Below, one piece after another: positions 1-64,000 of a stretch of 64,000 nucleotides of DNA. The notes beneath the pieces were generated by a model that did not search any database, had not been told where the DNA came from, and saw nothing but the letters and a program-made list of their open reading frames with translations. This DNA comes from a virus. Numbering within the stretch: the first letter of the stretch is position 1; every line of letters starts with the position of its first letter. The translations under genes and the position numbers were made by a program. The DNA is taken from the IMG/VR virus record IMGVR_UViG_3300017963_005353, positions 1 to 64,000 of that record; one strand, 5' to 3'.

Positions 1-39
1 CACCACCGACAGCGCAAGCTGCAAAGGAGAACGGACCGC

Positions 40-363
40 ATGGCGAAGAAAAAGTCAGAACCCTATATCCGCGTCGTGGTTCGCAGGCTCGCCGGCGCCT
101 CCATTCCGGGGGCAGATCCAGAATACGAGACCATGCAACAGGTGTGTGAGTCCTACCCCGCGCCCGATTGGTGCCTGGCGGGAACCCACTTCATCGGCCT
201 AGAGCCCGGTCCCATTGTGGACGTGATGTTCATCTTTGTCAAGGCCGAACACTACATCCCTGGCGGGGCCATGTTCTACCTGAGCGAGATCGCGGAGGCT
301 CTGTCTGCCCTGGGCGTTGTGGAGATCGAGGACGAACCGGAGGGGCTCAAGACCGGAGACTGA
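40..363 (+). CDS. Hypothetical protein before the prohead protease
   Basis: A 107-residue protein starts at an ATG preceded by AAGGAG at a normal distance. No signal peptide, membrane segment or cysteine motif is visible. A short basic start (MAKKKSEPYIRVVVRR) leads into a mixed alpha/beta-looking chain with an acidic C-terminus. It lies 44 bp before the protease/scaffold gene, a place where phages often carry small portal- or head-associated proteins. That role is only positional inference. The preceding gene, probably portal, is cut off by the window edge. Confidence 0.7.
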   Translation: MAKKKSEPYIRVVVRRLAGASIPGADPEYETMQQVCESYPAPDWCLAGTHFIGLEPGPIVDVMFIFVKAEHYIPGGAMFYLSEIAEALSALGVVEIEDEPEGLKTGD

Positions 364-407
364 CCACAGCGGCCTTTTAGCGGCTACATAGTACCACAGG
401 ACAACCT

Positions 408-2660
408 ATGCCGATCACTATCGCTGATGCACCTGACACGCTTCCCAAGGGGGCAAAGACCATTTACGTCGGCGCGTTCAACGGGGCCTATTCCGGTGAG
501 TGCAAAGACGAGGGAAAGCGGCGTGATGAGTGCTCCGCTCGCATTGCCTGGGCAGCGGTCAAGAACAAATACAAACAGGTCGGCGACAAGTGGGTAGCCA
601 AGGCCGCCCACGTCCAGGTTGAGTTTTACATAGCCAAAGCGTCCCTCCAGGCCGATGGGACCATGCGCTGGCTGTGTGTGGCGTCCGACACGAACCCTGA
701 CAACCGCAGGGACAGGACCACGTTGACCCTGTTCCGAGACTGGATGGACAGGGTGGAGAACGATATACAGGTATCGTTTCTGCCCTCTCCCCGCAAGCCG
801 TTCCTGGGGCTGTCCCACTATCCAAGCCTGGATGGGTTTGGCGAGGCCGGCCTCACCGACCGCATGTACATCGACGGCGACCAGTTCAAAGCGGGCGGGT
901 TTTTCATCGACAACGCTTTGGGGCACGCTCTGTTCGATGCCATCCGGGACGAGCTTGCGGCCATCAAGCGCGGCGACCACCCGGACCTGCCGATCCGCAT
1001 CTCTGCCGCCTGGTGGGACATAGAGCACGCCCATGGCGATTTTCTGTTCCGTCGCTCCAGCCTGGACGACATTTGCCCTATGTGTGTCGAGGACACGAGC
1101 AAGACGTTTCTCAAGGGGCAGCTAGATCATTTTGCCGCCACACGGGTGCCGATCAACCCGCGCACGTCGGTGGTGGCACTGGAGGAAAGGTCTATGGCAA
1201 AAGTTACCCGTCACGACGACGCTGCCAGCATCGTTGACCCGGATCTTGCAGACGAACTGGAGCGACAGACGCAAGAACGACTGGAGCAGCGATCTGATGC
1301 CGATGCCGAGACGCCCGCAGCCCTGGTCATCAAAGCCGACGATGAGGGCGACCTGGTAGAGCTCGCCGGCGTCACCTGTGAGTGCCTGGAGTGTGGCAAG
1401 ACTGTCACGCTCAAGGAGGGGGAGCACTGCCCGGACACGAAATGCCCTGAGTGTGGGGGAGAGATGCGCCGCAAGGAAAGGCCGGGCGTGGGCCGGGCCG
1501 ATGAAGAGCAAGCCGTCACCAAGAAGAAAAAGAAAGACGATTGGCAACTGACAAAGAGTGACATTCGCTCACTGATCGCCTTGATCGACAAAGAACTCGC
1601 CCGCCGCAAGAAGGTCAAAGAGAAAAAGGCTTACGTCGAAATGTCCATGCAGCCGGTGAACGAGGACATGAGCCTAGGGAAACTCATCGAGGCCCTGTTC
1701 AATAGCTGCCCATCCCGCGCCGGCAAGACAAAAAGCACATGGATGGGCGACGTCAAGAGCTGGATCGGTTCTGCTGCCACAAAGTCCATCACCGGCTATC
1801 GCCGCCGCCTGGTGATGGTCGGAACCAAGATGGGCATGAAGTTTGGCAAGGCAGATGTCGAAATGGCAGACGAGTTTGTGGAGCAACAAACCGCTCCCGT
1901 CACTGATATGCCAGACACCTGGCGACCCTTCGGGGGAGCCACGTCCATCTCTGCCGCCGAAGCGTGGTTGGAAGCGCAAGAGAAGATGTTCCAAGTCTAT
2001 GATAGCTGGGGCATGTTCCGGGCCATCATGGAAAACATTTTGGATGACACAGACCTGACCGACAAACTGCCCGCCGTCCGTGAAGCGATCGCCGAGTTCG
2101 GCGACCGCGTGGAGACTATCAAGTCGGGGGCGGTTGACGCCTTTTTGGTCAGGGCCGTTGTCCAACAAGGAGAAGAAACCATGCCTGAGCAAAACAAGGA
2201 TCAGGTCCAAGACACCCAGGCGACCGAGCGGGTTGTCGCCGAGACGCCGGCCGCGCTCGACCCCGGGTCGGCCTTTTGGAGTGCCATTCAGGGCCTCACC
2301 GGCAACGTGACTCTATCGCGGGCTGACATGCTCAAGAGCGCACAAACCGCGCTCGAGACCCTGGCCTCTGCCGTCCAACAGCAGATCAACGCTGTGCGGC
2401 CGCCCGCTGTCGATGGTGAGGAAATGAAGGCCGCCGTCACCGCCGCCGTGGCCGAGGCGATGCGACCGTTGGGCGAGCAAGTGGCGTTGCTGCTTGCCAA
2501 GTCTCAAGCGGCTGCCCAGCCCGCGCCCGCTGTGCCGGTACAGCGCAGCCAGTCCGCACCGCAACAGGCGATCCAGGAAGTGGTGCCGGACACCGGCCTG
2601 ACCATTCCATCAAACAGCCTCCGGGCGTTGGCCCGCAGGTCTGTTGGTCTGCAAGACTGA
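408..2660 (+). CDS. ChaB-domain prohead protease / scaffold fusion
   Basis: A 750-residue multidomain head morphogenesis protein. Residues ~8-65 match the ChaB family (LPKGAKTIYVGAFNGAY, then RIAWAAVKNKY and GDKWV), often fused to phage XkdF-like prohead proteases. Residues ~70-260 form the putative protease, with IRISAAWWD and LDHFAATRVPINPRT as candidate Ser- and His-bearing blocks; this catalytic reading is inferred. A Zn ribbon follows at ~325-350 (CECLECG and CPDTKCPECGG). The rest is helical, with an Ala/Gln/Pro-rich C-terminus typical of scaffolds. The gene directly precedes the capsid gene. Two in-frame internal starts with good Shine-Dalgarno sites (1194 and 2181) suggest nested products like lambda C/Nu3. 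It may be a fusion of three ancestral genes. Confidence 0.75.
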   Translation: MPITIADAPDTLPKGAKTIYVGAFNGAYSGECKDEGKRRDECSARIAWAAVKNKYKQVGDKWVAKAAHVQVEFYIAKASLQADGTMRWLCVASDTNPDNRRDRTTLTLFRDWMDRVENDIQVSFLPSPRKPFLGLSHYPSLDGFGEAGLTDRMYIDGDQFKAGGFFIDNALGHALFDAIRDELAAIKRGDHPDLPIRISAAWWDIEHAHGDFLFRRSSLDDICPMCVEDTSKTFLKGQLDHFAATRVPINPRTSVVALEERSMAKVTRHDDAASIVDPDLADELERQTQERLEQRSDADAETPAALVIKADDEGDLVELAGVTCECLECGKTVTLKEGEHCPDTKCPECGGEMRRKERPGVGRADEEQAVTKKKKKDDWQLTKSDIRSLIALIDKELARRKKVKEKKAYVEMSMQPVNEDMSLGKLIEALFNSCPSRAGKTKSTWMGDVKSWIGSAATKSITGYRRRLVMVGTKMGMKFGKADVEMADEFVEQQTAPVTDMPDTWRPFGGATSISAAEAWLEAQEKMFQVYDSWGMFRAIMENILDDTDLTDKLPAVREAIAEFGDRVETIKSGAVDAFLVRAVVQQGEETMPEQNKDQVQDTQATERVVAETPAALDPGSAFWSAIQGLTGNVTLSRADMLKSAQTALETLASAVQQQINAVRPPAVDGEEMKAAVTAAVAEAMRPLGEQVALLLAKSQAAAQPAPAVPVQRSQSAPQQAIQEVVPDTGLTIPSNSLRALARRSVGLQD
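1181..1196 (+). promoter_or_regulatory. Internal ribosome binding site and start in protease/scaffold gene
   Basis: GGAGG at 1181-1185 is followed eight bases later by an in-frame ATG at 1194 (codon 263; product starts MAKVTRHDDAAS). The start falls exactly after the protease-like region and before the Zn ribbon, so a second product lacking the protease is plausible. Confidence 0.5.
2167..2183 (+). promoter_or_regulatory. Internal ribosome binding site and start for nested scaffold
   Basis: AAGGAG at 2167-2172 sits eight bases before an in-frame ATG at 2181 (codon 592; product starts MPEQNKDQVQDTQ). This would make a 159-residue, helix-rich scaffold-like protein from the 3' end of the gene, the arrangement known for lambda Nu3. 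Confidence 0.6.
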
Positions 2661-2764
2661 AAGCAATCAAGCGCACATAGTCTGCCGTAAAGCATAGCGT
2701 GGTGTCCACAGGGCACTGTCAAGCAACGCGTGGCTCCTGTGTCGTTTCACACAAGGAGGAAATC

Positions 2765-3991
2765 ATGCCTGCCCTTAAAACTCCACAGATTGTTCCGGGC
2801 GTTTCACCCGGCGAGCAGGTACTCGACATGCGCGACCCGACCGGGCGGTCCAGCTTCATGGCCGGCACGCCCCAACCCATGGCCGCGCGTGCGACCGATC
2901 CGGTCATCTCGCCCACCTACTCACAGCCGGCCGACTTTACCGCCCAATATCCCACGCCGCTTGACCCCACCGAGGTCATTGCGATGTGCGAGGAAGTGAC
3001 GCTGTTCCAGTTCATCCCTGAGCAGATGGGCTCACTGCAAGCCGAGCTCTGGCGCGAGCTCAACGAACTGGCTTTCTCGTCAGGCTCCACCTATATCGCC
3101 TTTGCCGATGGTGCCTGCCCCGAGGAGTACGAGCACGATGGCGACAACACGACCATCACACTCAAAAACCTGGGGGCCAAGAAAAGCCTGGGGATCAGCG
3201 ACATCATGCACTCCACCGCCGTGGCTGCCGCGAACTGGCACGGCATCAACCGCCTGGTCGGTGGTGCCCCAACGGGTGAAGGGATGCCGGGCGGGGCCGA
3301 CATGGGCACGTTCGTGCAGGAGAGTGTCGCCGGCCTCAAAGAGAAGGAAATGCGCCTGGGCATGAGCCTGGTCATCAACGGCTACGATCGTTTGCTGGCC
3401 GTGGGCAACGCCACGACCAATACCCTGGAGTTCGATGGCATCGAAAACCAGGTGACGAACGCCAATGGCAGCCACGTGGTCGTCAGCGGCGCATCTGGTA
3501 CCATCTCGGCCATCAGCTTCGACCGGTTCCTCACCGAATCGTGTGCCAAGCCAACGGTCGTCATGGGCCACCCGCAGGCCATCCAGGAGCTTCTGTCTGC
3601 CTATTTCCAGTTGGGCTTCCAGGGGTCCCAGGTCGTGAACTTTGCGACCGGCAACCGCATCACGCCGGGCTACAATTTCGCATCGTTCATCAACACCGCC
3701 GTGGGGCAGCTTCAGGTGGTCGCCGACAACAACTTCACGCGCACCGCATCTGGCTCCACGACCTTCCAGTCCGACATCTTTGCCCTACGCATGGTCCACA
3801 ACGGCGAGCCGCTGGTCTACCGCCGCACGCAGATCCCGCTCGCTTTCAAGGACCTGGTGCCCGGATGCACGGCCATCAGCTTTGAGATCTGGACCAAGAC
3901 CGCGCTGATCGTGAAATACCGCTGCGCTCACGGGCGGTACACCTCACTGTTCACCGGTCAGATCCAGACGACCTGCCCTGTCATCGGGTAG
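2765..3991 (+). CDS. Major capsid protein (HK97-fold, predicted)
   Basis: A 408-residue protein directly after the protease/scaffold gene, the canonical place for the HK97-fold major capsid protein. The ATG at 2765 is chosen because AAGGAGGA (2753-2760) lies just upstream; an in-frame start at 2699 has no such site. The first ~75 residues are Pro/Thr-rich and look like a maturation arm. The middle is alpha/beta, and the C-terminal third is beta-rich with a run ending FEIWTKTALIVKYRCAHGRY. Assignment rests on length, composition and synteny rather than a signature motif. No membrane or signal sequence is visible. Confidence 0.75.
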   Translation: MPALKTPQIVPGVSPGEQVLDMRDPTGRSSFMAGTPQPMAARATDPVISPTYSQPADFTAQYPTPLDPTEVIAMCEEVTLFQFIPEQMGSLQAELWRELNELAFSSGSTYIAFADGACPEEYEHDGDNTTITLKNLGAKKSLGISDIMHSTAVAAANWHGINRLVGGAPTGEGMPGGADMGTFVQESVAGLKEKEMRLGMSLVINGYDRLLAVGNATTNTLEFDGIENQVTNANGSHVVVSGASGTISAISFDRFLTESCAKPTVVMGHPQAIQELLSAYFQLGFQGSQVVNFATGNRITPGYNFASFINTAVGQLQVVADNNFTRTASGSTTFQSDIFALRMVHNGEPLVYRRTQIPLAFKDLVPGCTAISFEIWTKTALIVKYRCAHGRYTSLFTGQIQTTCPVIG

Positions 3992-4012
3992 GAGGAAACA
4001 CGAGACCACTAG

Positions 4013-4074
4013 CAATCTGTGGGGCATGGGGCGCGGGCGTATCCTAGCAACAACCGCCCCATGCCCGCAGATTG
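4013..4074 (+). terminator. Large stem-loop after the capsid gene
   Basis: Arms at 4013-4033 and 4055-4074 pair almost perfectly (CAATCTG, a one-base bulge, then GGGCATGGGGCG) around a ~21-base loop. It begins about 20 bases after the capsid stop. There is no U-tract on either side, so it is not a textbook intrinsic terminator. It may be an RNA-stability or processing element that separates capsid mRNA from the downstream sugar genes. Confidence 0.6.
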
Positions 4075-4098
4075 GGGGAGAGCGCCGGAGGTTGGTCG

Positions 4099-4338
4099 AT
4101 GCCTGTCACCAACGAGAGCGGGGAAGTGGCCGTAATCTATAGAAACAACGTCCCAAGACTGGTGGACGGCAAGCACGTCTTTGCCGTCAAGCATGGCATT
4201 TCCCTTGCCTGGGTTCCAGAGGCGACCGCTGCCGCCCTGATCCGCCGCAGGTCAACGTGTCGGGGCTGTGGCAACAAAAAGCTGTTTGCCTTTGCCACCG
4301 AGGGCCAAGTCAGCCATTGGCTCTCCGGAGGGAGATGA
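4099..4338 (+). CDS. Small protein with CxxC motif
   Basis: A 79-residue protein. The ATG at 4099 is preferred over a TTG at 4072 because GGAGG lies at 4087-4091 and the TTG sits in the stem-loop. Residues ~20-60 are mixed charge, then CRGCGNKKLF gives a single CxxC pair, so any metal site would need a dimer or partner. It opens the glycan gene run, three bases before the RmlD-like gene. Function unknown. Confidence 0.6.
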   Translation: MPVTNESGEVAVIYRNNVPRLVDGKHVFAVKHGISLAWVPEATAAALIRRRSTCRGCGNKKLFAFATEGQVSHWLSGGR

Positions 4339-4341
4339 GTC

Positions 4342-5178
4342 ATGCGGATAGGCGTCACCGGTCCCCATGGGCGTTTAGGTTCTGAGTTGGTCCGCCAGGG
4401 TTGTGTGCCCATCGAGGCGGACGTTACGCATTTCTACGCGCTCAAGACTGCGGTTGAAGCCGCCGAGTGTGACGTGATCGTGCACTGCGCGGCCATGACC
4501 GACGTGGACGCCTGTGAGACAGACCCCTCGACCGCCGCCGCGATCAACACCGGGGGCGTTGCCCACCTCCTGCAAGCCCATCCCGGGCGCATCGTCTATC
4601 TCTCTACCGATTACATCTTCGACGGGGGCAGCCCCACTTTCACCCAAACACAGCCGGCCGGCCCCTATTCCGAGACGTGGCCCCCCAATCCCATCTCGGT
4701 CTACGGCTGGTCCAAGCTCGGTGGGGAAATCCTGATCCGCAACGCCCGCCGCCCGGGGTGTCTGACCGTTCGCACGACCGTGCTTTTTGACGGGCGGAGT
4801 GGGTGTTTCGTGGCGAAAGTGCTGGACAAGCTCATGCGCGATGAATACGTCTATGTTCCCGATGAGCTTTACGGGAGCCCAACCTACATTCCCCACCTGG
4901 CGACCGACATCCTCCTGGCGATAGAGCGCAACGTGACGGGCGTGCTCAACCTGGCCGGTGTGCACGTCATTTCTCGGTATGAGTTCGCCCGGAGGATCGC
5001 GGAGGCCGCCGATGTGCCGCTGACCCTGGTGAAGAGGGGCAAAACCCTGGGGGCCGCTCCCCGGCCCAAGCAAGCGGGCCTGACGATCAACAAGGCCACG
5101 CACCTGGGCTTTTTGCCCCGGGATCCGCTGGCCGTTTTACCGCAAATCATAGCACAAAGACACGGAGGCGAGACATGA
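4342..5178 (+). CDS. RmlD-like dTDP-4-dehydrorhamnose reductase / SDR epimerase
   Basis: A 278-residue extended short-chain dehydrogenase of the RmlD substrate-binding family. It has the N-terminal Rossmann motif GVTGPHGRLG, HCAAMTDVDACE, STDYIFDG and the catalytic YGWSK. Length is near E. coli RmlD (~299). RmlD family members reduce a 4-keto nucleotide sugar with NAD(P)H. The next gene (4-bp overlap) is a sugar 3-dehydrase-like enzyme, so the substrate may be a 3,6-dideoxy-4-keto nucleotide sugar rather than dTDP-rhamnose precursor. No RmlA, RmlB or RmlC is visible here, so the sugar donor would come from the host. Confidence 0.85.
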   Translation: MRIGVTGPHGRLGSELVRQGCVPIEADVTHFYALKTAVEAAECDVIVHCAAMTDVDACETDPSTAAAINTGGVAHLLQAHPGRIVYLSTDYIFDGGSPTFTQTQPAGPYSETWPPNPISVYGWSKLGGEILIRNARRPGCLTVRTTVLFDGRSGCFVAKVLDKLMRDEYVYVPDELYGSPTYIPHLATDILLAIERNVTGVLNLAGVHVISRYEFARRIAEAADVPLTLVKRGKTLGAAPRPKQAGLTINKATHLGFLPRDPLAVLPQIIAQRHGGET

Positions 5179-6368
5179 GAGAGACCTGGAAAGTGTGGAG
5201 GCTTGGAGATCCCATCACAGTTAATCGCATCGTGTGGGATCAGCGAGAGGTCGAAAATGTGCTGGATGTGTTTCAGTTGGACTGGTTTGGCCCGCGCACC
5301 TATGCGGAGATGGCAGAAACGTTCCTGGGCCGGCTTCACGATGACCGGTTTGCCCAGCTGCTCAATTCCGGTTCGTCGGCCCTATTCTTGGGCACACTCG
5401 CCCTGCAAAAGATGGGCCTGTGGAAACGGGGCGACAAGATTCTGACACCTGTTTGCACCTTCCCCTCCACGGCAAACCCCATCTGGCAGGCAGGCATGAT
5501 CCCTGTCTTTGTGGACGTGGAGGAAGGAACGTACAACATCGACGCTGAATTGGCGTTCGATGCCCTGGACGAGCACCCGGACATCGCCGGCGCCATCATT
5601 CCCCACCTGTTGGGCAACATCCCCAACATGCACGACCTGACGACCATGCTCGGGGACCGCCCGCTCATCGAGGACTGCTGCGACACGCTCCTGGGAGAAT
5701 ACGATGGGCAGTTGGTCGGCACTTTTGGGGACGCGGCGGCCTTTTCATTTTACGGGTCCCACCACGTCACCGCTGCCGGCGTGGGCGGGGCGTTGGTGTG
5801 TGCGGATCCGGACATGCACGAAATTGTCCACAGCATGGCCTTTTGGGGGCGCGATTTTGCCCCGACCGGAGAGCCTTACACCGATTTTCTCAACCGCTAT
5901 CGCTACCGGGAGATCGGGTTCGACATGCAGATGACCGAGATCCAGGCGGCCTTTCTGGTCGCTCAACTCGAGCGATTGCACCACATTGTCGAACTCAGGC
6001 ACCAACGGTTTCTGGAGCTCTTTGACGCCCTGATCGCCTATGACCATTTGCTGGTGCTGCCCAGGCAGCACGATGACGCGGAGCCCTCCTGGTTTGGGTT
6101 CCCGGTGCTGGTAAGGGAGGATGCGCCATTCGACCGGGAGGAGTTTGTGCGCTACCTGCTTGAAATGAAGGTGGAGATCCGCCCCCTGTTCGCCGGCAAT
6201 CTATTGAGGCAGCCTGCTTACAGGGACAGCCCCCATCTCCTTGTCGGGGATACGACCCAGGCAGACCGGTGCATGGAGCGGGCGTTTTTCCTGCCATCGT
6301 GGAACATGCCCCAGGACTGCATGGATCGCTTGATCGAGATAGTAGTGGGGTTTTTGGATGAGCAGTAG
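5175..6368 (+). CDS. PLP-dependent sugar 3-dehydrase-like protein (DegT family, Lys to His)
   Basis: A 397-residue fold-type I PLP enzyme of the DegT/DnrJ/EryC1 family. Diagnostic blocks are NSGSSAL, TPVCTFPSTANP, IEDCCDTLLG and WGRD. Where aminotransferases have SFxxxK, this protein has SFYGSHH (His196-His197), so the PLP-anchoring Lys is replaced by His. That is the hallmark of the 3-dehydrases ColD and E1/RfbH, which remove the C3 hydroxyl from CDP- or GDP-4-keto-6-deoxyhexoses. The WGRD block is shared with E1, but the E1 cysteine cluster for a 2Fe-2S centre is absent, so a ColD-like, iron-free mechanism is inferred. It overlaps the RmlD-like gene by 4 bp. Confidence 0.85.
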   Translation: MRETWKVWRLGDPITVNRIVWDQREVENVLDVFQLDWFGPRTYAEMAETFLGRLHDDRFAQLLNSGSSALFLGTLALQKMGLWKRGDKILTPVCTFPSTANPIWQAGMIPVFVDVEEGTYNIDAELAFDALDEHPDIAGAIIPHLLGNIPNMHDLTTMLGDRPLIEDCCDTLLGEYDGQLVGTFGDAAAFSFYGSHHVTAAGVGGALVCADPDMHEIVHSMAFWGRDFAPTGEPYTDFLNRYRYREIGFDMQMTEIQAAFLVAQLERLHHIVELRHQRFLELFDALIAYDHLLVLPRQHDDAEPSWFGFPVLVREDAPFDREEFVRYLLEMKVEIRPLFAGNLLRQPAYRDSPHLLVGDTTQADRCMERAFFLPSWNMPQDCMDRLIEIVVGFLDEQ

Positions 6369-6380
6369 GGAGAAAGAAAC

Positions 6381-7142
6381 ATGGGGCTTGTCTTAATTCC
6401 TGGGCAAGAGGCGACAATCAAGACCTCGGTGATCGTGCCGGTCTGGAACCGGGCCGATCTGACCATGGCCTGGCTCAACCGGCACTGGAGCCTGTACAGA
6501 GGCAGGCCCGACGTTGAGGTGGTGATCGTCAACAATGGGTCAACCGACACGACGCCAGCCATCCTGGTCCAATGGGGCAAAGTCTATGGTGACGCGCTCC
6601 AGGTGGTGACGCACGACGAAAACCGGGGATTCAGCGCGGGCAACAATGCCGGCGCAGCAGTCGCCAGAGGTTCGGTGCTTGTGTTCACCTCCAATGACGT
6701 GATTGTCAACGGTGATTACCTGGGACCGGTAGAGCAGCGGCTAAACGGGCAAGATGTTCTCCTGGGCGCACAGATATTGACCATCGACACGGGTTGGAAC
6801 ACGTTCCGGGGTGTCGAGGTTGAGACCGTCGCCGAGGGGCGAGACCCCAAGCGGGAGCCAGAGCCAACCGTCATTCCCTACCTGGCGGGGCACCTGGTCG
6901 CTGCCAACCGCTCGACGTGGGATCGCATAGGAGGATGGGACGAACGGTATAAACCGAGCGACTATGAGGACATCGACCTGTCCTATACGGCCATTCGGTT
7001 GGGTATCCCATTGGTCGCCATTGCCCTGCCCGTCAAGCATCTGTTTGGGCAGTCGGCGGGCCAACTACACGGAGGGCGTGAGGCCATCACGTTCCAGAGC
7101 CGGGCCAAGTTCATGGAGAAATGGGGGTTGTCAGAGCCATGA
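6381..7142 (+). CDS. Glycosyltransferase family 2
   Basis: A 253-residue GT-A enzyme. It has TSVIVPVWNRADL at the start of the nucleotide-binding fold, VVIVNNGSTDTT, ENRGFSAGNNAGA and a DxD-equivalent at TSNDVIV. WDERYKPSDYEDIDLSYTA carries the acceptor-side acidic cluster typical of rhamnosyl-type GT2 enzymes. No membrane segment is present, so it is likely cytosolic or peripheral. It follows the 3-dehydrase gene by 12 bp in the same operon; donor and acceptor are unknown. Confidence 0.9.
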   Translation: MGLVLIPGQEATIKTSVIVPVWNRADLTMAWLNRHWSLYRGRPDVEVVIVNNGSTDTTPAILVQWGKVYGDALQVVTHDENRGFSAGNNAGAAVARGSVLVFTSNDVIVNGDYLGPVEQRLNGQDVLLGAQILTIDTGWNTFRGVEVETVAEGRDPKREPEPTVIPYLAGHLVAANRSTWDRIGGWDERYKPSDYEDIDLSYTAIRLGIPLVAIALPVKHLFGQSAGQLHGGREAITFQSRAKFMEKWGLSEP

Positions 7143-7402
7143 GAATGGAGATACACAATAAAGTGAGACTGCGCCCATGTAGATGGAAATGGCACATTAG
7201 CCAACCCAATGTCGAGTGGGATTGTGGGGTCTTTCACCTGTTCTTTCCCTGGGAAGGCATTGTGGGAGCAGTGCTAGAAAATGGCAATGGGGAGGTTATC
7301 GTGGTACACGACATCGCCACTTCCCTAGCCTTACAATTCACCGATAACCTGGCCGGTGAGATATTCGATCTGGAAACCAGGTCAAGGAGTGAGAATGGAT
7401 AA
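7139..7402 (+). CDS. Hypothetical protein
   Basis: An 87-residue protein starting at an ATG that overlaps the glycosyltransferase stop (ATGA). Residues ~5-70 look beta-rich and aromatic (RWKWHISQP, FHLFFPWEG). No known motif is recognised. Its 4-bp coupling and tail overlap with the following membrane protein gene support it being translated. Function unknown. Confidence 0.6.
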   Translation: MRMEIHNKVRLRPCRWKWHISQPNVEWDCGVFHLFFPWEGIVGAVLENGNGEVIVVHDIATSLALQFTDNLAGEIFDLETRSRSENG

Positions 7403-8234
7403 TTACTATCTCATGGGGCGAACCTACAAAGGCAAGCTGCGCGACATGACCTCTGGCATTGGCCCCCTGCTCCTGCTCATGGGGCTTTTTCTCCTGGCCG
7501 CCGCTCTGTCTAGTGTGCCGTGGCTCGCTCCCGATTGGGAGAACTTCTATCGCCCTGGGGCTCTGTCCGCCAGGCCCAACGACGTTTTTGGGAACTATGC
7601 CCCGCCCTGGACCTACCCGGTGCTGTGGCCCATCGCCGTCTTGGGCGATGGCCTGAGCAAGGGCGTGCTCACCCTGGCAACTGTTTTTGTATGCTGGCGG
7701 TTCATGGGTTCCTGGCGGCGGTTCGCCCTGTTGTGCCTGACCATGCCGTTCGTGGCGACGGTCGCCTTTGGGCAGATTGACACCCTTTCCCTGGTCGGGT
7801 TGATGGCGCCGGCCGACTTATCTCTGCTGTTCCTGACCATGAAGCCCCAGGGGGCGATACTGGCAGCACTCAAAGAGCGGTTGACAGTCCGCTCGGTCTG
7901 TATCCTGCTGATCCTGGTTGCAGTTTCGCTCCTCCTGTGGGGTTGGTGGCCGGCCAGTTTGCTGGCCCGTACAGACTGGAGTACAGACTGCTCACCCTGG
8001 CCCTATGGTATCCCCTTTGGCCTGGGCCTGCTGTATTGGCAGTGGAAACGGGGGTTTGACAGCGATTCGGCGTTGTGTGTGGCAACGCTCCTGCTGGTGC
8101 CATACTTTTTCTACACGTCCATGCTGCCGGCTGTGGCGGCAACTATCAAGGAAATGGACGACGATTGGCCCATGATGCTCCTGGTCGTAGGCGTAACCTG
8201 GCTGATGGTCATCTTTGCGGGGGTTGGGTTGTGA
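7395..8234 (+). CDS. Polytopic membrane protein, GT87/DUF2029-like
   Basis: A 279-residue integral membrane protein with about seven or eight hydrophobic segments. The ATG at 7395 has AAGGAG at 7384-7389 and is preferred over an upstream in-frame ATG. After the first segment come an Asp-containing loop (LAPDWENFYRPG) and a WTYPVLWP block, then GQIDTLSLVGL and LTMKPQGAIL. These resemble GT-C polyprenyl-phosphate-mannose-dependent transferases of the GT87/DUF2029 type. It is shorter than usual (~400), so it may be a reduced enzyme. It sits among glycosyltransferases. Confidence 0.65.
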   Translation: MDNYYLMGRTYKGKLRDMTSGIGPLLLLMGLFLLAAALSSVPWLAPDWENFYRPGALSARPNDVFGNYAPPWTYPVLWPIAVLGDGLSKGVLTLATVFVCWRFMGSWRRFALLCLTMPFVATVAFGQIDTLSLVGLMAPADLSLLFLTMKPQGAILAALKERLTVRSVCILLILVAVSLLLWGWWPASLLARTDWSTDCSPWPYGIPFGLGLLYWQWKRGFDSDSALCVATLLLVPYFFYTSMLPAVAATIKEMDDDWPMMLLVVGVTWLMVIFAGVGL

Positions 8235-8965
8235 GGGTGATCGTCCTGGCCCGGACGTTAAACGAAGAGCGAAACATTGCCCGGTTCTGCCGGTGCTATG
8301 CCCAGGCCGATGCCATCCTTGTGGCAGACGGGGGAAGCACCGACCGGACGGTGGAGATTGCTCGCCAATTTGAAAACGTGGAGGTTCGTCACTTTCGGGA
8401 AAGGACGCACTATCCCGGGGGCGTCATTTTCAACCCGGAGACGCAGCACATTAACTTTCTCATAGATTGGGCGGTGAGGGAGCAAAGCCCCGATTGGCTG
8501 GTCAACGATGACGTGGACTGCATACCGACTGCCGACCTACATCGTGACATGCTTGGGCTGCTCGCCGCTGCCCTGGCTCCTGTGGTTTGTGCTTATAGGC
8601 TGTATGTCTGGGGAGAGCGCATGTATCTGCCCCGGATGAGCTTGCAGGGGCAATCCTTGTGGGCGTGGCAACCCCGGCTCAAGTCCGACATCAGAGGGGA
8701 TGAAAGCCTGCCGGAAACCCAGTACGGATTCACCGGCATACCACCCGCCTACACCGATGGGCGGATCGACCTGGCGGCCCCGTTCTGCCTGTTGCATTAT
8801 TTTGCACCATCCGAAGCCGCCTATGCTGAGAGAATGGTACAATACGCTGCCAGGGGTACGCCCATCGTGCCCATCAGGGAGACCGAATATTGGCCGCCCG
8901 AACCTTTGCCCGTTTGGGCGGTTCCTCCGAAGATTGCAGAGGGGAGCCATGTCAGAGCAGGTTAA
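8231..8965 (+). CDS. Glycosyltransferase family 2
   Basis: A 244-residue GT2-like protein starting at a GTG that overlaps the previous stop (GTGA). It begins VRVIVLARTLNEERNIARF, then ADGGSTDRTVEIA and WLVNDDVDCIP, which supplies the acidic metal-binding cluster. The C-terminal half is more divergent, with Trp/Tyr-rich stretches. It probably transfers a sugar from a nucleotide donor in the cytosol. Its end overlaps the DUF5662-like gene by 17 bp. Confidence 0.85.
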   Translation: MRVIVLARTLNEERNIARFCRCYAQADAILVADGGSTDRTVEIARQFENVEVRHFRERTHYPGGVIFNPETQHINFLIDWAVREQSPDWLVNDDVDCIPTADLHRDMLGLLAAALAPVVCAYRLYVWGERMYLPRMSLQGQSLWAWQPRLKSDIRGDESLPETQYGFTGIPPAYTDGRIDLAAPFCLLHYFAPSEAAYAERMVQYAARGTPIVPIRETEYWPPEPLPVWAVPPKIAEGSHVRAG

Positions 8966-9422
8966 AACGCTCGTCACCATACTGCGCCACCAGCGGATCG
9001 TCGCCGCCTACATGCGTCGGCTGGCCTATGCGCTCCTGGAGGTGGCGGAGGTCCACGACCTGTCAAAACTGAGCCTGGACGAGTTTGGCGGATTTGTTGA
9101 GATGAACCACGTTGCCAGGGAGCACAAATTCGGCTCAGAAGAATACTATGCTGCCCTGGAGAACAGGGACGACGTTGTGGGATTGCACTATCAACGCAAC
9201 CGCCACCACCCGGAGCACCACGACCGGGGCATTGATGACATGACCCTGGTGGACCTGGTGGAAATGGTCGCTGACTGGCAAGCGGCCAGCGACGTTTACG
9301 GGAAAGCCACGTTTGAAGAGGGGTTGAAGGTGCTGAGGGATCGGTTTGGGCTCACGTCCTGTCATCTGCACTTGATATGGCTGATTCATGACGTGTTCGT
9401 GGGGGAGACAGAGAGGCCATGA
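8949..9422 (+). CDS. DUF5662-like (HD-related) protein
   Basis: A 157-residue alpha-helical protein with a run of metal-ligand-like residues: HDLSKLSLDEFGG near residue 37, then HYQRNRHHPEHHDRG near 80 and MVADWQAASDVYG. This pattern matches the DUF5662 family, often found in phages and thought to be HD-domain related. Biochemical function is unknown. The start at 8949 gives a product that begins MSEQVKTLVTILRHQ; upstream in-frame sequence is inside the glycosyltransferase. Confidence 0.65.
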   Translation: MSEQVKTLVTILRHQRIVAAYMRRLAYALLEVAEVHDLSKLSLDEFGGFVEMNHVAREHKFGSEEYYAALENRDDVVGLHYQRNRHHPEHHDRGIDDMTLVDLVEMVADWQAASDVYGKATFEEGLKVLRDRFGLTSCHLHLIWLIHDVFVGETERP

Positions 9423-10015
9423 GAGACTACAGGCACATCGACCGGTATTTGACCGAACTCCAGGCAGACGTCTACCCGCAGCCGCAAGACGACCAGACCC
9501 AGGGGCTCATCGCTCAACTGGCGAAACAATGGCTGCCACGGTTGCAGGGGCTCGACAGCATCCTTGACGTGGGCTGTGCCCAGGGACAGGCCATTCCCAT
9601 CCTGGAGAAATATTGTCCGAACGTCGTGGGGGCAACGCTCGGTACCGACGCCATGGTTGCCAGCCAACAGGGGCACACCGTCTACTACGCCGACATGTCC
9701 TTTCTCCCCTTTGGAGAGGGGGAGTTCAAGCTGCTCTGGTGCCGCCACGTGCTCGAGCACTCACCCATGCCGCTCATCACGCTCATGGAGTGGCACCGGG
9801 TCGCCCGCCAGTGGTGCATCTGTGTGGTGCCGACCATCGAGGCCCATGGCTACGGGGATGCCAGCGATCAGCACTACTATGTCCTCCACGAAAAGCAGTG
9901 GAAAAACTTGTTTCAACGAACCGGCTGGCACGTGCTATGGCAGGACTATTCCTATGGCGTCGAAATGCGCTGGCTCCTGGAGAAAAAGGAACGACCGAAA
10001 GGATCGCCCTCATGA
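9419..10015 (+). CDS. SAM-dependent methyltransferase (class I)
   Basis: A 198-residue Rossmann-type methyltransferase. Motif I is ILDVGCAQGQAI, followed by a ligand loop near GATLGTD, motif II/III around YYADMSFLPFGEGEF, and WCRHVLEHSPMP, which fits Methyltransf_11. It lies in the glycan operon, coupled by ATGA at both ends, so O-methylation of a sugar or glycan end is the natural guess. The target is not shown by the sequence. Confidence 0.88.
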   Translation: MRDYRHIDRYLTELQADVYPQPQDDQTQGLIAQLAKQWLPRLQGLDSILDVGCAQGQAIPILEKYCPNVVGATLGTDAMVASQQGHTVYYADMSFLPFGEGEFKLLWCRHVLEHSPMPLITLMEWHRVARQWCICVVPTIEAHGYGDASDQHYYVLHEKQWKNLFQRTGWHVLWQDYSYGVEMRWLLEKKERPKGSPS

Positions 10016-10473
10016 CCGACGTAAGGCTGACCGATATAAAGTGGATCGACCCTGGCGTGGCCCAGGCCCTTGACGGGGCCGGTGTGACTGTTGAGACCCT
10101 GGCCGCCATGACCGCAAACGAGCTTCTGGGGAAATTCCCGTTTGTGGGAACGATCAACGCCTGGCTCCTGACCGACGAGGCCCGGTATGTCATGGGACAG
10201 GTGGAGGCAGGGCTGTGGTCGCCACAAGAGAAACTCGACCTGGAAATGACCCTGAAAGAGCTTGAGGAAATAGAGCGACAAGAGGCCATGGAACGAATAC
10301 GCCCGCGCATGAAATGGCCTCCCGATACCCCTGCCCAGGTACAGACCAGCGGCAAATCGGTCCGTGTGGAGCGGATAGAGGCTCAAAGGGCACGCCAGGC
10401 CCAACTGGACGCCGAGCGGGAACGGTTGGTCAAGCTGATCCTGGATCAAGACGATGAGGAGGATCCAGAATGA
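10012..10473 (+). CDS. Helix-hairpin-helix-like small protein
   Basis: A 153-residue protein starting at an ATG overlapping the methyltransferase stop. Residues ~14-60 (GVAQALDGAGVTVETLAAMT, then FPFVGTINAW) resemble the HhH repeat found in RNA polymerase alpha C-terminal and NusA-like domains. Residues ~75-153 are highly charged and probably coiled coil, ending DDEEDPE. It may bind nucleic acid or act as a scaffold. A DNA-binding-like protein in a sugar operon is unexpected. Confidence 0.6.
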   Translation: MTDVRLTDIKWIDPGVAQALDGAGVTVETLAAMTANELLGKFPFVGTINAWLLTDEARYVMGQVEAGLWSPQEKLDLEMTLKELEEIERQEAMERIRPRMKWPPDTPAQVQTSGKSVRVERIEAQRARQAQLDAERERLVKLILDQDDEEDPE

Positions 10474-11381
10474 AGGTCGTGCTGTCGGGCATTTACTACC
10501 CGTTTGCCATTCTCCGGTATTTTGAACTGGCCTTGCGTCGGCGTGACGACGTGGAGTTGATCACGGTCGGTCCCTGGACCGGGGCGTGGATACCGTGGAA
10601 CGGGGGCATGAATTTACCCATGCAGTACGCCGGCCGGCCCGACATGGCGTTTCCCAACACGCAAACCTTTCGCAACCTGCCTGTATCGTTCGTGGAGGCC
10701 AAGCTGGCCGCCGCGAATCTTGGGCCGGTTGACCTGTGGCTCCAGGTAGACGCCGGTTTCTACCTGGATGGGCATCCATCGCATGGCAAAAACGTCATCG
10801 TCGCTACTGATCCGCATGTGCTGAACTATGACCGGCAACGGACACTGGCAGATGTTTTCTACTGTATGCAGCAGACCTATGCCAAACCGGGGGATGTGTA
10901 TCTGCCCTACGCCCACGACCCAATTCATCACGCTCCCCCTGACGAACCGGTGGACAAGGAGTTTGACTGCTGCCTGCTCGGGTTGCACTACCCGCAGCGG
11001 GTAGAGCTCGTCAGGCAGTTGAGGGTACGGAACATCTCAGTCAAGTTCGCTTTAGGTCCGATATATGAGGAGGCTCGTCAGTTTTACAACGCTGCCCACA
11101 TCGGTCTCAACTGGTCGAGCCTCCTTGATTTGAACGCCCGCGTGTTCGAACTCCTGGGGTTTGGCGTGCTGGCGGTGGTCAACCGGGTGCCTGACCTGGG
11201 CCGGTTTTTCAAGGAGGACGAGCACCTGGTCGTGTTTGATGACATGAAGGAAGCGGTTGAAAAGGTGGTGTACTATCTTGACCGCGCCGACGAACGAGAG
11301 CGGATCGCCGCCCAGGGGCACAGGGCCGTTTCGGGACACACGTGGGACGCTCGTGTGGCGACGATCTTGGAGGGGGCATAA
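10470..11381 (+). CDS. Glycosyltransferase, CgeB/GT1-like
   Basis: A 303-residue GT-B-type protein. The C-terminal half has YNAAHIGLNWSS, NARVFELLGFGVLAVVNRV and a terminal EDEHLVVFDDMKE block, typical of the Glyco_trans_1_2 (CgeB/YkvP) group. The N-terminal half begins MKVVLSGIYYPF. It is coupled to its neighbour by ATGA. A role in adding a sugar to a phage or host surface component is inferred from the cluster. Confidence 0.8.
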   Translation: MKVVLSGIYYPFAILRYFELALRRRDDVELITVGPWTGAWIPWNGGMNLPMQYAGRPDMAFPNTQTFRNLPVSFVEAKLAAANLGPVDLWLQVDAGFYLDGHPSHGKNVIVATDPHVLNYDRQRTLADVFYCMQQTYAKPGDVYLPYAHDPIHHAPPDEPVDKEFDCCLLGLHYPQRVELVRQLRVRNISVKFALGPIYEEARQFYNAAHIGLNWSSLLDLNARVFELLGFGVLAVVNRVPDLGRFFKEDEHLVVFDDMKEAVEKVVYYLDRADERERIAAQGHRAVSGHTWDARVATILEGA

Positions 11382-11384
11382 GGT

Positions 11385-11780
11385 ATGAGCAAGCGGATAA
11401 ACAGGGCGCCAGCCGTCGTCAAGCACCTGGGGGAGCCCAAAGAGGCCCGGACTCTAAAGGGCACGATCGTGCACCGGCAAGACAAGCTGTGGGTTGATCA
11501 GTGGGGGCGGTTTGTGCCCTGTGCTCCCTATGACGATCACTTTCTCTATGAGAGCCCGGACAAGACACCGGGCAGCCCGACGTTCATGTGCACCTGTGGA
11601 AGTGCGGCCATCATCGTGGGAGCGGGCAAGGCAGAGATGTTCGTGTGCATGATGCACGTCACCACAGGCAAACACACGACGAGCTTGGTCAATATCAAAG
11701 ACTTTCCAGACATTGGGGGGCAGACCATCGGAGAGCCTGGGCCGGGCATTGACCTGCCAGGAGGAAAGCTGAAACTATGA
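11385..11780 (+). CDS. Hypothetical protein with CxC motif
   Basis: A 131-residue protein. The N-terminus is basic (MSKRINRAPAVVKHLG). A central FMCTCGSAAIIVG and later FVCMMHVTTGKH give three Cys and two His in a spacing that could bind zinc, but no named family is recognised. It starts four bases after the previous stop, and its own stop overlaps the next ATG. Confidence 0.6.
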   Translation: MSKRINRAPAVVKHLGEPKEARTLKGTIVHRQDKLWVDQWGRFVPCAPYDDHFLYESPDKTPGSPTFMCTCGSAAIIVGAGKAEMFVCMMHVTTGKHTTSLVNIKDFPDIGGQTIGEPGPGIDLPGGKLKL

Positions 11781-12061
11781 GCACTGGTCCTGGACGACCA
11801 GTACAGGGCGACACAAACGCCACCGAACAAGTTGACGCCACTGGTGCTCAGGTCCATGAGATTTCCATTGACGCCAAACACCTGGTTACACTCACCTTTC
11901 CGGAGGGTACGTCATCTAAGCGGGCCAGCCACACGATTCAATCCATGCGCCGATTGCTGGACGAATGGTGGACAAACCGCCAGCCCTTTTTGGTTGTGGG
12001 ACTTCTGGATGGTCTGGAACTCCGGTTTCACAGAAAAAAGACCGAAGAGGATGCCGGGTGA
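11777..12061 (+). CDS. Hypothetical small protein
   Basis: A 94-residue soluble protein coupled by ATGA to its upstream neighbour and by GTGA to the glycosyltransferase downstream. The first ~30 residues are low in structure, followed by a beta/alpha stretch (HEISIDAKHLVTLTF) and a basic helix-rich end. No family recognised. The tight coupling on both sides is the main support. Confidence 0.6.
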   Translation: MSTGPGRPVQGDTNATEQVDATGAQVHEISIDAKHLVTLTFPEGTSSKRASHTIQSMRRLLDEWWTNRQPFLVVGLLDGLELRFHRKKTEEDAG

Positions 12062-13128
12062 AAATTGACCTGTTGTGCAACGATGGATCTCCCCTAGGTG
12101 TTGTTCCCGGGGACATATATGGGCGGGGCGTTGGCGGGGCAGAATTGTCGATGCTCACCTGGGCGACGACCATGGCCGCCAGGGGACATCAGGTTCGCGT
12201 GTTCAACGATCCCAAACCGCCCGGCGTCCATGATGGGGTAGAGTTCCTCCCCAGGAGCGCGTTTGAGCCAAGAGACGGCACGCGGGATGCTTTCGTGATC
12301 TACCGTTCCCCCAATGCCCACACGAAAGCGGGGCAGGCAGCGATCAAGGTACACTGGTCTATGGACCAGTTTACGGTCGGAAACTACTCGCTGGACATTG
12401 TACCACATGTGGATACGATTGTATGCATTTCACCCTACCATGTGCAGGACTACCGGAACCGGTATCACCCGCCAGTGGAGAAAATGGGCTACCTGGACCT
12501 GGGGGTCAAACTGGCCGACTATGACCAGAAGGTGGAGAAAGTGCATGGGTTGTGTATCTTCTGCTCGATGCCCGACCGGGGGCTGCGCCATTTGCACCCG
12601 CTGTGGGCCAGGATTCTTGAGCAAGAGCCGGGCGCAACGCTGGTCATCACAGGCGATTATACCCTGTGGGGAGCAAAGAATCCGGGCAACCATCAGCACC
12701 GGCTCCAATGGTTGCACACGCCCGGCGTCAAGTTCGTGGGGAATATCCCACGGGAGGAACTGGTCAAGGCCCAATTGGAGGCCCAGGTTCATGCCTATCC
12801 TTGCGTCTATAAGGAATTGTTCTGCATCGCCGCCGCCGAGTGCCAAGTGGCCGGGGCGGTGCCCATCACGACGCCGACGGGAGCCCTGGCGACGACCAAT
12901 GCGTTCGGGTTTCTCCTGCCCGGCAACATTCTGGCCTCTCGTTGGCAGCACATGTTCGTCAAAGCGGTGATCGCTGCCATGCGAATGACCAATGCCGAGC
13001 GGGAGACGATGCGGGCACAGGCCCGCGCCAGGTTCGATTGGAATGTCATTTGCGGGCAGTGGGAAACCCTGTTGGAGACGGGCCAGTTCCCGGAAGGACA
13101 CCGTGGGGATCAGTTGGGGAAACCGTAA
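12058..13128 (+). CDS. Glycosyltransferase family 4-like
   Basis: A 356-residue GT-B protein starting at a GTG that overlaps the previous stop. RGVGGAELSMLTWATTMAARG is the N-terminal glycine-rich acceptor-domain signature (GGAE). The C-terminal donor domain has TLVITGDYTLW, KFVGNIPREELVKAQLEAQ and CIAAAECQVAGAVPITTPTG, where the Glu of ELFCIAAAE matches the conserved E of GT4 enzymes. Donor and acceptor are unknown. It ends the first half of the glycan module, just before an antisense gene. Confidence 0.88.
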   Translation: MKIDLLCNDGSPLGVVPGDIYGRGVGGAELSMLTWATTMAARGHQVRVFNDPKPPGVHDGVEFLPRSAFEPRDGTRDAFVIYRSPNAHTKAGQAAIKVHWSMDQFTVGNYSLDIVPHVDTIVCISPYHVQDYRNRYHPPVEKMGYLDLGVKLADYDQKVEKVHGLCIFCSMPDRGLRHLHPLWARILEQEPGATLVITGDYTLWGAKNPGNHQHRLQWLHTPGVKFVGNIPREELVKAQLEAQVHAYPCVYKELFCIAAAECQVAGAVPITTPTGALATTNAFGFLLPGNILASRWQHMFVKAVIAAMRMTNAERETMRAQARARFDWNVICGQWETLLETGQFPEGHRGDQLGKP

Positions 13129-13430
13129 TGACCGCTTGAGGGCACGGGCGGGATGGCACTTCTGAGGCTTGAAAGAAACGTGAGTCGATGTTGCGTGCTG
13201 AACTGCCTGAGCGGGGAGGACATGATAGCGTAGCGCACGCAAAGCAGGTGCTTGCAGGCGGCCTTGCCGATGGCGAGCACCGCGAAAGAGCGGCTCTTGA
13301 TGTTGGCCGCCCCGTTCATCATGACGCCGGAGATGGGCTTTAGCACCAAGGGCAGGCCATAGAACCGCATCCCGCAAACGGGGCATTGGACGTGGAGGTC
13401 CTGGACTCGGAAAATGGTTTGATCGTCCAT
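13110..13430 (-). CDS. Antisense small protein with CPVCG motif (moron candidate)
   Basis: A possible 106-residue protein on the opposite strand from everything around it, filling the only sizeable break in the plus-strand glycan operon. It starts MDDQTIFRVQDLHVQCPVCG; alternative in-frame ATGs lie at 13454 and 13472. A CxxC pair is followed by basic and hydrophobic stretches, with no recognised family. Support comes from a near-consensus minus-strand promoter 31 bp upstream (13461-13489). No Shine-Dalgarno site is obvious, and its 3' end overlaps the plus-strand glycosyltransferase by 19 bp, so coding is uncertain. Confidence 0.4.
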   Translation of the reverse strand: MDDQTIFRVQDLHVQCPVCGMRFYGLPLVLKPISGVMMNGAANIKSRSFAVLAIGKAACKHLLCVRYAIMSSPLRQFSTQHRLTFLSSLRSAIPPVPSSGHYGFPN

Positions 13431-13460
13431 GGTGAAGGGGCTCACTGGAAACATGCTTAA

Positions 13461-13489
13461 ATTGTACCACATTCGATATATTCTGTCAA
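13461..13489 (-). promoter_or_regulatory. Sigma-70-type promoter, minus strand
   Basis: On the minus strand, TTGACA (13484-13489) and TACAAT (13461-13466) are separated by exactly 17 bases, with TGG directly before the -10. It would start RNA near 13454 and read leftwards into the antisense reading frame. Confidence 0.75.
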
Positions 13490-13498
13490 GGAAAACAC

Positions 13499-14677
13499 AT
13501 GACTATAGTTTATGTTTCCGATTTTGACCTGCGCGGCTCAGGTTATATGAACATAGCGGTCTCCATGTGCACCGGCCTCGTCGAGCAACATGGGCGGGAC
13601 GTGATCGCCCTGGGGTTTGGGTATGACGGGCGAGAGCACCATCACCCGTTCAAGATCGTGCCCAGCAAGCCCCAGCTTGTGCCAGACATGGTACGCTTGT
13701 TGGGACAGCAAGAGGTGGACATCGAGGCCATCGTGGTGGCCCTGGATATACCCTTGCAGGAAGCTCTCATGAGAAAGGTACAGGTGCCGGGTGAAATCCC
13801 CTACATCGGCCTGTTCCCGGTGGAGGGGCCACCTGTCACCATGTCGTGGGCCATGCAACTCGCCAGGATGGATCAAGCCCTTGTCATGAGCCGGTTTGGA
13901 CAAAAGGCGCTCGCCGACGCTGGTGTACAGGCAACCTATGTGCCCATCGGGGTCAACTGTGCCCAATGGCGACCGCCAGTAGAGAACGAAAGGATTATGA
14001 TCCGGGAGGGCCTGGGAATCCCCGACGACGTGTTCATGGTGCTGACCGTGGCCGACAACCAGGAGCGGAAAAACCTGTCTGTTGCCATGGAGATATTCGC
14101 CCATTTCTCCCTGGACGTTGAAGAAACCGACCAGTATGGGCATATTTTGAGCGCAACGCCAAAGCGACCCACACAATGGCACCTGGTCACACGGCCAGAA
14201 TCGCCCATCGGGTTCAAGCTCAACGACCTGGCGATGGACATGCAGGTCATGGATCGCCTGGTGCTTTACAACCGGGGGATGCCGTTCAAGGCCCTGTGGT
14301 CCCTGTTTGTGGCGGCTGATGCTTTCCTGCTGACCAGCAAGGCCGAGGGGCTTGCCATGCCAGTGTTGGAGGCCATGGCCTGCCGGCTGCCTGTGGTGGG
14401 CACAGACACGTGTGCCATACACGAGCACCTCACCTCCGGGCGGGGGTTGCTCATCAAGCCGGGCTATCTGATGATCGACCCGTGGGGCAACTCTCAAAGG
14501 GCTCTGGCCGACAGGGATGCGGGCGTGAGAGCCCTGGAGCGGTTGGCAGACATGGATACGGACAAGCGAGAGGCCATGCTTGACAAAGCCCAGGGCTATG
14601 TGCAAAAACGAACCTGGGACAAAGCAGTCAATGTGTTGAACGAGGCCATAGATCAGGCGGTGAGGAGCAAACAGTGA
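13499..14677 (+). CDS. Glycosyltransferase family 4
   Basis: A 392-residue GT-B enzyme. The donor domain shows TVADNQERKNLSVAMEIFA and LVLYNRGMPFKALWSLFVAA, then the E-x7-E signature in SKAEGLAMPVLEAMACRLP. The N-terminal half starts TIVYVSDFDLRGSGYMNI. An AAGGA lies just upstream of the ATG. It follows the antisense gene and restarts the plus-strand run. Length is typical of the family. Confidence 0.9.
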   Translation: MTIVYVSDFDLRGSGYMNIAVSMCTGLVEQHGRDVIALGFGYDGREHHHPFKIVPSKPQLVPDMVRLLGQQEVDIEAIVVALDIPLQEALMRKVQVPGEIPYIGLFPVEGPPVTMSWAMQLARMDQALVMSRFGQKALADAGVQATYVPIGVNCAQWRPPVENERIMIREGLGIPDDVFMVLTVADNQERKNLSVAMEIFAHFSLDVEETDQYGHILSATPKRPTQWHLVTRPESPIGFKLNDLAMDMQVMDRLVLYNRGMPFKALWSLFVAADAFLLTSKAEGLAMPVLEAMACRLPVVGTDTCAIHEHLTSGRGLLIKPGYLMIDPWGNSQRALADRDAGVRALERLADMDTDKREAMLDKAQGYVQKRTWDKAVNVLNEAIDQAVRSKQ

Positions 14678-15576
14678 GTCGGAAAAGGAAAAAGGGTAAA
14701 CGCCCCAGGAAACCACGACAGCAGGCCGGGCGGGTTCGACAGGACACCATGCTCGATGTGGTGATCCCCGTCTATGGCCGGCCCGATATGCTCGGCCAAT
14801 GCCTGGCGGCCCTGGCGGCGACGGCCGGCGACCTGTCCTATTCCCTGTTCGTCGTGGACGACAAGGGACCCGATCAAGAGGCGTTGCAAAAAATCTATGC
14901 CGCGCTACCCCCTGACGCCTGGCTGTTACGCAATGCCCAAAACATGGGCTTTCCCTACACTGCCAACAGGGGGGCCGAACAGGGCAGGAGCGAGTTTATT
15001 GTGTTCCTGTCCACGGACATCGTGTTGCAAGAGGGGTGTCTGCAAGCGATGATAGGCGAGATGTTGGAGAACCCAAAAACAGGTGTCGTCGGGGCAAAGC
15101 TGCTTTTCCCCGAAGAGAGCGACGACCCGGCCCGGCCCGTGGGCAAGATCCAGCACGCGGGCCTGTGTGTCAACATTCAGGGCAACCTGGCCCATGCCAA
15201 CATAGGATGGAGCCCTGACCATCTCAAGGTCAACCAGCGCCGGGTGCTTCAGGCCGTGACCGGGGGGCTCCTGATGACCCGCCGTGAGACCTGGCAGCGC
15301 GTAGCTAAATACTACAGGCAGATTGACGGGGACCCGACCCGAGGGGGTTTCAACCTGGTCTATGGCAAGGGCACCTATGAGGATGTGGAATACTGCATCG
15401 CCGCCAGGGGAAATGGGTATGACGTGGTGTACGTTCCCCAGGCTGTGGCAACGCATCACGTGGGGGCATCGGTCAAGGGCTCTGAGACAGGGGGGTTTGC
15501 CTTGAATCGCAACGCCACGATCTTTGCCGCCCGGTGCGGCCACATGCTGCATTGGGACATGTGGAGGTTTTGCTGA
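14674..15576 (+). CDS. Glycosyltransferase family 2
   Basis: A 300-residue GT2 starting at a GTG overlapping the previous stop. After a very basic N-terminal tail (SRKRKKGKRPRKPRQQ) come LDVVIPVYGRPDMLGQCL, LFVVDDKGPD, NMGFPYTANRGAEQG and LSTDIVLQ (DxD-like). TGGLLMTRRETW and TYEDVEYCIAARGNGYD follow, as in dTDP-rhamnosyltransferase-like GT2 enzymes. The basic tail could bind membrane or nucleic acid. It is the last gene of the glycan insertion. Confidence 0.9.
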   Translation: MSRKRKKGKRPRKPRQQAGRVRQDTMLDVVIPVYGRPDMLGQCLAALAATAGDLSYSLFVVDDKGPDQEALQKIYAALPPDAWLLRNAQNMGFPYTANRGAEQGRSEFIVFLSTDIVLQEGCLQAMIGEMLENPKTGVVGAKLLFPEESDDPARPVGKIQHAGLCVNIQGNLAHANIGWSPDHLKVNQRRVLQAVTGGLLMTRRETWQRVAKYYRQIDGDPTRGGFNLVYGKGTYEDVEYCIAARGNGYDVVYVPQAVATHHVGASVKGSETGGFALNRNATIFAARCGHMLHWDMWRFC

Positions 15577-16298
15577 TGAGCGCTTTGCACATTATCACAA
15601 CGCCGAGCATCCTTACCGATGCCATATTCACTCAATACGGGGGTCAAACGGGTACGTCTACAGCCGCCCAACGCCGGGCCGCCTACTGTATTGCGGAAGG
15701 GGCAGCGGTGGACGAGATCGGCACGTTCCTATCGCCGACAACCTTCACAGGCACGTTTCAATGGCCTCCCCAAGGGCAGTTCTACAAACTGCCTCACGAC
15801 CAGGTAACAGCCATCACCAGCTTGTACAGCATCCATGAGGCCGGGTGTGAGTGCGCCGATACCGTGGTTGAATTGGAGGGGTGCGCCTGGATCGACGACA
15901 CAGACAATGGAATCATCGACGTGCGAGAGGTGGGCAACACGGCCAAGGCTGCGTGCTCTGCCTGCTGCTCTTGTGCTGGCTCCCCATGGGGCTATGGCGT
16001 GCCCTACCAGTTTCGCGTGGTCTACCAGGCCGGCCTGCCCACAGAGGCCGCCAGTGACCCGCGCCTACTCATGGGACTGACCGAGTTTGCCGACCTTGCC
16101 CTGGAGCAAATCATTGATCCAAGCGGGGCAGAGGGTGGGCCGGGTGATCCCGGCGTGCAGGAGTTCTCCTCCCAGGGATACAGCGAGAAACGGACGAAAC
16201 TGAAAAGCACTGCCATGGGAAGTTCCGCTCGGGCGAACTATGCCGCAAAACTGCTGCGGTCCTTCTCTCGCCATGGGGCGCTCAAGTTAGGATGGTGA
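15576..16298 (+). CDS. Head-tail connector (gp6-like, predicted)
   Basis: A 240-residue protein with a start at 15576 that overlaps the previous stop and has TGGAGG upstream. The N-terminal helix-rich part resembles gp6-like/DnaT-like connectors, which usually lie between capsid and gp10-like genes, exactly its place here if the sugar insertion is ignored. It is odd in holding seven cysteines between residues 91 and 133 (including CEC and CSACCSC), which could form disulfides or bind metal. Assignment is by synteny. Confidence 0.5.
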   Translation: MSALHIITTPSILTDAIFTQYGGQTGTSTAAQRRAAYCIAEGAAVDEIGTFLSPTTFTGTFQWPPQGQFYKLPHDQVTAITSLYSIHEAGCECADTVVELEGCAWIDDTDNGIIDVREVGNTAKAACSACCSCAGSPWGYGVPYQFRVVYQAGLPTEAASDPRLLMGLTEFADLALEQIIDPSGAEGGPGDPGVQEFSSQGYSEKRTKLKSTAMGSSARANYAAKLLRSFSRHGALKLGW

Positions 16299-16301
16299 CG
16301 C

Positions 16302-16673
16302 ATGACCGCAGGGTTGAACATCAGGATCAATGTGTGGAGCATGACCCAGGACGCCGACGATGACGTGGGCGGGGCGGTGATTACCGGCACCATTTCTTAC
16401 CACAATGTCGAGGCCCGGTTGACCATGCGCCGGCCGGCTCAGATCCTCTTGCAGCAGGGACTTGAGACGATCAAGACCGCTGATCTGATGATTCAGGGGA
16501 GAGACGTCACGGTCTATGAGCGGGACGAGATTCAGATTATATGGCCACTCGATCACCCGTTCTACAATGACCGGTTTCGGGTCGAAGGCGTGCAACCGAG
16601 TAGCCGGCGCCAAAAGTATGGGCCAAAAACCTATACCGTCAGCCGGATCGAACGGACCAGGACACAGCAATGA
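16302..16673 (+). CDS. Head closure / head-tail adaptor protein (predicted)
   Basis: A 123-residue, beta-rich protein. VTVYERDEIQIIWPLDHPFYNDRF is followed by a basic C-terminus. Length, order (connector, this gene, gp10-like, tail terminator) and small beta-barrel character fit a head closure (stopper) protein such as SPP1 gp16-like ones. No decisive motif is visible, so the call is by synteny. Confidence 0.5.
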   Translation: MTAGLNIRINVWSMTQDADDDVGGAVITGTISYHNVEARLTMRRPAQILLQQGLETIKTADLMIQGRDVTVYERDEIQIIWPLDHPFYNDRFRVEGVQPSSRRQKYGPKTYTVSRIERTRTQQ

Positions 16674-16675
16674 GC

Positions 16676-16704
16676 TTGATTAACGGGGCATTTCGTGGTA
16701 TAAT
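16676..16704 (+). promoter_or_regulatory. Sigma-70-type promoter, plus strand
   Basis: TTGATT (16676-16681) and TATAAT (16699-16704) are 17 bases apart, with TGG before the -10. Transcription would start close to 16711, only a few bases before the ATG at 16717, so the first mRNA would be nearly leaderless. Confidence 0.65.
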
Positions 16705-16716
16705 GGAGAGGCAAAC

Positions 16717-16953
16717 ATGACAGGCGGCATCCGAGGAGATTGGCAAGAGGTCAGGGACCGCACCAGGCTGTGGTGCAAAATTGACCCAAAGCGTTGCCTG
16801 CTCGAGATAGTACACCGAGGGGTCAGGAAGCTGATTGACCTGCGGGCATATGGCCTGGCATTTGTTGGGGAGGCGGCTCTTGAGCGGGAGTCGTTTTCAC
16901 AGGTAGCGTCAACGCCTTTGCCCCCTGATCAAGCCACTCCCAGCGAGCAATGA
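16717..16953 (+). CDS. Hypothetical small protein in the head-tail module
   Basis: A 78-residue protein with GGAGAGG just before the ATG and its own predicted promoter. It is moderately basic in the first half (EVRDRTRLWCKIDPKRCLLE) and Pro/Ser-rich at the end. No family recognised. An antisense reading frame (17005 to 16823) overlaps it but has weaker start signals. As it lies between structural genes with a private promoter, it may be a late insertion. Confidence 0.55.
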   Translation: MTGGIRGDWQEVRDRTRLWCKIDPKRCLLEIVHRGVRKLIDLRAYGLAFVGEAALERESFSQVASTPLPPDQATPSEQ

Positions 16954-17115
16954 GCTCTGCCCTGGTTATGCGTTGTGATCTGTTCAAATCGGGCAACATG
17001 TCCATGCCTTAATTTTACCATAGATCAATCCCTGGTGTCGAGCAGAAACATTGAGAATCCCTTAAGGAAGCATTAACCTCATACCGATATAGCGCCGAGA
17101 GCGCGTCACCATCAG

Positions 17116-17148
17116 AAACGCCCTGAGCGTAGATGCTCAGGGCGTTTT
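17116..17148 (+). terminator. Intrinsic terminator directly before the gp10-like start
   Basis: A perfect 13-bp stem (arms 17116-17128 and 17135-17147, core ACGCCCTGAGC) with a 6-base loop is followed by TTTTGTGTT. It ends about six bases before the next start codon. It would end the short transcript from 16711, and it could also control entry into the tail genes. Confidence 0.8.
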
Positions 17149-17153
17149 GTGTT

Positions 17154-17645
17154 ATGGTCAAACGAGCGGGCAAGCTCAAAAAGATGCGGGGGGCAGCGAC
17201 TAACGCGGTCAAGCGGGGGCTGATCATCAGCGGCATGTTGGTCGCTCAACGGGCAACGCGCCGGGCTCCTAGGCTGACAGGGCGATTGAAACGGTCCATC
17301 ACCCACGGCAAGCCCTACAAGCGGGGGCGCACAGGATGGGCCATTGACGTGGGCACCAATGTGGAATACGCCCGCGCCCAGGAGCTTGGCAGTGGCATAC
17401 ATGCCGAGGGCGGGGGGCAGCCTTATCCCATTCGCCCGGTCAAAAAGAAGGCCCTGGCGTTCGTGTGGCCCGATGCGCCGGCCCACATCAAGCCCAGCCC
17501 CGAGACGGGCAAAGTGGTGCTCGCCAGTGTTATGCACCCCGGGGTCAAGCCGCAACCTTACCTGAGACCGGCGTTGAACGCAAGTATCCAGGAGATCAAG
17601 GGGATCCTGCTTAGTTCCCTTATCACAGGGCTCAGGAAGATGTGA
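17154..17645 (+). CDS. HK97-gp10-like head-tail joining protein
   Basis: A 163-residue basic protein. The N-terminal helix is lysine-rich (MVKRAGKLKKMRG), followed by RRAPRLTGRLKRSI, DVGTNVEYARAQELGSG and a C-terminal QPYLRPALNAS. This order (PrxTGxL, VxYAxxxExG, QPFLxPA) is the signature of the HK97 gp10 family, which joins head to tail. The start at 17154 is used because the upstream in-frame ATG at 17133 lies inside a terminator stem. No Shine-Dalgarno site is visible. Confidence 0.85.
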   Translation: MVKRAGKLKKMRGAATNAVKRGLIISGMLVAQRATRRAPRLTGRLKRSITHGKPYKRGRTGWAIDVGTNVEYARAQELGSGIHAEGGGQPYPIRPVKKKALAFVWPDAPAHIKPSPETGKVVLASVMHPGVKPQPYLRPALNASIQEIKGILLSSLITGLRKM

Positions 17646-18070
17646 TGGTCGGAAACGACGTGGTTCAAGCGGCCCTGGTCGCCGCTCTGAAAGCGAACAC
17701 TGCCCTGACGACCTGGCTCGCTGCCAGGAGCACTGCCGGCGAGATACGGGAGGCCCAATACCAGGGCACACAGTTTTCCTACCCGGCTGTTCGCGTGGCC
17801 GTGGGCGATCAGGTCCCTGTGGGCGACACGTGCTACACGACCAGGGCAGAGGTGACGTTCGAGACCTGGTGCTATTCGGAGCACGACAGTTCGCAGCAGT
17901 GCGACCAGCTTGCCAAGCTCGTGGCTGATGCTCTGTTGGGCAAGCGGATCAGCGGGACAGGCTTTGCGTCGTTGGTCATTTTGTGCGACAGCTTTCCCCA
18001 TGCCGTGCGCACCGGTGAAAGGCTGTGGGAAGCGTTCGCCCTATGGAGAATGGAGATATACGAGACGTGA
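17645..18070 (+). CDS. Tail terminator / completion protein (predicted)
   Basis: A 141-residue protein. The start codon overlaps the previous stop by one base (TGATG). The alpha/beta composition, with VVQAALVAALKANTALT at the N-terminus and RTGERLWEAFALWRMEIYET at the end, resembles DUF3168/gp17-like tail completion proteins. These follow gp10-like genes and cap the tail tube. No unique motif is present, so the assignment leans on order and length. Confidence 0.6.
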   Translation: MVGNDVVQAALVAALKANTALTTWLAARSTAGEIREAQYQGTQFSYPAVRVAVGDQVPVGDTCYTTRAEVTFETWCYSEHDSSQQCDQLAKLVADALLGKRISGTGFASLVILCDSFPHAVRTGERLWEAFALWRMEIYET

Positions 18071-18375
18071 CCTGGCGCGATGAGTGGACCGATCGGGGGG
18101 AAACGGACAAATGGCTGGCAGAGATGGCCTGTAAGGAGCGGGCGGTTTTGCCCGGGGCATTGCGTTGCCGGTTTCACACCCGCCTGGTCATTCCCGGCCG
18201 CATGGTCCCAAGTGGGCGCCGATACGTTGCCAACCCGGGCCAGGTCATTCCCATAGACGAACAGGATCGGGAAACCCTACTCAGTATGACGAGACGACAG
18301 GATGGCTGCTCCGGCTGTGGGGGCAGCCGCCGAGACGCGACACAGCCCTATTTTGAAGAAGTACCAGAAGGTTAG
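18067..18375 (+). CDS. Hypothetical protein with CxxC
   Basis: A 102-residue protein if it starts at the GTG overlapping the previous stop; an in-frame ATG at 18043 is the alternative. Basic and Arg-rich, with GCSGCGGSRRD near the C-terminus. It lies between tail terminator and tail tube genes. No family recognised. Confidence 0.55.
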   Translation: MTWRDEWTDRGETDKWLAEMACKERAVLPGALRCRFHTRLVIPGRMVPSGRRYVANPGQVIPIDEQDRETLLSMTRRQDGCSGCGGSRRDATQPYFEEVPEG

Positions 18376-18386
18376 GAGGTTCAACC

Positions 18387-19016
18387 ATGGCTCTTGTAAC
18401 CGGCACGCCAATGGGTACGACCACGGACCAATCGGACCTGTACATCGACACGGCTCCAAGCGTCTGGTTTCAGGACGCAACCGCAAACCCGCTGAACAAC
18501 CCGGACACGGACGGTTTTTATTGGGGTCTCACAGGCTCGGCGTCATACCCCATCTACTCCCTGGACTGCTACGAGTCGGTGACGTGGGGTGGCAACATCG
18601 AGATGAGCAACATCCGGTGTGACACCGTGGGCGACAGGTCGGCCATTCAAAAGCTGGCCTACCTGGATCTGACGTTCACACTCAAGACGCTGCTCCCTCT
18701 CGCCACCCTGACCCACATCTTGCGCGGTGGGGCAGTCACCACGACTGCAGGCACCTCCGAGAAAATGGGGATCGGTCAGCCCGACAACCAGCAATATTGG
18801 AGGGTCTATTTCGCCTCGGTCTACGACGAGGACAACGGTGATTACGTTTGCGTCACCATGCACCGCGCCAAGTTCGTGGATTCGTGGGAGATCGCCTTCA
18901 ACGGGTTTGGCGAACCGGCCACCCTGGGCGTCACGCTCAGGGGCTTTGCCGACACCGACCTGCCGGCCGCCCAGCAGTTTGCGACCGTGATCCGGGGTGA
19001 CACCGACATCTCATAA
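18387..19016 (+). CDS. Major tail (tube) protein, predicted
   Basis: A 209-residue, beta-rich, acidic protein starting MALVTGTPMGTTTDQSDLY, with TAGGAGG well placed before the ATG. Tail tube proteins of long-tailed phages lie just before the tail chaperone and tape measure genes and have this size and composition. FEATURE blocks such as ILRGGAVTTTAGTSEKMGIG support a tube-like domain rather than an enzyme. No sheath gene lies beside it. Confidence 0.7.
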   Translation: MALVTGTPMGTTTDQSDLYIDTAPSVWFQDATANPLNNPDTDGFYWGLTGSASYPIYSLDCYESVTWGGNIEMSNIRCDTVGDRSAIQKLAYLDLTFTLKTLLPLATLTHILRGGAVTTTAGTSEKMGIGQPDNQQYWRVYFASVYDEDNGDYVCVTMHRAKFVDSWEIAFNGFGEPATLGVTLRGFADTDLPAAQQFATVIRGDTDIS

Positions 19017-19039
19017 CCTGAGCGCGAAGGGGGAAAGCG

Positions 19040-19720
19040 ATGAGCGGATACTTGAACGCCATATCGCCCCAGACAGCGACGATAACCCTGGGAGGCGAAC
19101 CGTTTACAGTCGAACGGGCTCGTCTCGGATTGTATCTTTTGCTCGCCCGTGAAGCAGGCGCGGCGGATGATGCCTTGCGGCGTGGTGACGCTGTGGGGGC
19201 TGCCCGTTGCGTCTGTGCCTACCTCTCGCGGGCGGGCCTTGGGGAGCATTTGAGCGCGGCGACGGGCGTGGAGCTCTTTCACGCCTACCTGACGCTGACG
19301 ACGCTCAATGCTCCCCTGTTCCTCCTACCCTTCATGCAAGATTTCAAGCCGGGCAGGAGAGTGCCCGGTGTGCCTTACGACTATCCCGACCGGGGCTTTG
19401 CCCTGTGGGTGCACAAGCTGGCCTCGCGGTACGGCTGGTCTCGCCATTACATCATGGATCAGCTATCCCCGGAAGAGACGATGTGCTACCTACAGGAGAT
19501 CATGGTCTCCGAGTACCTCGAGCGGGAAGAAGCCCGCGTGCTGTCTGAGATGGCGTACAAGTACGACAAGGCATCCAAGACCTTGCGCTATCGCCCGCTG
19601 CCCATGCCGGCGTGGATGGCGGCCGGTAAGGGGGAGCGCAAGACGTTCCGAATCCATAGAGACTACCTCCCCAAGGGAGAGGTCGTTGATCTGAGTAAGA
19701 TGGCCCAGGGGAGCCGGTGA
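19040..19720 (+). CDS. Tail assembly protein (chaperone-like)
   Basis: A 226-residue, mainly helical protein between tail tube and tape measure, where the tail assembly chaperones (lambda G/GT) sit. A central hydrophobic stretch (FHAYLTLTTLNAPLFLLPF) and a basic C-terminus are visible. It overlaps the next gene by one base. No slippery heptamer for a programmed frameshift was recognised by eye. Function inferred from order. Confidence 0.5.
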   Translation: MSGYLNAISPQTATITLGGEPFTVERARLGLYLLLAREAGAADDALRRGDAVGAARCVCAYLSRAGLGEHLSAATGVELFHAYLTLTTLNAPLFLLPFMQDFKPGRRVPGVPYDYPDRGFALWVHKLASRYGWSRHYIMDQLSPEETMCYLQEIMVSEYLEREEARVLSEMAYKYDKASKTLRYRPLPMPAWMAAGKGERKTFRIHRDYLPKGEVVDLSKMAQGSR

Positions 19721-20187
19721 TGATTTTCCGCAATGCACTGGCAAGGTTTCGACGCGCCAGAAACAACCACACAAATGGCTCGCCGTCCGTACAAATCGGC
19801 GACGAGCTCATCACTGTGCGTCCCCTGGGCATCGAAGATACGATCAGGATCGCCATGCTGCTGGCCCCCTATCTGGTGAAATTTCAAAGCCACCTGCCAC
19901 AGATAGCGACTGCGGTGGCCGGCGACAGGTTGCGGGTCTTGGGTGAGCGGTCCACGCTCCGGGCGTTCGTGGCGGCGATGATGGACGACACAGACCGCTT
20001 GCCCGGCGATGTGGTTAAAATGTTGGCCCTTTTCCTGGGGCGCGAGCCTGGATGGGTGGCAGAGAACGCCACGGCCCATCAACTCGTGGCGGCCATACCG
20101 GCGATCGACAAGGCAAACGACCTGGCCCGCTTGATTCACAGCACGGGGATGCTCGGCTTTGTCCCTGGAGATGACGACCATGGCTAA
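19720..20187 (+). CDS. Tail assembly protein 2 (hypothetical)
   Basis: A 155-residue protein; the ATG at 19720 overlaps the previous stop, and a GTG directly before it is the alternative. SVQIGDELITVRPLGIEDTI resembles the N-terminal domain seen in some tail tube-associated and chaperone proteins, followed by a helical region. It ends inside the start of the tape measure gene. The role is by position. Confidence 0.5.
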   Translation: MIFRNALARFRRARNNHTNGSPSVQIGDELITVRPLGIEDTIRIAMLLAPYLVKFQSHLPQIATAVAGDRLRVLGERSTLRAFVAAMMDDTDRLPGDVVKMLALFLGREPGWVAENATAHQLVAAIPAIDKANDLARLIHSTGMLGFVPGDDDHG

Positions 20188-22624
20188 AAAAGGCGATACG
20201 GTCATTGAAAAACTGTTGGTCAGCATCGAGGCTGATATGGACAAGCTCCTGGAGCAAGCCAAAAAGGGCACTGAGGAAATCGAAGACGAGCTTGACGACA
20301 TGGAGGGCAAGGGCAAGAGTGCGTTCAAAGGCATAGGAGCCGCCGCTGCCAAATTTGCTGCCATTACCACCATCGTCCAAAAAGGACTTTCGCTCATCCT
20401 CGACACAATAGGCAAAGTTGCCAAGGCGGGCATTGACTTTTTCAAAAACATGGTTGCCGAGGGGGTCCAGGCGAACATTGTTTTTGAGGACTATACCACA
20501 CAGTTCACGACCCTGCTCGGGTCAGCAGACGCCGCCTATGAACGGATACGCGAGCTAACCATCTTTGCCGTAAAGACGCCCTTTGAACTGCCTGGTATTG
20601 TGGAGGCGTCTCGTGTGCTCCAGGTATTCGGGGGAACCACACTGGCAACCGGCGACAACCTGACCATGGTGGGAGACATTGCGGCTGGCGTGGGCCGGGA
20701 GTTTAGTGAGGTTGCCTTGTGGGTCGGGCGTGTCTACGATGCCATGCAGTCAGGCCGTCCGTTTGGCATTGCTGCCTCACGGCTCCAGGTTATGGGTGCC
20801 ATGACCGGCACCGCTCGCAACGAGCTCGAACGGATGCAGCAGGAGGGGGCAAGCGGGGCCGAGATGTGGGAGCGGTTCAACGAGCTCGTCGGCGACCGAT
20901 GGGCGGGCAACATGGACCGGCTCTCTCGCACGTTGACCGGTCTCATCTCGAACATCAAAGACTTTGTGCAAAACCTGTTGCGGGTCGCCGGCCTACCCCT
21001 TTTTGAAGAACTCAGGGAGGACGCTGCCCAACTCCTGGCGGTGCTGGAGGAAAAGCGCCCCGAATTGGAGGCCATCGGGGAAGCGTTGTTTGAGATCGTG
21101 GCGAACGTGGCCGATTTCCTGGCGACCGAGTTCATCGACCAGATCCAAAATCTTGACACCGACAACCTGCTCAAGATGACCGAGAGCCTGTGGAGTGCCG
21201 CCGAGCAAGCCCGGACCCTACTAGAGATCATCTTGCTTCTGGGAGAAGGGGTCAAACCGGTTGAGGCATTGGTGTGGGCATTTGATACACTTAACGATGC
21301 TCTAAGCCTGGCGCTAGAGCTCACTACCGACTTTGCCAGGGCCACCATCGACGATGTGGATGTGTTGGCGCGGCTAGATGAGATTCTGGCGGAACACGAT
21401 GCACGGGTTGAGGCACACAACAGGCGCAAGGAAGAGTCGGTTGAAGTTACCAAACAGGCCACCAAAGCCTTTGAGGAAGAGGCGGGCGCCCTGGAGCAGG
21501 TGACAGACGCCGAGCGGGATGCCATCATGGGATTTGCCGAGAGCCTGATGGACCTGCAAGATGACGTCAACAAGCGGTTGGCCGACCTGGAGAAAGCCCA
21601 CCTCAAGCGCATGGGCGAGATTGTAGCCGAGACCGCCAAGCGCAAAGCGGAGGCCCAGGCAGACGCCGAGAAAGACATTCTCAAGGTAGAGGAAGAGACA
21701 CGGCGGGCGCGGGAGGAAGAGGCAGAGGACTATCACAGGGAGGAGCGCCGGTCAGAAGAGGACCACCAGACCGATATGCGCCGGCTCCGGCTTCAATACA
21801 TGATGGACATGGCGGACGCGGTGCGAAGCCGGGACGCCAGGGCCATCGTGGAACTCCGCCGCAACTTCAAGGCGGAAAAACAGGAGCGGGAAGAGGACCA
21901 CCGCACCCGCCAGCGACGGGAACGGGAGGACTATGAAAACCGGCTCCGGGACCTGGAGGAAAACGAGCGGCGGCGCAAGCAGGAGATCCAAGCCAGCCTG
22001 AGAGAGCAGCTTGCCGACCTGGACGCCGCCCAGCGGGAGGCGCTTGCCAAAGAGCGAACCAGCCACGCCGAACGTCAGGCAGAGCTCAACCGGGCCATGA
22101 TGGAACGGTTGCAGACTATCGCCAAGGAATTGGCCGATGAGGACAGCATAAACGAGGAGGGTGCCCGCAAGATACTGGAGACACTCAACAAGACGTTTGG
22201 CGTGGGAGGGAGCATTGACGCTCTGATGGAGGGCTTTGCTGCCCGGCGTCGGCAGCGCATGATCGTGCGCGTTACGTTTGAGCCAGAAGCGGCCACGCCC
22301 ACAGTGTATTCCCCTCCTGCCAGTGCTGGCCCACCCGGATACAAGCAACCGGGGATGGGCGGATATGCTGGCAGTTTTCAGGCGGGTGGAGCGGTCATCG
22401 CCCGTCAACCTACCATCGCACAGTTTGGGGAGGTGCCAGAGCTGGCAACCTTCACGCCTCTGTCTCAGTTGGGCGGGGGACGGGGAGGTGCACAAACGCT
22501 CGACATCAACCTGAAACTGAGCGGGACGGCTCCACCAGGTATCCGGAGTGCCGACAGGGACCACATCGCGGCCGTGCTCATGCAGGCCCTCCGCGAGTCG
22601 GGGGTTTTAAGGAGTCTGGGATGA
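20180..22624 (+). CDS. Tape measure protein
   Basis: An 814-residue tape measure protein. The start at 20180 has CTGGAG at 20165-20170; an in-frame ATG at 20171 is too close to it. The N-terminal ~280 residues carry the tape-measure domain, with FEDYTTQFTTLLGSADAAYE, TPFELPGIVEASRVLQVFGG and GRPFGIAASRLQVMGAMTG. Residues ~430-690 are a long, highly charged coiled coil (many EER/REE/RRR runs), and the end is Gly/Pro-rich. By the usual ~0.15 nm per residue, tail length would be roughly 120 nm. It acts inside the tail tube and may be ejected into the cell. Confidence 0.92.
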   Translation: MAKKGDTVIEKLLVSIEADMDKLLEQAKKGTEEIEDELDDMEGKGKSAFKGIGAAAAKFAAITTIVQKGLSLILDTIGKVAKAGIDFFKNMVAEGVQANIVFEDYTTQFTTLLGSADAAYERIRELTIFAVKTPFELPGIVEASRVLQVFGGTTLATGDNLTMVGDIAAGVGREFSEVALWVGRVYDAMQSGRPFGIAASRLQVMGAMTGTARNELERMQQEGASGAEMWERFNELVGDRWAGNMDRLSRTLTGLISNIKDFVQNLLRVAGLPLFEELREDAAQLLAVLEEKRPELEAIGEALFEIVANVADFLATEFIDQIQNLDTDNLLKMTESLWSAAEQARTLLEIILLLGEGVKPVEALVWAFDTLNDALSLALELTTDFARATIDDVDVLARLDEILAEHDARVEAHNRRKEESVEVTKQATKAFEEEAGALEQVTDAERDAIMGFAESLMDLQDDVNKRLADLEKAHLKRMGEIVAETAKRKAEAQADAEKDILKVEEETRRAREEEAEDYHREERRSEEDHQTDMRRLRLQYMMDMADAVRSRDARAIVELRRNFKAEKQEREEDHRTRQRREREDYENRLRDLEENERRRKQEIQASLREQLADLDAAQREALAKERTSHAERQAELNRAMMERLQTIAKELADEDSINEEGARKILETLNKTFGVGGSIDALMEGFAARRRQRMIVRVTFEPEAATPTVYSPPASAGPPGYKQPGMGGYAGSFQAGGAVIARQPTIAQFGEVPELATFTPLSQLGGGRGGAQTLDINLKLSGTAPPGIRSADRDHIAAVLMQALRESGVLRSLG

Positions 22625-22989
22625 GCGGAACCTACAAATTGGACGGCGAGTTTTTCCCGGTCAACCCTATTGCCAAACGCTGGCGGCGTGAGGACGTGGG
22701 AAGCAGCGGAGAGGCGGAAACCATCTACTCCGGGTTTTGGCAAATCGAGCTTGATTTTCCCATGCTGGAAATGGAGGATGAGGCTGATTGGTTCTATGAC
22801 AAATGGATCGCTGGCGGGTTGCATGAGGCCCAATTGCCCCATCCCCGAGATGGCACGCTGACCGGCTTCACGTCGGTGAATCTGAAGTCCTGGGAGTTTG
22901 AGTTCACCGACGTGGATGCCGATGCCTGGGCAGATGGGCCGCGCATGGTCTTGTCGCATATCAACATGGGAGCTACCGGGAACGTCTGA
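22621..22989 (+). CDS. Distal tail-like small protein
   Basis: A 122-residue protein overlapping the tape measure stop by 4 bp (ATGA). Aromatic and acidic, with FWQIELDFPMLEMEDEADWF and a beta-rich end. The position directly after the tape measure fits a distal tail or tip adaptor, though the size is small for a full Dit. Assignment is by order. Confidence 0.5.
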   Translation: MSGTYKLDGEFFPVNPIAKRWRREDVGSSGEAETIYSGFWQIELDFPMLEMEDEADWFYDKWIAGGLHEAQLPHPRDGTLTGFTSVNLKSWEFEFTDVDADAWADGPRMVLSHINMGATGNV

Positions 22990-25900
22990 TGCCTGAACTT
23001 TCACCACTGAGGTTTTACCTCATCATTCACAAACCGGAGACCATCTTTGCCGGGCGGGTCAACGGGGACCCGACAGACCCTTACATGAGCATCACCTATG
23101 ATGGCGTGACGACCAGTGCCGGACCCGTGGCCGGGCAGACCGTTTGGTTCGGCACGACGGCCGGCGGGCGCGAGCGGGGGATTCTCCGACTGCGAACGTC
23201 GAGCATTGCCACGGGCACAACGTCGGGCACCCTGAGCGTTGCCGAAAGCGACGACGTGGGGCCACAAATTGCAGACAATGACCACATCACCATCAAAGAG
23301 GAATTTCGCCTGTGGCCCATCTATCCCCGCGCAGTCCAGATCAGCGACGTGGATGCGGTGATGTATGAAGATTGGGATACCGTTTGGACCGACCAGACCG
23401 TTGACTGGCGACCGGTGGCCGTGGCAGGCCCGCCGGCGGTGGGTTGGCTAGAGGCCGGTCAGTGTGTGCTCCATTTTGTAGGGGATCGCTCTTTCGCGCT
23501 CGCCCCTGGAGCCACACTCAGCACGCACCTGTGGACCGCCGACGGGAGCGCGGAGGGCACCAGTGCCAGCCAGGGAACGACCGGCACGCCTGTGTCATTC
23601 ACCTGGACAGAGGCGGGGGATTACCTGGTCAGCCTCCAGGAGACGGACAGCAATGCCAACGCCCAAACCAATTACACCAGGGCGTACGTGATCGATCCGG
23701 CCAGTCCCACCGACGTGGCGTTCGTGGACTTTGACGCCTACAACGACCACGGCGACCTGGAGGCGGGCGGTTGGGAGTGCTCGTTCACCGTGCGCGACGA
23801 TTGCAGCATCACCGATTTTCCAGAGGGTGCCCAGGTCGTGCTCGTGGCCCGGGGCGACCTGACGACGCCGACCGCAAGCTGGCCCAACCGGGAGAACGTG
23901 CTGTTCGTGGGCTATCTCCTGGGCAACACCGTGCGTCAAAATCCTGAGACGGGGCATGTCTCTTTCAGGGCAGGCACCATAGACGCGCTCATGTCGCAGT
24001 GTACCATGTGGCCGGTGAGCTTGAGAGACACCAAGGGACCATTTGAATGGATGACCTGCGAGAATCTCACGGTTGATCGCGCGTTGTCCTATCTGTGGCA
24101 CTACCGGTCGACGCTCTCACTCATGGCGAGTATCCAGCGGTGCAGCTACACGCCAGAACTCGCTTCCCAGGACTTTCCACCTGAAAACCTGCTCGCTGCC
24201 ACGCGCTCGCTGATGGAGGACGCCTTTGGGCGGGTGTGCTCCACACATCAGTCGGTGCTCTATCATTTCCTGGACCATCAGCTTATGCTCGATTCTGAGC
24301 GGGCAAGTGCAGTCACGCGCAAGACCCTGAGCAAGAGTGTGTGGGTGGACACCGTGGACATTGAGGAGCGGGCGGATTACATGTGGCCTACGGACATTTT
24401 CAAAGCCAACGGTGTGTACTACCCGGGGGATGAGAGCAAGGTGGTGACGTTTTTTTCGGAAGCCCCTGGAGACGCGCCCAAAGCCTATGGACGGGAGGAA
24501 GGCAAGAGCGGGCTCATACTCGACACACAAGCCAACCTCAACACCCGCTGCGGGCGGATGCTCGGGCAGCGGACACTGCGCTATCCCACCATGCGGGCTC
24601 TGTTTTTCAACGAGGGATCGTTCGGGCTCGCTCCCCAAGACGTGTTCCCGGCTAATGTGGAGCCGGCTGACAACTATCGGGGGCTGGATTGGGATCCGTC
24701 CCTGTTGGTGAAACGGGTCAATCGCACGTTTGACAATGAGCATGGCTTGATCCGGGTCGAGGTGGAGTTTGAGCCCATCGCTACGGGCACGGCAGACGGA
24801 GCAACTGTGACCATGCCGGCAGAGCCTCCAGAACCGGAACGACCCAAGTGGGACGCCCCCCCAACGACGCCATGGACGCCCCCCGCAAACCCTATTGCGG
24901 AGGCAGCGGCTGCGGCTGATGGGACCATGGGGCCATACTGGACCGACGATGGGGGTACATCGTGGGCAGCCCGCAATAATGGCCTGCTGACGACCCAATT
25001 GGATTTCAGTGATCTAATATGGGACCCCTGGTGGCGGGACAAGACGGGCGGGCACAATCCGGAGCAGGCGATCGTGATCGGTTGCGGTGGGGGGTTCATT
25101 GCCAAAAGTGAGGATGCAGGCAAGAATTGGGTAGACATGACGCCCAACCTGGGAGATCCGCCCAACAGTTGGGGAGACGCCACGGCCCCCACAGTCACGG
25201 ACCTGACATTTGTGCAGATCCATGGCGACATTCACAACCGGGACATATTCTATGCCCTGGCGGAGTGGGAGAGCACCGGTTCAGCCTGGCGGGGTTGGCT
25301 TCTGTACACCGATGACAGTTTTCGGACGGCCAGCTATACCGCCCTGAGCGCGTTGCCCTCCGGTTACGTTCCGGGGGCTACCTACACATTTGACTTCCCT
25401 ACCAACGGGCAACAGAGTTGGGCGGCAAACTCAGCCTGGATAGCTGGGGCTTACCCCGACCCGACGTTTGTATATGCCGCGTCGCCCTGTGACAATGCCG
25501 TTCAATGGTTCCAAAACACTCAGATCGCGGTTGGTGCAGATAACGAAAAACGCATCCCGATTTATTATCCCTACCGGATGACGTTCACCAGTTCGACCAT
25601 TGAGTTTCGACGGCCGGCCAAAGCCCTGTTGACCGAGCGGGGTCGTTACCGATTATACACCAGTCCAGATTTGAGCACATGGACACAAGTGGGAACAACC
25701 CAGGGCACGCAAGGTAGCGCAATTTGCGAAACGCTGACGCTCAACGTGGCCGTCACCGGTTCCTATGTGATGGTGCACCACAACACCTATGGAAACCTTT
25801 GCGTGCCCGATGATGCGGTGCTGACATCCATCCAATTCGTAGACCTGACCATCGAGGGAGGTGTGGGGGCAGACATTCGGCCCATCCGCATGGACCTCGA

Positions 25901-26549
25901 CACGGAGGCCGGGGCTCAACTCTATGTGACTGTGTGGTATGATGACAATCTGTGCGTGCAACGCTGGAATGTTCCTGGGATGACCCTGGGAGGCACGGCC
26001 AGCTTTGGAGGGGCAACAGCAACGGAGCTTACAAACCGCACGAAATGGGTGGCCCCCCACTGCCCACACAAACCAGGGACAAGTGACTTTGGCGATCATC
26101 TTTATATCTACGGGCGGTTTGACCACACAGGAGGCGTATCGCACCTGGCATACTCCACAGACAGCGCGGCGTCGTTTGCTCAAATCGGAAATTCTGCCTG
26201 GGGCACAGGCACGACCGCCTGGGTCGGAGCCCTGGAGACGCCGGCAGCATTGAACGTCTTGGCCTTTCTCAACAGCGTCTCGCCCGCCGAGCTTTGGGAA
26301 ACGACCGATCACGCCGCCTGGTCCAAACTGAGCAACCTGCCTTTCAACGTGGACCCGGCCGGCGTCTCCAGACATTGGGGAAGTACCGCCGATCTGTTGA
26401 TCGCCAACAGGGGGAGCACACCGGCCACCGGCACCGCAGCAGCGCAACAGGCCGACCCATACACGGGGGTTTGGACTGCGGCTGACGGGGCGAACCTGCC
26501 CAAAGCGGCTGACGGGGGCAGTGGGTTCCCGGCTATCGTCTGGGTATAA
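22989..26549 (+). CDS. Tail tip protein with sialidase/BNR-like repeats
   Basis: An 1186-residue virion protein. Residues ~1-280 are beta-rich and include an Ig/PKD-like segment (TPVSFTWTEAGDYLVSLQE). The middle (~280-640) is tail-associated. From ~640 the sequence holds Asp-box-like turns (SEDAGKNWVD, YTDDSFRTAS, STDSAASFAQI, TTDHAAWSKL) seen in sialidase/BNR propellers. A Pro-rich hinge (EPPEPERPKWDAPPTTPWTP) separates the halves. Asp-box folds in phage tips usually bind or cut glycans, so receptor recognition is inferred. Its GTG/ATG order is clean and it ends two bases before the tail fiber gene. Confidence 0.75.
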   Translation: MPELSPLRFYLIIHKPETIFAGRVNGDPTDPYMSITYDGVTTSAGPVAGQTVWFGTTAGGRERGILRLRTSSIATGTTSGTLSVAESDDVGPQIADNDHITIKEEFRLWPIYPRAVQISDVDAVMYEDWDTVWTDQTVDWRPVAVAGPPAVGWLEAGQCVLHFVGDRSFALAPGATLSTHLWTADGSAEGTSASQGTTGTPVSFTWTEAGDYLVSLQETDSNANAQTNYTRAYVIDPASPTDVAFVDFDAYNDHGDLEAGGWECSFTVRDDCSITDFPEGAQVVLVARGDLTTPTASWPNRENVLFVGYLLGNTVRQNPETGHVSFRAGTIDALMSQCTMWPVSLRDTKGPFEWMTCENLTVDRALSYLWHYRSTLSLMASIQRCSYTPELASQDFPPENLLAATRSLMEDAFGRVCSTHQSVLYHFLDHQLMLDSERASAVTRKTLSKSVWVDTVDIEERADYMWPTDIFKANGVYYPGDESKVVTFFSEAPGDAPKAYGREEGKSGLILDTQANLNTRCGRMLGQRTLRYPTMRALFFNEGSFGLAPQDVFPANVEPADNYRGLDWDPSLLVKRVNRTFDNEHGLIRVEVEFEPIATGTADGATVTMPAEPPEPERPKWDAPPTTPWTPPANPIAEAAAAADGTMGPYWTDDGGTSWAARNNGLLTTQLDFSDLIWDPWWRDKTGGHNPEQAIVIGCGGGFIAKSEDAGKNWVDMTPNLGDPPNSWGDATAPTVTDLTFVQIHGDIHNRDIFYALAEWESTGSAWRGWLLYTDDSFRTASYTALSALPSGYVPGATYTFDFPTNGQQSWAANSAWIAGAYPDPTFVYAASPCDNAVQWFQNTQIAVGADNEKRIPIYYPYRMTFTSSTIEFRRPAKALLTERGRYRLYTSPDLSTWTQVGTTQGTQGSAICETLTLNVAVTGSYVMVHHNTYGNLCVPDDAVLTSIQFVDLTIEGGVGADIRPIRMDLDTEAGAQLYVTVWYDDNLCVQRWNVPGMTLGGTASFGGATATELTNRTKWVAPHCPHKPGTSDFGDHLYIYGRFDHTGGVSHLAYSTDSAASFAQIGNSAWGTGTTAWVGALETPAALNVLAFLNSVSPAELWETTDHAAWSKLSNLPFNVDPAGVSRHWGSTADLLIANRGSTPATGTAAAQQADPYTGVWTAADGANLPKAADGGSGFPAIVWV

Positions 26550-26551
26550 TC

Positions 26552-29020
26552 ATGGCAGACTATGAGGATCTGAGAACAGCATTGCGCTGGCTCCTGTTGA
26601 GCCAGGTGGCGCCGATGCCACGCTACATGCGCGGCCTGCTCGGAAACGGGCAGGGCAAGGTCGCCGTTCCCGACCGGCCCGGGTTCTGCTACGTTCGCCC
26701 GTCGCGCTCGACCGACGACGTGATCGAGGTGTTCAACAAAGAGGTCTCAGGTGGAGATGGGACCCCGGTACTGGTGGGAGAACTGCCCTGGCAGCCCGGC
26801 CTCACCCAGATCGTGAGCGTGGATTGGGAGACCTACATACAGGTTGGTTGGGGCGATGGCTATGCTGGCGTTGCTCTCCACGGTAAGACCCACGAATGGA
26901 ACGATGGGTTTGTGGGCACAGATGCCTTCAACGTGTTCAGGCGTCAAATTGCGCCCATGCGGACCTACCCTGTGGGGAGCGGTTCGCACTCGGTCAACAT
27001 TGCTCCCTATGACTACATCTATGCTGGTTCGCCCATCTCGTGGTGCGGGCTACCCGGTCTCGACCTATCCCCGGCTGTGCCAGCAACAGGCACCGCCCGG
27101 CTCATGCTCACTTATCTGGACATGGAAAGCAATGTTGCCGGCGTGGTGACCGGTAGCATCGACGTGGATTCCGATGCCATAGAGCTTTCCCGCCCTGCCC
27201 TCCCGACTGGCACCTGGGCACCATCCGCTTACGTCAAACTCTATGGGGGGCAGCCCGGCATTTTGGAGCGGGACATTTCAGACGCCCGCCAGTTGTGGGC
27301 GGGTATGTCTGCTACGCCTTCCGGGCCGGCCGGTGGTGACTTGACCGGCTCCTATCCTAACCCGCTCGTCGTTGGATTAGATGGACAACCTATCCGCAGC
27401 ACAACACCCGCTGAAGGCTACGGCCTGATGTATACGGGGAGCGCCTGGAGCCCCATCCCATGGCCGGGCACAACCGGGCCGGCCGGCGGTGACCTGACGG
27501 GCACCTACCCCAATCCGACTGTAATAGGACTACAGACCTACCCGGTGCTCGACACTGTTCCGGCGGCGGGTTATGGTCTGATGTATACCGGTAGCATGTG
27601 GCGACCGATTCCCTGGCCGAGCGGTGGAGGGAGCCCCACAGGGCCAGCCGGGGGCGATCTGACGGGCACCTACCCCAATCCGCTTGTGGTGGGACTGTAC
27701 GACCGGGAACTCTCGGCGGTTGCTCCCGGTGATGGGGATGCCTACATTTTCGATATAGGCACCAGTCTATGGACACCTGGCGACCACGGTGACCTGGGCG
27801 GCCTGGCAGATGACGACCACGCACAATACCTGCTCGTAGATGGTACACGGGCCATGACCGGGGAATTGGAAGCGGATCTCGGGATCTCCATACCCACGGG
27901 GCAAGACCTCTGGCTCAACGATGGTGAGGATACGGGTATCGCGTGCCCTTCCCCGTATAACGACCGATTGCGCCTCACGATGGGCGGCAGCGGTATCGTG
28001 GATTTCTACGTCACCGGCTCCTATTTGCATGAGCACCTGCTGACCAACAGCGGCGGTTGGCAGTTGCGCGGTTATGATGCAGGCGGCAGCACGAAGCTCA
28101 TGATTTTGGCACTTCCTGATACTACTGTCCAGCTTCATTATGACGGGGCAACCAGGCTCAACACGTCTGCCGATGGCCTCCTGCTCCCGGCGACGACACG
28201 AATCGATTTCAACAGCAGCGACGATAGCATCCGGGCGAGCGCCGCCGGTCAGTTGGATTTCGAGATCGCCGGCACGGACGTGGGATATTTTGAGGCAGAC
28301 GGGCTCAACATCGAGGGTCGAATACTCAAGACCGTCTGGTTTTTCCCAGGTCTGACGAGTGAATATGTAACCGGGCAATATTTCAACGATAACGATGCCT
28401 CTTACCCTGCCGGCTGGACAGAGGATGATGCCGCAGCCGCAACCAACACCAACACATATTATGGATTCTGGTATTTGCGTGGGACATCGTCTGAAACGAG
28501 TTGGCAGTATAGCTATGATACGAGCTTTGATCTGGAGAACGATGCAGGGGCCAATGATTGGACTGCGTGGCTGTTTGGCCCGATTTTTTGGCAGGATGGG
28601 CAATATGGTGCCGACCTCGATTACCTGTTTGGCGTGTATGGTTCGACGGGCGGCGTCATGGACATCAACACATACAACCGTGTCCGGCTACATTGGGACA
28701 GCGGCACGAGCGTGTGGCAAATCCAAGGGGAGACACGGGCCGGGGCAACGGACAGCGAAACAGCCTCAGGTTATAGCACTTTCACTTTCTTGTTGCATCA
28801 GCCTATCTGGATAATAATGGTCATCCGGAACAACGCGGGGAGTAAGACGTGCAGGAACTATATCCAGACCGCCCCATTTGAGTACGTTGGCACCATCATG
28901 AGCAACGTGAATGAATCAACGACGTGGGGCAACCTGCACCTCATGTTGGAGATGGATCGTGGTGCGGGTATCAACAACACCCTGTATATCGGCATGTGGG
29001 ACAGCTTCGATATGTCGTAA
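26552..29020 (+). CDS. Tail fiber protein
   Basis: An 822-residue fiber. Residues ~259-400 contain three copies of a GPAGGDLTGxYPNP repeat, a motif widespread in phage fibers. DDHAQYLLVDGTRAMTG follows (~420), also a known fiber element. The C-terminal ~220 residues are aromatic and beta-rich and look like a carbohydrate-binding or lectin-type head. No intramolecular chaperone or endosialidase motif was recognised. It follows the tip gene by two bases and is the last large structural gene. Confidence 0.88.
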   Translation: MADYEDLRTALRWLLLSQVAPMPRYMRGLLGNGQGKVAVPDRPGFCYVRPSRSTDDVIEVFNKEVSGGDGTPVLVGELPWQPGLTQIVSVDWETYIQVGWGDGYAGVALHGKTHEWNDGFVGTDAFNVFRRQIAPMRTYPVGSGSHSVNIAPYDYIYAGSPISWCGLPGLDLSPAVPATGTARLMLTYLDMESNVAGVVTGSIDVDSDAIELSRPALPTGTWAPSAYVKLYGGQPGILERDISDARQLWAGMSATPSGPAGGDLTGSYPNPLVVGLDGQPIRSTTPAEGYGLMYTGSAWSPIPWPGTTGPAGGDLTGTYPNPTVIGLQTYPVLDTVPAAGYGLMYTGSMWRPIPWPSGGGSPTGPAGGDLTGTYPNPLVVGLYDRELSAVAPGDGDAYIFDIGTSLWTPGDHGDLGGLADDDHAQYLLVDGTRAMTGELEADLGISIPTGQDLWLNDGEDTGIACPSPYNDRLRLTMGGSGIVDFYVTGSYLHEHLLTNSGGWQLRGYDAGGSTKLMILALPDTTVQLHYDGATRLNTSADGLLLPATTRIDFNSSDDSIRASAAGQLDFEIAGTDVGYFEADGLNIEGRILKTVWFFPGLTSEYVTGQYFNDNDASYPAGWTEDDAAAATNTNTYYGFWYLRGTSSETSWQYSYDTSFDLENDAGANDWTAWLFGPIFWQDGQYGADLDYLFGVYGSTGGVMDINTYNRVRLHWDSGTSVWQIQGETRAGATDSETASGYSTFTFLLHQPIWIIMVIRNNAGSKTCRNYIQTAPFEYVGTIMSNVNESTTWGNLHLMLEMDRGAGINNTLYIGMWDSFDMS
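27328..27700 (+). repeat. Three tandem fiber repeats
   Basis: Three related units begin near 27328, 27476 and 27641. Each encodes GPAGGDLTG(S/T)YPNP followed by a V(V/I)GL and, in the first two, an AxGYGLMYTGSxW(S/R)PIPWP tail. Spacing is about 150-165 bp. Nucleotide conservation suggests recombination-prone repeats that could vary in copy number. Confidence 0.8.
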
Positions 29021-29034
29021 AGGAGAAAAAGGCA

Positions 29035-29430
29035 ATGAGAGCGACTATAACGCTCAAAGACCTTGAAACCATCTCAGGGGCACTGAACCGGTTGGCAGCG
29101 AAGGAACTGCCCATCCGGTTGGCCTTCAAGGTGTCCATGCTCATGAAAGCCTTCGGGCCGGGCATCCAGGCTTTCCAGGAGGCGCACACGGAACTGGTCA
29201 GCCGGTTCGCCACGCGCAAGCACAACCAGTTGATCGTCGAAACGCCAAACATCCCGTTTTTCAACGCCGAGCGCAGTGCACTCTATGCAACCGAAACCAC
29301 CGTCAAATTTGATCCCCTGCCCCTGGACGACCTGGTGGACAGCGGGATCACCATCTCGGCGATTGATTTGGGAGCCCTTGAGATGCTCTTGTCCACAGGG
29401 GAAGAAAAAAAGAAAGAGGCCGATGCCTGA
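29035..29430 (+). CDS. Hypothetical protein after tail fiber
   Basis: A 131-residue helical protein. AAAGGAG lies before the ATG at 29035. The N-terminal half resembles a helical bundle (TISGALNRLAAKELPIRLAF), and the C-terminus ends in a charged EEKKKEADA tail. Similar-sized proteins occur near phage tail or holin genes, but no family is recognised here. Confidence 0.6.
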   Translation: MRATITLKDLETISGALNRLAAKELPIRLAFKVSMLMKAFGPGIQAFQEAHTELVSRFATRKHNQLIVETPNIPFFNAERSALYATETTVKFDPLPLDDLVDSGITISAIDLGALEMLLSTGEEKKKEADA

Positions 29431-29983
29431 TTCAATCCTGGAGTTTCTGTCCAAAAACGGGCTCAACCTGCTGACCCTGGCACTGGTCCTGGTTTCGCTG
29501 TTCAAAGACCAGATCCGGTCATTTGTACAGTCACGTCTCGACCTGGCGACCAAGCAAAAGGAGCAAGAAGCGTCTGTGGAGGCCAAGGCATGGCAGCGCG
29601 TGTTTCAAAACGGGATGAAGGCAGACGGGTACGTCGAGCGGTTATTGCTCCAGCAAGAGCACCACATGGCGCAAATGAGGGAGCGGGATACCCACATCGA
29701 ACGATTGGCGACCATCACCGTGGAAGCGGTGCGAGACTCGGTTTCCGTGATGGACAGTGCCATGCAACAGCAGCAGGCGTCGAACCAGGCCATGATGACT
29801 ATGTTGGCACAGTTCGAGGAAACCTTGATCTCCCTGCGGGAGCATACCGCCGCCATGGGGGTCGTGGTCAGCCTGTACTTGCACGACCGACAGGGCGTCA
29901 CCTGGGACGAGCTTTTGGCAGCGGTAAGAAAAGACGAGACGATTGACCAAGGGGAAATCCCACAAACGGACAAGGAGGCATGA
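29423..29983 (+). CDS. Membrane-anchored coiled-coil protein
   Basis: A 186-residue protein overlapping its neighbour by 8 bp. One membrane segment near the N-terminus (LNLLTLALVLVSLF) is followed by a long coiled coil (residues ~45-150, rich in Gln and Glu). This architecture occurs among holin partners, spanins and exclusion proteins. There is no lipobox. The role in lysis is a guess from position after the fiber. Confidence 0.55.
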   Translation: MPDSILEFLSKNGLNLLTLALVLVSLFKDQIRSFVQSRLDLATKQKEQEASVEAKAWQRVFQNGMKADGYVERLLLQQEHHMAQMRERDTHIERLATITVEAVRDSVSVMDSAMQQQQASNQAMMTMLAQFEETLISLREHTAAMGVVVSLYLHDRQGVTWDELLAAVRKDETIDQGEIPQTDKEA

Positions 29984-29986
29984 CAA

Positions 29987-30505
29987 ATGTTGCAAACGTG
30001 GTTGGACCAATTGTTGAACAGTCCATTCGGACCCATCGCCGTCACCCTGGGTATCGGCGGGCTCCTGATCCTGCTGGCTTATGGCGTCTATCAGTTCAAC
30101 CTCTACCTGATCAGGAAGGGGACGCACCCGGCCATCGTGGAGGCGCTGAACAAGGCCATTGCCCTGGCGTGGCAGGCGAGCGAGCGGGCCATCGACGGCG
30201 GCATGGACCGGCTGCATGGGCTGGACAAAAAGAAAATCGCGGACAGCCTATACGACACGGGTGGGGATCTTCTGATGCATCTCCAACTAAAGTTCTTGCC
30301 CATCGCCATCGACCTGCGGCGGTTCATCACCCGCGAGCAGTGGGCGGAGTTCGTGCAGGCGCGGTTCGACGACATGACGGGCGAGCTCCAGGAGATCCTC
30401 GACCGGATGGAAGAGGAGGGGCCGCCCTGGGCGGAAGAGATCGCCATCGCCCATTCTGTGCCGCGCCCGTCAGGGGGCTCTCTACCTGGGCCATGGAACC
30501 AATGA
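29987..30505 (+). CDS. Single-span membrane protein, holin-like candidate
   Basis: A 172-residue protein with an N-terminal transmembrane segment (GPIAVTLGIGGLLILLAYGV) and a long cytosolic helical part (DKKKIADSLYDTGGDLL). It follows the previous membrane protein closely. A holin or holin regulator is possible, but no family signature is seen. The C-terminus is Pro/Gly-rich (HSVPRPSGGSLPGPWNQ). Confidence 0.55.
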   Translation: MLQTWLDQLLNSPFGPIAVTLGIGGLLILLAYGVYQFNLYLIRKGTHPAIVEALNKAIALAWQASERAIDGGMDRLHGLDKKKIADSLYDTGGDLLMHLQLKFLPIAIDLRRFITREQWAEFVQARFDDMTGELQEILDRMEEEGPPWAEEIAIAHSVPRPSGGSLPGPWNQ

Positions 30506-30891
30506 GGGTCGCCGCATCCGAGCAAGTTTTCGAGACGGCAAACCTAATATGGCTCGACGTGCACGGGGGCCTGATGTTCATGGTCCACGAGTATGGCACG
30601 TGGATTGGCTGCCCGGACAGATGGGCGGGACAGGCGTATGACCCGATCCAGGTGGGAGAGGGCCGATCGGCTGTGGTGCGCGGCTTTGGCTACCTTTTCC
30701 ACCTGGCACGGGATGGGCGGTCGATCGTCTCGCTGGGGCAAACTGGGCAGCCGATCTCAAAAGAGCAGGGATACAAGGCAGGCGTTGAAGAGCACGACGA
30801 TGGTTGGACCATGACAGACAGCTATGGGCGGGTGCTGGAGCTTAGGGTCAAACAGGGCGTTGCCCTGTGGAGCGCCTCTCACTGGCCTTAG
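30502..30891 (+). CDS. Hypothetical protein
   Basis: A 129-residue protein starting at an ATG that overlaps the previous stop (ATGA); an in-frame ATG at 30493 is possible. It is beta-rich and Trp/Gly-rich (YGTWIGCPDRWAGQAYD, DGRSIVSLGQTGQPI). No motif recognised. It is the last gene before the nucleotide-sugar genes. Confidence 0.6.
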   Translation: MRVAASEQVFETANLIWLDVHGGLMFMVHEYGTWIGCPDRWAGQAYDPIQVGEGRSAVVRGFGYLFHLARDGRSIVSLGQTGQPISKEQGYKAGVEEHDDGWTMTDSYGRVLELRVKQGVALWSASHWP

Positions 30892-30944
30892 AACGGAACC
30901 GCCCTGCGGCCCTGACAACAAACGACACTAAAGGAGGTGCAACT

Positions 30945-32204
30945 GTGGAAGATCCAAGAATCTCTGTTATTGGCCTGGGCAAGTTGGGCACGCCCATGGC
31001 CGTGGCAATGGCGGCGCGGGGGTATACCGTCATTGGCACCGACAAAAACCCCCAGACGGTAGCAGCGTTCAAGGGAGGCTGGCTGCCACGGTCCCCAAAG
31101 GAGGAGCCCGGCCTGGCCGAGGCCCTGGCAGCGGCCAACGGACGATTGGCCGTCACGGACAGCACGGCTGACGCCGTGGCGAACACCGATGTAACGTTCA
31201 TCATCGTGCCCACACCGAGCGGGGACGATGGCACGTTCGTCAACGATTACGTTCTGGCGGCCTGCTGCGGGGTGGCCCAGGGCATGGCCCGCAAAGACGC
31301 TTGGCACTTGGTCGTGCTCACGTCCACGGTCATGCCCGGCTCTGCCCCACTCATCATACAGGCTTTGGAGCAAACCGGTCTCAAGCAGGGCGAGCACTTT
31401 GGCTACTGCTACTCCCCTCTGTTCATCGCCCTGGGCAACGTGCTAAACGGGTTTCTGCAACCCGACATGATCCTGGTCGGTGCGGCCAGCCCGCTTGCCG
31501 GCGCCGAGCTCTCGGAGCTATACCGTGGCATATGTAAGGACTGCCCCCCCATAGTGTTGACAGACCCACTAACGGCCGAGTTTGCCAAGCTCTTGCTCAA
31601 CTCCTTCCTGACCACAAAGATCACCTTTGCCAACTACATCGGCTGGATCGCCCATGAGACAGGAGCAAAGGCAGCAGACATCACCAGGCTGATCGGGCTC
31701 GACAGTCGTGTGAGCCCGAAGTTTTTCTCCCATGGGCCGCCCTTTGGCGGTCCCTGCTTTCCCCGCGACAACGTGGCCCTGGCAGCCTACCTGGGAGAGC
31801 ACGACCTCTCCAACTGCTTTCCCCTGTGTGTGGACGATTTGAACTTTGAGGGCGCAATGCGGCTGGCGAATGTGGTAGAGGAGCACTCAGGGCGAGATGG
31901 AACCGTCGCCATCCTGGGCATGAGCTACAAGACCGGCTCCCCGGTGATGAACGATTCTCCATCACTCATCGTCCAGGAGTTCTTGGACGTCAGGGGGATC
32001 AACGTGGTCACGACCGACCCGTGGTTGGATGGCCCATCCCCGGAGGAGGCCATACAGGGGGCGGACGTGGTGCTGGTCATGCACAGGGACGAGCGGTACA
32101 CACGGCTGCCGTTCGAACCCGGGCAGGTCATCGTTGACCCATGGAACCAGTTTGAGTACCAGCCCCCAGGCACCCACCTGGTCAAGATTGGAGGCGGCCC
32201 GTGA
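30945..32204 (+). CDS. Nucleotide-sugar dehydrogenase (UDP-glucose/GDP-mannose type)
   Basis: A 419-residue NAD-dependent 6-dehydrogenase. The GTG at 30945 has a very strong AAGGAGGTG at 30931-30939. Features are ISVIGLGKLGTPMAVAMAARG (N-terminal NAD site), a central helical domain with AEFAKLLLNSFLTTKITFAN, and the catalytic Cys271 in FGGPCFPRDN. A C-terminal domain follows (AILGMSYKTGSPVMNDSPS). It oxidises the C6 hydroxyl of a nucleotide sugar to the acid. Substrate is not fixed by these motifs; the neighbour being a GDP-mannose epimerase makes GDP-mannose attractive. Confidence 0.9.
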   Translation: MEDPRISVIGLGKLGTPMAVAMAARGYTVIGTDKNPQTVAAFKGGWLPRSPKEEPGLAEALAAANGRLAVTDSTADAVANTDVTFIIVPTPSGDDGTFVNDYVLAACCGVAQGMARKDAWHLVVLTSTVMPGSAPLIIQALEQTGLKQGEHFGYCYSPLFIALGNVLNGFLQPDMILVGAASPLAGAELSELYRGICKDCPPIVLTDPLTAEFAKLLLNSFLTTKITFANYIGWIAHETGAKAADITRLIGLDSRVSPKFFSHGPPFGGPCFPRDNVALAAYLGEHDLSNCFPLCVDDLNFEGAMRLANVVEEHSGRDGTVAILGMSYKTGSPVMNDSPSLIVQEFLDVRGINVVTTDPWLDGPSPEEAIQGADVVLVMHRDERYTRLPFEPGQVIVDPWNQFEYQPPGTHLVKIGGGP

Positions 32205-33184
32205 AAACCAAAGTTCTCGTCACCGGTGCAGGTGGATTTATTGGGTCCCACCTGGTCCGAAGGCTCAAGCGTGCAGGGTTTTGGGTGCGCGGGGTAGACC
32301 TGAAAAAGCCGCAGTGGTCGGTCTCGCTGGCCGACGATTTTTGGGTTGCCGACCTGCGCGACCCGGGCGTCGCCATGCGGGCGTTCAGTGGTATGCAGGA
32401 TGCCTACTGCCTGGCGGCGGACATGGGGGGCATGGGGTTCATCAGCACGAACCATTGTACCGTTCTTCGGCACAATGCCCTGATCAACGTCAACTCCGCT
32501 GCGGCTGCTGCCGGGACCGGCCTGGCCCGGATGTTCTACTCCAGTTCCGCTTGTGTGTACCCTGAGTGCCTGCAAATGGAGACGGGGATCGTCGGCCTTA
32601 GGGAGTGTGATGCCTGGAAAGGGCGACCGGATACCGCCTATGGCGTGGAGAAGCTGTTTGGCGAGGAGGTCTTTCGCCGGTTGGCCGGCGAGCATGGCGT
32701 AGACGTTCGGATCGCCCGGTTCCACAACATCTATGGCCCACAGGGTAGCTGGAACGATGGGCGGGAAAAACTGCCTGCCGCTGCCTGTCGCAAGGTGGCC
32801 CTGGCGAAACTGAGCGGGAATCACACTGTAGAGGTCTGGGGCGACGGGCAGGCCACCAGGAGCTTTTGCTACATCGACGACTGCCTGGACATGGTGCTCG
32901 GGCTCATGGATTCCGACCACGACCAACCGATCAACGTAGGCTCTGACCGGGAGGTGAGCGTAGACGACATGTACCATATCGCCGCGCTTGCTGCCGGTAT
33001 CGAGGTGGAGCTCAGGCATGTGGAAGGACCACAGGGGGTCCGGGGACGTAACGCTGACCTGGCCCTGGCCCGAAAGATCCTAAAATGGAATGGGGGCACT
33101 CCCCTCGAGGATGGCATGGCCCAGACTTACCGGTGGATCGAGGCACAGGTCAGGGCATGGAAAGGGGGAGGAGAGGGGTGTTAG
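32201..33184 (+). CDS. GDP-mannose 3,5-epimerase
   Basis: A 327-residue extended SDR with the full GDP-mannose 3,5-epimerase signature. Visible are VTGAGGFIGSHL at the start, LAADMGGMGFISTNH, SSSACVYPE with catalytic Cys118, AYGVEK with Tyr147/Lys151, HNIYGP, GREKLPAAACRK with catalytic Lys190, and GVRGRN. These match the residues described for the plant enzyme. It turns GDP-D-mannose into GDP-L-galactose or GDP-L-gulose. The GTG start overlaps the dehydrogenase stop by 4 bp, so the two act together. This enzyme is best known from plants and is unusual in a phage. Confidence 0.92.
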   Translation: MKTKVLVTGAGGFIGSHLVRRLKRAGFWVRGVDLKKPQWSVSLADDFWVADLRDPGVAMRAFSGMQDAYCLAADMGGMGFISTNHCTVLRHNALINVNSAAAAAGTGLARMFYSSSACVYPECLQMETGIVGLRECDAWKGRPDTAYGVEKLFGEEVFRRLAGEHGVDVRIARFHNIYGPQGSWNDGREKLPAAACRKVALAKLSGNHTVEVWGDGQATRSFCYIDDCLDMVLGLMDSDHDQPINVGSDREVSVDDMYHIAALAAGIEVELRHVEGPQGVRGRNADLALARKILKWNGGTPLEDGMAQTYRWIEAQVRAWKGGGEGC

Positions 33185-33197
33185 ACACCAACTAAAA

Positions 33198-33216
33198 GTT
33201 AGAAATGGTTAGAAAT
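33198..33216 (+). repeat. Short direct repeat upstream of promoter
   Basis: GTTAGAAAT occurs twice with one base between (33198-33206 and 33208-33216), a 10-bp helical period, about 25 bases upstream of the -35 at 33240. It could be an activator or repressor site; no protein is known to bind it. Confidence 0.4.
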
Positions 33217-33225
33217 TGTCCCATT

Positions 33226-33256
33226 CTGCCCTGTTTGTCTTGACAAAACGGGGCAG
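33226..33256 (+). other. Hairpin with promoter -35 in its loop
   Basis: Arms 33226-33236 and 33246-33256 form an 11-bp stem with one G-T pair; the 9-base loop contains the TTGACA at 33240-33245. In RNA reading from the epimerase gene this would be a stem, possibly a weak terminator. In DNA it could be an operator over the promoter. Confidence 0.5.
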
Positions 33257-33268
33257 TTATGTTATACT
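33240..33268 (+). promoter_or_regulatory. Sigma-70-type promoter, plus strand
   Basis: TTGACA (33240-33245) and TATACT (33263-33268), 17-base spacing, TGT before the -10. It would drive the genes at 33307 and 33889. Confidence 0.8.
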
Positions 33269-33306
33269 GTAGTTGTGGACAGAATCACCGTTTGAGGAGA
33301 CCAGAC

Positions 33307-33882
33307 ATGACCAGAGAAGAGACACAAAGCAACAACATCCTTTCCGCATTGATCTTGGCAGTATCCAGAGGCTCCGGGCATTGGCGGGATCGCCAGCCCT
33401 TCCAGGCGTTCAAGCTCTTTAGCTCTGGAAAGTTTGAGCAAGTGGACGAGGCCAATTTCGACGCCGCCATTGAGTTCATGCGCGAGCGCCGGTTCCAGCC
33501 TTTTGGTTTCTGGATTCATGGAGGCCCGGCCATCGCCTTCTCTGTCGGGGCCAACGCCGTGGTTCAAGCCTGGCGCAAGGCGCATGGCGACGACCCGATC
33601 ATGGCCGCCCCGCTCGCCTTCCATAGGCGCGACTGGTGGGAGGCCAAAAGGGGCCGGTCGGGATATGTCGGCACCAGCGCGATCGTGGTCGGGAATTGGG
33701 TGATCGCACCGACCAGGACCGGGGCAGAGATCGCCCGGCTGAGAAGCCAGTATCCCGGTTACGCCGGCGACCTGGCGCTCGTTCCTCTCTATGTCATCAG
33801 GCGCGAGCACGACGAGCGATGCGAGCGGGAGATCCGGGCCGGTGGGCGGGGCGCACTTGCCTGGGCCAGCACCAGAGGATGA
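33307..33882 (+). CDS. Hypothetical protein with own promoter
   Basis: A 191-residue protein; GAGGA lies before the ATG at 33307. Contains FQAFKLFSSGKF, a Trp/Phe-rich middle (FGFWIHGGPAIAFSVGANAV) and a basic end (RREHDERCEREIRAGGRG). No family recognised. It directly follows a strong promoter and lies at the junction between the plus- and minus-strand blocks, a typical place for early or accessory genes. Confidence 0.65.
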   Translation: MTREETQSNNILSALILAVSRGSGHWRDRQPFQAFKLFSSGKFEQVDEANFDAAIEFMRERRFQPFGFWIHGGPAIAFSVGANAVVQAWRKAHGDDPIMAAPLAFHRRDWWEAKRGRSGYVGTSAIVVGNWVIAPTRTGAEIARLRSQYPGYAGDLALVPLYVIRREHDERCEREIRAGGRGALAWASTRG

Positions 33883-33888
33883 CAGACA

Positions 33889-34074
33889 ATGACCAGGAGA
33901 GCCGTGAGGATCAGGTGGCAAATGGGACCGGAGGACTATGGGTCCCTCGCCAATCAGGTCGTGACCAACATCCACATTGATGACCAGGGGTACGCCTTTG
34001 GCTCGTGGAACGGTCGCCTTGTGGGGGCCTACCACGTGGACAGCTTTGTGTGGTACGTGATCGACTGGCTGTAG
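33889..34074 (+). CDS. Small hypothetical protein
   Basis: A 61-residue protein starting seven bases after the previous stop. It is aromatic and beta-like (DDQGYAFGSWNGRLVGAYHV). Its stop codon lies directly beside the A-tract that, on the other strand, is the U-run of a terminator. No family recognised. Confidence 0.55.
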   Translation: MTRRAVRIRWQMGPEDYGSLANQVVTNIHIDDQGYAFGSWNGRLVGAYHVDSFVWYVIDWL

Positions 34075-34128
34075 AAAAAAACAGAGCCGGCGCATCGGGA
34101 GTATCAACTCACCCCCTTGGCCGGCTCT
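34075..34128 (-). terminator. Intrinsic terminator, minus strand
   Basis: A 9-bp GC-rich stem (34120-34128 with 34083-34091), large structured loop, then a run of U (A-tract at 34075-34081 on the plus strand). It ends minus-strand transcription between the plus-strand gene at 33889 and the minus-strand gene at 34167. Confidence 0.75.
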
Positions 34129-34143
34129 CGTCAGAGGAGGGAC
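34075..34143 (-). ncRNA. Predicted small RNA, about 69 nt
   Basis: A minus-strand promoter (34150-34178) predicts a start near 34143, and a stem-loop with seven U ends near 34075. No reading frame fits between. The RNA would fold into a 9-bp outer stem (AGAGCCGGC at 34120-34128 with 34083-34091 on the DNA), an internal loop, and an inner stem pairing GAGU with ACUC around UGAU. This is predicted from sequence only. The alternative is that the stem simply ends transcripts from the minus-strand gene upstream. Confidence 0.5.
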
Positions 34144-34149
34144 AAATCT

Positions 34150-34178
34150 ATTCTACCACAGGTTGTCTACTCTGTCAA
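34150..34178 (-). promoter_or_regulatory. Sigma-70-type promoter, minus strand
   Basis: TTGACA (34173-34178) and TAGAAT (34150-34155) with 17-base spacing and TGG before the -10. It overlaps the 3' end of the gene at 34167-34646, and only a short structured RNA lies downstream. Confidence 0.7.
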
Positions 34179-34646
34179 ATTGAGCCCTGTACTTGTCATA
34201 CAGGACAAGTGCATGGGACAACCGCCCTCTAGCGAGCAAAAAGGACAATCCCCGCACTCCCCGATCCACGCCCACTGCCCAGGAATCCCATCGTTCTCCA
34301 GGCAACAGAGCATCATTTGAAACTGGCTTTGCACCACCCACCCTTGCCTCTCGACGTGCTTCAGGTGCCCGTCGAAAGGCTCCGGGTCTTGCTCGAGGGC
34401 GAACCCGAGCTCGGCCTGTAGCCCATGCCCATGCCATGCCCGGCCCACCGCCCCGGTCGGTACGTGGAGCTCAGGCGGGGGCGTCACGTCCAGCAGGGGC
34501 ACGTCGCCATCCGTGTCAAGATAAAGCGTCCACGTGTTTCGCCCCGTCAGCTTGTGGAACACGAACACGACGCCCTTGTCTGACCCCAGGGCATCGGGGT
34601 AGTGCAAGGCAAAGCCCCGCTCGAAATTGACTTGAAACGCCCTCAC
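34167..34646 (-). CDS. Hypothetical protein with Cys-rich C-terminus
   Basis: A 159-residue protein. The GTG start at 34646 is chosen for the near-perfect GGAGGTGAT just upstream. The first ~60 residues are beta-like (VVFVFHKLTGRNTWTLYLD). The last 40 hold seven Cys (CCLEND, ECGDCPFC, GGCPMHLSC), which suggests a metal or iron-sulfur site. No family recognised. It has its own promoter at 34669-34696. Confidence 0.65.
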   Translation of the reverse strand: MRAFQVNFERGFALHYPDALGSDKGVVFVFHKLTGRNTWTLYLDTDGDVPLLDVTPPPELHVPTGAVGRAWHGHGLQAELGFALEQDPEPFDGHLKHVERQGWVVQSQFQMMLCCLENDGIPGQWAWIGECGDCPFCSLEGGCPMHLSCMTSTGLNLTE

Positions 34647-34668
34647 TGGAATCACCTCCCTGGCTATA

Positions 34669-34696
34669 ATTCTACCAGGATAATGGAGGGCGTCAA
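34669..34696 (-). promoter_or_regulatory. Sigma-70-type promoter, minus strand
   Basis: TTGACG (34691-34696) and TAGAAT (34669-34674) with a 16-base spacer and TGG before the -10, placed just upstream of the GTG start at 34646. The one-base-shorter spacer and the -35 mismatch suggest moderate strength. Confidence 0.6.
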
Positions 34697-36078
34697 GTGT
34701 CAAGTTCCCCTTGGGGAGCACTCCAGGTGAAAATCGTCTGTACCTTGTCCACGGCCGGCTCCCTACCCAGGGCGGCCAGCATCTCCGGGTAGCCCAGGTA
34801 GTCGTTGGGAATCTCGATCCCCGGCACCCACTCGATGCGCTCCCGCTGGACCAGGCCGGCATCGGTCAGCCACGCCTCGATGATAAACCCGCCGATGACA
34901 ACGTGCCAGCCTTTGCGCTTGGTCAGGGAGTTTGTCCCTTCGAAGCAGCCGCATTGCATCCCGGTGATGGGGCCGAAAACGCTCCAAAACGCGGTATGCA
35001 GGTGCCCGGCCAGCACGAACCGCAGGCTTGGGTTTTCCTTGAGCCCGTAGATCAGATTCATGAGCTCGCCGAAACTGTATTGCTCGATCCCCTTTTGCAG
35101 CTTGTAGGAAATGGCGTAGGCCCTGCCCCCGGTCATGTGCCACAGGCGGACGCTTGCCCGGTCTGTCAGGGGCACATCGGCCACGTCATACCCCAGGTAG
35201 ACCACGTCGTCTCTGGACAAGGCAAAGACCTTCACGATGTCAGCCCCGCCCAACTTGAGATACGAAAAGTCGTGGTTTCCCCCGATGACATAGTAGGTCA
35301 AGCCTTCCAGGTGAGGGAGAGTCATGTCGAGCACGATCAATTGCTGGTCTGCCCCCACCGCCCACAGGTCGTTTAACTGCCCCCTGTAGACGTTGTGCCC
35401 CGCCACCAGGTCGCCGGGCACAAAGATGTGCCGGATACCGGCATCGTAACAGCACTGGATAAACGCCCGGGTATTGGTGATCTGTTGGGCGGTGCTGCCG
35501 GCGTGCAGGTCGGTGGCAACCCCAAAGGGGCAGTAATGCCCCGTCATTTCAGCCAGGGGAGTGGGGATCTGCTGCGCCACGTCTACAGTTGGGGCCGTCT
35601 CGGTGTCGAGCCGGACCGTGGTTTCCGTGGCGACGATGGGGAACCCCTCTGCTGCCAGTTCATCCACTATCGCCCTAATAGTCGGCTCCGAGCGGTCAAA
35701 CTGGCGCGAGAGTTGCTCGAGCGTCACATTCTCGTTCTTGATGATCCCCCTGATCTCCTCTTTCAAAAGCGCGTGGGTGTCCACGGCCTCATCGGGGGGG
35801 ATCTCCAGGGGGACGACCGGTGCCCCGCTTGGCTTGGGGGCATCGTCCTGTTTGCCGTTCAGGTGTGCCTTGCCTGGCGGCTTGGCATACCCGTATCTGC
35901 GCCTTGCCCGTGTTACCGCTATCTTGGTGGCTTTGACGCCCGCTTTTTGGAGCATCTCGGCCACCTCCCGGTCAGAGTGGGTGCGATAAACTTTTCCGAG
36001 CCACTGGTGGAGAGCGATGACCTGCTCCCCGTGCCTTATAGTGGCTTCCCAATCAACGCCTTCCTTTCGTGTGAGCAT
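34693..36078 (-). CDS. HTH-fused metallophosphoesterase
   Basis: A 461-residue protein in two parts. Residues ~1-165 look DNA-binding. A Myb/HTH-like stretch (HSDREVAEMLQKAG, VTRARRRYGY) is followed by a second winged-helix-like part (VTLEQLSRQFDRSEPTIRAI). Residues ~185-460 are a calcineurin-like phosphoesterase with DLH (Asp190, His192), GDL (Asp223), GNHD (Asn268-His269) and GHLH (His359, His361), so a dimetal site is intact. The partner DNA or RNA is unknown; the HTH might direct the nuclease or phosphatase to phage DNA. It lies at the downstream end of the minus-strand cluster. Confidence 0.85.
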   Translation of the reverse strand: MLTRKEGVDWEATIRHGEQVIALHQWLGKVYRTHSDREVAEMLQKAGVKATKIAVTRARRRYGYAKPPGKAHLNGKQDDAPKPSGAPVVPLEIPPDEAVDTHALLKEEIRGIIKNENVTLEQLSRQFDRSEPTIRAIVDELAAEGFPIVATETTVRLDTETAPTVDVAQQIPTPLAEMTGHYCPFGVATDLHAGSTAQQITNTRAFIQCCYDAGIRHIFVPGDLVAGHNVYRGQLNDLWAVGADQQLIVLDMTLPHLEGLTYYVIGGNHDFSYLKLGGADIVKVFALSRDDVVYLGYDVADVPLTDRASVRLWHMTGGRAYAISYKLQKGIEQYSFGELMNLIYGLKENPSLRFVLAGHLHTAFWSVFGPITGMQCGCFEGTNSLTKRKGWHVVIGGFIIEAWLTDAGLVQRERIEWVPGIEIPNDYLGYPEMLAALGREPAVDKVQTIFTWSAPQGELDT

Positions 36079-36886
36079 CCCTAGTCCCTCCTTGCTTTTC
36101 TGTGATGTTTAGGTTTGCGCTCATGGTCCACAGGCACGAATCGGTTGTCCCCTCCCCATGCCTGGGGCGCTCGGTTTGCCAAAGGTTGTTGTTGTAGTAC
36201 CACAGCGCGTCCGGGGTCTGTGGGCTGTCTGCTTGGTGAACGGCCAGCACCGCGTCTGTGGCGTCCACGGTCTCAAACGCCTTGCGGCCGGCGGTCAACA
36301 GCAGGTAATTGTCCCATGCGGCCTTGCCGACGATGTAGGGGGCCAGGTCGGGCACCGTTCCCCTCCTGAACAAAAACCAGTCGAGCCCCGCCGGGCCGTG
36401 CAATGCCCCTGTGGACCTGGCATACTGCTCTAGCCTCTCTTGCCAACGTGCCCCGAAATTGAGTGTCTGCCCAGTCAAGGTGGGCACATCCCATCGCTGC
36501 CCGACAACCATGAAGGGCGCGATCGTGAACCTGGCGTGCACCGCTTCTACCATCTCCATAAAGCCTCTGACCAGGATGATGTCGGCGTTGATATAGCATG
36601 CCAGGGAAGTAGTTGCCATGGCCTGGGCGTCTCTGAAAAGGGCGTGAAGGTAGGGAGGACCGTTTCGGTGCCGGGCCACGCCTGGGCGATGCAAGACCTC
36701 AAGCTCGCCGGTCATGCGTCGTGAGCCATAATCGTCGCCAAACACAACGATGGTCGGGCGCGGGTGAAGGAGGGTCCAACTTTTTATGGCGTTCCACTGT
36801 GCCGCCGCGTCATCGCCTCGCCAGGGCTTGCACGTGGTAAAGAGTGTGACGTTAGATTTCAATTTCAACGATGTCGGCATTGGCAA
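36053..36886 (-). CDS. Glycosyltransferase-like protein
   Basis: A 277-residue GT-A-like protein. It opens NVTLFTTCKPWRGDD, then TIVVFGDD. CYINADIILVRGFMEMV gives a DxD-like site, and AGLDWFLFRRGTVPDLAPY and AAWDNYLLL are typical of nucleotide-diphospho-sugar transferases. Its 5' end overlaps the upstream gene by 35 bp and its 3' end overlaps the phosphoesterase start by 26 bp; the exact start is uncertain. Cytosolic. Confidence 0.7.
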   Translation of the reverse strand: MPMPTSLKLKSNVTLFTTCKPWRGDDAAAQWNAIKSWTLLHPRPTIVVFGDDYGSRRMTGELEVLHRPGVARHRNGPPYLHALFRDAQAMATTSLACYINADIILVRGFMEMVEAVHARFTIAPFMVVGQRWDVPTLTGQTLNFGARWQERLEQYARSTGALHGPAGLDWFLFRRGTVPDLAPYIVGKAAWDNYLLLTAGRKAFETVDATDAVLAVHQADSPQTPDALWYYNNNLWQTERPRHGEGTTDSCLWTMSANLNITEKQGGTRDAHTKGRR

Positions 36887-37769
36887 AGCCCCAATTTTCG
36901 TCGTTCGGCGTCCGGCTTTTCCCGGTCCGGAGCATCAGCTTTTTCCAGGGCTCAAATTCGGTCAACAGGTTGATGACCGGATAGGGGTATTCGGCCTTAA
37001 CAGCGTCGAGCCCCACGAGTGCCTTGTCGTGGCACAGGTGGTACATGGGATGAGGGATGCAGTGCTCCCCATATCCCTCGGCACGGGCCATGAAGAGCAA
37101 AAGGCTATCAATGTGGGGGCTCCAGCGTCCTAATTCCGGGTAGCCCTTGAGGGCTGCCCAGGCGTCCCGGTGCAACATGGTAAAATCCCCACAGGCATCG
37201 GTGAAAACATCGTCCTTTCCGGGAGGTGCGTTGTGCTCCTCCGTTACATGCTCTCGCAAAGCCTCCAGCCATACGTCCACCATATAAGGATTGAGCAATT
37301 CGGGTGGATCGGAGACCCGTCGCAGGTTTGTGTCAAAGCGGGGGGCTCGATAGTACAGCCTCTCGTCCAGGTGCCCCTTGGCGTCAGCGGTTGCCAGCCA
37401 TGCCACCAATTCGTGAGAGTAGAGCAGGTCGGCGTTGGTGCACAGCACCCACTTGCCTCTTGCCCGCCTAATCCCGCAGTTCTTGGCCTGCATCTGAAAG
37501 AACGGTATGATGTGGGAGTTCTCAACCTGATCGTGGACCTCTTTGGGCACCAACAAGATCCGGATTTTGGCCTGCTTGCCCTTCGGCCAGCGAATGGCGT
37601 CTTTGAGCAACGGGCGGTCAGGGGGCGGGTTCCATTCCACGACCACAAGCTCCATGTCGAGCCCGTGCTTTTGTGCCTGCCACGTTATACCGGAGATGAA
37701 TGCCTGGTTGCGATGCAGGCTGTCCCCATCATAGGCGTCATTGCGGGTCGCTGTCACGATGCTGATCAT
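36852..37769 (-). CDS. Glycosyltransferase family 2-like
   Basis: A 305-residue protein starting MISIVTATRNDAYDGDSLHR. MELVVVEWNPPPDRP fits the GT2 fold, WVLCTNADLLYSHELV is DxD-like and FTDACGDFTMLHRDAW is part of the acceptor region. GGAG lies before the ATG. A different acceptor specificity from the 4-15 kb enzymes is likely, as the C-terminal half is unrelated by eye. It partly overlaps the next gene. Confidence 0.78.
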   Translation of the reverse strand: MISIVTATRNDAYDGDSLHRNQAFISGITWQAQKHGLDMELVVVEWNPPPDRPLLKDAIRWPKGKQAKIRILLVPKEVHDQVENSHIIPFFQMQAKNCGIRRARGKWVLCTNADLLYSHELVAWLATADAKGHLDERLYYRAPRFDTNLRRVSDPPELLNPYMVDVWLEALREHVTEEHNAPPGKDDVFTDACGDFTMLHRDAWAALKGYPELGRWSPHIDSLLLFMARAEGYGEHCIPHPMYHLCHDKALVGLDAVKAEYPYPVINLLTEFEPWKKLMLRTGKSRTPNDENWGFANADIVEIEI

Positions 37770-37935
37770 TCGTTAGCTCCTGTGGGAATGGCGAGCGGAT
37801 AATGGTTCCTTCGGTCGGGTCGTAACGCACGACCTCCAGCCCCGTCTTACCGGTGGCCACGTGTATGGCGAAAATAGGTTCGTCGTCGGTCAGCACCAGA
37901 TTAAGACCATCTCGAATTTGCTTCCAGGTCATCAT
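37738..37935 (-). CDS. Small hypothetical protein
   Basis: A 65-residue protein whose ATG overlaps the methyltransferase stop (TGATG). Mildly acidic, with MMTWKQIRDGLNLVLTDDE at the start and a Pro/Asp-rich end. Start and stop both overlap neighbours, which supports translation. Function unknown. Confidence 0.55.
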   Translation of the reverse strand: MMTWKQIRDGLNLVLTDDEPIFAIHVATGKTGLEVVRYDPTEGTIIRSPFPQELTNDQHRDSDPQ

Positions 37936-38843
37936 CACCCTATCCTCAAAGGCATCGGCTTCATAAGCCCCACGCGCTTGAGGCTTGGGTCTGCCACGGC
38001 GTCGATGAGCAAATGCCAGCCAAAATGCCGTTCCAGCCAGCGAAAGACCGGGGGTGGGATCCGCTGCCAGTACCACTCTTTGACGTATTCCCCTCTGATG
38101 TAGGCGGGGATTTGATACGGGAAAATGTGGTCAACGCGCATCCTTGTGACCCTGAGCCCGTGGTCCTCCAGGTAGAGACGGGCCTGTCGCTGGGTGTAGG
38201 TTCGCGTGATGGGACAGCCGGTCTGGGCCTCCGAATGTCGGGCCACGATCCGGTCGAGCGTTGCCAAGGGCAGGACCAGCCGCAACAGGTTCCATCCCCT
38301 GAGCAAGATCCAAAGCACCTTCCATGAGACCTTGTGGTACAGCATCAGTTTCATGGTACTGTCAGGCCCCATGTACTCACGCAGGTTATAAAGTGCCGCC
38401 TGGGGATAGGGCGTGTGGTGGAGCACCCCGAACGAGTATACCAGATCAAACGGTTCTTCTGGGGGGAAATAACGGGTGAGCTCCTCCAGAGGGAGCGTCA
38501 TAAAGCGGATACTGCCCATCGTGTGTGTGACAACCGCCCGCTTTCTTGCGATCTCGATGGATTTCGGGGACAGATCCACGGCGACTACCTGGGCGCCCGC
38601 CTCAGCAAACGAGAGTGCCATAGTGCCAATGCCACAACCGGCGTCGAGCACCCTCTTGCCCTGCCACCTATCGAACTCGCTAAAGTCAACAATGTGGGGC
38701 TCGACCCGATATTTCCGGGCGGTCACTGCCCGGCTGTACGCCAAGGGGTCGGTGTCAACGTCAATGTCGCCCCCGTGCCGCACGTTGCAGGGCCTTGCAT
38801 CCCAATAGTCTCGCACGTCAACGATGGTCGGGTGTCGTCTCAT
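37935..38843 (-). CDS. SAM-dependent methyltransferase
   Basis: A 302-residue class I methyltransferase. RVLDAGCGIGTMALSFAEAG is motif I, VVAVDLSPKSIEIARKRA motif II, and FDLVYSFGVLHHTPYP motif IV. The C-terminal extension (~170-300) is basic and aromatic and is likely to bind the acceptor. The 4-bp overlap with the transglutaminase-like gene upstream marks an operon. The substrate is unknown; sugar or lipid O-methylation would fit the cluster. Confidence 0.88.
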   Translation of the reverse strand: MRRHPTIVDVRDYWDARPCNVRHGGDIDVDTDPLAYSRAVTARKYRVEPHIVDFSEFDRWQGKRVLDAGCGIGTMALSFAEAGAQVVAVDLSPKSIEIARKRAVVTHTMGSIRFMTLPLEELTRYFPPEEPFDLVYSFGVLHHTPYPQAALYNLREYMGPDSTMKLMLYHKVSWKVLWILLRGWNLLRLVLPLATLDRIVARHSEAQTGCPITRTYTQRQARLYLEDHGLRVTRMRVDHIFPYQIPAYIRGEYVKEWYWQRIPPPVFRWLERHFGWHLLIDAVADPSLKRVGLMKPMPLRIG

Positions 38844-39718
38844 CTGTCTAGCCCTCCTGCCAGCACTTTGATAACCCGGTTTCTAAACTCCCTGTCAATG
38901 CCCCCGGGGTCATTTGCGGGGTTGAACGGGTCGAACCACGGGTGCACCAGGAGCAAGTCAAGCATAAATTCATCCTCCGGTTGCTCTCCCCTGGCTTGCT
39001 CCACAAGCTGTCCAAAGGGCGTTGTGACTGACTGCCCGTCAGCACACAGCCCGCGCAAGAGCTTGTCGGGTGTGTACACCGCCCCCCTGTAGATCACCAG
39101 GTCGCCCCGTTCCTCTTTGCGGGGAGGCACCTGCCCGCCCGGAAAGAGAAAGGCCCGCTGCCTGGGATCCTCACCTTTTTTGATGACAAAGGGTCGTTCA
39201 AAGGGCTCGACGTGCATGGCGATGCTGCTGTAGCGTTTTTCAATGATGCGCCACAGGAGCTCGTCAAAGTTCAATGGGTCGCCTGTCTCGATGTCAATGT
39301 AGTAATAGCCCAAGTAAACGTCCAGCAAACGAAACCGGTTTGGGGCTTCGGGTATGGGAACGAATATGACCGTTGTGGCATGGGTGAGGCTGGTCTGGTG
39401 GTGGCCGTAGACGTATTCACAGGCCGGCAGGCCAATGCCCCGCAAGCAGGCGGCGAATATCCGGGCTGCCCCTCCACACCACGTACCCGCCTGCTCCCCA
39501 ATGACCCGTTGAAACATGGTGGCGGCCGGCAGGTCGGGCGGCATGTTCGTGTGAGTGCCGGGGTAGGTCATGCGCCGGCCGAGCCAATGCCACAGGCAAA
39601 GGGCTGTTTCCCAGGTATCGAAGGGATCGGTCATGCACAATTCTTGCAGCCCAGGGACAACAGCCTTGAGATAGTGCCCCAAGGTGTGTTCGTCTGTGAT
39701 TTGCTCCAGGCTGATCAC
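38840..39718 (-). CDS. Transglutaminase-like protein
   Basis: A 292-residue protein starting at a GTG that overlaps the previous stop. The Cys-His-Asp arrangement of the transglutaminase superfamily is visible: GTWCGGAARIFAACL (Cys81), LTHATTVIF (His113) and RLLDVYLGYYY (Asp133). Members act as protein cross-linkers, peptidases or amidases. In a glycan cluster it might process a peptide-linked or amide-linked glycan. The C-terminal ~120 residues are unassigned. Confidence 0.72.
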   Translation of the reverse strand: MISLEQITDEHTLGHYLKAVVPGLQELCMTDPFDTWETALCLWHWLGRRMTYPGTHTNMPPDLPAATMFQRVIGEQAGTWCGGAARIFAACLRGIGLPACEYVYGHHQTSLTHATTVIFVPIPEAPNRFRLLDVYLGYYYIDIETGDPLNFDELLWRIIEKRYSSIAMHVEPFERPFVIKKGEDPRQRAFLFPGGQVPPRKEERGDLVIYRGAVYTPDKLLRGLCADGQSVTTPFGQLVEQARGEQPEDEFMLDLLLVHPWFDPFNPANDPGGIDREFRNRVIKVLAGGLDR

Positions 39719-40719
39719 TGGTTTCTCCTGTGCAAGCTCTGGGCGCGTTCAATGGCCCGTTCCCACTCTGCCATGACAGGCTCCCGGCCAAACCGTTCCC
39801 GGGCCAGGGCTTTTGTCCTGTAGCTCATCCTGACGGCCCGATCGTAATCGTCGATCAGCCCTTGCGCTCTCGCCGTCAACTCTTGCAGGTTGCGGCAAAC
39901 ATAGCCCGTCACGCCGTCTCGAATGTGCGCCCTGTAGTCGTGTTGCTTCATGCCAACCACCAGGCAAGGAAGGCCGACCGCCAGGGCCTCGGTGAACGAT
40001 AGCGACAGGTGCCGGCTCGATGCGTCACAGTCCAGGTTGACGTAGCAACGAAATGCCGCCATTTCCCCGGCGAGCTCCAGGGACGAGCGGTAGCGGTCCG
40101 CCGCGTCGAGGTGGAATCCCGGCACGCTCTCGGTCAGTGCCAGCCAGTCGCGCAACCGTGGCTGGCTCTCCGGCCCGCCCCGCCATTTGTACGCACCGGC
40201 CAGCACGAAAAGAGCCCGGTTGTCCTGCCCCGTCCATTCCTGCTCGAAATACCAATCCCCAGGATACCAGGGCACAAAATAGGCATCGCGCACGCCGGCG
40301 GCGGTCCACTGGTCGGCAGCGACAATGGAATCGGTTGCCACGACTGACCGGGCGAACATCTCCCTGTCCTGGGGCTCCAGGGGGATTGTGTGGGGCGTGT
40401 ACCATGAAACCTTGATAATGCGGGGCACATCAAGCTCCCAGGACATTTCCCTCCAGGGGGGTTCCCATCCCCGCGCTTCCCAGGTGTCGATGACCACATC
40501 GTATTGCTGCCAATTTGCCCCATCCAGGGGTATCCAGGTGGTCTCGAAGCCAAGCTCTGGCCCCTCTTTCAGCAGCCGGGCTTTGTTGCTCTCCAGCTTG
40601 CTATGTGCCCCTCCATCCCCATGGGGAGCGGGAATCACGATCACGTCAAGCTCCCCAAACAGGGCGGCGGTTTTCTCGATGACCGAGACGTGAGCAGGGT
40701 ACATCATGGCAACTTTCAT
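39715..40719 (-). CDS. Glycosyltransferase, GT-B type
   Basis: A 334-residue GT-B enzyme with VAMMYPAHVSVIEKTAALFG at the start. The C-terminal block has NRALFVLAGAYKWRGG, CYVNLDCDASSRHLSLSFTEALAVGLPCLVV (conserved Glu) and VRMSYRTKALARERFG. TAGGAG precedes the ATG. Its family is closest to GT1/GT4-like; the substrate is unknown. The C-terminus is basic. Confidence 0.82.
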   Translation of the reverse strand: MKVAMMYPAHVSVIEKTAALFGELDVIVIPAPHGDGGAHSKLESNKARLLKEGPELGFETTWIPLDGANWQQYDVVIDTWEARGWEPPWREMSWELDVPRIIKVSWYTPHTIPLEPQDREMFARSVVATDSIVAADQWTAAGVRDAYFVPWYPGDWYFEQEWTGQDNRALFVLAGAYKWRGGPESQPRLRDWLALTESVPGFHLDAADRYRSSLELAGEMAAFRCYVNLDCDASSRHLSLSFTEALAVGLPCLVVGMKQHDYRAHIRDGVTGYVCRNLQELTARAQGLIDDYDRAVRMSYRTKALARERFGREPVMAEWERAIERAQSLHRRNQ

Positions 40720-40728
40720 AGCGATCTC

Positions 40729-40992
40729 CTAACGCACTGGCGACCCGGTTTGTGGGTTGTCGTTGCTCTCTGTTACCCAAAGCACAGACCACCACGCCCA
40801 AACGATCCATGCCAGCCCGATGCTGACAAAAAGGGCAACGCCGGCCGCTCCCTCTTTCCAGTTTTCCAGGGCGTTCATACCCAGGGCAACCAGGACAAAA
40901 AAGAGGACTGTCGCCGAGCTTGCAATGGTGACTTTTACGGGCAGCACCCGTTTGTTCCAAAATGCTTTTATTTTATCCATCGTACCATCCAT
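40729..40992 (-). CDS. Small two-span membrane protein
   Basis: An 87-residue protein with two membrane segments (TIASSATVLFFVLVALGM and AAGVALFVSIGLAWIVWAWW) joined by a short loop. It starts MDGTMDKIKAFWNKR; a second ATG at 40980 is possible. It is one of several tiny membrane genes spaced through the modification cluster, so a flippase, polymerase partner or membrane anchor is conceivable. Not recognised. Confidence 0.6.
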   Translation of the reverse strand: MDGTMDKIKAFWNKRVLPVKVTIASSATVLFFVLVALGMNALENWKEGAAGVALFVSIGLAWIVWAWWSVLWVTESNDNPQTGSPVR

Positions 40993-41773
40993 ATCCCAGG
41001 CGCAGCATGATGTCCTTGAAGTGGGTCAAAAAGATGCGCCTGTGCCATTCGCTCCAACCATCCCACCTCTTTGCAGGGAGGGGATCGTACAGCCAGCCGT
41101 GTTCATCCCACAAGCCATGTGGGGGCAGGTTCAAGGTCTCTTTTTCAACGCTGACGGGGTTTGGGAGCATGGTCTCGCGCACGATCCGAACGTGCTCCAG
41201 GTTCCAGGATACTTGTGTAAGGTGTTCCATGAGCCTCTGGAAATATCGCCCGTCAGTGCCGATGGACTGGTCAAGCGTCTCAATCTTGACCAGGGGCCAA
41301 TCCTGGGGACGAACGTCCATCAGCCAGCGGTGCAACCGGGCAAGTTCAACCGTGTAACCTTCAAAGTGGTCCTCTTCGGTTTTCATGGGTCGGCCCAGGT
41401 GTTTTTCAACCGTTGCGACGTGTTGTGTCAGGTCGGGCGTGTTGGGGCCAGGCTGAACCAGGCTGTTCCAATACTGCACGGTCTTTTTCCCCACCACCTC
41501 GATGGGATTACGGACGAACCGGGCCACGCGCCCATGCTCGGCACAGTATTTGACCACGCCCCCCGATTTGATAAACCCCAGGCTCTTGAACGCGCCTTGC
41601 TTGCGCTCGCGCTCGATGTAGTCCACAAGCGATTCACCCGGTTTTAGTTCGGGCGAATACTTGTCGTTTGTCGGAGCTTCTGCCCAGGCCCACACGTCAG
41701 GGTGTGCCCGGCAGATGGACATGAACCAAAAACCCCCACAGTGGCCCAGGTTGACTTGCGCCCAGACTTTCAT
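40973..41773 (-). CDS. Sulfotransferase-like protein
   Basis: A 266-residue protein, starting at 41773 where the ATG overlaps the previous stop. The N-terminal VNLGHCGGFWFMSICRAHPD resembles the 5'-phosphosulfate binding loop of PAPS-dependent sulfotransferases. RVARFVRNPIEVVGKKTVQYW resembles the 3'-phosphate site (RxPxxxxxS region). The central part is Lys/Glu-rich. Sulfation of a glycan by PAPS is the natural reading, and PAPS would come from the host. An alternative is a P-loop kinase-like protein; the Gly-rich loop is not classical. Confidence 0.6.
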   Translation of the reverse strand: MKVWAQVNLGHCGGFWFMSICRAHPDVWAWAEAPTNDKYSPELKPGESLVDYIERERKQGAFKSLGFIKSGGVVKYCAEHGRVARFVRNPIEVVGKKTVQYWNSLVQPGPNTPDLTQHVATVEKHLGRPMKTEEDHFEGYTVELARLHRWLMDVRPQDWPLVKIETLDQSIGTDGRYFQRLMEHLTQVSWNLEHVRIVRETMLPNPVSVEKETLNLPPHGLWDEHGWLYDPLPAKRWDGWSEWHRRIFLTHFKDIMLRLGYGWYDG

Positions 41774-41955
41774 CGGCAGCTCCCCAGGATGGCGACAAGG
41801 CTTTGCAGCATGCTCGAATCTGACAGCATAATAAGGGTAAGAAAGGCAAGAAGAAAATCGCACAGCATGGTGATGGCGACCAGGGCACCAATTGGAAGAT
41901 CGTCGCTGCTCAGTTTGGTGATAGACAAAAATAAACCTGCACAGATGGTCAACAC
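41770..41955 (-). CDS. Small two-span membrane protein
   Basis: A 61-residue protein that begins at a GTG with GGAGGG just upstream and has two hydrophobic stretches (ICAGLFLSITKL and ALVAITMLCDFLLAFLTLIML). Its stop overlaps the ATG of the sulfotransferase-like gene, and its start overlaps the carbamoyltransferase stop. Tight packing supports it being real. Confidence 0.6.
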   Translation of the reverse strand: MLTICAGLFLSITKLSSDDLPIGALVAITMLCDFLLAFLTLIMLSDSSMLQSLVAILGSCR

Positions 41956-43646
41956 GGCTCTCCCTCCTTCTCGAGCATGAACCAGCGCCCAAAGGCCAGG
42001 GTATCAATGCCCGACTGCTCAAATGTCTGCATGGCGTCGTAAGGGCTGCTGACGATGGGCTCCCCTCTCAGGTTAAACGACGTGTTCATAAGTAGGGGCA
42101 CGTGGGTCAGGCGGTGAAACTCAGTGAGGATTTCAAACAAAAAGGGATTCTCGGTTTCGCTGACCGTTTGAATACGGCTCATCCCGTTGACGTGTACGAC
42201 GGCCGGCACATGGTCGGGGTTGTATGCTTGATGGGTGAGCATCATGTGGGCAGCGGATGGGCTGTTGAATGTCTCGAACCAGTATTTGGCATGTGTGTCC
42301 ATCACAACCGGTGCAAACGGGCGGAAAGCCTCTCGAAACTTGACCTTGGCGTTCATGCGGTCTTTCATGCGGGCGTCTCGGGGGTCGGCCAGGATGGTGC
42401 GGTTGCCCAACGCCCGGTTGCCCCATTCGTCTCTGCCCTGGTAGAGAGCCACGATCTTACCCTGGGCGAGTTGTCGTGCAATTTCTTGGGCATTTGATTC
42501 CTGTTGCGGGAACCAAGAACAATCTGCCAGGGTTTGTTCAATTATCCGGTCAGGATAGTCGATCCCCAGGTAGGGCGTGAAGGGATACCGACGCACGTTT
42601 GTTGGTGCACAATCGGCCAGATCGCCTATGATCGCCGCTCCCATGGCACAACCGGCGTCCCCTGCGGCCGGCTGTATCCACAGGGTCAGGTCGGGATTGC
42701 AGCGCAGTATCATGGCGTTCAACACGCAATTGAGCGTCACGCCACCGGCCATGCACAGGTTTCGGTGGTTGCCCTGGCCCAGGAACAGTTGCACCATCCT
42801 GAGCACCGTCGTTTCCAGCGCATATTGGACCGCTGCCGCCAGGTCCATGTGTTCCTGCTCGATGGGACCGCCCGGTTTTCGTGGGGGCACGCCCAACAGC
42901 TTTTCCAGGGCGGGCGTGTGGTGACAATGGGGATTACACCAGTCGAAATACTTCTGGTCAAGCCCAAACGACCCATCGGCGTTGAGCAAGAGGATATTTT
43001 CCAGCAAGCGGTCAGCAAGCGGAAACGCATCGCCCATGGCCGCCAGGCCCATGACCTTGAACTCCCCGTTGTTGGACCGGAAGCCCAGGTAGTTCGTCAT
43101 GACCGAGTAGAGCAACCCTAGCGAGTGGGGAAAACTGATGGACTGGATCCGGTGCAAGTTGTTCCCTTCACCATTCCATACCGTCAACGTGTCCCACTCC
43201 CCAACGCCATCGATCACGAGCACCAACGCCCGCTCAAAGGGAGACGTGAAAAACGTGGCAGCAGCGTGGCTCCTGTGGTGCTGCGCGTTGTAAATCGGTC
43301 CATTGTAACCGAGCAACCGCATGTGTGTCTCAATGCCCCGCTTGTGGTGATAGTGATAGGGTATCACATTGCGCCAATAATTCCAGGTGCCCGGCCAGCC
43401 ATCGCGGGCCTGGGCGACAACACGCTCAAACTTAAAGTCGGGATCTTCGTGGAAGAAAACCTGGTCCACGTCGTCCCATTTCCAGCCACAATGCAGGAGC
43501 GCAGCTTGCAAGGCCAGTTGGGGGAACCTGGCGTCGTGCTTGACACGGCTCAATCGCTCCTCCTGTATGGCAAACCGTATCTCGCCATTCTCTATCGCCA
43601 CGACCGCCGAGTCGTGGTAAAAGCACGACACGCCAATGGTTCTCAT
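41949..43646 (-). CDS. Carbamoyltransferase (NodU/CmcH family)
   Basis: A 565-residue O-carbamoyltransferase. The N-terminal HDSAVVAIENGEI and QHHRSHAAAT (metal ligands near His123 and His127) and the central LVLVIDGVGEWDT are typical. So are the C-terminal GRDEWGNRALGNRTILADPR and KFREAFRPFAPVV. Length is usual for NodU. Family members place carbamoyl from carbamoyl phosphate onto a sugar hydroxyl using ATP. Here it probably decorates a glycan made by neighbouring enzymes; it shows that host carbamoyl phosphate is drawn into the phage pathway. Confidence 0.93.
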   Translation of the reverse strand: MRTIGVSCFYHDSAVVAIENGEIRFAIQEERLSRVKHDARFPQLALQAALLHCGWKWDDVDQVFFHEDPDFKFERVVAQARDGWPGTWNYWRNVIPYHYHHKRGIETHMRLLGYNGPIYNAQHHRSHAAATFFTSPFERALVLVIDGVGEWDTLTVWNGEGNNLHRIQSISFPHSLGLLYSVMTNYLGFRSNNGEFKVMGLAAMGDAFPLADRLLENILLLNADGSFGLDQKYFDWCNPHCHHTPALEKLLGVPPRKPGGPIEQEHMDLAAAVQYALETTVLRMVQLFLGQGNHRNLCMAGGVTLNCVLNAMILRCNPDLTLWIQPAAGDAGCAMGAAIIGDLADCAPTNVRRYPFTPYLGIDYPDRIIEQTLADCSWFPQQESNAQEIARQLAQGKIVALYQGRDEWGNRALGNRTILADPRDARMKDRMNAKVKFREAFRPFAPVVMDTHAKYWFETFNSPSAAHMMLTHQAYNPDHVPAVVHVNGMSRIQTVSETENPFLFEILTEFHRLTHVPLLMNTSFNLRGEPIVSSPYDAMQTFEQSGIDTLAFGRWFMLEKEGEPC

Positions 43647-43816
43647 CTGTGCCAGCCCCTCCTATCTTGCACGGGAAACAACAGACCGAGCCCCAGGTAG
43701 AGCACAGCCAGGAGCAAGGTTGCTAGGCAAGCGGGTAGACGATGACGCTTTCGCCCGGATTGGCGGGCACGTGCATGTTCTCCAGGGTCCATGAAAGAGA
43801 ACGGGTGAATAACCAT
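43643..43816 (-). CDS. Tiny membrane protein
   Basis: A 57-residue protein. TAGGAGG (43825-43831) lies eight bases before the ATG at 43816, and its stop overlaps the carbamoyltransferase start (ATGA). It begins MVIHPFSFMDPGE, has a basic stretch and then one membrane segment (ATLLLAVLYLGLGLLF). It is too short for most automated calls but has good signals. Function unknown; an inner-membrane anchor or regulator is possible. Confidence 0.65.
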   Translation of the reverse strand: MVIHPFSFMDPGEHARARQSGRKRHRLPACLATLLLAVLYLGLGLLFPVQDRRGWHR

Positions 43817-43828
43817 GTCAAGAGCCTC

Positions 43829-44662
43829 CTAACAGTCCAGTTCATGTTTCAACGACCTCCACAAAATTTCAGCCATCCACGGATAGGCATCAGGCTCCGG
43901 GTGCCCCATGTCCTGGAAATAGGGCACACCCTGGGCGAGTGTGTTGACCGCCATTCCCGCCCACATGTTGCACAGGGGCACATCTAACGCCTCTGCTGCC
44001 CGGCGGCAAACTTCGTTGCGCTTCAATATCTTGTCCAGGTGTTTGGCGGCTGTAGCGTGAAAATCATCGTTGCCCCAGAACCGGCGCAAACAGCCCTCCA
44101 GGTGGGCGTTGCCGGGCCGTTCCCGGGAGCCACCGGCTGAGGGGAGAATATAAGAGGTCCAGTCCTCCTTGATCGTAAGCTCATTGAGCAGGCTAGGCAT
44201 GGTCACAAACATGGGGCCGGGCAGGTCGGCAACCCGTTTCCACAAGCCGAGGTCTCGATCCCAACCTTGCCAACCGTGCCAGCCGGGCAGGGTGACGTTG
44301 TGGTCTATGGCGATCTCGGCGTTTCTCCGCTCCATCAGATCCACAAGCTCGTGAAACCGTATGCCCTCCACGCCCCCGTTGAAAAACTGGATGGACGGAC
44401 AAAACTTCTCGAGCATGTCTACCCAGGTGCGCCGACCCTGTCCAAATACCACCGAGTCGCCCCACACCACAGCCAGGGGGCGGCTATAGTCTCGATCCTG
44501 GAGCGAGCGGAAACCCAGGTCGTTCATGCGAAAAAGAGTGACAGCATCCTTGTAGCAGACGCGCACGTTCCGGGCGGTCTCCATTGCCACAGGGTCCCAA
44601 TAGTGGCTTTTGGTGAATCGCCCGTCCGTTTCGCCTTTCCACATGCAGACTTTATCAGCCAT
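43829..44662 (-). CDS. SGNH/GDSL hydrolase-like protein
   Basis: A 277-residue protein starting MADKVCMWKGETDG. It shows NDLGFRSLQDRDYSRPLAVVWGDSVVFGQGRRTW, in which GDS (Ser70) is block I of SGNH hydrolases; the preceding MNDLGFRS is the typical lead-in. A late DMGHPEPDAY supplies Asp and His of block V. SGNH proteins add or remove acetyl groups on polysaccharides. It has no signal peptide, so it is probably cytosolic and works on a lipid- or nucleotide-linked glycan. Confidence 0.78.
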   Translation of the reverse strand: MADKVCMWKGETDGRFTKSHYWDPVAMETARNVRVCYKDAVTLFRMNDLGFRSLQDRDYSRPLAVVWGDSVVFGQGRRTWVDMLEKFCPSIQFFNGGVEGIRFHELVDLMERRNAEIAIDHNVTLPGWHGWQGWDRDLGLWKRVADLPGPMFVTMPSLLNELTIKEDWTSYILPSAGGSRERPGNAHLEGCLRRFWGNDDFHATAAKHLDKILKRNEVCRRAAEALDVPLCNMWAGMAVNTLAQGVPYFQDMGHPEPDAYPWMAEILWRSLKHELDC

Positions 44663-45395
44663 GCTTGTGCCCTTCCTTGAGCCACCATTCGGCTGCGCTT
44701 GCATCGAGCAGGTTGTGAATATCCCGGCCGGCAAGCCAGGTGCGAACGATAGGCTTGCACTTTTCGCCCATCCACCACCAGGGGCTCACCGTGTCGTCCT
44801 TATGCCCCGCGCACCTGGCACGAAAGGCCCACAACCCTTGGTCGAAATAGTAGGCCAGGGGATAACTCTGACGGTTTGTAGATTGTTCCGGCGATGCTCC
44901 CGCAAGGTGCTCCCGCCCAGGGTAAACAGTCAAAAGCCCGTTCTCACCTATGGCGAGCGACCGCAAGGGGTGATCGTCCTGTGCCTGCCACACACTCATC
45001 ACGCTGTCCAATGTGGGATCATCCTCCAGCATCTCCAGGGCGCGATCCACGAGCGGGGCGTCAATCATCACCCCGTTGCCGATCATGATGACCACGTTTT
45101 CCAGGGCGTTGTGCTGTTCCCAAACCTTTCTCACGGCAAAGGCAATGGCGTCTCCGTGGTTTGCATCCGGGGCGGTGAGCACTTCTGGCTCCCAGATGGT
45201 TTGTGCGCCATATTCACCGGCCAGGGCCGCGATGATATTGGAATCGGTGAGGCAAAACACACCTTCCACTCGATCAGCCGTTGCGGCAGCGGCTAGAGCA
45301 TAGATCACGCAGGGAAGGCCGGCGATGGGCATGATGTTCTTCCGGGGGATGCTCTGGCTCTGGCCTTTTGCAGTGATGATCGCCGCGTTTTTCAT
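44655..45395 (-). CDS. CMP-sugar synthetase-like (NeuA/cytidylyltransferase) protein
   Basis: A 246-residue protein with the acylneuraminate cytidylyltransferase-type N-terminus AAIITAKGQSQSIPRKNIMPIAG, followed by PCVIYALAAAATADRVEGV. The canonical GGSKGIP loop is changed to GQSQSIP, so substrate choice may differ from CMP-Neu5Ac or CMP-Kdo. An activated sugar acid or a cyclitol phosphate is a candidate product. It is coupled to the Gfo/Idh gene upstream by 4 bp and overlaps the SGNH gene. Confidence 0.75.
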   Translation of the reverse strand: MKNAAIITAKGQSQSIPRKNIMPIAGLPCVIYALAAAATADRVEGVFCLTDSNIIAALAGEYGAQTIWEPEVLTAPDANHGDAIAFAVRKVWEQHNALENVVIMIGNGVMIDAPLVDRALEMLEDDPTLDSVMSVWQAQDDHPLRSLAIGENGLLTVYPGREHLAGASPEQSTNRQSYPLAYYFDQGLWAFRARCAGHKDDTVSPWWWMGEKCKPIVRTWLAGRDIHNLLDASAAEWWLKEGHKHG

Positions 45396-46372
45396 GCTGC
45401 CCCCTTTTGCAAACTGAAAGCCAGTTGCATGGCTCGTTTGGCATCTACAATGGACGCCATAGCAACGGGTTTTCCAGATTCAACCGCTTGACGAAACAGG
45501 TTCACTTCCCTGTGGAACGAATTGTTTGTCTCAAAAGTTTTTGTTTCAATGTCGGCGCTGGCGTCTCTCGGAATGGCAACGTAAGTGGCAGGGCTGTACC
45601 GCCCGGAGGGGGAGCAAAACCCGTTCAACTGAACGTTGCCGTTTGACAGGCCAATCTCGATACCATAGGACGGTTGGCTTGAGGCAGAAAAGTGGACAGA
45701 GGCCGATATGCCGGTTTTTGATCTCAGTAATGCGAATACGTTGTCGTCTACGGGGCAAGGGAAATGGTGGGTATCTACCAGGGAGGTCAAGCCCTGCAAG
45801 GTCTCGAACTCCTCACCGGTGAACCAGTAGAGGAGGTCCAGCACATGTATGCCCAGGTCGAGCAAAACACCGCCCCCTGACAGGAGCGGGATCTGTCGCC
45901 ATAGGCCGGTGTGCCCGCTCGAGGTGTATTGCGCCCTGATCCATAGAGGTGTTCCATACCGGTGCTCCTGGATCGCCCGTTTCGCCAAAAGGACATGCTC
46001 ATGCCAGCGGTGGTTAAAGCCGAACATGAGCACCAGGCCTGGATGAGACCCCAGGGTATCATCCATCAGTCTCAAGTCTGACAAGTTGCGACCTGGGGGC
46101 TTTTCGCAAAATACATGCTTGCCCTGGTCCAAGGCCCAGGCCACAACCGAGGCTTGCACGTTGTTGAACGCACAGGCAAACACGGCGTCAATGTCTCGGC
46201 GGGCGCACAGATCACGGTAGTCTGTGTGAAACTGTGAAGGAGCAATCATATGAAATCTCCCCAACTGCCTGGGGTCAATGTCGCAGACGGCGCCAATCTC
46301 AATGCCTACCTGCTGGCAGCATTGGGCGCGGATTTGTCCCATTTTGCCCAGGCCCACAATACCGACCCTCAC
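45392..46372 (-). CDS. Gfo/Idh/MocA family oxidoreductase
   Basis: A 326-residue NAD(P)-dependent enzyme. MRVGIVGLGKMGQIRAQCC is the nucleotide site, DAVFACAFNNVQ and GKHVFCEKPPGRN (EKP) the family signature, and SGGGVLLDLGIHVLDLLYWF the C-terminal catalytic block with His. The GTG start has AAGGAGG a few bases upstream and its own promoter. Members oxidise sugars or cyclitols such as inositol; here an NDP-sugar or cyclitol is inferred. Confidence 0.9.
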   Translation of the reverse strand: MRVGIVGLGKMGQIRAQCCQQVGIEIGAVCDIDPRQLGRFHMIAPSQFHTDYRDLCARRDIDAVFACAFNNVQASVVAWALDQGKHVFCEKPPGRNLSDLRLMDDTLGSHPGLVLMFGFNHRWHEHVLLAKRAIQEHRYGTPLWIRAQYTSSGHTGLWRQIPLLSGGGVLLDLGIHVLDLLYWFTGEEFETLQGLTSLVDTHHFPCPVDDNVFALLRSKTGISASVHFSASSQPSYGIEIGLSNGNVQLNGFCSPSGRYSPATYVAIPRDASADIETKTFETNNSFHREVNLFRQAVESGKPVAMASIVDAKRAMQLAFSLQKGAA

Positions 46373-46390
46373 GGAAACCTCCTTGCCATA

Positions 46391-46419
46391 ATTATACCTG
46401 TTTGGCCGCTTTGCGTCAA
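46391..46419 (-). promoter_or_regulatory. Sigma-70-type promoter, minus strand
   Basis: TTGACG (46414-46419) and TATAAT (46391-46396), 17-base spacer. It lies over the 3' end of the cyclase gene and would start RNA about a dozen bases before the Gfo/Idh GTG. Confidence 0.75.
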
Positions 46420-47504
46420 GCCCCCAGGAATTCAGCGATCTCAGTTGTGCTCAGTTCGGTTTCAAACATCTCGCCCGGCCCGTGAGTGAGGATAGCGTTG
46501 ACCACGCCCGGCTTGTTGCCCCGTTTTTTGTCCTGACCGAGAGCTTGAATCAAAGACTGGCCGGTCGGGAAGTCCACTCTAGAGCAAAACCCATGATAGA
46601 CATTCCTGGCAATCTGTGTCATTTCATGGCAGGTATCACGGCTCAGGTAGCCCTTTTCCCAGGAGATCTCACAGGCGATCTCAATGCCCCCGGCGACCGC
46701 GATGCCGTGGGGGATCTGTGGGTCAACCGCCTCGATGGCATGGCCGAATGTATGCCCCCAATTGAGCAGTCGGCGCACGCCTGTGTCTCGCTCGTCTTGC
46801 ATGATGTATTCGCGCTTGATCTGGAGCGTTGCCCTGGCAGCCTTGACAAGCTCATCGTGTGCATACTCCAGATCAGGGTCGAGCATGTTGCCCAAGGTGT
46901 CTTTGACCCATTTGTACCACTGTCCACCCTGCACCATGAAAAAGTGGAGCATCTCGCCTATCCCTGATAGTTGCTCCAGGTGGGGGAGCGTCAGGAGAAA
47001 TGAGCGGTCGATCAACACCACTTCAGGCGGCCAGATGGTGCCAATGATGTTTTTGTAGCCGCCCAGGTTGATGCTCGTTTTGCCCCCTATACAGCTATCG
47101 GCCTGGGCGAGCAAGGTCGTGGGGAAATAGACCCACTTGATGCCCCGCATATACACGCTGGCCGCAAACCCGCCCAGGTCCATAAGCGAGCCCCCACCGA
47201 CGACAAAGAGCCTGTTTTGGCGGGAGACGCCCTTTTCCAGGAACTCTGTTAGCAGGGAAACAACGTGGGTCAGGGTTTTTATCTGTCTACCCAGGCCCTC
47301 GAATGGTGGGCAGATAAAGGCTCTCTCAGCCTGTATGAGATCGTCAATCTGCTCTGAGTATCCATGGTAGATTGCGGGGTCGATCATCACCGGGTCCCCA
47401 GGGGCGATCAGGCTTTCCAGTGCATCGAGCCAATTGCCGGTTTCTTGTATGGTGTAGTCTTGCACCTGGCTTGAGATTGCCAGCTTGAACTCATTGTCGG
47501 ACAT
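46416..47504 (-). CDS. 3-dehydroquinate synthase-like sugar phosphate cyclase
   Basis: A 362-residue protein. The ATG at 47504 has GGAGGG seven bases upstream and is preferred to 47519. The AroB-family pattern is complete: VVGGGSLMDLGGFAASVYMRG, PTTLLAQADSCIGGKTSINLG, YKNIIG, SGIGEML (metal Glu), QDERDTGVRRLLNWGHTFGHA (metal His) and IPHGIAVAGG (metal His). Such NAD/Zn enzymes cyclise phosphorylated sugars: DAHP to dehydroquinate, or sedoheptulose 7-phosphate to cyclitols. Beside Gfo/Idh, SDR and a nucleotidyltransferase, a phage carbasugar pathway is possible. A plain shikimate role is less likely in this context. Confidence 0.85.
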   Translation of the reverse strand: MSDNEFKLAISSQVQDYTIQETGNWLDALESLIAPGDPVMIDPAIYHGYSEQIDDLIQAERAFICPPFEGLGRQIKTLTHVVSLLTEFLEKGVSRQNRLFVVGGGSLMDLGGFAASVYMRGIKWVYFPTTLLAQADSCIGGKTSINLGGYKNIIGTIWPPEVVLIDRSFLLTLPHLEQLSGIGEMLHFFMVQGGQWYKWVKDTLGNMLDPDLEYAHDELVKAARATLQIKREYIMQDERDTGVRRLLNWGHTFGHAIEAVDPQIPHGIAVAGGIEIACEISWEKGYLSRDTCHEMTQIARNVYHGFCSRVDFPTGQSLIQALGQDKKRGNKPGVVNAILTHGPGEMFETELSTTEIAEFLGA

Positions 47505-48228
47505 TGTGAAACCCTCCATCTATAGTGATATTCTGTCCTGTGATGTACGTGTTCTCGTCGGAGCACAGCCAAACAACCAACCTGGCAATCTCCACTGGTT
47601 GAGCAAACCGACCAAGTGGGATCTGCAAGGCAAGTTCTCTTTGTTTCTGGGTCGTCAGGGTGCGGTCGGTGAGCTCTGTCTGAGTGAATCCAGGGCTGAC
47701 CATGTTCACCAGCACCCCATGGGGAGCCATATCAGCGGCCATGGCTCGGATCATGCCCGCCAGCCCCGCCTTGGTGGCAGCGTACACACTCCGCCCCGTC
47801 TTACCGGTCTCTGCCCAGATGGAGCCAATGTTGACAATATGCCCACCATGCCCTTGGCGTTGCATGACCCGACACGCAGCCCTGGCGATGCTGAATGGGG
47901 CAATCAGATTGACGCGCATAAGCATGTTGATCGTGTCGGTTTCGATTTTCCAGATGGGGGCATTGACGTTGGTGCCAGCGTTTTGGACCAGCACGTCTAA
48001 CCGGTCGAGAGTATGTAAAAAGCCCTCACACATTTGCAGAATGTGTTGGGCGTTGTTGAAATCACATCTCACATACCTGTCGAGCCATGCTGGACATTTG
48101 GGAAACCTGATCTTTCCGGTGCCAATAACCCGCGCTCCCCTCCCTTGGAGTTGGCTGGCGATGGCTTTACCTATACCCCTGGTCGCCCCGGTGACGATTG
48201 CCGTTTTACCGGTAAAATCCAGGCTCAT
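47491..48228 (-). CDS. Short-chain dehydrogenase/reductase
   Basis: A 245-residue classical SDR with TGATRGIG, NAGTNV, the catalytic triad Ser in GSIW, YAATK, and PGFTQTEL. It resembles FabG-type reductases, which use NAD(P)H on ketones. It overlaps the cyclase gene by 14 bp and probably reduces an intermediate made by the neighbouring enzymes. The start is MSLDFTGKTAIVTGATRGIG. Confidence 0.9.
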   Translation of the reverse strand: MSLDFTGKTAIVTGATRGIGKAIASQLQGRGARVIGTGKIRFPKCPAWLDRYVRCDFNNAQHILQMCEGFLHTLDRLDVLVQNAGTNVNAPIWKIETDTINMLMRVNLIAPFSIARAACRVMQRQGHGGHIVNIGSIWAETGKTGRSVYAATKAGLAGMIRAMAADMAPHGVLVNMVSPGFTQTELTDRTLTTQKQRELALQIPLGRFAQPVEIARLVVWLCSDENTYITGQNITIDGGFHNVRQ

Positions 48229-48707
48229 GGTGCCCTCGCTGATTCCAGGGCGATCTCGTTGGCCTCGGGATTGGGGAACATCATAGACAACAGACTTGCC
48301 GCATCCTCGAAAAAGGAATCGTCCTCGGCCACCTCACCGGCCATCTTTTGCACAGCCCGGCCTAGGGCAACCGCCCGGCCCAGGGCATAGCAGAACTGGC
48401 GGGGTTCGGCCTCGGCCCGATCGTGGTACGGGGCAAAGGCCAGGGAATGACGCGCCCGCTCGAACACGGCAACGCCACAGAATTTGTCGCCCTGTGGGGT
48501 CGTCAGCAGGCAATAGGTTGCCCCGCCCATAGGGGAAACGTGGGCCGGTCTGGATTCGCGATCCTCCTTGCCGTTGCGGTAGTACCGCCTCAAGAGCCAG
48601 GGGCCTTCGGCTGAAACATCACTGACCTGCCGGTAGTGGAAAAACCGCACGTCAATGCCCCGCTGTTGCAGAGCCTCCACCTCGGTGCCGACTTTCGATA
48701 CTTTCAT
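48225..48707 (-). CDS. Hypothetical protein
   Basis: A 160-residue protein that begins MKVSKVGTEVEALQQRGID; its ATG overlaps the previous stop (TAATG). An N-terminal mixed domain (RFFHYRQVSDVSAEGPWLL) is followed by YCLLTTPQGDKFCGVAVF and an Ala/Glu-rich helical C-terminus. No motif recognised. Confidence 0.55.
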   Translation of the reverse strand: MKVSKVGTEVEALQQRGIDVRFFHYRQVSDVSAEGPWLLRRYYRNGKEDRESRPAHVSPMGGATYCLLTTPQGDKFCGVAVFERARHSLAFAPYHDRAEAEPRQFCYALGRAVALGRAVQKMAGEVAEDDSFFEDAASLLSMMFPNPEANEIALESARAP

Positions 48708-48973
48708 TATTCTGTCCTTTCTTCTTGTAGTTCGTCTCTGACAAACGGGTCGGGATGGGTGCTCATGGACTGTGGGGGATGTGATTGACCAGCGGTGAAC
48801 AACCACAGCTTTCCCCACAACAGGAACATGATCCTATCTTTCCACGAGCCTTTCCAAAGGGCAACCCGGAGTCTGCCGGTGTCGTGAACGGGTAGGGGTT
48901 GCTCTGGCGATGGCGACATGTGTTCCGGCACCATCATGGTTCGCGTGGTTCCTGAAAAATTGACCGGCTTCAT
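48707..48973 (-). CDS. Small hypothetical protein
   Basis: An 88-residue protein with AAGGATGAG before the ATG. Pro/His-rich in part, with a Trp/Lys-rich hydrophobic stretch (WKDRIMFLLWGKLWLF) that may be amphipathic or membrane-associated. Its stop overlaps the next gene's ATG. No family recognised. Confidence 0.55.
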   Translation of the reverse strand: MKPVNFSGTTRTMMVPEHMSPSPEQPLPVHDTGRLRVALWKGSWKDRIMFLLWGKLWLFTAGQSHPPQSMSTHPDPFVRDELQEERTE

Positions 48974-48986
48974 TTTCTCATCCTTA

Positions 48987-49430
48987 TCAAGGCATCAACA
49001 GGGGCGATACAAGTGAAATTGTGGTCGCTGTCGGCGTCCGGGTTGGAGGTGCTGGTGTGCTGGTCGGTGTGTATGTTGGGAGATGGGGATCGGGTTGGGT
49101 TGGATAGGGTGTGTGGGTAGGAATAAGTGTGAAGGTGGGAATGACGATGGGTGTGTGAGTATGGCGACAAGTGGGAGATGGGGCGGGCGTGTATGGGGCC
49201 TGGGTGGGCTGCGGGGTCGGTGTGCGGGGATCAAACGGGCATCGGTCGAACCAGTCCGCCTGATCCCTGTTCGTCGCCCCTGTTGATCTCTTTATCTCTT
49301 GTGTCAGTGTGGCGATAGACTTGTCATCCTCTTGGAGCGGGATGGCCGGGCTCACCACGAAAAAGGCCAGCACAGCCAGGAATACAGCAATGCACACTTT
49401 GCCTCCTCTAGGGAGCTTGTTCTGGGTCAT
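48987..49430 (-). CDS. Membrane-anchored Thr/Pro-rich protein
   Basis: A 147-residue protein with a positively charged start and a hydrophobic segment (VCIAVFLAVLAFFVVSPAI), so it is secreted or tail-anchored. After a short linker it becomes a Thr/Pro-rich stalk (TPTPQPTQAPYTPAPSPT and similar). Such TPTP tracts are common in exported proteins of Chloroflexota, which suggests the host group or adaptation to its envelope. It may form an extracellular stalk; the stalk is a likely glycan acceptor. Confidence 0.6.
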   Translation of the reverse strand: MTQNKLPRGGKVCIAVFLAVLAFFVVSPAIPLQEDDKSIATLTQEIKRSTGATNRDQADWFDRCPFDPRTPTPQPTQAPYTPAPSPTCRHTHTPIVIPTFTLIPTHTPYPTQPDPHLPTYTPTSTPAPPTRTPTATTISLVSPLLMP

Positions 49431-49439
49431 GCTTGCACC

Positions 49440-50408
49440 TCACACTACAAACTGCCATGAGTTACCGAGCAAAGTGGGCTCTTTCCTGCCCTCCAGGATA
49501 GCCTTCACACCCTCGACGGCTTGCCTTTCCATCTCCTGGCGCGTCTCGGCCGTCCACGATCCCAGGTGCCGGGTCAGGACCACATTTGGAAAAGCGGCCA
49601 ACTGTCCCTGGTAGGGCTCTTGCTCGAACACGTCCAGCGCGGCGCCGGCGATGAGCCGTTCCTCCAGGGCCTTGACCAGAGCCTCTTCGTCCACCAGCCC
49701 ACCCCTGGCAGTGTTGACCAGGTAGGCAGTCTCTTTCATGCGTGTGAGCTCATCGCGCCCGATCCAGCCCAGGGTTTCGTCGGTCAAGGGGAGATGGAGC
49801 AGCAAAAAATCTGACCGCCCGATCAACTCATCCTTTGACACATACGTTAGGGCTGTACGCGCAGCCAGGTTTGTGTCTGGGGCCTTGTCATGTCCAAGCA
49901 GTTCGACATACCAGGGAAACAACAGCCTGGCGACCCTGGAGCCCACCTGTCCTACGCCAGCAATCCCGATGGCCTTGCCCCGAAGTAGGCTGCCAGCGAA
50001 CGAAACAGCCGGGGGCCACTCGCCACACCTGACCGCCCGGTCCGACAGGGAAATGCGCCGGGCCACGTCAACCATGAGCCCAATGGTGAGCTCTGCCACA
50101 GCAATGGCCGGGGCAGTGGGTGTGTTGAGCACCTTGATCCCCATTTGCTCACAAAGTTTCAGGTTCACGTTGTCTGTGCCGGTGCCGACCCTGGCGATGA
50201 CTTTCAGTTGATTGTTGCCACTGAGCAGGGCTTCGTTCACAGGCTCAGTGCCAGCAATGTACCCATCGCAGTCCATCAGGGCGGCCCGCAATTCGTCGGG
50301 CCGCAGCTTGTCAAAGGTGGGTTCGTCAGGATAGAGCACCTCGAAACCGTAGCTTGTCAAAAAGGCCCGGGCCTCAAGTCCGACCCGGGTGTTGATCAGG
50401 ATTCGCAT
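49440..50408 (-). CDS. D-2-hydroxyacid dehydrogenase (SerA-like)
   Basis: A 322-residue D-isomer-specific 2-hydroxyacid dehydrogenase. GIAGVGQVGSRVARLLF is the NAD site; catalytic Arg, Glu and His lie in VNTARGGLVDEEAL, AALDVFEQEPYQ and LTRHLGSWTAE. It lacks the C-terminal ACT domain of full SerA. It may make a 2-keto acid for a sugar acid, or act on an unknown intermediate. The cluster context makes a biosynthetic role likelier than serine synthesis. Confidence 0.9.
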   Translation of the reverse strand: MRILINTRVGLEARAFLTSYGFEVLYPDEPTFDKLRPDELRAALMDCDGYIAGTEPVNEALLSGNNQLKVIARVGTGTDNVNLKLCEQMGIKVLNTPTAPAIAVAELTIGLMVDVARRISLSDRAVRCGEWPPAVSFAGSLLRGKAIGIAGVGQVGSRVARLLFPWYVELLGHDKAPDTNLAARTALTYVSKDELIGRSDFLLLHLPLTDETLGWIGRDELTRMKETAYLVNTARGGLVDEEALVKALEERLIAGAALDVFEQEPYQGQLAAFPNVVLTRHLGSWTAETRQEMERQAVEGVKAILEGRKEPTLLGNSWQFVV

Positions 50409-50410
50409 GG

Positions 50411-50929
50411 CTATTTCCCTCTGAGTTCCACACTCAAGGCAGTCAAGAGCCTGTCAACCGCCCAATTCGCAAAGGCTCTCCGGTCGTCCCAGTCAATGGT
50501 CGCCGTGGCGGGGTTGGCCTCCCGGTCGATGCCCACCAGGGCAGCAGAAATGCTTTCGCCATCTGGATAGGCAAGTGAGACGGTCGAATCATCGGGGGGC
50601 ATGTCGGGATCGAACAGGAGAAAATCAGGATGCAGGGCTCCCGACTTGAGGGCCTCTGTCAATTCATGGGCGTGCTCGCGCCCAACTGCCCCTTCCCACT
50701 TGGCACAATCGGGGCATACGTTCGCCCCAGGCAGCAGGTCGTGGGTCCAGCGCCCACACTCACAGCACCGGAACAGGCCAAGCCCCGCCAGGCCCTCTTT
50801 GACAACCCGGACCAGGAAGCGCCAGGGGTCCTCTTCCAGGGATTCAACCAGGTATTGCTCCAGGTTCCATTTCGTGCCCACCAGGGCAACTTCCAGCTTT
50901 TGCATCACTGTCGTCTGTCTCTCTGTCAT
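50411..50929 (-). CDS. Zn-ribbon hypothetical protein
   Basis: A 172-residue protein beginning MTERQTTVMQKLEVALVG. Residues ~45-75 hold CCECGRW and VCPDCAKW, a treble-clef or ribbon-like pair of CxxC motifs. The C-terminal half contains FDPDMPPDDSTVSLAYPDGE and helices. It overlaps no neighbour and lies upstream of the SerA-like gene. Function unknown; nucleic-acid binding is possible. Confidence 0.6.
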   Translation of the reverse strand: MTERQTTVMQKLEVALVGTKWNLEQYLVESLEEDPWRFLVRVVKEGLAGLGLFRCCECGRWTHDLLPGANVCPDCAKWEGAVGREHAHELTEALKSGALHPDFLLFDPDMPPDDSTVSLAYPDGESISAALVGIDREANPATATIDWDDRRAFANWAVDRLLTALSVELRGK

Positions 50930-50961
50930 GTCGTGTCTGCTCCTTTCTTTTGGTAGATTTG

Positions 50962-51588
50962 TTAGCTCCTGCATCGGCCACAGGTGCAATCGGGCGGCTC
51001 CCCGCTGTCCCAAGCGGCCAGTACCATCTTGGCCTTGGCGTCCAACGCTCGGCCGATGTTCTCGTCCGGGTAAACGTCGAACGTCCAAAACGGACAATGC
51101 TCCTGCCTGTCATTGGGAATGTCGCGGGCCATGTAGACCAGGACTGCGGATTGCCAGGGGCCATGCTGTAGGTATGCCTGGACCTGGGCGTGGTGGGTGT
51201 CGGGGAACACATTGTCTATGCGGAGGCGGGTGAAGGCTTGCCAGGTGACGGTCTTGATCTCGATGAGCAGTTGCCCGTCAAGGGTTTGAAAATCCACATG
51301 GCCCTTGTACCGGGCGTCAAACCCGGCGACGAGCTCCCCAGGGGGATACCGCTCGATCTCGGCCTGGAGCAGTTCGCCAATCGCGCCTTCTAGCATCACC
51401 CCAAGCCAGCTACGCCAATGCTCCCCATCGCGCAGGTCGGGACGGGGATTGGTCAACTCTCGGTACAATTGGCGGGGACAGTATCCGATCCTGGACATGC
51501 CCAGGTAGTCACGCTGGCGGACAAAACCCGACTGATTGCGGATGGCCTCGACCAGGGCCGCTTTCAAATCTCTGGCTTGTCTGATCAC
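50962..51588 (-). CDS. Cas4/RecB-like PD-(D/E)XK nuclease
   Basis: A 208-residue protein with the Cas4-family nuclease core: GHVDF (Asp99), LLIEIK (Glu110, Lys112) and HAQVQAY (Gln135, Tyr139). Cys37 (IGYCPRQ) and Cys201, Cys203, Cys206 (DCTCGRC) sit where Cas4 proteins hold a 4Fe-4S cluster. The GTG at 51588 is chosen because AGGAG lies upstream and the longer in-frame start falls on the -10 box. No CRISPR repeats or cas1/cas2 lie in the window, so it is a stand-alone phage enzyme, probably for DNA end processing or recombination. Confidence 0.85.
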   Translation of the reverse strand: MIRQARDLKAALVEAIRNQSGFVRQRDYLGMSRIGYCPRQLYRELTNPRPDLRDGEHWRSWLGVMLEGAIGELLQAEIERYPPGELVAGFDARYKGHVDFQTLDGQLLIEIKTVTWQAFTRLRIDNVFPDTHHAQVQAYLQHGPWQSAVLVYMARDIPNDRQEHCPFWTFDVYPDENIGRALDAKAKMVLAAWDSGEPPDCTCGRCRS

Positions 51589-51611
51589 GCTGATGCTCCT
51601 CTCTGCCCCCA

Positions 51612-51640
51612 ATTATACCCTAAAACGGCTGTTTTGTCAA
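51612..51640 (-). promoter_or_regulatory. Sigma-70-type promoter, minus strand
   Basis: TTGACA (51635-51640) and TATAAT (51612-51617) with a 17-base spacer, both at full consensus. It overlaps the 3' end of the ParB-like gene and gives the Cas4-like gene its own transcription. Confidence 0.85.
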
Positions 51641-52149
51641 AGTGCCGGATCGTATTTGACCCATGCTTTGGAATAAGGCTGCCCAGCAAAAAGACCCGCC
51701 AGCCCCGTCATCTGTTTTAATCGCAAGACCTCTTCAGCCTCCATGCCCAATTCCTTGGCAATGTCAATATCTGTCCAGCCAAGTTTTATCAGCTTAGTAA
51801 CCAGCATTGACATCAAGTCTACGTTATGGACTCCCCGTGCCCGATTCATTTCGATGGTGGCGGCCATCCGTTCTTTCATGTCCTTATCAATAACGACAAC
51901 GGGGATCTCTTTGCATTTGAACCTGTCGCGTAGAAGCACAAACCGATGGAAGCCGTCCACAACTATATAGATATCCTGAATCTCATCATAAAAAACCGTG
52001 ATCGCGTACACAAGCCCGTTGTTTTCGATAGACCGTGCCAGGAGTTCCATTTCCGGGGTGGCAACACGGTTTGGGTTGTAATCATTGGCGATCACTTTTT
52101 CAGTCGGCACAAACTTTGGTGCCATACAGGGAAAAGAAATCTTCGTCAT
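51637..52149 (-). CDS. ParB-like nuclease-fold protein (IbrB-like)
   Basis: A 170-residue protein starting at an ATG that overlaps the stop of the PAPS-reductase-like gene (ATGA). It has the ParB/Srx core: IANDYNPNRVATPEM, IYIVVDGFHRFVLLRD (box with His-Arg), then IEMNRARG. This is followed by a HTH-like C-terminus (TDIDIAKELGMEAEEVLRL). In known IbrA/IbrB pairs the ParB-like partner is encoded beside a PAPS-reductase-like protein. ParB-fold members can bind or hydrolyse nucleotides. Function in phages is not established. Confidence 0.8.
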   Translation of the reverse strand: MTKISFPCMAPKFVPTEKVIANDYNPNRVATPEMELLARSIENNGLVYAITVFYDEIQDIYIVVDGFHRFVLLRDRFKCKEIPVVVIDKDMKERMAATIEMNRARGVHNVDLMSMLVTKLIKLGWTDIDIAKELGMEAEEVLRLKQMTGLAGLFAGQPYSKAWVKYDPAL

Positions 52150-53243
52150 AGTATTTCCATCCATTTCTCTAACGGGTTCTCTTTCTTCTTGACATTTGCG
52201 ACCGGGACGTTGTTCTCCCAGTCATTGATCTGTAACTGATGTACCTGTTGTCGATATACTCTCTCGTTTTCATTTTGCCCGGCAAACCTCTTGATAAATA
52301 CCTCCCTTGTTTCTTGTGGGATTGGCAGTGTATCGAGCAGAAAATCCCGATATGCTTTCCAGGTCTCGAAGCCGTGCGGCAACTTTCGTGCAGCAAAGAC
52401 CTGAGGCGATTTCCCATACCGCGCTGCAATGTGAACCCCCTTGACGCGCCGCACGATTCTCTCATAAGTATCGGGCTCAAACTCTTGCAGCGTCGCAAGG
52501 CATTTGTAAGCCTTCTCGTGGATGAGATTGGATACCCGCATCTCCGGGATATTGAACCCCTTCACGTACATCCAGTCATAGACGGGGTTGTATCTCAATT
52601 TCTCTGTCCCAATAAACGTCCAGACATCCTCAAATGTCCAGTCATAGATTGGGTACAGTTTCATGCACTCGCCACCGGTCGTCCTGGACGACCAATTGAC
52701 ACCTGGAATGGCTGGATTGCGCGTCACTGCGCTGTACCGATTCAGGCTTTCCTCAGAACGCAACCCCACCAGACTACATGAGTTTGGCCCCCAGTTGTTA
52801 TCTACCCACTCCATGATGCGGTAGAATCTATCTACCGGCAACGGATCTTTAATGGAAATGTCCACCTTCGGATGTATCCAATCAGCGCCAGGTTCCCAAG
52901 CATAGAGCCACTCATCTTCATACGAGGTGGCGTTCGTCATCCTGCAAGGAACCTGGTACCAGCAGGGCACGATGAGTTCCTTAGCCATAATGTCCTTGAT
53001 GATCTCGATTGTGGCAGCATATTCTGCCTCCTGATCGAGGAAAAAGACGTTGATTTTCCTGCCGCGCCTGATGGCCTCACGGTGGGCCAATTCAAACAGC
53101 ACCGTGCTGTCTTTGCCGCCAGAAATGCTAACACTGATCGTTTCGAAAGTATCAAAAATCCATTCGATGCGCTCTGTGGTAGCCTCCACGACGGTTTTTT
53201 GGAGATAGAGTTTACACGCATTGGGGCTATGTCCTAGTTGCAC
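52146..53243 (-). CDS. PAPS reductase-like PP-loop protein (IbrA-like)
   Basis: A 365-residue adenine nucleotide alpha-hydrolase. SISGGKDSTVLFEL is the PP-loop; NVFFLDQEAEYAAT, VGLRSEES and YDWTFEDVWTFIG follow as in IbrA-type (DUF3440-like) proteins, and the C-terminal ~90 residues are basic. PP-loop enzymes adenylate or activate substrates, including sulfur chemistry in DndC. It is paired with a ParB-like gene by 4-bp overlap. Its DNA or RNA target, if any, is unknown. It lies in a visibly AT-richer stretch than its surroundings. Confidence 0.82.
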   Translation of the reverse strand: MQLGHSPNACKLYLQKTVVEATTERIEWIFDTFETISVSISGGKDSTVLFELAHREAIRRGRKINVFFLDQEAEYAATIEIIKDIMAKELIVPCWYQVPCRMTNATSYEDEWLYAWEPGADWIHPKVDISIKDPLPVDRFYRIMEWVDNNWGPNSCSLVGLRSEESLNRYSAVTRNPAIPGVNWSSRTTGGECMKLYPIYDWTFEDVWTFIGTEKLRYNPVYDWMYVKGFNIPEMRVSNLIHEKAYKCLATLQEFEPDTYERIVRRVKGVHIAARYGKSPQVFAARKLPHGFETWKAYRDFLLDTLPIPQETREVFIKRFAGQNENERVYRQQVHQLQINDWENNVPVANVKKKENPLEKWMEIL

Positions 53244-54333
53244 GATAGAGCTCCTTTGTCAATCCATCTATTTGTCGCAACTCGTGGTCGAGTTGTTCAA
53301 ATAGATACCTATCAACTTTCATGTCGCTCCTGAAGTGGAAAACCTTGCACTTAGGGGATAACAAAGATTCAACGTCTAAGAGGAAATAGCTCTTGACGAT
53401 TGGCGATTCAAAATAGACACAGTTCTGGTATTCTATCTTGGGTATGGGCAAGCCCAACTGTCCGACTTTTGGCTTGGGCCTCGGCATGCCCTGCTGATAT
53501 GACGTGACCCTAAGCTGCTTTATCCCTGCATCGCGCAGCTTTTTTCGTAACCTCTTGGCATAAGTACCGAGGTTAGTCAAGATAAGCGTTCTGCCACGCA
53601 ATGTATTTAGAAGCTCGATAAGCCGATCCGAACGGCTATCAAACGCATGGGTCAAATCGGCAAGCCGCGTCACTATCGGCTGCGGTGTGGTATATTGAGC
53701 AAAGAGTTGCTCTTTTTTCTCCGCGTAAGCTTGACGCTCGCTGCCTGTTGATTCAACTTCAATGAGTTCCCTGTTCTGACACAGAAAGGCTGGATAGGTT
53801 ATTTGGCAAGCACGCTTCATTTTGTCGGCCACGATGTCAAAATCATGAGAAGAATGAACGGTGCCGCTGGTGTCTTGCTCATAGTAGTTTTCGCGCCAAG
53901 CGTAATAATGAGCATATCCCAGAATGGCGCGGCCCAGGTAGGCCAGTGGGACATAGAGGTATTGAATGTCCAACGTGAACGGCACGATGTCCACGATGGC
54001 CTTGTGCCCGATTTGCATTGACAGCCGCTTGAGCCGGGCGAATTTTGTTGAAGTGATCTTTGGATACCGGGACGGGTTCTCTAGAATGAGAACGCTATCT
54101 TCATTCGTGATGGAATTGATGTATAACCATTCATCGCGTTTGGAAATGTCTTCAAACGTGACGGGATGTACATGCTCAAGCTGTGGCCGCTCTGCCTCCC
54201 TGTTTTTGGGATAGACATAGATTGCCGTGCTGCCCTTGGCGCGGCGCAGAAAATCTCGGATGAATTTATCTTTTTCCTCTCTACTTTTGGAATATAGGGC
54301 GGCAATCATAACTCTAGCCTCATCCAATGCCAT
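53227..54333 (-). CDS. Degenerate SNF2-family helicase paralogue
   Basis: A 368-residue protein that aligns by eye with the middle of the neighbouring helicase. The helicase motif II-III stretch VDESSYIKGH...RAILTGTPLTQGVVDLY corresponds to LENPSRYPKI...KAIVDIVPFTLDIQYLY here, and ILGYNSFYSF to ILGYAHYYAW. DESS has become ENPS (85-88) and TGTP has become DIVP (115-118). No Walker A is visible. A later GRTLILTNLGTYAKRLRKKL fits the start of the second RecA-like domain. It should be catalytically dead and may serve as a structural partner of the helicase. Confidence 0.6.
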   Translation of the reverse strand: MALDEARVMIAALYSKSREEKDKFIRDFLRRAKGSTAIYVYPKNREAERPQLEHVHPVTFEDISKRDEWLYINSITNEDSVLILENPSRYPKITSTKFARLKRLSMQIGHKAIVDIVPFTLDIQYLYVPLAYLGRAILGYAHYYAWRENYYEQDTSGTVHSSHDFDIVADKMKRACQITYPAFLCQNRELIEVESTGSERQAYAEKKEQLFAQYTTPQPIVTRLADLTHAFDSRSDRLIELLNTLRGRTLILTNLGTYAKRLRKKLRDAGIKQLRVTSYQQGMPRPKPKVGQLGLPIPKIEYQNCVYFESPIVKSYFLLDVESLLSPKCKVFHFRSDMKVDRYLFEQLDHELRQIDGLTKELYRATRT

Positions 54334-54704
54334 TTGCCACGGATATACAATTCTGTGAACCCACGGGCCTCATAATGTTTCACGCGGCCAGGCCTGACCG
54401 CCACCTTGAGATGCGACAGCCCAAGCGACCTTGCCAACCCGATGCGCCGCTCTATCAATTCTCTGGCGATTCCCCGCCGCCTGAATTCTGGAAAGACATA
54501 GAGGTGGCAAAGCATTTTTCTCTTTGTCTTCAAAGCAGCGAATCCAGCAACGTCGGGGCCAGATATTGCCACAATCCAATAGGTAGAATCATCGCTGGAC
54601 ATGATCCCGCCAAGCTCTGAACGAATCCCAGGATCGTAGCCATATCTACCTATATATTGCCACAAAGCATTGTCATTGTGATGCAAAGTGAGATATTTTA
54701 TCAC
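54306..54704 (-). CDS. GNAT acetyltransferase-like protein
   Basis: A 132-residue protein starting at a GTG overlapping the helicase stop (GTGA). The GNAT acetyl-CoA loop is visible as EFRRRGIARELIERR, preceded by LCHLYVFP; the C-terminus has KHYEARGFTELYIRGKW. It acetylates an amine on a small molecule, protein or nucleic acid. As part of the SNF2/IbrAB island it may modify a partner or a nucleotide. Confidence 0.82.
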   Translation of the reverse strand: MIKYLTLHHNDNALWQYIGRYGYDPGIRSELGGIMSSDDSTYWIVAISGPDVAGFAALKTKRKMLCHLYVFPEFRRRGIARELIERRIGLARSLGLSHLKVAVRPGRVKHYEARGFTELYIRGKWHWMRLEL

Positions 54705-55717
54705 AGTTTTCTTACCAGTTCTCTGATCTTCTCTTTGCCGCCATCCTTGACCCTATCGATTTCCCGTTTGAAAGCGCTGACGACACTTCCTTTTTCTTGC
54801 ATGGCCCTGGCAATCCGAATATCAATGCTGTCGTTGCAAACGATATCGATGTAGGTCACAGGCCGATCTTGTCCAATGCGGTGACAGCGATCCTCCGCCT
54901 GCAACCGCTCAGAATATTTAAAGCTATTGCTGTAAAAAATCACATGGTTGGCCTCATTAAGCGTGAGACCATGCCCCCCGCTGGATTGAGTGGCGACCAG
55001 GAATCGCGCACCATCTCTGAACCGTGCAATCTCAGCGTTGCGCTCTTGTTCACCGAGGCCGCCATGAAATTGGGCGACTGCACCTCGGCCATATTCATCT
55101 GCCAGCGCCGCAACGATTTGGCAGATACTATAACGGTATTTGCTCCAAACAATGATCTTTTCGCTCGCAGGAATATTGGCGACAATGTTCAACAAAACGT
55201 CGATCCGTTCGTGACCGCCAAATTCTAGAAGCTCAAATTGCGGTTCCCGAGACCTGTTTCTGGAAAAGGGGCTGTCCAACCGCCGATTCCAGAATCCACA
55301 CGTGATCTGTTGCAGGGCGTTGAACAGCCTGAAGATCACATAGCTGTCCAGGCCATCACTGTCTGGTATATCCATGAGCAACTCCCACTTGGCCCGTTCG
55401 TAATTCTCTCTCTGCTCATCGGTCATGGAAAAATAGCGGGCGTCGTAGAGCTTTGGCGGCAAGTCCAGGCACTCATCTTTCGTTATTTGATACACGTATG
55501 GGCCTATCTTCGCCGCCAGCCAGCCCGTGTTGTGTGCTCGGACGATCAGGCCGGGATATTTCTCACTGTATTCCAGGTGATTGTGGGCAAATGAGTAGAA
55601 CGAATTATAACCTAAAATCTTTGGGGACAAAAAGCGCATTTGGGCATAGAGATCGACAACGCCTTGAGTTAAGGGGGTCCCGGTCAGGATGGCCCGATAC
55701 CGCGCTCGTTGAGCCAT
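54701..55717 (-). CDS. SNF2-type helicase, C-terminal part (frame 2)
   Basis: A 338-residue open frame from the first ATG; in the same frame the coding extends upstream to about 55840 and includes motif II (VDESSYIKG). Motif III is LTGTPLTQG; motifs IV-VI are visible as KIIVWSKYRYSICQIVAALADE, ATQSSGGHGLTL and QAEDRCHRIGQDRPV (Arg finger). This is a typical SF2/SNF2 second domain. The upstream motifs I and Ia lie in another frame (55791-56426), so a frameshift breaks the gene near 55793-55840. It ends by overlapping the GNAT start. Confidence 0.85.
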   Translation of the reverse strand: MAQRARYRAILTGTPLTQGVVDLYAQMRFLSPKILGYNSFYSFAHNHLEYSEKYPGLIVRAHNTGWLAAKIGPYVYQITKDECLDLPPKLYDARYFSMTDEQRENYERAKWELLMDIPDSDGLDSYVIFRLFNALQQITCGFWNRRLDSPFSRNRSREPQFELLEFGGHERIDVLLNIVANIPASEKIIVWSKYRYSICQIVAALADEYGRGAVAQFHGGLGEQERNAEIARFRDGARFLVATQSSGGHGLTLNEANHVIFYSNSFKYSERLQAEDRCHRIGQDRPVTYIDIVCNDSIDIRIARAMQEKGSVVSAFKREIDRVKDGGKEKIRELVRKL

Positions 55718-55790
55718 GTAGGTAATACGCTTGGTGCGCTTGGCATTATGGCCCTTGATGTAGCTCGATTCGTCTACAATAACGAATGAG

Positions 55791-56426
55791 TCAGGGCCAA
55801 TGATTTGATTGGTTTGCCAATACCATTCTGTCGCTTGAGCTCATCGATTCTATGCCCACGATGTACCAACGAGTCGTGGGCTCATACAATGGCATCTTGC
55901 CGTCGAGGATGGCGATCGCACTGTCTGGTGTGTCAGTATGTTTCTGTATCTCATAGCGTATGGTCTCTTTGAGCGAAACGGGACAGAACCACACCACATT
56001 GCTAATGCGGCCCCGGCGCAGATGGGCCAATTCGATGGCGACGCGCGTCTTGCCTGTCCCCATCTCCATGAACAGGCCACAAACCCGCAGGCCAAGCAGC
56101 TTGTCCACGGCCCGCTGTTGGAAATCATAGAGGCTCGTCTTTAAGTTCATCATGTTTTCAATGTCTGGGTTCGCAAATTCTACGCAATATCCGCCCTCAA
56201 TCAAGGTGTGCCCGGTTTCCGCACATCGATGCGCTGGATCTCCAGCCAATTTACCGATCTTTCTCTGCCAGCGCTTATTGGAGTGGCTCCAATAAAATCC
56301 GAGCCCCTTGATTAGAGTGCGGAAATCGTCACGATATTCGGGGAATCTGACAAAGACGGTTTCCTCGGCTATTGACAGCATCGCTACCGTTTTTGTCTTT
56401 GGAGAGGGGGGCTTGATGATTGACAC
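55791..56426 (-). CDS. SNF2-type helicase, N-terminal part (frame 1)
   Basis: A 211-residue open frame starting at a GTG with AGGAAG upstream. An N-terminal HARP-like or substrate-binding part (FVRFPEYRDDFRTLIKGLGF, WQRKIGK) precedes SLYDFQQRAVDKLLG and the Walker A in LFMEMGTGKTRVAIELAHL, then NVVWFCPVSLKET (motif Ia). The chain ends at 55791, just before motif II, which continues in the next frame. Together the parts make ~590 residues, a usual length for phage SNF2 helicases. Either an indel in the assembly, a real frameshift mutation or programmed frameshifting. Confidence 0.85.
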   Translation of the reverse strand: MSIIKPPSPKTKTVAMLSIAEETVFVRFPEYRDDFRTLIKGLGFYWSHSNKRWQRKIGKLAGDPAHRCAETGHTLIEGGYCVEFANPDIENMMNLKTSLYDFQQRAVDKLLGLRVCGLFMEMGTGKTRVAIELAHLRRGRISNVVWFCPVSLKETIRYEIQKHTDTPDSAIAILDGKMPLYEPTTRWYIVGIESMSSSDRMVLANQSNHWP

Positions 56427-56479
56427 TTTATCTTCCTGTTCTCTTCTGTTCTGTCTATAAACCGTCCAAATTCACCATT

Positions 56480-56508
56480 ATTATACCACAACGTGTTGAT
56501 TCTGTCAA
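56480..56508 (-). promoter_or_regulatory. Sigma-70 consensus promoter, minus strand
   Basis: TTGACA (56503-56508) and TATAAT (56480-56485), 17-base spacer, TGG before the -10: a full consensus. It would drive the helicase, GNAT, SNF2-like, IbrA-like and IbrB-like genes leftwards. Confidence 0.88.
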
Positions 56509-56524
56509 ATAAAACCGCCCTGAT

Positions 56525-56553
56525 TTGACACCATAGACTTGTTGTGGTATAAT
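56525..56553 (+). promoter_or_regulatory. Sigma-70 consensus promoter, plus strand
   Basis: TTGACA (56525-56530) and TATAAT (56548-56553) with a 17-base spacer and TGG before the -10. It drives the RHH-like gene and the membrane-protein run to the right. Confidence 0.9.
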
Positions 56554-56604
56554 AACGTTGTAACTTCTTGGGCGATCCAGCACGATTTCAAGCGAGGGAG
56601 TACC

Positions 56605-56808
56605 ATGCCAGACTATAAAAATGTCGCAATACCCTTAAGCCTACATAGACGGGTAGCAATTCTCACCGCGAGACTTGGTAGGACAATCGGCGGGAAAGGG
56701 GGCATTGCTGCGGAGCTTTTGGAAAATTGGTTAGACGAGAACAGACAAGAGGAGAGACGAGATGCACCAACTATTGAGCGAGATCGAGGGGCTGCTGATC
56801 CTGACTAA
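56605..56808 (+). CDS. Ribbon-helix-helix-like regulator (predicted)
   Basis: A 67-residue protein with GAGGGAG before the ATG. MPDYKNVAIPLSLHRRVAIL followed by LGRTIGGKGGIAAELLENWL resembles the beta-strand and two helices of RHH/CopG repressors. It is the first gene from the plus-strand divergent promoter, so autoregulation of the 56478-56555 region is likely. The C-terminal tail is acidic and Arg-rich, and overlaps the next gene. Confidence 0.55.
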   Translation: MPDYKNVAIPLSLHRRVAILTARLGRTIGGKGGIAAELLENWLDENRQEERRDAPTIERDRGAADPD

Positions 56809-57088
56809 CATGCTTGTGGCTTTCATTGGCGGCGTGCTGTTCCTCACGGGATGGCACATGACGGGAAAGCCCCGGTGCAGGGCCATGGCGATGGTGCAGG
56901 AGATGTCGCCGTTGCTGGCCCGGATCGAGCGGGCCGTGCGGGAAGGCAACCAGGGCGTCACGGTATTGCGCGGGCGCGTTCTACCAAACGGTCGGGCGTA
57001 CATGTCGCACGGGGAGACCTTCAGTCTCCCCAGGGGCGTCGTACTCGAACCGGGGCGCGAGGTCGTGTTGTCGGCGGGGGCGGTATGA
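56762..57088 (+). CDS. Single-span membrane protein
   Basis: A 108-residue protein; AGGAG lies before the ATG, which overlaps the RHH-like gene by 47 bp. One membrane segment near the start (LTNMLVAFIGGVLFLTGW), then helical and beta-like parts ending VVLSAGAV. Its stop overlaps the next start (ATGA). Function unknown. Confidence 0.65.
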   Translation: MHQLLSEIEGLLILTNMLVAFIGGVLFLTGWHMTGKPRCRAMAMVQEMSPLLARIERAVREGNQGVTVLRGRVLPNGRAYMSHGETFSLPRGVVLEPGREVVLSAGAV

Positions 57089-57909
57089 TCCAAGACAGTC
57101 TTGAAAAGATGGGAAAGAGATTCGGGGAGTTGGCAAACTCCCTGTCGCAAAGAGCACCGCTGTTCGGCGTGTTCGCCTTTTCCGCGTGCTCGGTGCACGC
57201 CCTGGCGCACATGCTTTTGAAATACGCCCGGCACGACACGCCCTTGTTTTGGGGTGCCAGCGCAATGATCGAATTGGCGACCGCGTGGTTGGCAACGCGC
57301 ATCGTCGAGCAGGTGCGAGAGGCTACCCGGTCAGTCGGTGGCCGGTATGGGACCACAAAGCAAAACCGGCGTTTCGCCATCTTCGCCCTAATCGTCTACT
57401 CTTCGCTGGCGGCACCGAGTTTTGCCACGAGCGTGGTCGCCAATTACATGGAGTTCAGCGACAACGGTCTCCTGGCGTTCCTGTTCCCGGTCCTGACCAT
57501 TGCCTGTGCGGTAGGCGCGGCCATGCCGGGGATCATCAGCGCCCGCAAACAGAAGGAGAAAGCCGAAGAGGAACAGTCGAAACGGGACGATGCAGCGCAA
57601 AAAGCCGAAGAGGAACAGTCGAGGGCCGCAAAGGCCGCGCAAAAGGCCATACAAGAGGCCGAAGAAAGCGCGAAGAAACGCGAAAAAACAGCGCAAACGC
57701 TAGAAGATTTGGGACGAACGACCGACTTCCTCCGCCAATTGGTCGCAGACCCGGCGCAAAGCCGCGCAGATTTGGCGCAAACGCTGGACGTCGCTCCGCA
57801 AACGGTCTCTTACCATCTGCAAAAGGCCGAAGAGGCGGGGCTCATTGACAGGAGCAATGGGGAGGTTAAGTTTGCTGATGGGGTAGTTGAATTGTTGGCA
57901 GCGAAATGA
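57085..57909 (+). CDS. Membrane protein with coiled coil and C-terminal wHTH
   Basis: A 274-residue protein with several N-terminal membrane segments (residues ~25-50, ~60-80, ~95-125 and ~130-150). They lead into an Ala/Glu/Lys coiled coil (QKEKAEEEQSKRDDAAQKAEEEQ, ~155-205) and a winged-helix domain (RADLAQTLDVAPQTVSYHLQKAEEAGLI, ~230-260). The HTH reads like MarR/ArsR-type transcription regulators. A membrane-tethered DNA-binding protein is unusual in phages and might sense envelope state or anchor phage DNA. Confidence 0.8.
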   Translation: MIQDSLEKMGKRFGELANSLSQRAPLFGVFAFSACSVHALAHMLLKYARHDTPLFWGASAMIELATAWLATRIVEQVREATRSVGGRYGTTKQNRRFAIFALIVYSSLAAPSFATSVVANYMEFSDNGLLAFLFPVLTIACAVGAAMPGIISARKQKEKAEEEQSKRDDAAQKAEEEQSRAAKAAQKAIQEAEESAKKREKTAQTLEDLGRTTDFLRQLVADPAQSRADLAQTLDVAPQTVSYHLQKAEEAGLIDRSNGEVKFADGVVELLAAK

Positions 57910-58424
57910 GCGAGCACAAGCGGGCAACGATCACAACCATCTTTTGCATCACAATTCTGGTCTTTTTGGTCGCATGGGACCAGCCGGAAGTGGATGCAAT
58001 TGCCCTCGTCAATCTGGAGCGCGAGCAGCGCGGGTTACAACCGCTCCTGCTCAACGCATCCCTGATGCACGCCGCTGATGGCCATTCCCGGGACATGGCA
58101 ACTAACGGCTTTCTCGGTCACACAGGCAGCGACGGGTCAACGCCTTGGGAACGGATGAGACGTGAGGGTTATACGGACTGGTTTGCCGCCGGCGAGGTGA
58201 TTGTAGTAGCTGCGACAGCCAAGGCCGCGGTCTACCATCTCATGCAGGATCAGGCACACAGGGACATTCTGCTAAAGCCGGTGTTCAACGAAATGGGGGT
58301 TGGATACGTCCACGACCCCAACAGTCCCTATAGGCATTATTGGACCATGGACCTGGGCGGGCGCCATTTGTGTGAGAATTGTAACATCAAAACCTATTTA
58401 CCAACAGTGAGGAAAAAGGGCTGA
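57906..58424 (+). CDS. CAP/SCP-domain extracellular protein
   Basis: A 172-residue protein starting in an ATGA overlap. An uncleaved-type signal or anchor (TITTIFCITILVFLVAW) is followed by a CAP (YkwD-like) domain: LNASLMHAADGHSRDMATNGFLGHTG, TPWERMRREGY and NEMGVGYVHDP. His of the first block and Glu of the second are in place. Bacterial CAP proteins act outside the cell membrane; their chemistry is poorly known. In a phage it may affect the envelope or host interaction. Confidence 0.85.
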   Translation: MSEHKRATITTIFCITILVFLVAWDQPEVDAIALVNLEREQRGLQPLLLNASLMHAADGHSRDMATNGFLGHTGSDGSTPWERMRREGYTDWFAAGEVIVVAATAKAAVYHLMQDQAHRDILLKPVFNEMGVGYVHDPNSPYRHYWTMDLGGRHLCENCNIKTYLPTVRKKG

Positions 58425-58425
58425 C

Positions 58426-59496
58426 ATGTTTGGACAGGATAGCGGCGGCCAGAAAGGGGGCGGGGGATTCATGCCCTTTTTCTCCCCATGGTATTTCGTG
58501 GGGCGGATGCTCGGCGGCGGCCCGACCGAAAAAGTAGATCACAATCCCGTCACGCAGATTCTTATCCCGGCCTTGCGTGCCCTGATGGGCGGGGCGGGGA
58601 TCTGCATCATCATCGTGGGCTACATCTCGGCGTCCTACGTCTGGCACGCCAATGTTGCGCTCACCGACCTGGGCAGGATGGCGTTGCCGGCGCTCGTGTT
58701 TGGGCTGCCTGCTATCATCGGGGCGGCAATCGGGCTGCTCAACCCGTCACCCGAGCGGTATTGGGGCTCCAGGCAAAGCATGTTCTTCCTGTTCGGCCTG
58801 GGCTCTGCCGGTCTGTGTTGGGCCTTTGGCGGGCTCGCTCTGAAAGATCCGCAGGGGATTCTCTTCTGGGAGGTCGTCAAGACAAGCTGTTTCATCGGCC
58901 TGGCGGTCGTGGGATTTCTCCTGGCGATCTGGGGCATTGTGGAACAGTTGATCGTCTACCAGATGACCGAGAGCCAGAAAGTGGGCTGGAGTGTTATCAA
59001 AGGGCGACTGGACGAAAAGATTCCCACAGGTATTGCCCAGGAGGTCGAGGGCGAGCCGGTCATTCAGGAATGGCGTATCAGTGTCACCATGATACCCAAG
59101 AACGAGAACGGGACGAACGGCCGGCCCATCGGTCCCAAGCTCTTGCACTTTGACCCGGACATTGTGCGAGACGATGAGGTGGCATTTTGGGCGGCGTCGG
59201 TGCTCAAGGGGGCCGCCCTGTCATATGCTGAGTGGGTGGACAAAGGGAAATTCGGGAGAAGGCAGTATGATCACATCTGGGAGGTGCTGGCGGAGAAGCG
59301 ATACGCTGCCAAGCGCGGGTCTGCCCGCAACGCCCGGTGGTATCTCACCGATGAGGGCAAGCGGGTGCTCGCCCTGTGGTTGACAGCTTTCGATGGATGG
59401 GACAGGGGAGAAACCGATACTGGAGACCTGGAGCTTTCAGATGAGCAATTTGACTACGAAGGGGAATGGGAGCTTGACGAATACGACGCGCCCTAG
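58426..59496 (+). CDS. Four-span membrane protein
   Basis: A 356-residue protein. A Gly-rich start is followed by membrane segments at about 50-70, 80-100, 118-140 and 150-175. The C-terminal cytosolic half has a winged-helix-like part (KFGRRQYDHIWEVLAEKRYA, SARNARWYLTDEGKRVLALW), similar to PadR or HTH-type domains, and an acidic tail. Like its neighbour at 57085 it combines membrane spans with a HTH-like end. Family not recognised. Confidence 0.75.
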   Translation: MFGQDSGGQKGGGGFMPFFSPWYFVGRMLGGGPTEKVDHNPVTQILIPALRALMGGAGICIIIVGYISASYVWHANVALTDLGRMALPALVFGLPAIIGAAIGLLNPSPERYWGSRQSMFFLFGLGSAGLCWAFGGLALKDPQGILFWEVVKTSCFIGLAVVGFLLAIWGIVEQLIVYQMTESQKVGWSVIKGRLDEKIPTGIAQEVEGEPVIQEWRISVTMIPKNENGTNGRPIGPKLLHFDPDIVRDDEVAFWAASVLKGAALSYAEWVDKGKFGRRQYDHIWEVLAEKRYAAKRGSARNARWYLTDEGKRVLALWLTAFDGWDRGETDTGDLELSDEQFDYEGEWELDEYDAP

Positions 59497-59511
59497 TCCT
59501 GACCGACTAGG
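59492..59511 (+). other. Hairpin overlapping stop codon
   Basis: CCTAGTC (59492-59498) and GACTAGG (59505-59511) pair around a 6-base loop; the TAG stop of the preceding gene lies inside the stem. There is no U-tract. It may slow decay or separate transcripts. Further right lies a GT-rich stretch (about 59536-59563) with alternating TG/TA. Confidence 0.5.
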
Positions 59512-59616
59512 ACAGGGCCCTGAGTTCGACATAACTTATGTGTGTATGTATATGTGTGTGTGAACTGTCGGCCTCTACATAGGTATGTAAGGCCAGAGAG
59601 TAGGGGAGAGGTTGCA

Positions 59617-60114
59617 ATGAGACAGACAGCAACAGCACAAGCCCAACCGCAAGAGCAGTTGACCGGTGTACAGCCCCTGCCCGGCGGCCAGGGGTATCTC
59701 GATTTTCAACGCCAGGAATGGAAGTGCCCTGGATGTGGCATGGTCAACAGCATGGAAGTCTACACCTGCCCAGGGTGTGGCGTGTCTGCCCTGGACATAC
59801 TGGAGAGGCTCAACAAGCCACAAGGCAAACTGAGCAGGAAACGGGCCGGGCGACCTATCGGCCTCAAGGCCGGGTTCAAGTTTGTCATCGGCGCGGCGTG
59901 GCTGGTCGCACTCATTGTCACGGCCTATCTATTGCTGGCGCTCTCGCCGGTCATCATCTACCTGGCACCGGCGTTCCTGGTGCTGACGGTGTTGGTGTGC
60001 ATCATGTACCCAAGCAAGAGGAAGAAAAAGGCGGCCGCCAAGGATTTGCAGGAGAAGCTCAGCCAGGGATTGATCGAATTGGCGGCACTGATTGAAGAGC
60101 AAGCAGGACTATAG
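59617..60114 (+). CDS. Zn-ribbon membrane protein
   Basis: A 165-residue protein with GGGGAGAG before the ATG at 59617. The Gln-rich start is followed by a zinc ribbon (WKCPGCGMVNSMEVYTCPGCG, ~40-60), then a basic linker and two membrane segments (FVIGAAWLVALIVTAYLLLA and IIYLAPAFLVLTVLVCIMY), and a basic helical tail. Zn-ribbon plus membrane spans occur in envelope stress or quality-control proteins. Not assigned to a family. Confidence 0.7.
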   Translation: MRQTATAQAQPQEQLTGVQPLPGGQGYLDFQRQEWKCPGCGMVNSMEVYTCPGCGVSALDILERLNKPQGKLSRKRAGRPIGLKAGFKFVIGAAWLVALIVTAYLLLALSPVIIYLAPAFLVLTVLVCIMYPSKRKKKAAAKDLQEKLSQGLIELAALIEEQAGL

Positions 60115-60133
60115 CGAAAGGAGAGACGAGAAC

Positions 60134-60445
60134 ATGGAACTTTATCAAGTGGTCATTGTCGGATTGGTTGGACTGCTGTTGACACTCATGCTCCTGGAGA
60201 ATGAGCGCGTCAACAAGATTGTTTGGGATGACCTGATAGAGACGGGCTATCACATCGAATCGGTACTCCACCCAAGCCGCTGGAAATTTCTACCGGCAGA
60301 TCAGGTCACAATGCTCGAGCTGCCAGCGGGCGATGGGTTTCCGGCTTGTCGGTGGGGTGTCTCGAAACCCGATCCAAACGCCCGGTGGGCCATAAGCTCA
60401 GAGCCTTACGACATTGATAGCCCGTATTATGGGCATAGAAACTAG
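60134..60445 (+). CDS. Single-span membrane protein
   Basis: A 103-residue protein starting with GGAGAG upstream. An N-terminal membrane segment (VVIVGLVGLLLTLMLL) is followed by a soluble part (HPSRWKFLPADQVTML). It is one of a chain of small envelope proteins here. Function unknown. Confidence 0.6.
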   Translation: MELYQVVIVGLVGLLLTLMLLENERVNKIVWDDLIETGYHIESVLHPSRWKFLPADQVTMLELPAGDGFPACRWGVSKPDPNARWAISSEPYDIDSPYYGHRN

Positions 60446-60455
60446 GAGGGAAACC

Positions 60456-60791
60456 ATGAAAAAGTTGATTGTGGTACTATCGGTGGTATCACTGTTGCTC
60501 CTGTCCGGCTGTCAGGACATCGCAGCGGCTCTGACCGAGCGGCAACGCTTGGAGATGGAGACGGCACGCCAGGAGGCAGCCGCAGCCCAGGCGCGGGCTT
60601 TGGAGGCTCAAGCCAGGGCCGATCAGGTCAAAAACGAATGGGACGGCCGGGCGTTCTTTGTGGGGGTCCTGAGCACAGCGGGGATGCCCTACTATTTCGG
60701 CTCCCTGTGTTTTCTCGCCGGCCTGTTCATGTTTGTGGCGATCGCGTTCCCAGAGGTCTTTAGGCGGGGGAGGGAGCAAGATGCAAGGTAG
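60456..60791 (+). CDS. Lipoprotein with coiled coil
   Basis: A 111-residue lipoprotein with signal peptide and lipobox (LLLLSGC, Cys21), AGGAGG before the ATG, and a coiled coil of Ala/Gln/Arg (residues ~30-65). It ends in a second hydrophobic segment (FGSLCFLAGLFMFVAIAF). A lipid-anchored coiled coil with a membrane segment could be a spanin-like or exclusion protein; no family match is claimed. Confidence 0.65.
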   Translation: MKKLIVVLSVVSLLLLSGCQDIAAALTERQRLEMETARQEAAAAQARALEAQARADQVKNEWDGRAFFVGVLSTAGMPYYFGSLCFLAGLFMFVAIAFPEVFRRGREQDAR

Positions 60792-60996
60792 AACCCTTTT
60801 GATTCTGGCTGCTTTGCTGCTGTTCGCTCCGCCCCTGTTGTTCACCTGCATCAGCCTGTTTTTGCTGTTCATGGTGCTGACCGAACCCTGGGGTTGGCTT
60901 GCCCTGTTCCTGCTCCTGGCGCTCCCCCTGGGGACATTGCTGGTGGGGCTCATCATTCGCTATGGGGGGACGATCAAATGGCCGGTTGGCAGGTAA
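60781..60996 (+). CDS. Small two-span membrane protein
   Basis: A 71-residue protein starting at an ATG that overlaps the previous gene by 11 bp. Almost entirely hydrophobic, with two membrane segments and Leu-rich runs (LILAALLLFAPPLLF, LALFLLLALPLGTLLVGLI). Likely an accessory of the neighbouring lipoprotein. Holin-like size, but no proof. Confidence 0.6.
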   Translation: MQGRTLLILAALLLFAPPLLFTCISLFLLFMVLTEPWGWLALFLLLALPLGTLLVGLIIRYGGTIKWPVGR

Positions 60997-61538
60997 TTGA
61001 GGAGCGGGTTCTGGTTGATCAACCGCCCTGGCTCACGGTCAGGGAACAAGATATCAAGTTTCCCGGGGGCCAAATCCTACAAAACTACATTTTGCTCGAC
61101 GAACGGGACGGCTGCCTGGTCTTTGCCGTCACCCAGGATGGGCGAGCTATCCTCCTGGAGCAATACCGCCACGGGCGGGGCACTCGTGAAGTGGGGCTCC
61201 CGTCAGGCTTTCTCGACGAGGGGGAAGATCCGCTCGCTGCGGCAAGGCGGGAGCTCATGGAAGAAACGGGCTATGCTGGTCACAATTGGACGTCTCTGGG
61301 GGCACTGTTCACCAACAGCAACAGGGGACGTCAATTGTTTCACTTTTTCTTGGCTCGAGATGTGAGGCTAGTCCAGGGACCAGAGCGCGAGGTCAGTGAG
61401 AGAGATATAACGATCAGCCTGATGCGCCTGGATGAACTCAAGGCGTACTTGGCACAATCCAACGGCGACATTGGCATGGCGGCCATGGCCGGGATTCTCC
61501 TGGGCTTGGCGGAACTAGAGAGGGAAAGGGAAAGATGA
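60978..61538 (+). CDS. Nudix hydrolase
   Basis: A 186-residue protein; the ATG at 60978 is used. The Nudix box is complete in GFLDEGEDPLAAARRELMEETGY, preceded by GREV-like EVGLPSG, typical of ADP-ribose pyrophosphatase-type members. It hydrolyses a nucleoside diphosphate linked to another moiety, perhaps ADP-ribose or a nucleotide sugar. In phages this could counter NAD- or ADP-ribose-based defences; that is inference. Confidence 0.92.
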   Translation: MAGWQVIEERVLVDQPPWLTVREQDIKFPGGQILQNYILLDERDGCLVFAVTQDGRAILLEQYRHGRGTREVGLPSGFLDEGEDPLAAARRELMEETGYAGHNWTSLGALFTNSNRGRQLFHFFLARDVRLVQGPEREVSERDITISLMRLDELKAYLAQSNGDIGMAAMAGILLGLAELERERER

Positions 61539-61879
61539 ACGCTGGAAAACTATGGGCGGCGATCAAAGCGTTGCTCAAGATGGATCGCTGCGTCTTTTGT
61601 CGAAAACGAAGGCGCGATGGGGAAGAGCTCTCGTTTGTCCGGAGGTGGAACGCCTATTGGGGAAAGAGGCATCACTATCACGAAAGTTGCCTTCGTGACG
61701 TCGTGAGCGACCCAGAGGGCCACGGTCACAGGAAAGTTGATCTCGTGCTTGACATTTACAATTGTAAAAAGCATGAAGAGCAGCAGGAGAGGCTCAATGC
61801 CGAGTGGCAGGAGATGAAGCTTCGACAGATCAGGGCCATTCGGGCTCGGACATCTCAAGATGGCAAAAAGCGACCTTGA
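61535..61879 (+). CDS. Small Cys/His protein
   Basis: A 114-residue protein overlapping the Nudix stop by 4 bp. CVFCRKRRRDGEELS followed by HHYHESCLRD suggests a zinc site (CxxC...HxxxC). A basic, helical C-terminus follows (QEERLNAEWQEMK-like composition). No family recognised; nucleic-acid binding is plausible. Confidence 0.65.
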   Translation: MNAGKLWAAIKALLKMDRCVFCRKRRRDGEELSFVRRWNAYWGKRHHYHESCLRDVVSDPEGHGHRKVDLVLDIYNCKKHEEQQERLNAEWQEMKLRQIRAIRARTSQDGKKRP

Positions 61880-62103
61880 GGCCAAACTGGCCAAACAGAT
61901 CGCCAAGGCCGGCCTCCCGGCCGGCGTGAATGAAGCTCCCCAACCTGTGGCCGGGGAGCTCTCAGTGAAGGGGCCAAGGGCTGACTAGCTCCGACAAACA
62001 CGGGTCCATCTTCCCCCATGAGCCCTGCCAGTTTTCTTACACGTTCTTGCTGGAGAGCATCAAAGGTCTCATTTGCATTGTCTCGGTCAGCTCGTCTTTT
62101 CAT
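61855..62103 (-). CDS. Possible small protein after the loader gene
   Basis: An 82-residue frame whose ATG overlaps the loader stop (ATGA). The first ~40 residues are plausible (MKRRADRDNANETFDALQQE), but the second half reads as Arg/Trp-rich noise antisense to a plus-strand frame. It may be a real gene whose frame is broken after residue 40, or no gene at all. Confidence 0.3.
   Translation of the reverse strand: MKRRADRDNANETFDALQQERVRKLAGLMGEDGPVFVGASQPLAPSLRAPRPQVGELHSRRPGGRPWRSVWPVWPQGRFLPS
61860..61988 (+). CDS. Possible 42-residue remnant protein
   Basis: A short frame that starts inside the previous gene and reads MAKSDLEAKLAKQIAKAGLP, then a Pro/Ala-rich end. The opening resembles the N-terminal helix of many phage-encoded endonucleases (DLEAKLAxQIxxAGLP). 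What follows is not a nuclease, so it may be a decayed remnant. An antisense frame overlaps it. Confidence 0.3.
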   Translation: MAKSDLEAKLAKQIAKAGLPAGVNEAPQPVAGELSVKGPRAD

Positions 62104-62825
62104 CCGGTATACTCCTGGGCCTCGTTGAGCACCAGCACACTACCCCTGTGGCTGATACGAGACCTGATCCGATCCTCCAACTCACTGATGGGACAATTGC
62201 TGGTGAACAAAGTTGGCTTGTCCCGCTCCAACCTGTGATCCACGAGCAGGTACATTTGCTCGTCTGTCCAGGCGGTGCGCTTCTCCACGCCCAGGTCGTC
62301 CACGATCAGGATGGGCACCGCCTGGAGCTTTGCCATGAGCGTGTTGACGGTCTCGTCCTCCCGGTCGTAACAGCCGCGCAGCATCGCCAGGAGTTCGACT
62401 GCCTTGCAAAAGAGCACAATCTCGCCCTTGCCGATCAGGTAGTTTGCAGCAGCGGCGGCCAGGTGGGTTTTACCGTTGCCCTTTGTCGGAGAATGGATCG
62501 TGAGGAAACCCTGGGGCTCTTGCGCCCATGCCAGTGCCGCGTTGAAGGCTTTCGTGGCGTATTTCGTCTCAGGGCCGTTCGTGTCGAACGTGTCAAACGT
62601 GCAGGTGGTCAGCCGGCCGTGCAGGGCAGACAGTCGGGACATGGATTGCCCCTCCATTTCCCTGGCGCGAACGAGCCCACAGGGACACGCCCGGAGGCCC
62701 TCTTCGGTGTACAGGTAGCCCATGCCCAGGCAGCGGTCGCACACCTGGCCGGTGCCGTTGCAGCGGGGACAGGAGAGGTCGAGTTGTCCGAGTGCCTGGC
62801 AGCGGGGGCAGCGTGTTTGGGTCAT
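62100..62825 (-). CDS. DnaC-like helicase loader / AAA+ ATPase with Zn finger
   Basis: A 241-residue protein. Residues ~1-50 hold four CxxC pairs (CPRCQALG, CPRCNGTG, CDRCLGMG, CPCG), like the DnaJ zinc-finger repeat. Residues ~80-241 form an AAA+ domain: Walker A in SPTKGNGKTHLAA, Walker B in ILIVDDLG, sensor 1 in PTLFTSN and RIRSRI at sensor 2. DnaC/DnaI-like proteins load replicative helicase. The cysteine-rich head is typical of phage loaders of this group. It is the third gene of the right-hand minus-strand operon. Confidence 0.9.
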   Translation of the reverse strand: MTQTRCPRCQALGQLDLSCPRCNGTGQVCDRCLGMGYLYTEEGLRACPCGLVRAREMEGQSMSRLSALHGRLTTCTFDTFDTNGPETKYATKAFNAALAWAQEPQGFLTIHSPTKGNGKTHLAAAAANYLIGKGEIVLFCKAVELLAMLRGCYDREDETVNTLMAKLQAVPILIVDDLGVEKRTAWTDEQMYLLVDHRLERDKPTLFTSNCPISELEDRIRSRISHRGSVLVLNEAQEYTG

Positions 62826-63337
62826 TGCGCCCGCTCCGGCTCTTCAGTCTGATCCCGCCCAAAAAACTCGGACGCCCACATGAAATGACACCCGGCGTTC
62901 TCGGCGGCTTGCCTATCACTCTCCATATCACCGACGTATAGTGTTTCATCTGGCGTCAGAGACCAGGATCTCATCAGTCGTTGGAGCATAAGGGGTTCTG
63001 GCTTCCGACACTTACAGTCCGCACCTGGGGCATGGGGACAAATCTGAAGAGCGCCTGTTGGGGGCCAACCATCGAAGACTTCCACAGCCATATCTTTGAG
63101 CAATTGATAAGCCATCTCTTCGGTCATGTAGCCGAGGGCAATCCCGGCCTGATTGCTGGCGATTCCATACGCAATTCCACCAGCGTGAGGGGTGCCCCAA
63201 GGGATTCTTGCCAGGGTTGCTCTAACATTGGGCAATAGCTCCCACTCATCTGGTGCATTAGGACATGGCTGTCCTTCCACTGTACAACGGCGCAATGTAC
63301 CATCTGCATCAAAGATGATTAATTTGTAGTCTTTCAT
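62822..63337 (-). CDS. HAD phosphatase, GmhB/HisB-like
   Basis: A 171-residue HAD-family phosphatase. Motif I is IIFDADGTL, motif II lies in GIASNQAGIALG, the CPHAPGADCKCRKP stretch is the Cys/His zinc site typical of GmhB/HisB, and motif IV is YVGDMESDRQAAENAG. GmhB removes the 7-phosphate from heptose 1,7-bisphosphate. It may serve sugar biosynthesis or act on DNA ends (a similar fold occurs in polynucleotide 3'-phosphatases). The 4-bp overlaps couple it to both neighbours. Confidence 0.88.
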   Translation of the reverse strand: MKDYKLIIFDADGTLRRCTVEGQPCPNAPDEWELLPNVRATLARIPWGTPHAGGIAYGIASNQAGIALGYMTEEMAYQLLKDMAVEVFDGWPPTGALQICPHAPGADCKCRKPEPLMLQRLMRSWSLTPDETLYVGDMESDRQAAENAGCHFMWASEFFGRDQTEEPERAQ

Positions 63338-63966
63338 TGTCTAATCTCCTTAAATGTAACGACCCATACCCAAGGGTTGGTCTCCCAGCCAAAACCACGC
63401 TTGGCGTTCAGGCTGTTCCACAGATTCACAAACAAAGGAATATGCCAACTTCCATACTCTTCAGGGGTAGGCAAAACATTAGGGTCGGGCGGGTGATGGA
63501 GATTACAACCCTCGGCAAATACGTCTTCTTCGGTGATATTCTGCAATCTCTCTACCCTCACGCCCGCCACCTCTAGCGTGAGCCGGGACGCCCAGCGGGG
63601 CATGTGGATGGATGGTCGCCATTTGCCGCGCAAAGGATTGATGCCATCGCAAGAATCCGCACGATAGTAGATCGTGCTTTTTGGAAAGTCGGGATTGGCG
63701 GTCAGGAACTCCAATTTGCGCGGGGGTAGCCTGTCCAGTCGTTGGCTCCTCGCCCACGCTTCTCTTACCCAAAGCTGATCGCCTGGCACGCCATAAGGAC
63801 ATTTGAGATGTGTCCCATCCCCATCGCGCCATTCTCGGTCGTCCACATAGAATAGAAGCGATGGGCACTTTGGCTGTGGCTTTATCACTCGTCGCGTCTG
63901 CGTTTTCTTGCCCTCCAAAATGGCCCGTACCATCGGGGCTGAAAACAGAATCGGGTGTTCGTTCAT
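63334..63966 (-). CDS. ASCH-domain protein
   Basis: A 210-residue protein starting MNEHPILFSAPMVRAILEGKKTQTRR, the characteristic ASCH opening seen in many phages, then DQLWVREAWAR and MPRWASRLTLEVAGVRVERLQ. Its end VWVVTFKEIR is the usual ASCH C-terminus. GGAG lies before the ATG. ASCH domains bind RNA or modified nucleotides, and some are nucleases; the phage function is unknown. Further upstream sequence is cut by the window edge. Confidence 0.85.
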   Translation of the reverse strand: MNEHPILFSAPMVRAILEGKKTQTRRVIKPQPKCPSLLFYVDDREWRDGDGTHLKCPYGVPGDQLWVREAWARSQRLDRLPPRKLEFLTANPDFPKSTIYYRADSCDGINPLRGKWRPSIHMPRWASRLTLEVAGVRVERLQNITEEDVFAEGCNLHHPPDPNVLPTPEEYGSWHIPLFVNLWNSLNAKRGFGWETNPWVWVVTFKEIRQ

Positions 63967-64000
63967 TCAAATCTCCAATCTTGTGAACAGCTTCGCTTGA

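Follow-up and report, generated by a model that had tools for sequence, protein, structure and literature searches.

Glycosyltransferase genes held between the capsid and head-tail adaptor genes across a clade of tailed phages: a candidate locus for virion glycosylation

The stretch of DNA analysed here (the window) covers bases 1-64000 of a viral record 83,525 bases long. Bases 1-124 are repeated at the end of the record, and this 124-bp terminal repeat shows that the genome (83.5 kb) is complete. The genes for TerS, TerL and the portal lie at the other end of the record, and on the circular map they lead straight into a ChaB/protease-like gene and then the capsid gene. The best identity of TerL, about 42%, is to Salinibacter phages. 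The product of 2765-3991 was assigned as the capsid protein because of a weak PHROG match, its neighbours and a low-confidence AF2 model (pLDDT 43), for which the top-scoring PDB matches were nearly all HK97-fold capsid proteins or encapsulins. Sixteen forward genes separate it from the head-tail adaptor, which is followed by Neck1, the tail terminator and the tape measure. Pfam calls at 4342-15576, all on the forward strand, comprise an RmlD-like reductase, a DegT-fold enzyme, three GT2 glycosyltransferases, a PF13524 glycosyltransferase, two GT4s and a methyltransferase. The features are as follows.

408-2660, forward: protein with a ChaB domain, head-maturation-protease-like (Pfam ChaB 1.6e-10; phrog_3017 head maturation protease 0.0036)
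2765-3991 (first start 2699), forward: major capsid protein, HK97 fold (phrog_212, E = 5e-4; fold model; relatives)
4099-4338, forward: o79, conserved small protein with Cys residues, encoded after the capsid gene (28 loci with HMM matches; alignment)
4342-5178, forward: RmlD-like nucleotide-sugar 4-reductase (PF04321 1.3e-47; TIGR01214 2e-49, under the equivalog cut-off)
5175-6368, forward: E1/RfbH/ColD-type NDP-4-keto-6-deoxyhexose 3-dehydratase, DegT fold (best PDB match 3bcx, E1, 1.5e-66)
6381-7142, forward: GT2a, core glycosyltransferase (PF00535 3.9e-18; homolog in 30/30 blocks)
7121-7402, forward: o93, small ORF (no homolog found by search)
7395-8234, forward: MP, polytopic membrane protein with about 7 hydrophobic segments (hydropathy)
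8231-8965, forward: GT2b, accessory glycosyltransferase (PF00535 5.3e-7; found in many blocks)
8949-9422, forward: DUF5662 protein (PF18907 6.6e-29)
9419-10015, forward: SAM methyltransferase, variable cargo (PF08241 1.7e-10)
10012-10473, forward: HhH-like small protein (common to the window and locus L054)
10470-11381, forward: GT1_2, core glycosyltransferase (PF13524 2.8e-25; homolog in 26/30 blocks)
11385-11780, forward: unk131, conserved putative Zn-binding protein (homolog in 25/30 blocks)
11777-12061, forward: unk94, small protein (ORF)
12058-13128, forward: GT4a, core glycosyltransferase (PF00534 3.9e-8; homolog in 26/30 blocks)
13110-13472, reverse: ORF in the GT4a-GT4b gap (11/12 promoter-like match at 13489-13461)
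13499-14677, forward: GT4b, core glycosyltransferase of phage family phrog_2170 (PF00534 5.7e-14; homolog in 30/30 blocks)
14674-15576, forward: GT2c, core glycosyltransferase (PF00535 1.7e-15; homolog in 30/30 blocks)
15576-16298, forward: head-tail adaptor (phrog_442 5.1e-5)

Six glycosyltransferases (GTs) and the sugar enzymes thus form a same-strand, tightly coupled run at 4342-15576, with 4-bp overlaps at eight junctions and a 1-bp overlap between GT2c and the start of the adaptor gene. The ORFs, the Pfam calls and these eight junctions bear out the initial annotation, which had described a glycan gene block with 4-bp couplings between capsid and connector on one strand. The proposed bounds, 4099-15576, hold for the glycan run from 4342 onwards; 4099-4338 is o79, which is not a glycan gene and found no match in PHROG. 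The run was also presented as glycan genes throughout, and this is correct for the GTs and sugar enzymes but not for the DUF5662, HhH-like, unk131 and unk94 genes. In addition, a 370-bp gap (13129-13498) interrupts the coupling and is overlapped by the reverse-strand ORF, which may be a moron-like gene, an assignment that we regard as uncertain. In GT4b, E283 and E291 are invariant; in unk131, C69, C71, C88 and H97 are, and the AF2 model of unk131 (mean pLDDT 74) had no fold match in the PDB. MP gave no Pfam match even at E 1, and its only homolog is in L054 (47% identity); a pattern scan for relatives returned none, although L054 encodes one. Membership of MP in the GT-C/GT87 group was considered from motifs read by eye and was not retained, as no profile of a GT-C family matched.

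The enzyme at 5175-6368 was at first sight a DegT aminotransferase, an identity dropped for 3-dehydratase. Its closest solved structures are E1 and ColD, and alignment to 3bcx places a His, as found in E1, at the aminotransferase Lys position; of the two E1 PDB entries, one has Lys at the catalytic-His position and aligns at the same place. The catalytic His is retained in nearly all relatives of the 3-dehydratase. Most of them also have the [2Fe-2S] Cys motif, which is missing in the window, L054, L057 and L103. Because the catalytic His replaces Lys and E1 and ColD are the closest structures, a 3-deoxysugar seems a more likely product than an aminosugar. In six records, a nucleotidyltransferase gene lies beside a gene resembling CDP-glucose 4,6-dehydratase (match below the family cut-off), and this pair together with E1 would give a route to CDP-4-keto-3,6-dideoxyglucose. 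Neither the nucleotidyltransferase nor the 4,6-dehydratase is encoded in the window, so its deoxysugar precursor must be borrowed.

A two-sequence capsid profile detected 36 relatives in IMG/VR, most of them 57-70% identical. GT genes follow the capsid gene in 26 of the 27 loci having at least 4 kb of sequence there, and an adaptor profile placed the adaptor in 17 out of 29 records from relatives. We compared 30 blocks, consisting of the fetched capsid-adaptor intervals and loci added by a GT4b scan; these are partly non-independent, L048 being close to L049 and L073 to L101, for example. Glycan genes occupy the site in all 30, and the capsid-adaptor gap ranges from 5.7 to 24.9 kb (29 measured) and is never empty. 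The block had been described as inserted into the head genes, but every relative with both flanking genes on its record keeps glycan genes at the site. The idea that a canonical head operon recently took up the block was likewise rejected, since a relative with the capsid gene adjoining the adaptor gene was never found. The glycan genes at this site therefore represent the standing arrangement of the clade. A search for relatives with these genes always elsewhere, which would speak against the block's link to the capsid, found none; the only exceptions are two records, L028 and L036, which encode a capsid homolog but have no such block close to it. In L036, the capsid homolog is followed by a fibre-like protein, TerL, the portal and another capsid-like protein that differs from the first. 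In L015, 8.5 kb of other genes precede o79 and a GT2.

The order o79-GT2a-GT1_2-unk131-(variable cargo)-GT4a-GT4b-GT2c was found in 25 of the 30 blocks (GT2a and GT2c, both GT2 enzymes, were told apart by best profile score). The remaining five, L053 and four of the L086 type, all finish with GT4b-GT2c and then the adaptor. The smallest block, L037, is almost a bare core. Nucleotide-sugar and tailoring genes are gained and lost among blocks: the RmlD-like genes (0-3 copies), the 3-dehydratase, the methyltransferase and GT2b all vary. The layout resembles that of a bacterial capsule locus, with constant ends and a variable middle. Other variable cargo includes a tRNA-synthetase-like fragment and sulfotransferase-like genes, and the L039 and L062 blocks contain sugar ABC importer genes. 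Such extensive cargo would be expected if the genes were passengers, that is, metabolic morons settled in a permissive gap and having no role in the virion. This is hardly credible, because every related block has GTs and the core diverges alongside the virion genes, as follows.

Distance matrices from 16 blocks were correlated and evaluated with permutation tests. Distances of GT4a, GT4b, GT1_2, GT2a and GT2c correlated with those of the adaptor (r 0.41-0.57, p<=0.002), and those of GT4a, GT4b, GT1_2 and GT2c with those of the capsid protein (r 0.26-0.45, p<=0.02); GT2a did not track the capsid. Capsid and adaptor distances were themselves weakly correlated (r 0.18, p 0.078). Judged from these sequences, both its position and its inheritance tie the block to the virion.

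GT4b homologs were also found outside the clade, in only 6 of 50,697 phage records; the capsid protein and the adaptor (both by tblastn) and GT1_2 had no match among the same records. Pontimonas phage phiPsal1 has the order capsid-GT4-methyltransferase-GT2-neck, Synechococcus phage S-CBS4 has a GT4b homolog between portal and protease, and TJE1 has one a few genes ahead of TerS. Using the phiPsal1 protein, we found Microcystis phage Mae-JY09, with capsid-x-GT4-x-epimerase (SDR)-x-head-tail adaptor. Profile scores confirmed that the GT4s of these isolated phages are homologous to GT4b, the homologs being distant. As in the window, phiPsal1 and Mae-JY09 thus have a GT4b-homologous GT4 between capsid and neck or adaptor. 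However, phiPsal1, Mae-JY09 and S-CBS4 carry few sugar genes, and tblastn detected no relation of their capsid and adaptor proteins to those of the window. The role of GT genes in the structural region is not discussed in PMC6106888; in Microbacterium cluster ED phages, several genes, with function unstated, are reportedly inserted between capsid and connectors (PMC7302621). Because the core diverges in correlation with virion genes and isolated phages have GT4b homologs in their structural or packaging regions, the suggested link of the block to virion assembly is strengthened.

We consider it probable that the block, fixed within the head-assembly operon, serves virion glycosylation and that the phage uses it to put a glycan of its own making on its virion. 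Late in infection, the cytoplasmic GT2a, GT1_2, GT4a, GT4b and GT2c would assemble a short glycan from nucleotide sugars. Phage enzymes would partly remodel these sugars, the 3-dehydratase and the RmlD-like reductase leading towards a 3,6-dideoxyhexose and the methyltransferase also contributing. The glycan would then be joined to a protein of the virion, for which the capsid protein or a surface partner is the likeliest candidate, and the swappable middle genes would alter the outer sugars of the glycan. Here we infer the enzyme activities, the late expression, the virion acceptor and a benefit, which could be shielding, adhesion or stability. Capsid glycosylation and co-expression of the block with the capsid gene, both proposed in the initial annotation, may likewise be expected.

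What the records lack bears on the acceptor. The Wzx flippase (PF01943), the initiating phosphoglycosyltransferase (PF02397) and integrases (PF00239 and PF00589) were each found in 0 of 28 records, and a thymidylate synthase/dCMP hydroxymethylase homolog (PF00303) was missing from 27 of the 28, including the genome of the window, and present only in G028. With no flippase or initiating transferase, the acceptor should be accessible from the cytoplasm, and this pattern of absences as a whole is best fitted by a virion protein made in the cytoplasm at the same time. The carriers are uncultivated tailed phages that look virulent. Seroconversion by a prophage of the gtr kind was rejected on the lack of integrase and of a capsid relative in GTDB species genomes; scans of these genomes, one using the capsid and one the L039 permease, returned no relative and did not pinpoint the host. 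An autonomous capsule pathway was rejected on the lack of flippase and initiating transferase.

The GTs could instead remodel the host surface, using lipid-linked precursors and export of the host to alter the envelope late in infection, which would prevent superinfection or keep progeny from re-adsorbing to debris. The GTs are similar to polysaccharide-biosynthesis enzymes, some blocks include the importer genes mentioned above, and MP, with GT-C-like motifs (a motif reading only) in the window and a homolog in L054, hints at a membrane step. However, MP lies outside the conserved core, integrase, flippase and initiating transferase are absent throughout, and the timing of a head operon would presumably be late for superinfection exclusion. 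A host-surface change, which the initial annotation had offered as its alternative, is thereby weakened, and we regard it as rather unlikely.

Glycosylation of tail fibres or the baseplate rather than the capsid, with the head-operon location purely historical, would accord with the UDP-glucose dehydrogenase and sugar epimerase genes that directly follow the tail genes (30867-33184). It seems quite improbable, as the conserved neighbours of the block are the capsid and adaptor genes and fibre genes are not among them. Phage GTs acting on DNA are known (Pyle 2024, as cited in a passage of PMC12619734), and the GTs might thus glycosylate modified bases of the phage DNA. Given the near-complete lack of the PF00303 homolog and the location of the block in the head operon, away from DNA genes, such hypermodification is very improbable.

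Virion glycosylation itself has precedents. To our knowledge, the glycan genes of chlorovirus PBCV-1 lie outside any capsid operon. Its GTs build an atypical N-glycan on the major capsid protein (PMC7826918), but PBCV-1 infects eukaryotic algae and its capsid is unrelated. In mycobacteriophages, glycans are described on capsid and tail tube in passages of PMC12619734 and PMC11256854 that cite Freeman 2023. One of these phages, Che8, is a siphovirus with several phage-encoded GTs, like the window, and the same passages report glycans on its capsid (PMC12619734, PMC11256854). Che8 gp109 was matched by the GT2a and GT2c profiles (8e-11 and 7e-10), making it a distant GT2 relative; gp108 was not matched by the GT4b profile. 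Unlike in the window, the Che8 capsid gene adjoins the adaptor gene. The three Che8 GTs are encoded some 50 kb away from the capsid gene, at the far right end of the genome, and sugar-nucleotide enzymes are not annotated beside them. A position in the head operon is therefore neither required for virion glycosylation nor proof of it.

The blocks of the clade share with bacterial capsule and O-antigen loci the conserved ends, the variable central sugar genes and the E1/RfbH-type 3-dehydratase, and some relatives also carry an RfbF/RfbG-like pair; they differ from Wzx/Wzy loci in lacking flippase and initiating transferase. We tentatively entertain a more specific possibility, that the whole clade has a serotype-like, multi-sugar capsid coat made by a self-carried cassette resembling a capsule locus, in which the constant ends attach and extend the glycan and the swappable middle sets the outer sugars. 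Since some members have a complete-looking 3,6-dideoxyhexose route and others ABC importers, particles with such a coat would have O-antigen-like types.

Phage virion glycosylation has so far been known from a few mycobacteriophages, and a clade that occurs in many metagenomes with a fixed, large and modular glycan locus in its head operon would point to sugar-coated particles being common beyond actinobacteriophages. The function of capsid glycans could be approached by comparing members with differing cassettes, and bench work could start from isolated phages that have homologous GTs in this position, such as Mae-JY09. A GT4 pair also lies between the capsid gene and the tape measure in L113, an unrelated IMG/VR phage.

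Within the glycan block, whose genes otherwise all run forward, an ORF was found on the reverse strand (13110-13472), between two glycosyltransferase genes. It is accompanied by a promoter-like match of 11/12, and no homolog was found among the phage loci retrieved for comparison. Sugar genes also occur in the window outside the capsid-adaptor block, and a second large glycan cluster lies on the minus strand.

Further genes in the window
30867-33184: where the tail genes end, and coupled to them, UDP-glucose dehydrogenase plus a nucleotide-sugar epimerase
36852-50408, minus strand: second glycan cluster, with GT-like genes, methyltransferase, O-carbamoyltransferase, cytidylyltransferase, Gfo/Idh/MocA oxidoreductase, SDR, 2-hydroxyacid dehydrogenase and an AroB-like sugar-phosphate cyclase (TIGR04425)
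51637-53243, minus strand: PAPS-reductase/DUF3440 gene adjoining a ParB-like gene

The last two neighbours resemble the IbrA/IbrB pair.

In three other phage records (own numbering), sugar-type ABC importer genes lie within or near the glycan block; L039 has, besides its importer genes, a tRNA-synthetase-like fragment and a gene resembling GH42.

Importer genes by phage record
L039 10774-13375: permease, binding lipoprotein and ATPase
L062 4111-5034: importer gene(s)
L096 2492-4194: importer gene(s)

In L033 (9995-13819), the capsid gene is present as a tandem duplicate ahead of the glycan genes. The record L036 (9995-21149) carries two capsid-like genes that differ from each other: first comes a homolog of the window's capsid, with no glycan block, and after it a fibre-like gene, TerL, portal and the other capsid-like protein. 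Finally, the E1-type 3-dehydratase (DegT-fold deoxysugar enzyme) gene of L080 (5218-7659) contains an in-frame, intein-like insert immediately 5' of the Fe-S cysteine motif.

Follow-up and report, generated by a model that had tools for sequence, protein, structure and literature searches.

The window analysed here comprises 64,000 nucleotides of the 83.5-kb record of a tailed phage. On its minus strand lies a cassette in which members of the IbrA and IbrB families adjoin a SNF2 helicase, a GNAT acetyltransferase and a SNF2-derived protein, here called X (Table 1). The locus raises the question of whether these proteins act together and, if so, which of them form the core and what that core might do to nucleic acid. 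No description of the gene set was found in the literature searched, including the topics IbrA/IbrB, DUF3440 and SNF2-ParB-PP-loop. No model in PADLOC 2.0 describes the set either, and neither X nor GNAT gave a match there.

Organization of the cassette

The cassette runs from 56426 to 51637 in the order SNF2 (frame-broken), GNAT, X, IbrA and IbrB, and all five proteins claimed by the first-pass annotation were found on this strand. The 4-bp couplings that it described hold for SNF2/GNAT (GTGA, by start codon), for GNAT/X (ATGA, with X starting at 54309 rather than at 54333) and for IbrA/IbrB (ATGA, with IbrB starting at 52149), but not for X/IbrA, where the overlap is 17 bp. The promoter that it called near-consensus is a perfect 12/12 match to sigma-70 upstream of the cassette. 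Together with a divergent match of the same quality it lies in a 38-nt inverted repeat, which is likely an operator. A further perfect match overlaps the stop of IbrB, and this predicted promoter drives the next gene and delimits the end of the cassette. The GC content falls to about 0.49-0.52 (0.485-0.525) over 52-57 kb, against 0.53-0.63, mostly 0.56-0.62, in the other 1-kb intervals, which supports the suggestion of an acquired AT-rich island.

Table 1 Features of the cassette and its flanks, in the direction of the minus strand.
Feature	Position	Strand	Evidence or remark
Inverted repeat, 38 nt	56473..56560		arms 56473-56510 and 56523-56560; contains two divergent 12/12 promoter matches
Divergent sigma-70 match, 12/12	56525-56553	+	within the 38-nt inverted repeat
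Sigma-70 promoter match, 12/12, TTGACA-17-TATAAT	56480..56508	-	precedes cassette
SNF2 helicase, N-terminal half	55791..56426	-	PHROG 62, E 2e-22; RecA1, Walker A MEMGTGKT
SNF2 helicase, C-terminal half, other frame	54701..55717	-	Helicase_C 7e-15; PHROG 62, 3e-70
GNAT acetyltransferase	54306..54704	-	Acetyltransf_10, 6.7e-12
X	53227..54309	-	profile comparison, fold; 360 aa from ATG at 54309 (ORF from 54333)
IbrA-like PP-loop protein	52146..53243	-	PF01507 PAPS_reduct E 7e-16; PF11922 DUF3440 2.3e-15
IbrB-like ParB/Srx-fold protein	51637..52149	-	PHROG 2159 ParB-like, 9.8e-56
Sigma-70 promoter match, perfect	51612..51640	-	overlaps IbrB stop

The two halves of the SNF2 helicase lie in different frames. 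The N-terminal half consists of a short N-domain and RecA1, and relatives have the N-domain also in a separate upstream protein. The C-terminal half is counted here from its ATG, in a frame that is open to about 55840. It matches SNF2-rel_dom as well as Helicase_C, with the DESS box, TGTP and QAEDRCHRIGQ intact. All the SNF2 motifs (Walker A, DEAH-like box and motif VI) are present, and the frame break falls around 55795-55825. As SNF2 occupies one frame in all relatives read, the break is peculiar to this contig, and a programmed frameshift was rejected on the same ground. Either a genuine mutation or a fault in the assembly could account for the break (a near-identical contig for checking it was searched for and not found), and the SNF2 copy in this contig may be inactive owing to it.

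Protein families

X gave no match in Pfam, in the PDB by sequence, among cultured phages or in a single-sequence search of viral contigs, and a single short match in PHROGs was spurious. It was assigned via an alignment built from two related loci, L004 and L006, followed by profile comparison and folding. The profile comparison matched X to SNF2 with an E value of 2.5e-15. A first fold built on 3 sequences was of low quality (pLDDT 56), although Foldseek already indicated SF2 helicases with it; the model from a 10-sequence alignment reached a pLDDT of 86, with ISW1, CHD1 and SNF2 as the closest solved structures and RapA among the structural matches. X has two RecA-like lobes homologous to SNF2. 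It lacks the Walker A region and has degenerate forms of motifs II, III and VI, with ENP in place of DES, IVPF in place of TGTP and no motif VI. Judged from sequence and model, X is a catalytically dead SNF2 paralogue, in agreement with the earlier claim of a SNF2-derived protein without Walker A.

The proposed identity of IbrA and IbrB was confirmed, as a PAPS_reduct/DUF3440 protein adjoins a ParB-like protein of PHROG 2159. The SGGKDS motif of IbrA is intact, and across 23 aligned IbrA proteins no Cys is invariant or near-invariant. IbrB carries a DGFHR nucleotide motif, at the position of the catalytic Cys of sulfiredoxin, and an HTH-like tail. The GNAT is missing or relocated in many related loci; because it is optional and its position shifts, it was rejected as a core member.

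Relatives of IbrA occur in 215 phage records and 605 plasmid records, and IbrB is present in 48 of 50 viral records with IbrA. The pair also occurs on its own, both in phages that lack SNF2 and on enterobacterial plasmids, of which hundreds carry it, and therefore serves some function that requires neither SNF2 nor X. IbrA/IbrB of E. coli prophages and plasmids are the same two families in tandem, and YbdN/YbdM of E. coli K-12 is a similar DUF3440/ParB pair. While the known loci are pairs, the genes are joined here to SNF2, dead SNF2 and GNAT. The only described role that we found for IbrAB is regulatory, and the pair's own function is unsettled.

Conservation of the set and exchange of SNF2 for Csf proteins

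Methylobacterium and a contig from Acidobacteria, both with SNF2 intact, keep the order N-protein, SNF2, GNAT, X, IbrA and IbrB. Two viral loci, L103 and L104, have SNF2-X-IbrA-(GNAT)-IbrB, and SNF2-IbrA-IbrB is found in cultured Streptococcus, Lactobacillus and Flavobacterium phages; in those of S. thermophilus and Lactobacillus it lacks X and is flanked by the lysis genes on one side and the Cro region on the other. IbrA and IbrB adjoin SNF2 in five of the six loci located by SNF2 alone, and SNF2 is found at most about 2 kb upstream in 17 of the 45 records located by IbrA alone. A DPPW-type methylase often lies 3' of IbrB in related loci. X is missing from several SNF2-IbrA-IbrB loci and is therefore not essential to every version. 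Across records at 26-60% protein identity the order is fixed and the genes overlap. The recurrence of the ordered set in unrelated records is more than chance. The survey of neighbourhoods thus shows the repeated co-occurrence in unrelated phages that the first-pass annotation had named as support, and not the lack of conservation that would have refuted it. The module is well supported.

SNF2 itself is exchangeable. Complete Csf1-Cas11-Csf2-Csf3 operons precede X-IbrA-IbrB in related loci, and the same four proteins occur together with IbrB-X'-IbrA on a haloarchaeal plasmid. Among 41 viral records with the X'' subfamily, SNF2 occurs in 25 and a type IV Cas7 in 14, never in the same record, and two records lack both, the independence of these swaps being judged solely from identity ranking. 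No Cas7 (Csf2) is present in the 83.5-kb record of the window, and a search for CRISPR arrays around the type IV versions found none and gave just a 24-nt repeat, in 2 copies, in one of them (L018). Because X stays with IbrA while SNF2 and Cas7 are never found together in the X'' records, X-IbrA-IbrB looks like a core that pairs with either a SNF2 motor or a type IV-B RNP. Such recurrence with SNF2 or with a CRISPR-like RNA complex suggests an undescribed DNA-targeting machine. Type IV-B CRISPR-Cas, like the related loci, has a PP-loop protein without a catalytic Cys, and SNF2 occupies the place of Cas7 in the window phage. The canonical type IV-B system on Rhodococcus pLP2 differs in that CysH only is annotated, without IbrA, IbrB or X.

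Possible function of the X-IbrA-IbrB core

The reading that we favour, plausible though still short of probable, is that the locus encodes one multi-subunit, DNA-directed nucleotide-modification machine with an X-IbrA-IbrB core, a separate targeting engine and a role in self-protection. X would serve as a dead SNF2 clamp or scaffold, IbrA as the PP-loop ATP pyrophosphatase, and IbrB as a ParB-like nucleotide switch and DNA binder. The core would be delivered to nucleic acid by the SNF2 double-strand-DNA translocase here and by the type IV-B Csf ribonucleoprotein elsewhere. IbrA might then activate a target group with ATP, by AMPylation or a related N-type PP-loop reaction and not by sulfur transfer. 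The benefit to the element would come in conflicts with the host or with competing elements; most probably the mark would protect the element's own DNA. Type IV-B CysH shows the same loss of Cys, and AMPylation of nucleic acid has been proposed for it (PMC8175902), while DarB of phage P1 provides SNF2-dependent DNA protection in cis (PMC5512222). Whereas the data show the family assignments, the dead state of X, the conserved gene sets, the SNF2/Cas7 swap and the lack of a conserved Cys, the physical complex, the AMPylation chemistry and the self-protection are inferred.

More tentatively, X-IbrA-IbrB could be an effector core common to two mobile-element systems that on the surface look unrelated, one steered by the SNF2 motor and the other by the type IV-B Csf ribonucleoprotein, and could place on nucleic acid a new mark of the AMP type, derived from ATP. 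If true, this would also explain the action of many type IV-B complexes. The function of these complexes is a long-open question. If the core does work with either SNF2 or a type IV-B RNP, that function becomes testable via the RNA-free, SNF2-driven version, and the widespread IbrA/IbrB would gain a mechanistic home, possibly in a new nucleic-acid modification.

The Dpd 7-deazaguanine system (SNF2 protein DpdE, ParB-like DpdB) has the SNF2 protein in common with the cassette, with a match of SNF2 to the DpdE profile at 1.8e-24. However, no DpdA transglycosylase was recognised among the ORFs adjoining the cassette or seen in the neighbourhoods read, and the PP-loop protein and dead SNF2 are extra here. 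In the DarB SNF2-methylase a SNF2 motor is coupled to DNA modification, as the methylase that often follows IbrB in related loci would recall, but DarB comes without IbrA, IbrB and X, and the window cassette has no methylase.

The PP-loop enzyme is also shared with Dnd, Ssp and BREX type 4 (DndC, SspD and BrxP), and Dnd has the ParB-superfamily protein DndB, yet the Cys and Fe-S elements of these systems are missing here and no DndD/E, SspB/C or PglZ was seen, the BREX scan covering the cassette proteins. The first-pass analogy to Dnd, with insertion of sulfur into the DNA backbone, could draw on the PP-loop and ParB-like proteins and on weak matches to the DndC and BrxP profiles (3.6e-7 for IbrA against BrxP). 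It was rejected because the 23 IbrA proteins have no conserved Cys; DndA, DndD and DndE were likewise not seen in the neighbourhoods read, and we regard this chemistry as the least credible of the explanations. Superinfection exclusion or defence, in which competitors are kept out because IbrA-IbrB-X damages their DNA or the cell once the SNF2 motor or Csf RNP has sensed or bound that DNA, is unlikely but deserves serious consideration. SNF2 motors are frequent in defence systems, and SNF2 of one related locus (L107) has ZorD (1.7e-37), DpdE and DrmD as its best PADLOC profile matches. The site between lysis genes and Cro frequently holds accessory cargo, and a Methylobacterium genome and an archaeal plasmid each hold relatives. 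Against it, a nuclease is not a constant component of the core, PADLOC returned nothing for the core beyond weak BrxP/DndC matches, and the core is also found in phages such as FCL-2, which have been described as non-lysogenic.

Rather improbable is a transcriptional role, with IbrAB as a co-activator of phage genes, SNF2 acting on RNA polymerase in the manner of RapA and X as an inactive partner. The annotation 'co-activator of prophage gene expression', the structural match of X to RapA and the DNA binding of ParB-like proteins agree with it; the PP-loop enzyme, the frequent methylase and the swap of SNF2 for a Csf RNP are left unexplained. That the genes are loose cargo, morons clustered since phages gather accessory genes at the same spots, is very improbable. 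Subsets do occur, such as the IbrAB pair alone and SNF2-IbrA-IbrB without X, but the survey has already largely refuted this explanation, as order and overlaps persist at 26-60% protein identity and the partition into SNF2 or Cas7 is perfect in 39 of the 41 X'' records.

Cassette and promoter region in the window phage

The window covers the first 64 kb of an IMG/VR virus record with a total of 83,525 bases. Its tailed-phage identity is indicated by terminase small and large subunits, a portal/head protein and a sliding clamp in the remaining 19.5 kb; a tape measure protein is encoded within the window. The first-pass annotation had placed the five-gene cassette behind a near-consensus promoter in an AT-rich stretch, and both points hold: the promoter is a full sigma-70 match, and 52-57 kb is the GC minimum of the window (0.485-0.525). 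The 4-bp couplings it described are found at three of the four junctions (GTGA or ATGA), while X, the cassette's SNF2-derived protein, and IbrA, the PP-loop protein, overlap by 17 bp. A third 12/12 sigma-70 match overlaps the stop of the ParB-like IbrB. The divergent promoter pair upstream resembles a repressor-controlled switch. The phage is also rich in sugar and small-molecule metabolism genes.

The window SNF2 gene is spread over two frames, the second of which translates as ...TNQIIGPDSFVIVDESSYIKGH, which places the break at roughly 55795-55825, after Walker A and before the DESS box. The SNF2 of relatives is one frame. This frame break may leave the contig's cassette copy inactive. In the window, the SNF2 start is fused to the domain of an uncharacterised conserved protein that is encoded upstream of SNF2 in other loci, some copies of which carry CxxC zinc-like motifs.

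Coordinates and gene orders in the window and in compared loci (L-numbers)
Locus	Feature	Position	Remark
Window	SNF2 helicase, GNAT (acetyltransferase), X, IbrA-like, IbrB-like	56426 to 51637	minus strand
Window	sigma-70 promoter ahead of cassette	56508-56480	12/12 match
Window	38-nt inverted repeat with two divergent perfect promoters	56473-56560	
Window	PD-(D/E)XK, Cas4-like nuclease gene directly after cassette	50962-51588	own perfect sigma-70 promoter
L018	PD-(D/E)XK nuclease immediately after IbrA	8044-8736	
Window	nucleotide-sugar epimerase, UDP-glucose dehydrogenase, Nol-like carbamoyltransferase, 2-hydroxyacid dehydrogenase	4342-5178, 30867-32204, 41949-43646, 49440-50408	
L026; L103; L107	conserved protein upstream of SNF2	326-1480; 3526-4605; 914-1573	
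L107	N-domain protein, SNF2, GNAT, X, IbrA, IbrB		Acidobacteria MAG contig; window order
L108	N-domain protein, SNF2, GNAT, X, IbrA, IbrB		Methylobacterium; window order
L103	SNF2-X-IbrA-GNAT-IbrB		
L104	SNF2-X-IbrA-IbrB		
CHPC1148; CR28; PYS40	SNF2-IbrA-IbrB without X		cultured phages (S. thermophilus; L. helveticus; S. equinus)
FCL-2	SNF2-IbrB-IbrA		cultured phage (Flavobacterium)
L127; L028	Csf1-Cas11-Csf2-Csf3, X'', IbrA, IbrB, DPPW methylase, second PP-loop (CysH-like) protein	2741-9241; 3137-10083	one strand
L018; L033; L110	Csf1-Cas11-Csf2-Csf3 joined to X-IbrA-IbrB	2412-9550;; 220-7074	
NZ_CP071309	Csf1-Cas11-Csf2-Csf3, PP-loop, methylase-like, IbrB, X', IbrA		haloarchaeal plasmid
L035	625-aa ORF ahead of methylase-X''-IbrA-IbrB	3612-5489	RuvC-like GIDPG motif
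L099; L098; L015; L010	IbrA/IbrB adjoining terminase and portal genes	94-8381; 1-4474; 1288-9085; 3-9142	
L111	lone IbrA-IbrB pair between fec and iro genes	4986-6847	enterobacterial plasmid
L020	DnaB-like helicase ORF	8513-11305	apparently with intein (by eye)

Conservation of the gene set and nature of X

Searches starting separately from IbrA, SNF2 or X converge on one another's loci. An SNF2 gene is present in all six new records retrieved through X alone, and IbrA and IbrB adjoin SNF2 in five of six retrieved through SNF2 alone. Among records retrieved through IbrA alone, SNF2 lies on the same strand within ~2 kb upstream in 17 of 45. IbrB is present in 48 of 50 IbrA records. Comparison of the loci establishes that gene order is conserved, with the window order in L107 and L108 and related orders in L103 and L104. 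The SNF2 identity in the cultured phages was checked separately and confirmed. The position of IbrA/IbrB beside terminase and portal genes in several phages hints at a link with DNA packaging.

Single-sequence searches with X gave nothing useful. A profile built with homologues adjoining IbrA in two other loci (L004 and L006) matched the active SNF2 family (probability 98%, E 2.5e-15, 298 columns). In a second predicted fold (mean pLDDT 86, pTM 0.85), the closest solved structures are ISW1, CHD1, SNF2 and RapA (E about 1e-9 to 1e-8) and the closest viral structures are SNF2 helicases (E 5e-15). In the alignments X has neither a Walker A stretch nor the QAEDRCHRIGQ motif, with ENP in place of the DES box and IVPF in place of TGTP. 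Profile, predicted fold and alignments together identify X as a dead SNF2, in agreement with the original reading of a SNF2-derived protein lacking Walker A.

Full-length X (~340-375 aa) has a short form X' (~250-270 aa; E 4e-10 to X) and a further form X'' (~290-380 aa; E 1e-6), and all three adjoin IbrA, usually directly upstream. X is present in 1 of 298 genomes of the order of L108, a rarity expected of a mobile gene.

Exchange of SNF2 for type IV-B Csf proteins

Type IV Cas7 (Csf2) occurs in seven of the 50 IbrA records, none of which has SNF2. The exchange was tested on records collected through X'' alone, 41 of which had room upstream: 25 carry SNF2, 14 carry type IV Cas7, none carries both, and two, a 9-kb fragment and the well-covered L035, carry neither. 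If the two were independent, zero overlap would have a probability of about 3e-9 (hypergeometric), a figure that is only a guide as the records are related. Judged from these neighbourhoods, the SNF2 motor and Csf are exchangeable around the X-IbrA-IbrB core. Both types are intermixed along the X'' identity ranking, which suggests that they were swapped several times. The 625-aa ORF of L035 appears IscB/TnpB-like by eye.

The Csf operons joined to the core reside on phage or integrative elements and on a haloarchaeal plasmid, and carry two further genes, one for a DPPW methylase and one for another CysH-like protein, whereas canonical type IV-B on Rhodococcus pLP2 shows CysH only. PADLOC matches support the L028 Csf genes. 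No CRISPR array was found in the four Csf loci scanned (L018, L028, L033, L110), and no type IV Cas7 in the window phage.

Proposed chemistry and purpose

The PP-loop of IbrA (SGGKDS) is retained, as are related residues that are invariant. The likeness to Dnd sulfur insertion originally drawn for this protein is not upheld: a conserved cysteine is absent across 23 IbrA members. IbrB has the ParB/Srx fold, with Noc, Spo0J and SbnI among its relatives, and carries DGFHR in its nucleotide site. DndC- or CysH-type sulfur transfer is therefore unlikely. Sulfur transfer was likewise judged unlikely for type IV-B CysH, for which AMPylation of nucleic acid was proposed (PMC8175902); by analogy, AMPylation is the most likely chemistry of IbrA.

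As X and IbrA remain together in loci that lack the active SNF2, we infer that X is part of the IbrA side, not merely the motor's spare half. SNF2 proteins travel along double-stranded DNA. Type IV-B Csf proteins assemble an RNP (PMC7937560, PMC8175902). Either could bring the core to nucleic acid, which IbrA would then AMPylate without sulfur transfer. The purpose is the least certain part. Self-marking of the phage against restriction is favoured on three grounds: the set is carried by phages, it is often accompanied by a methylase, and SNF2-dependent DarB protects P1 DNA in cis (PMC5512222). Superinfection exclusion is the main rival.

The component parts are known families, and the gene set is not described in the literature searched, many subscription papers and preprints being outside its reach. 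On genomic evidence only, what appears new is the assembled system, together with the exchange in which a type IV-B RNP takes the place of the SNF2 motor beside a core of dead SNF2, IbrA and IbrB. IbrA relatives are found in 605 plasmid records.
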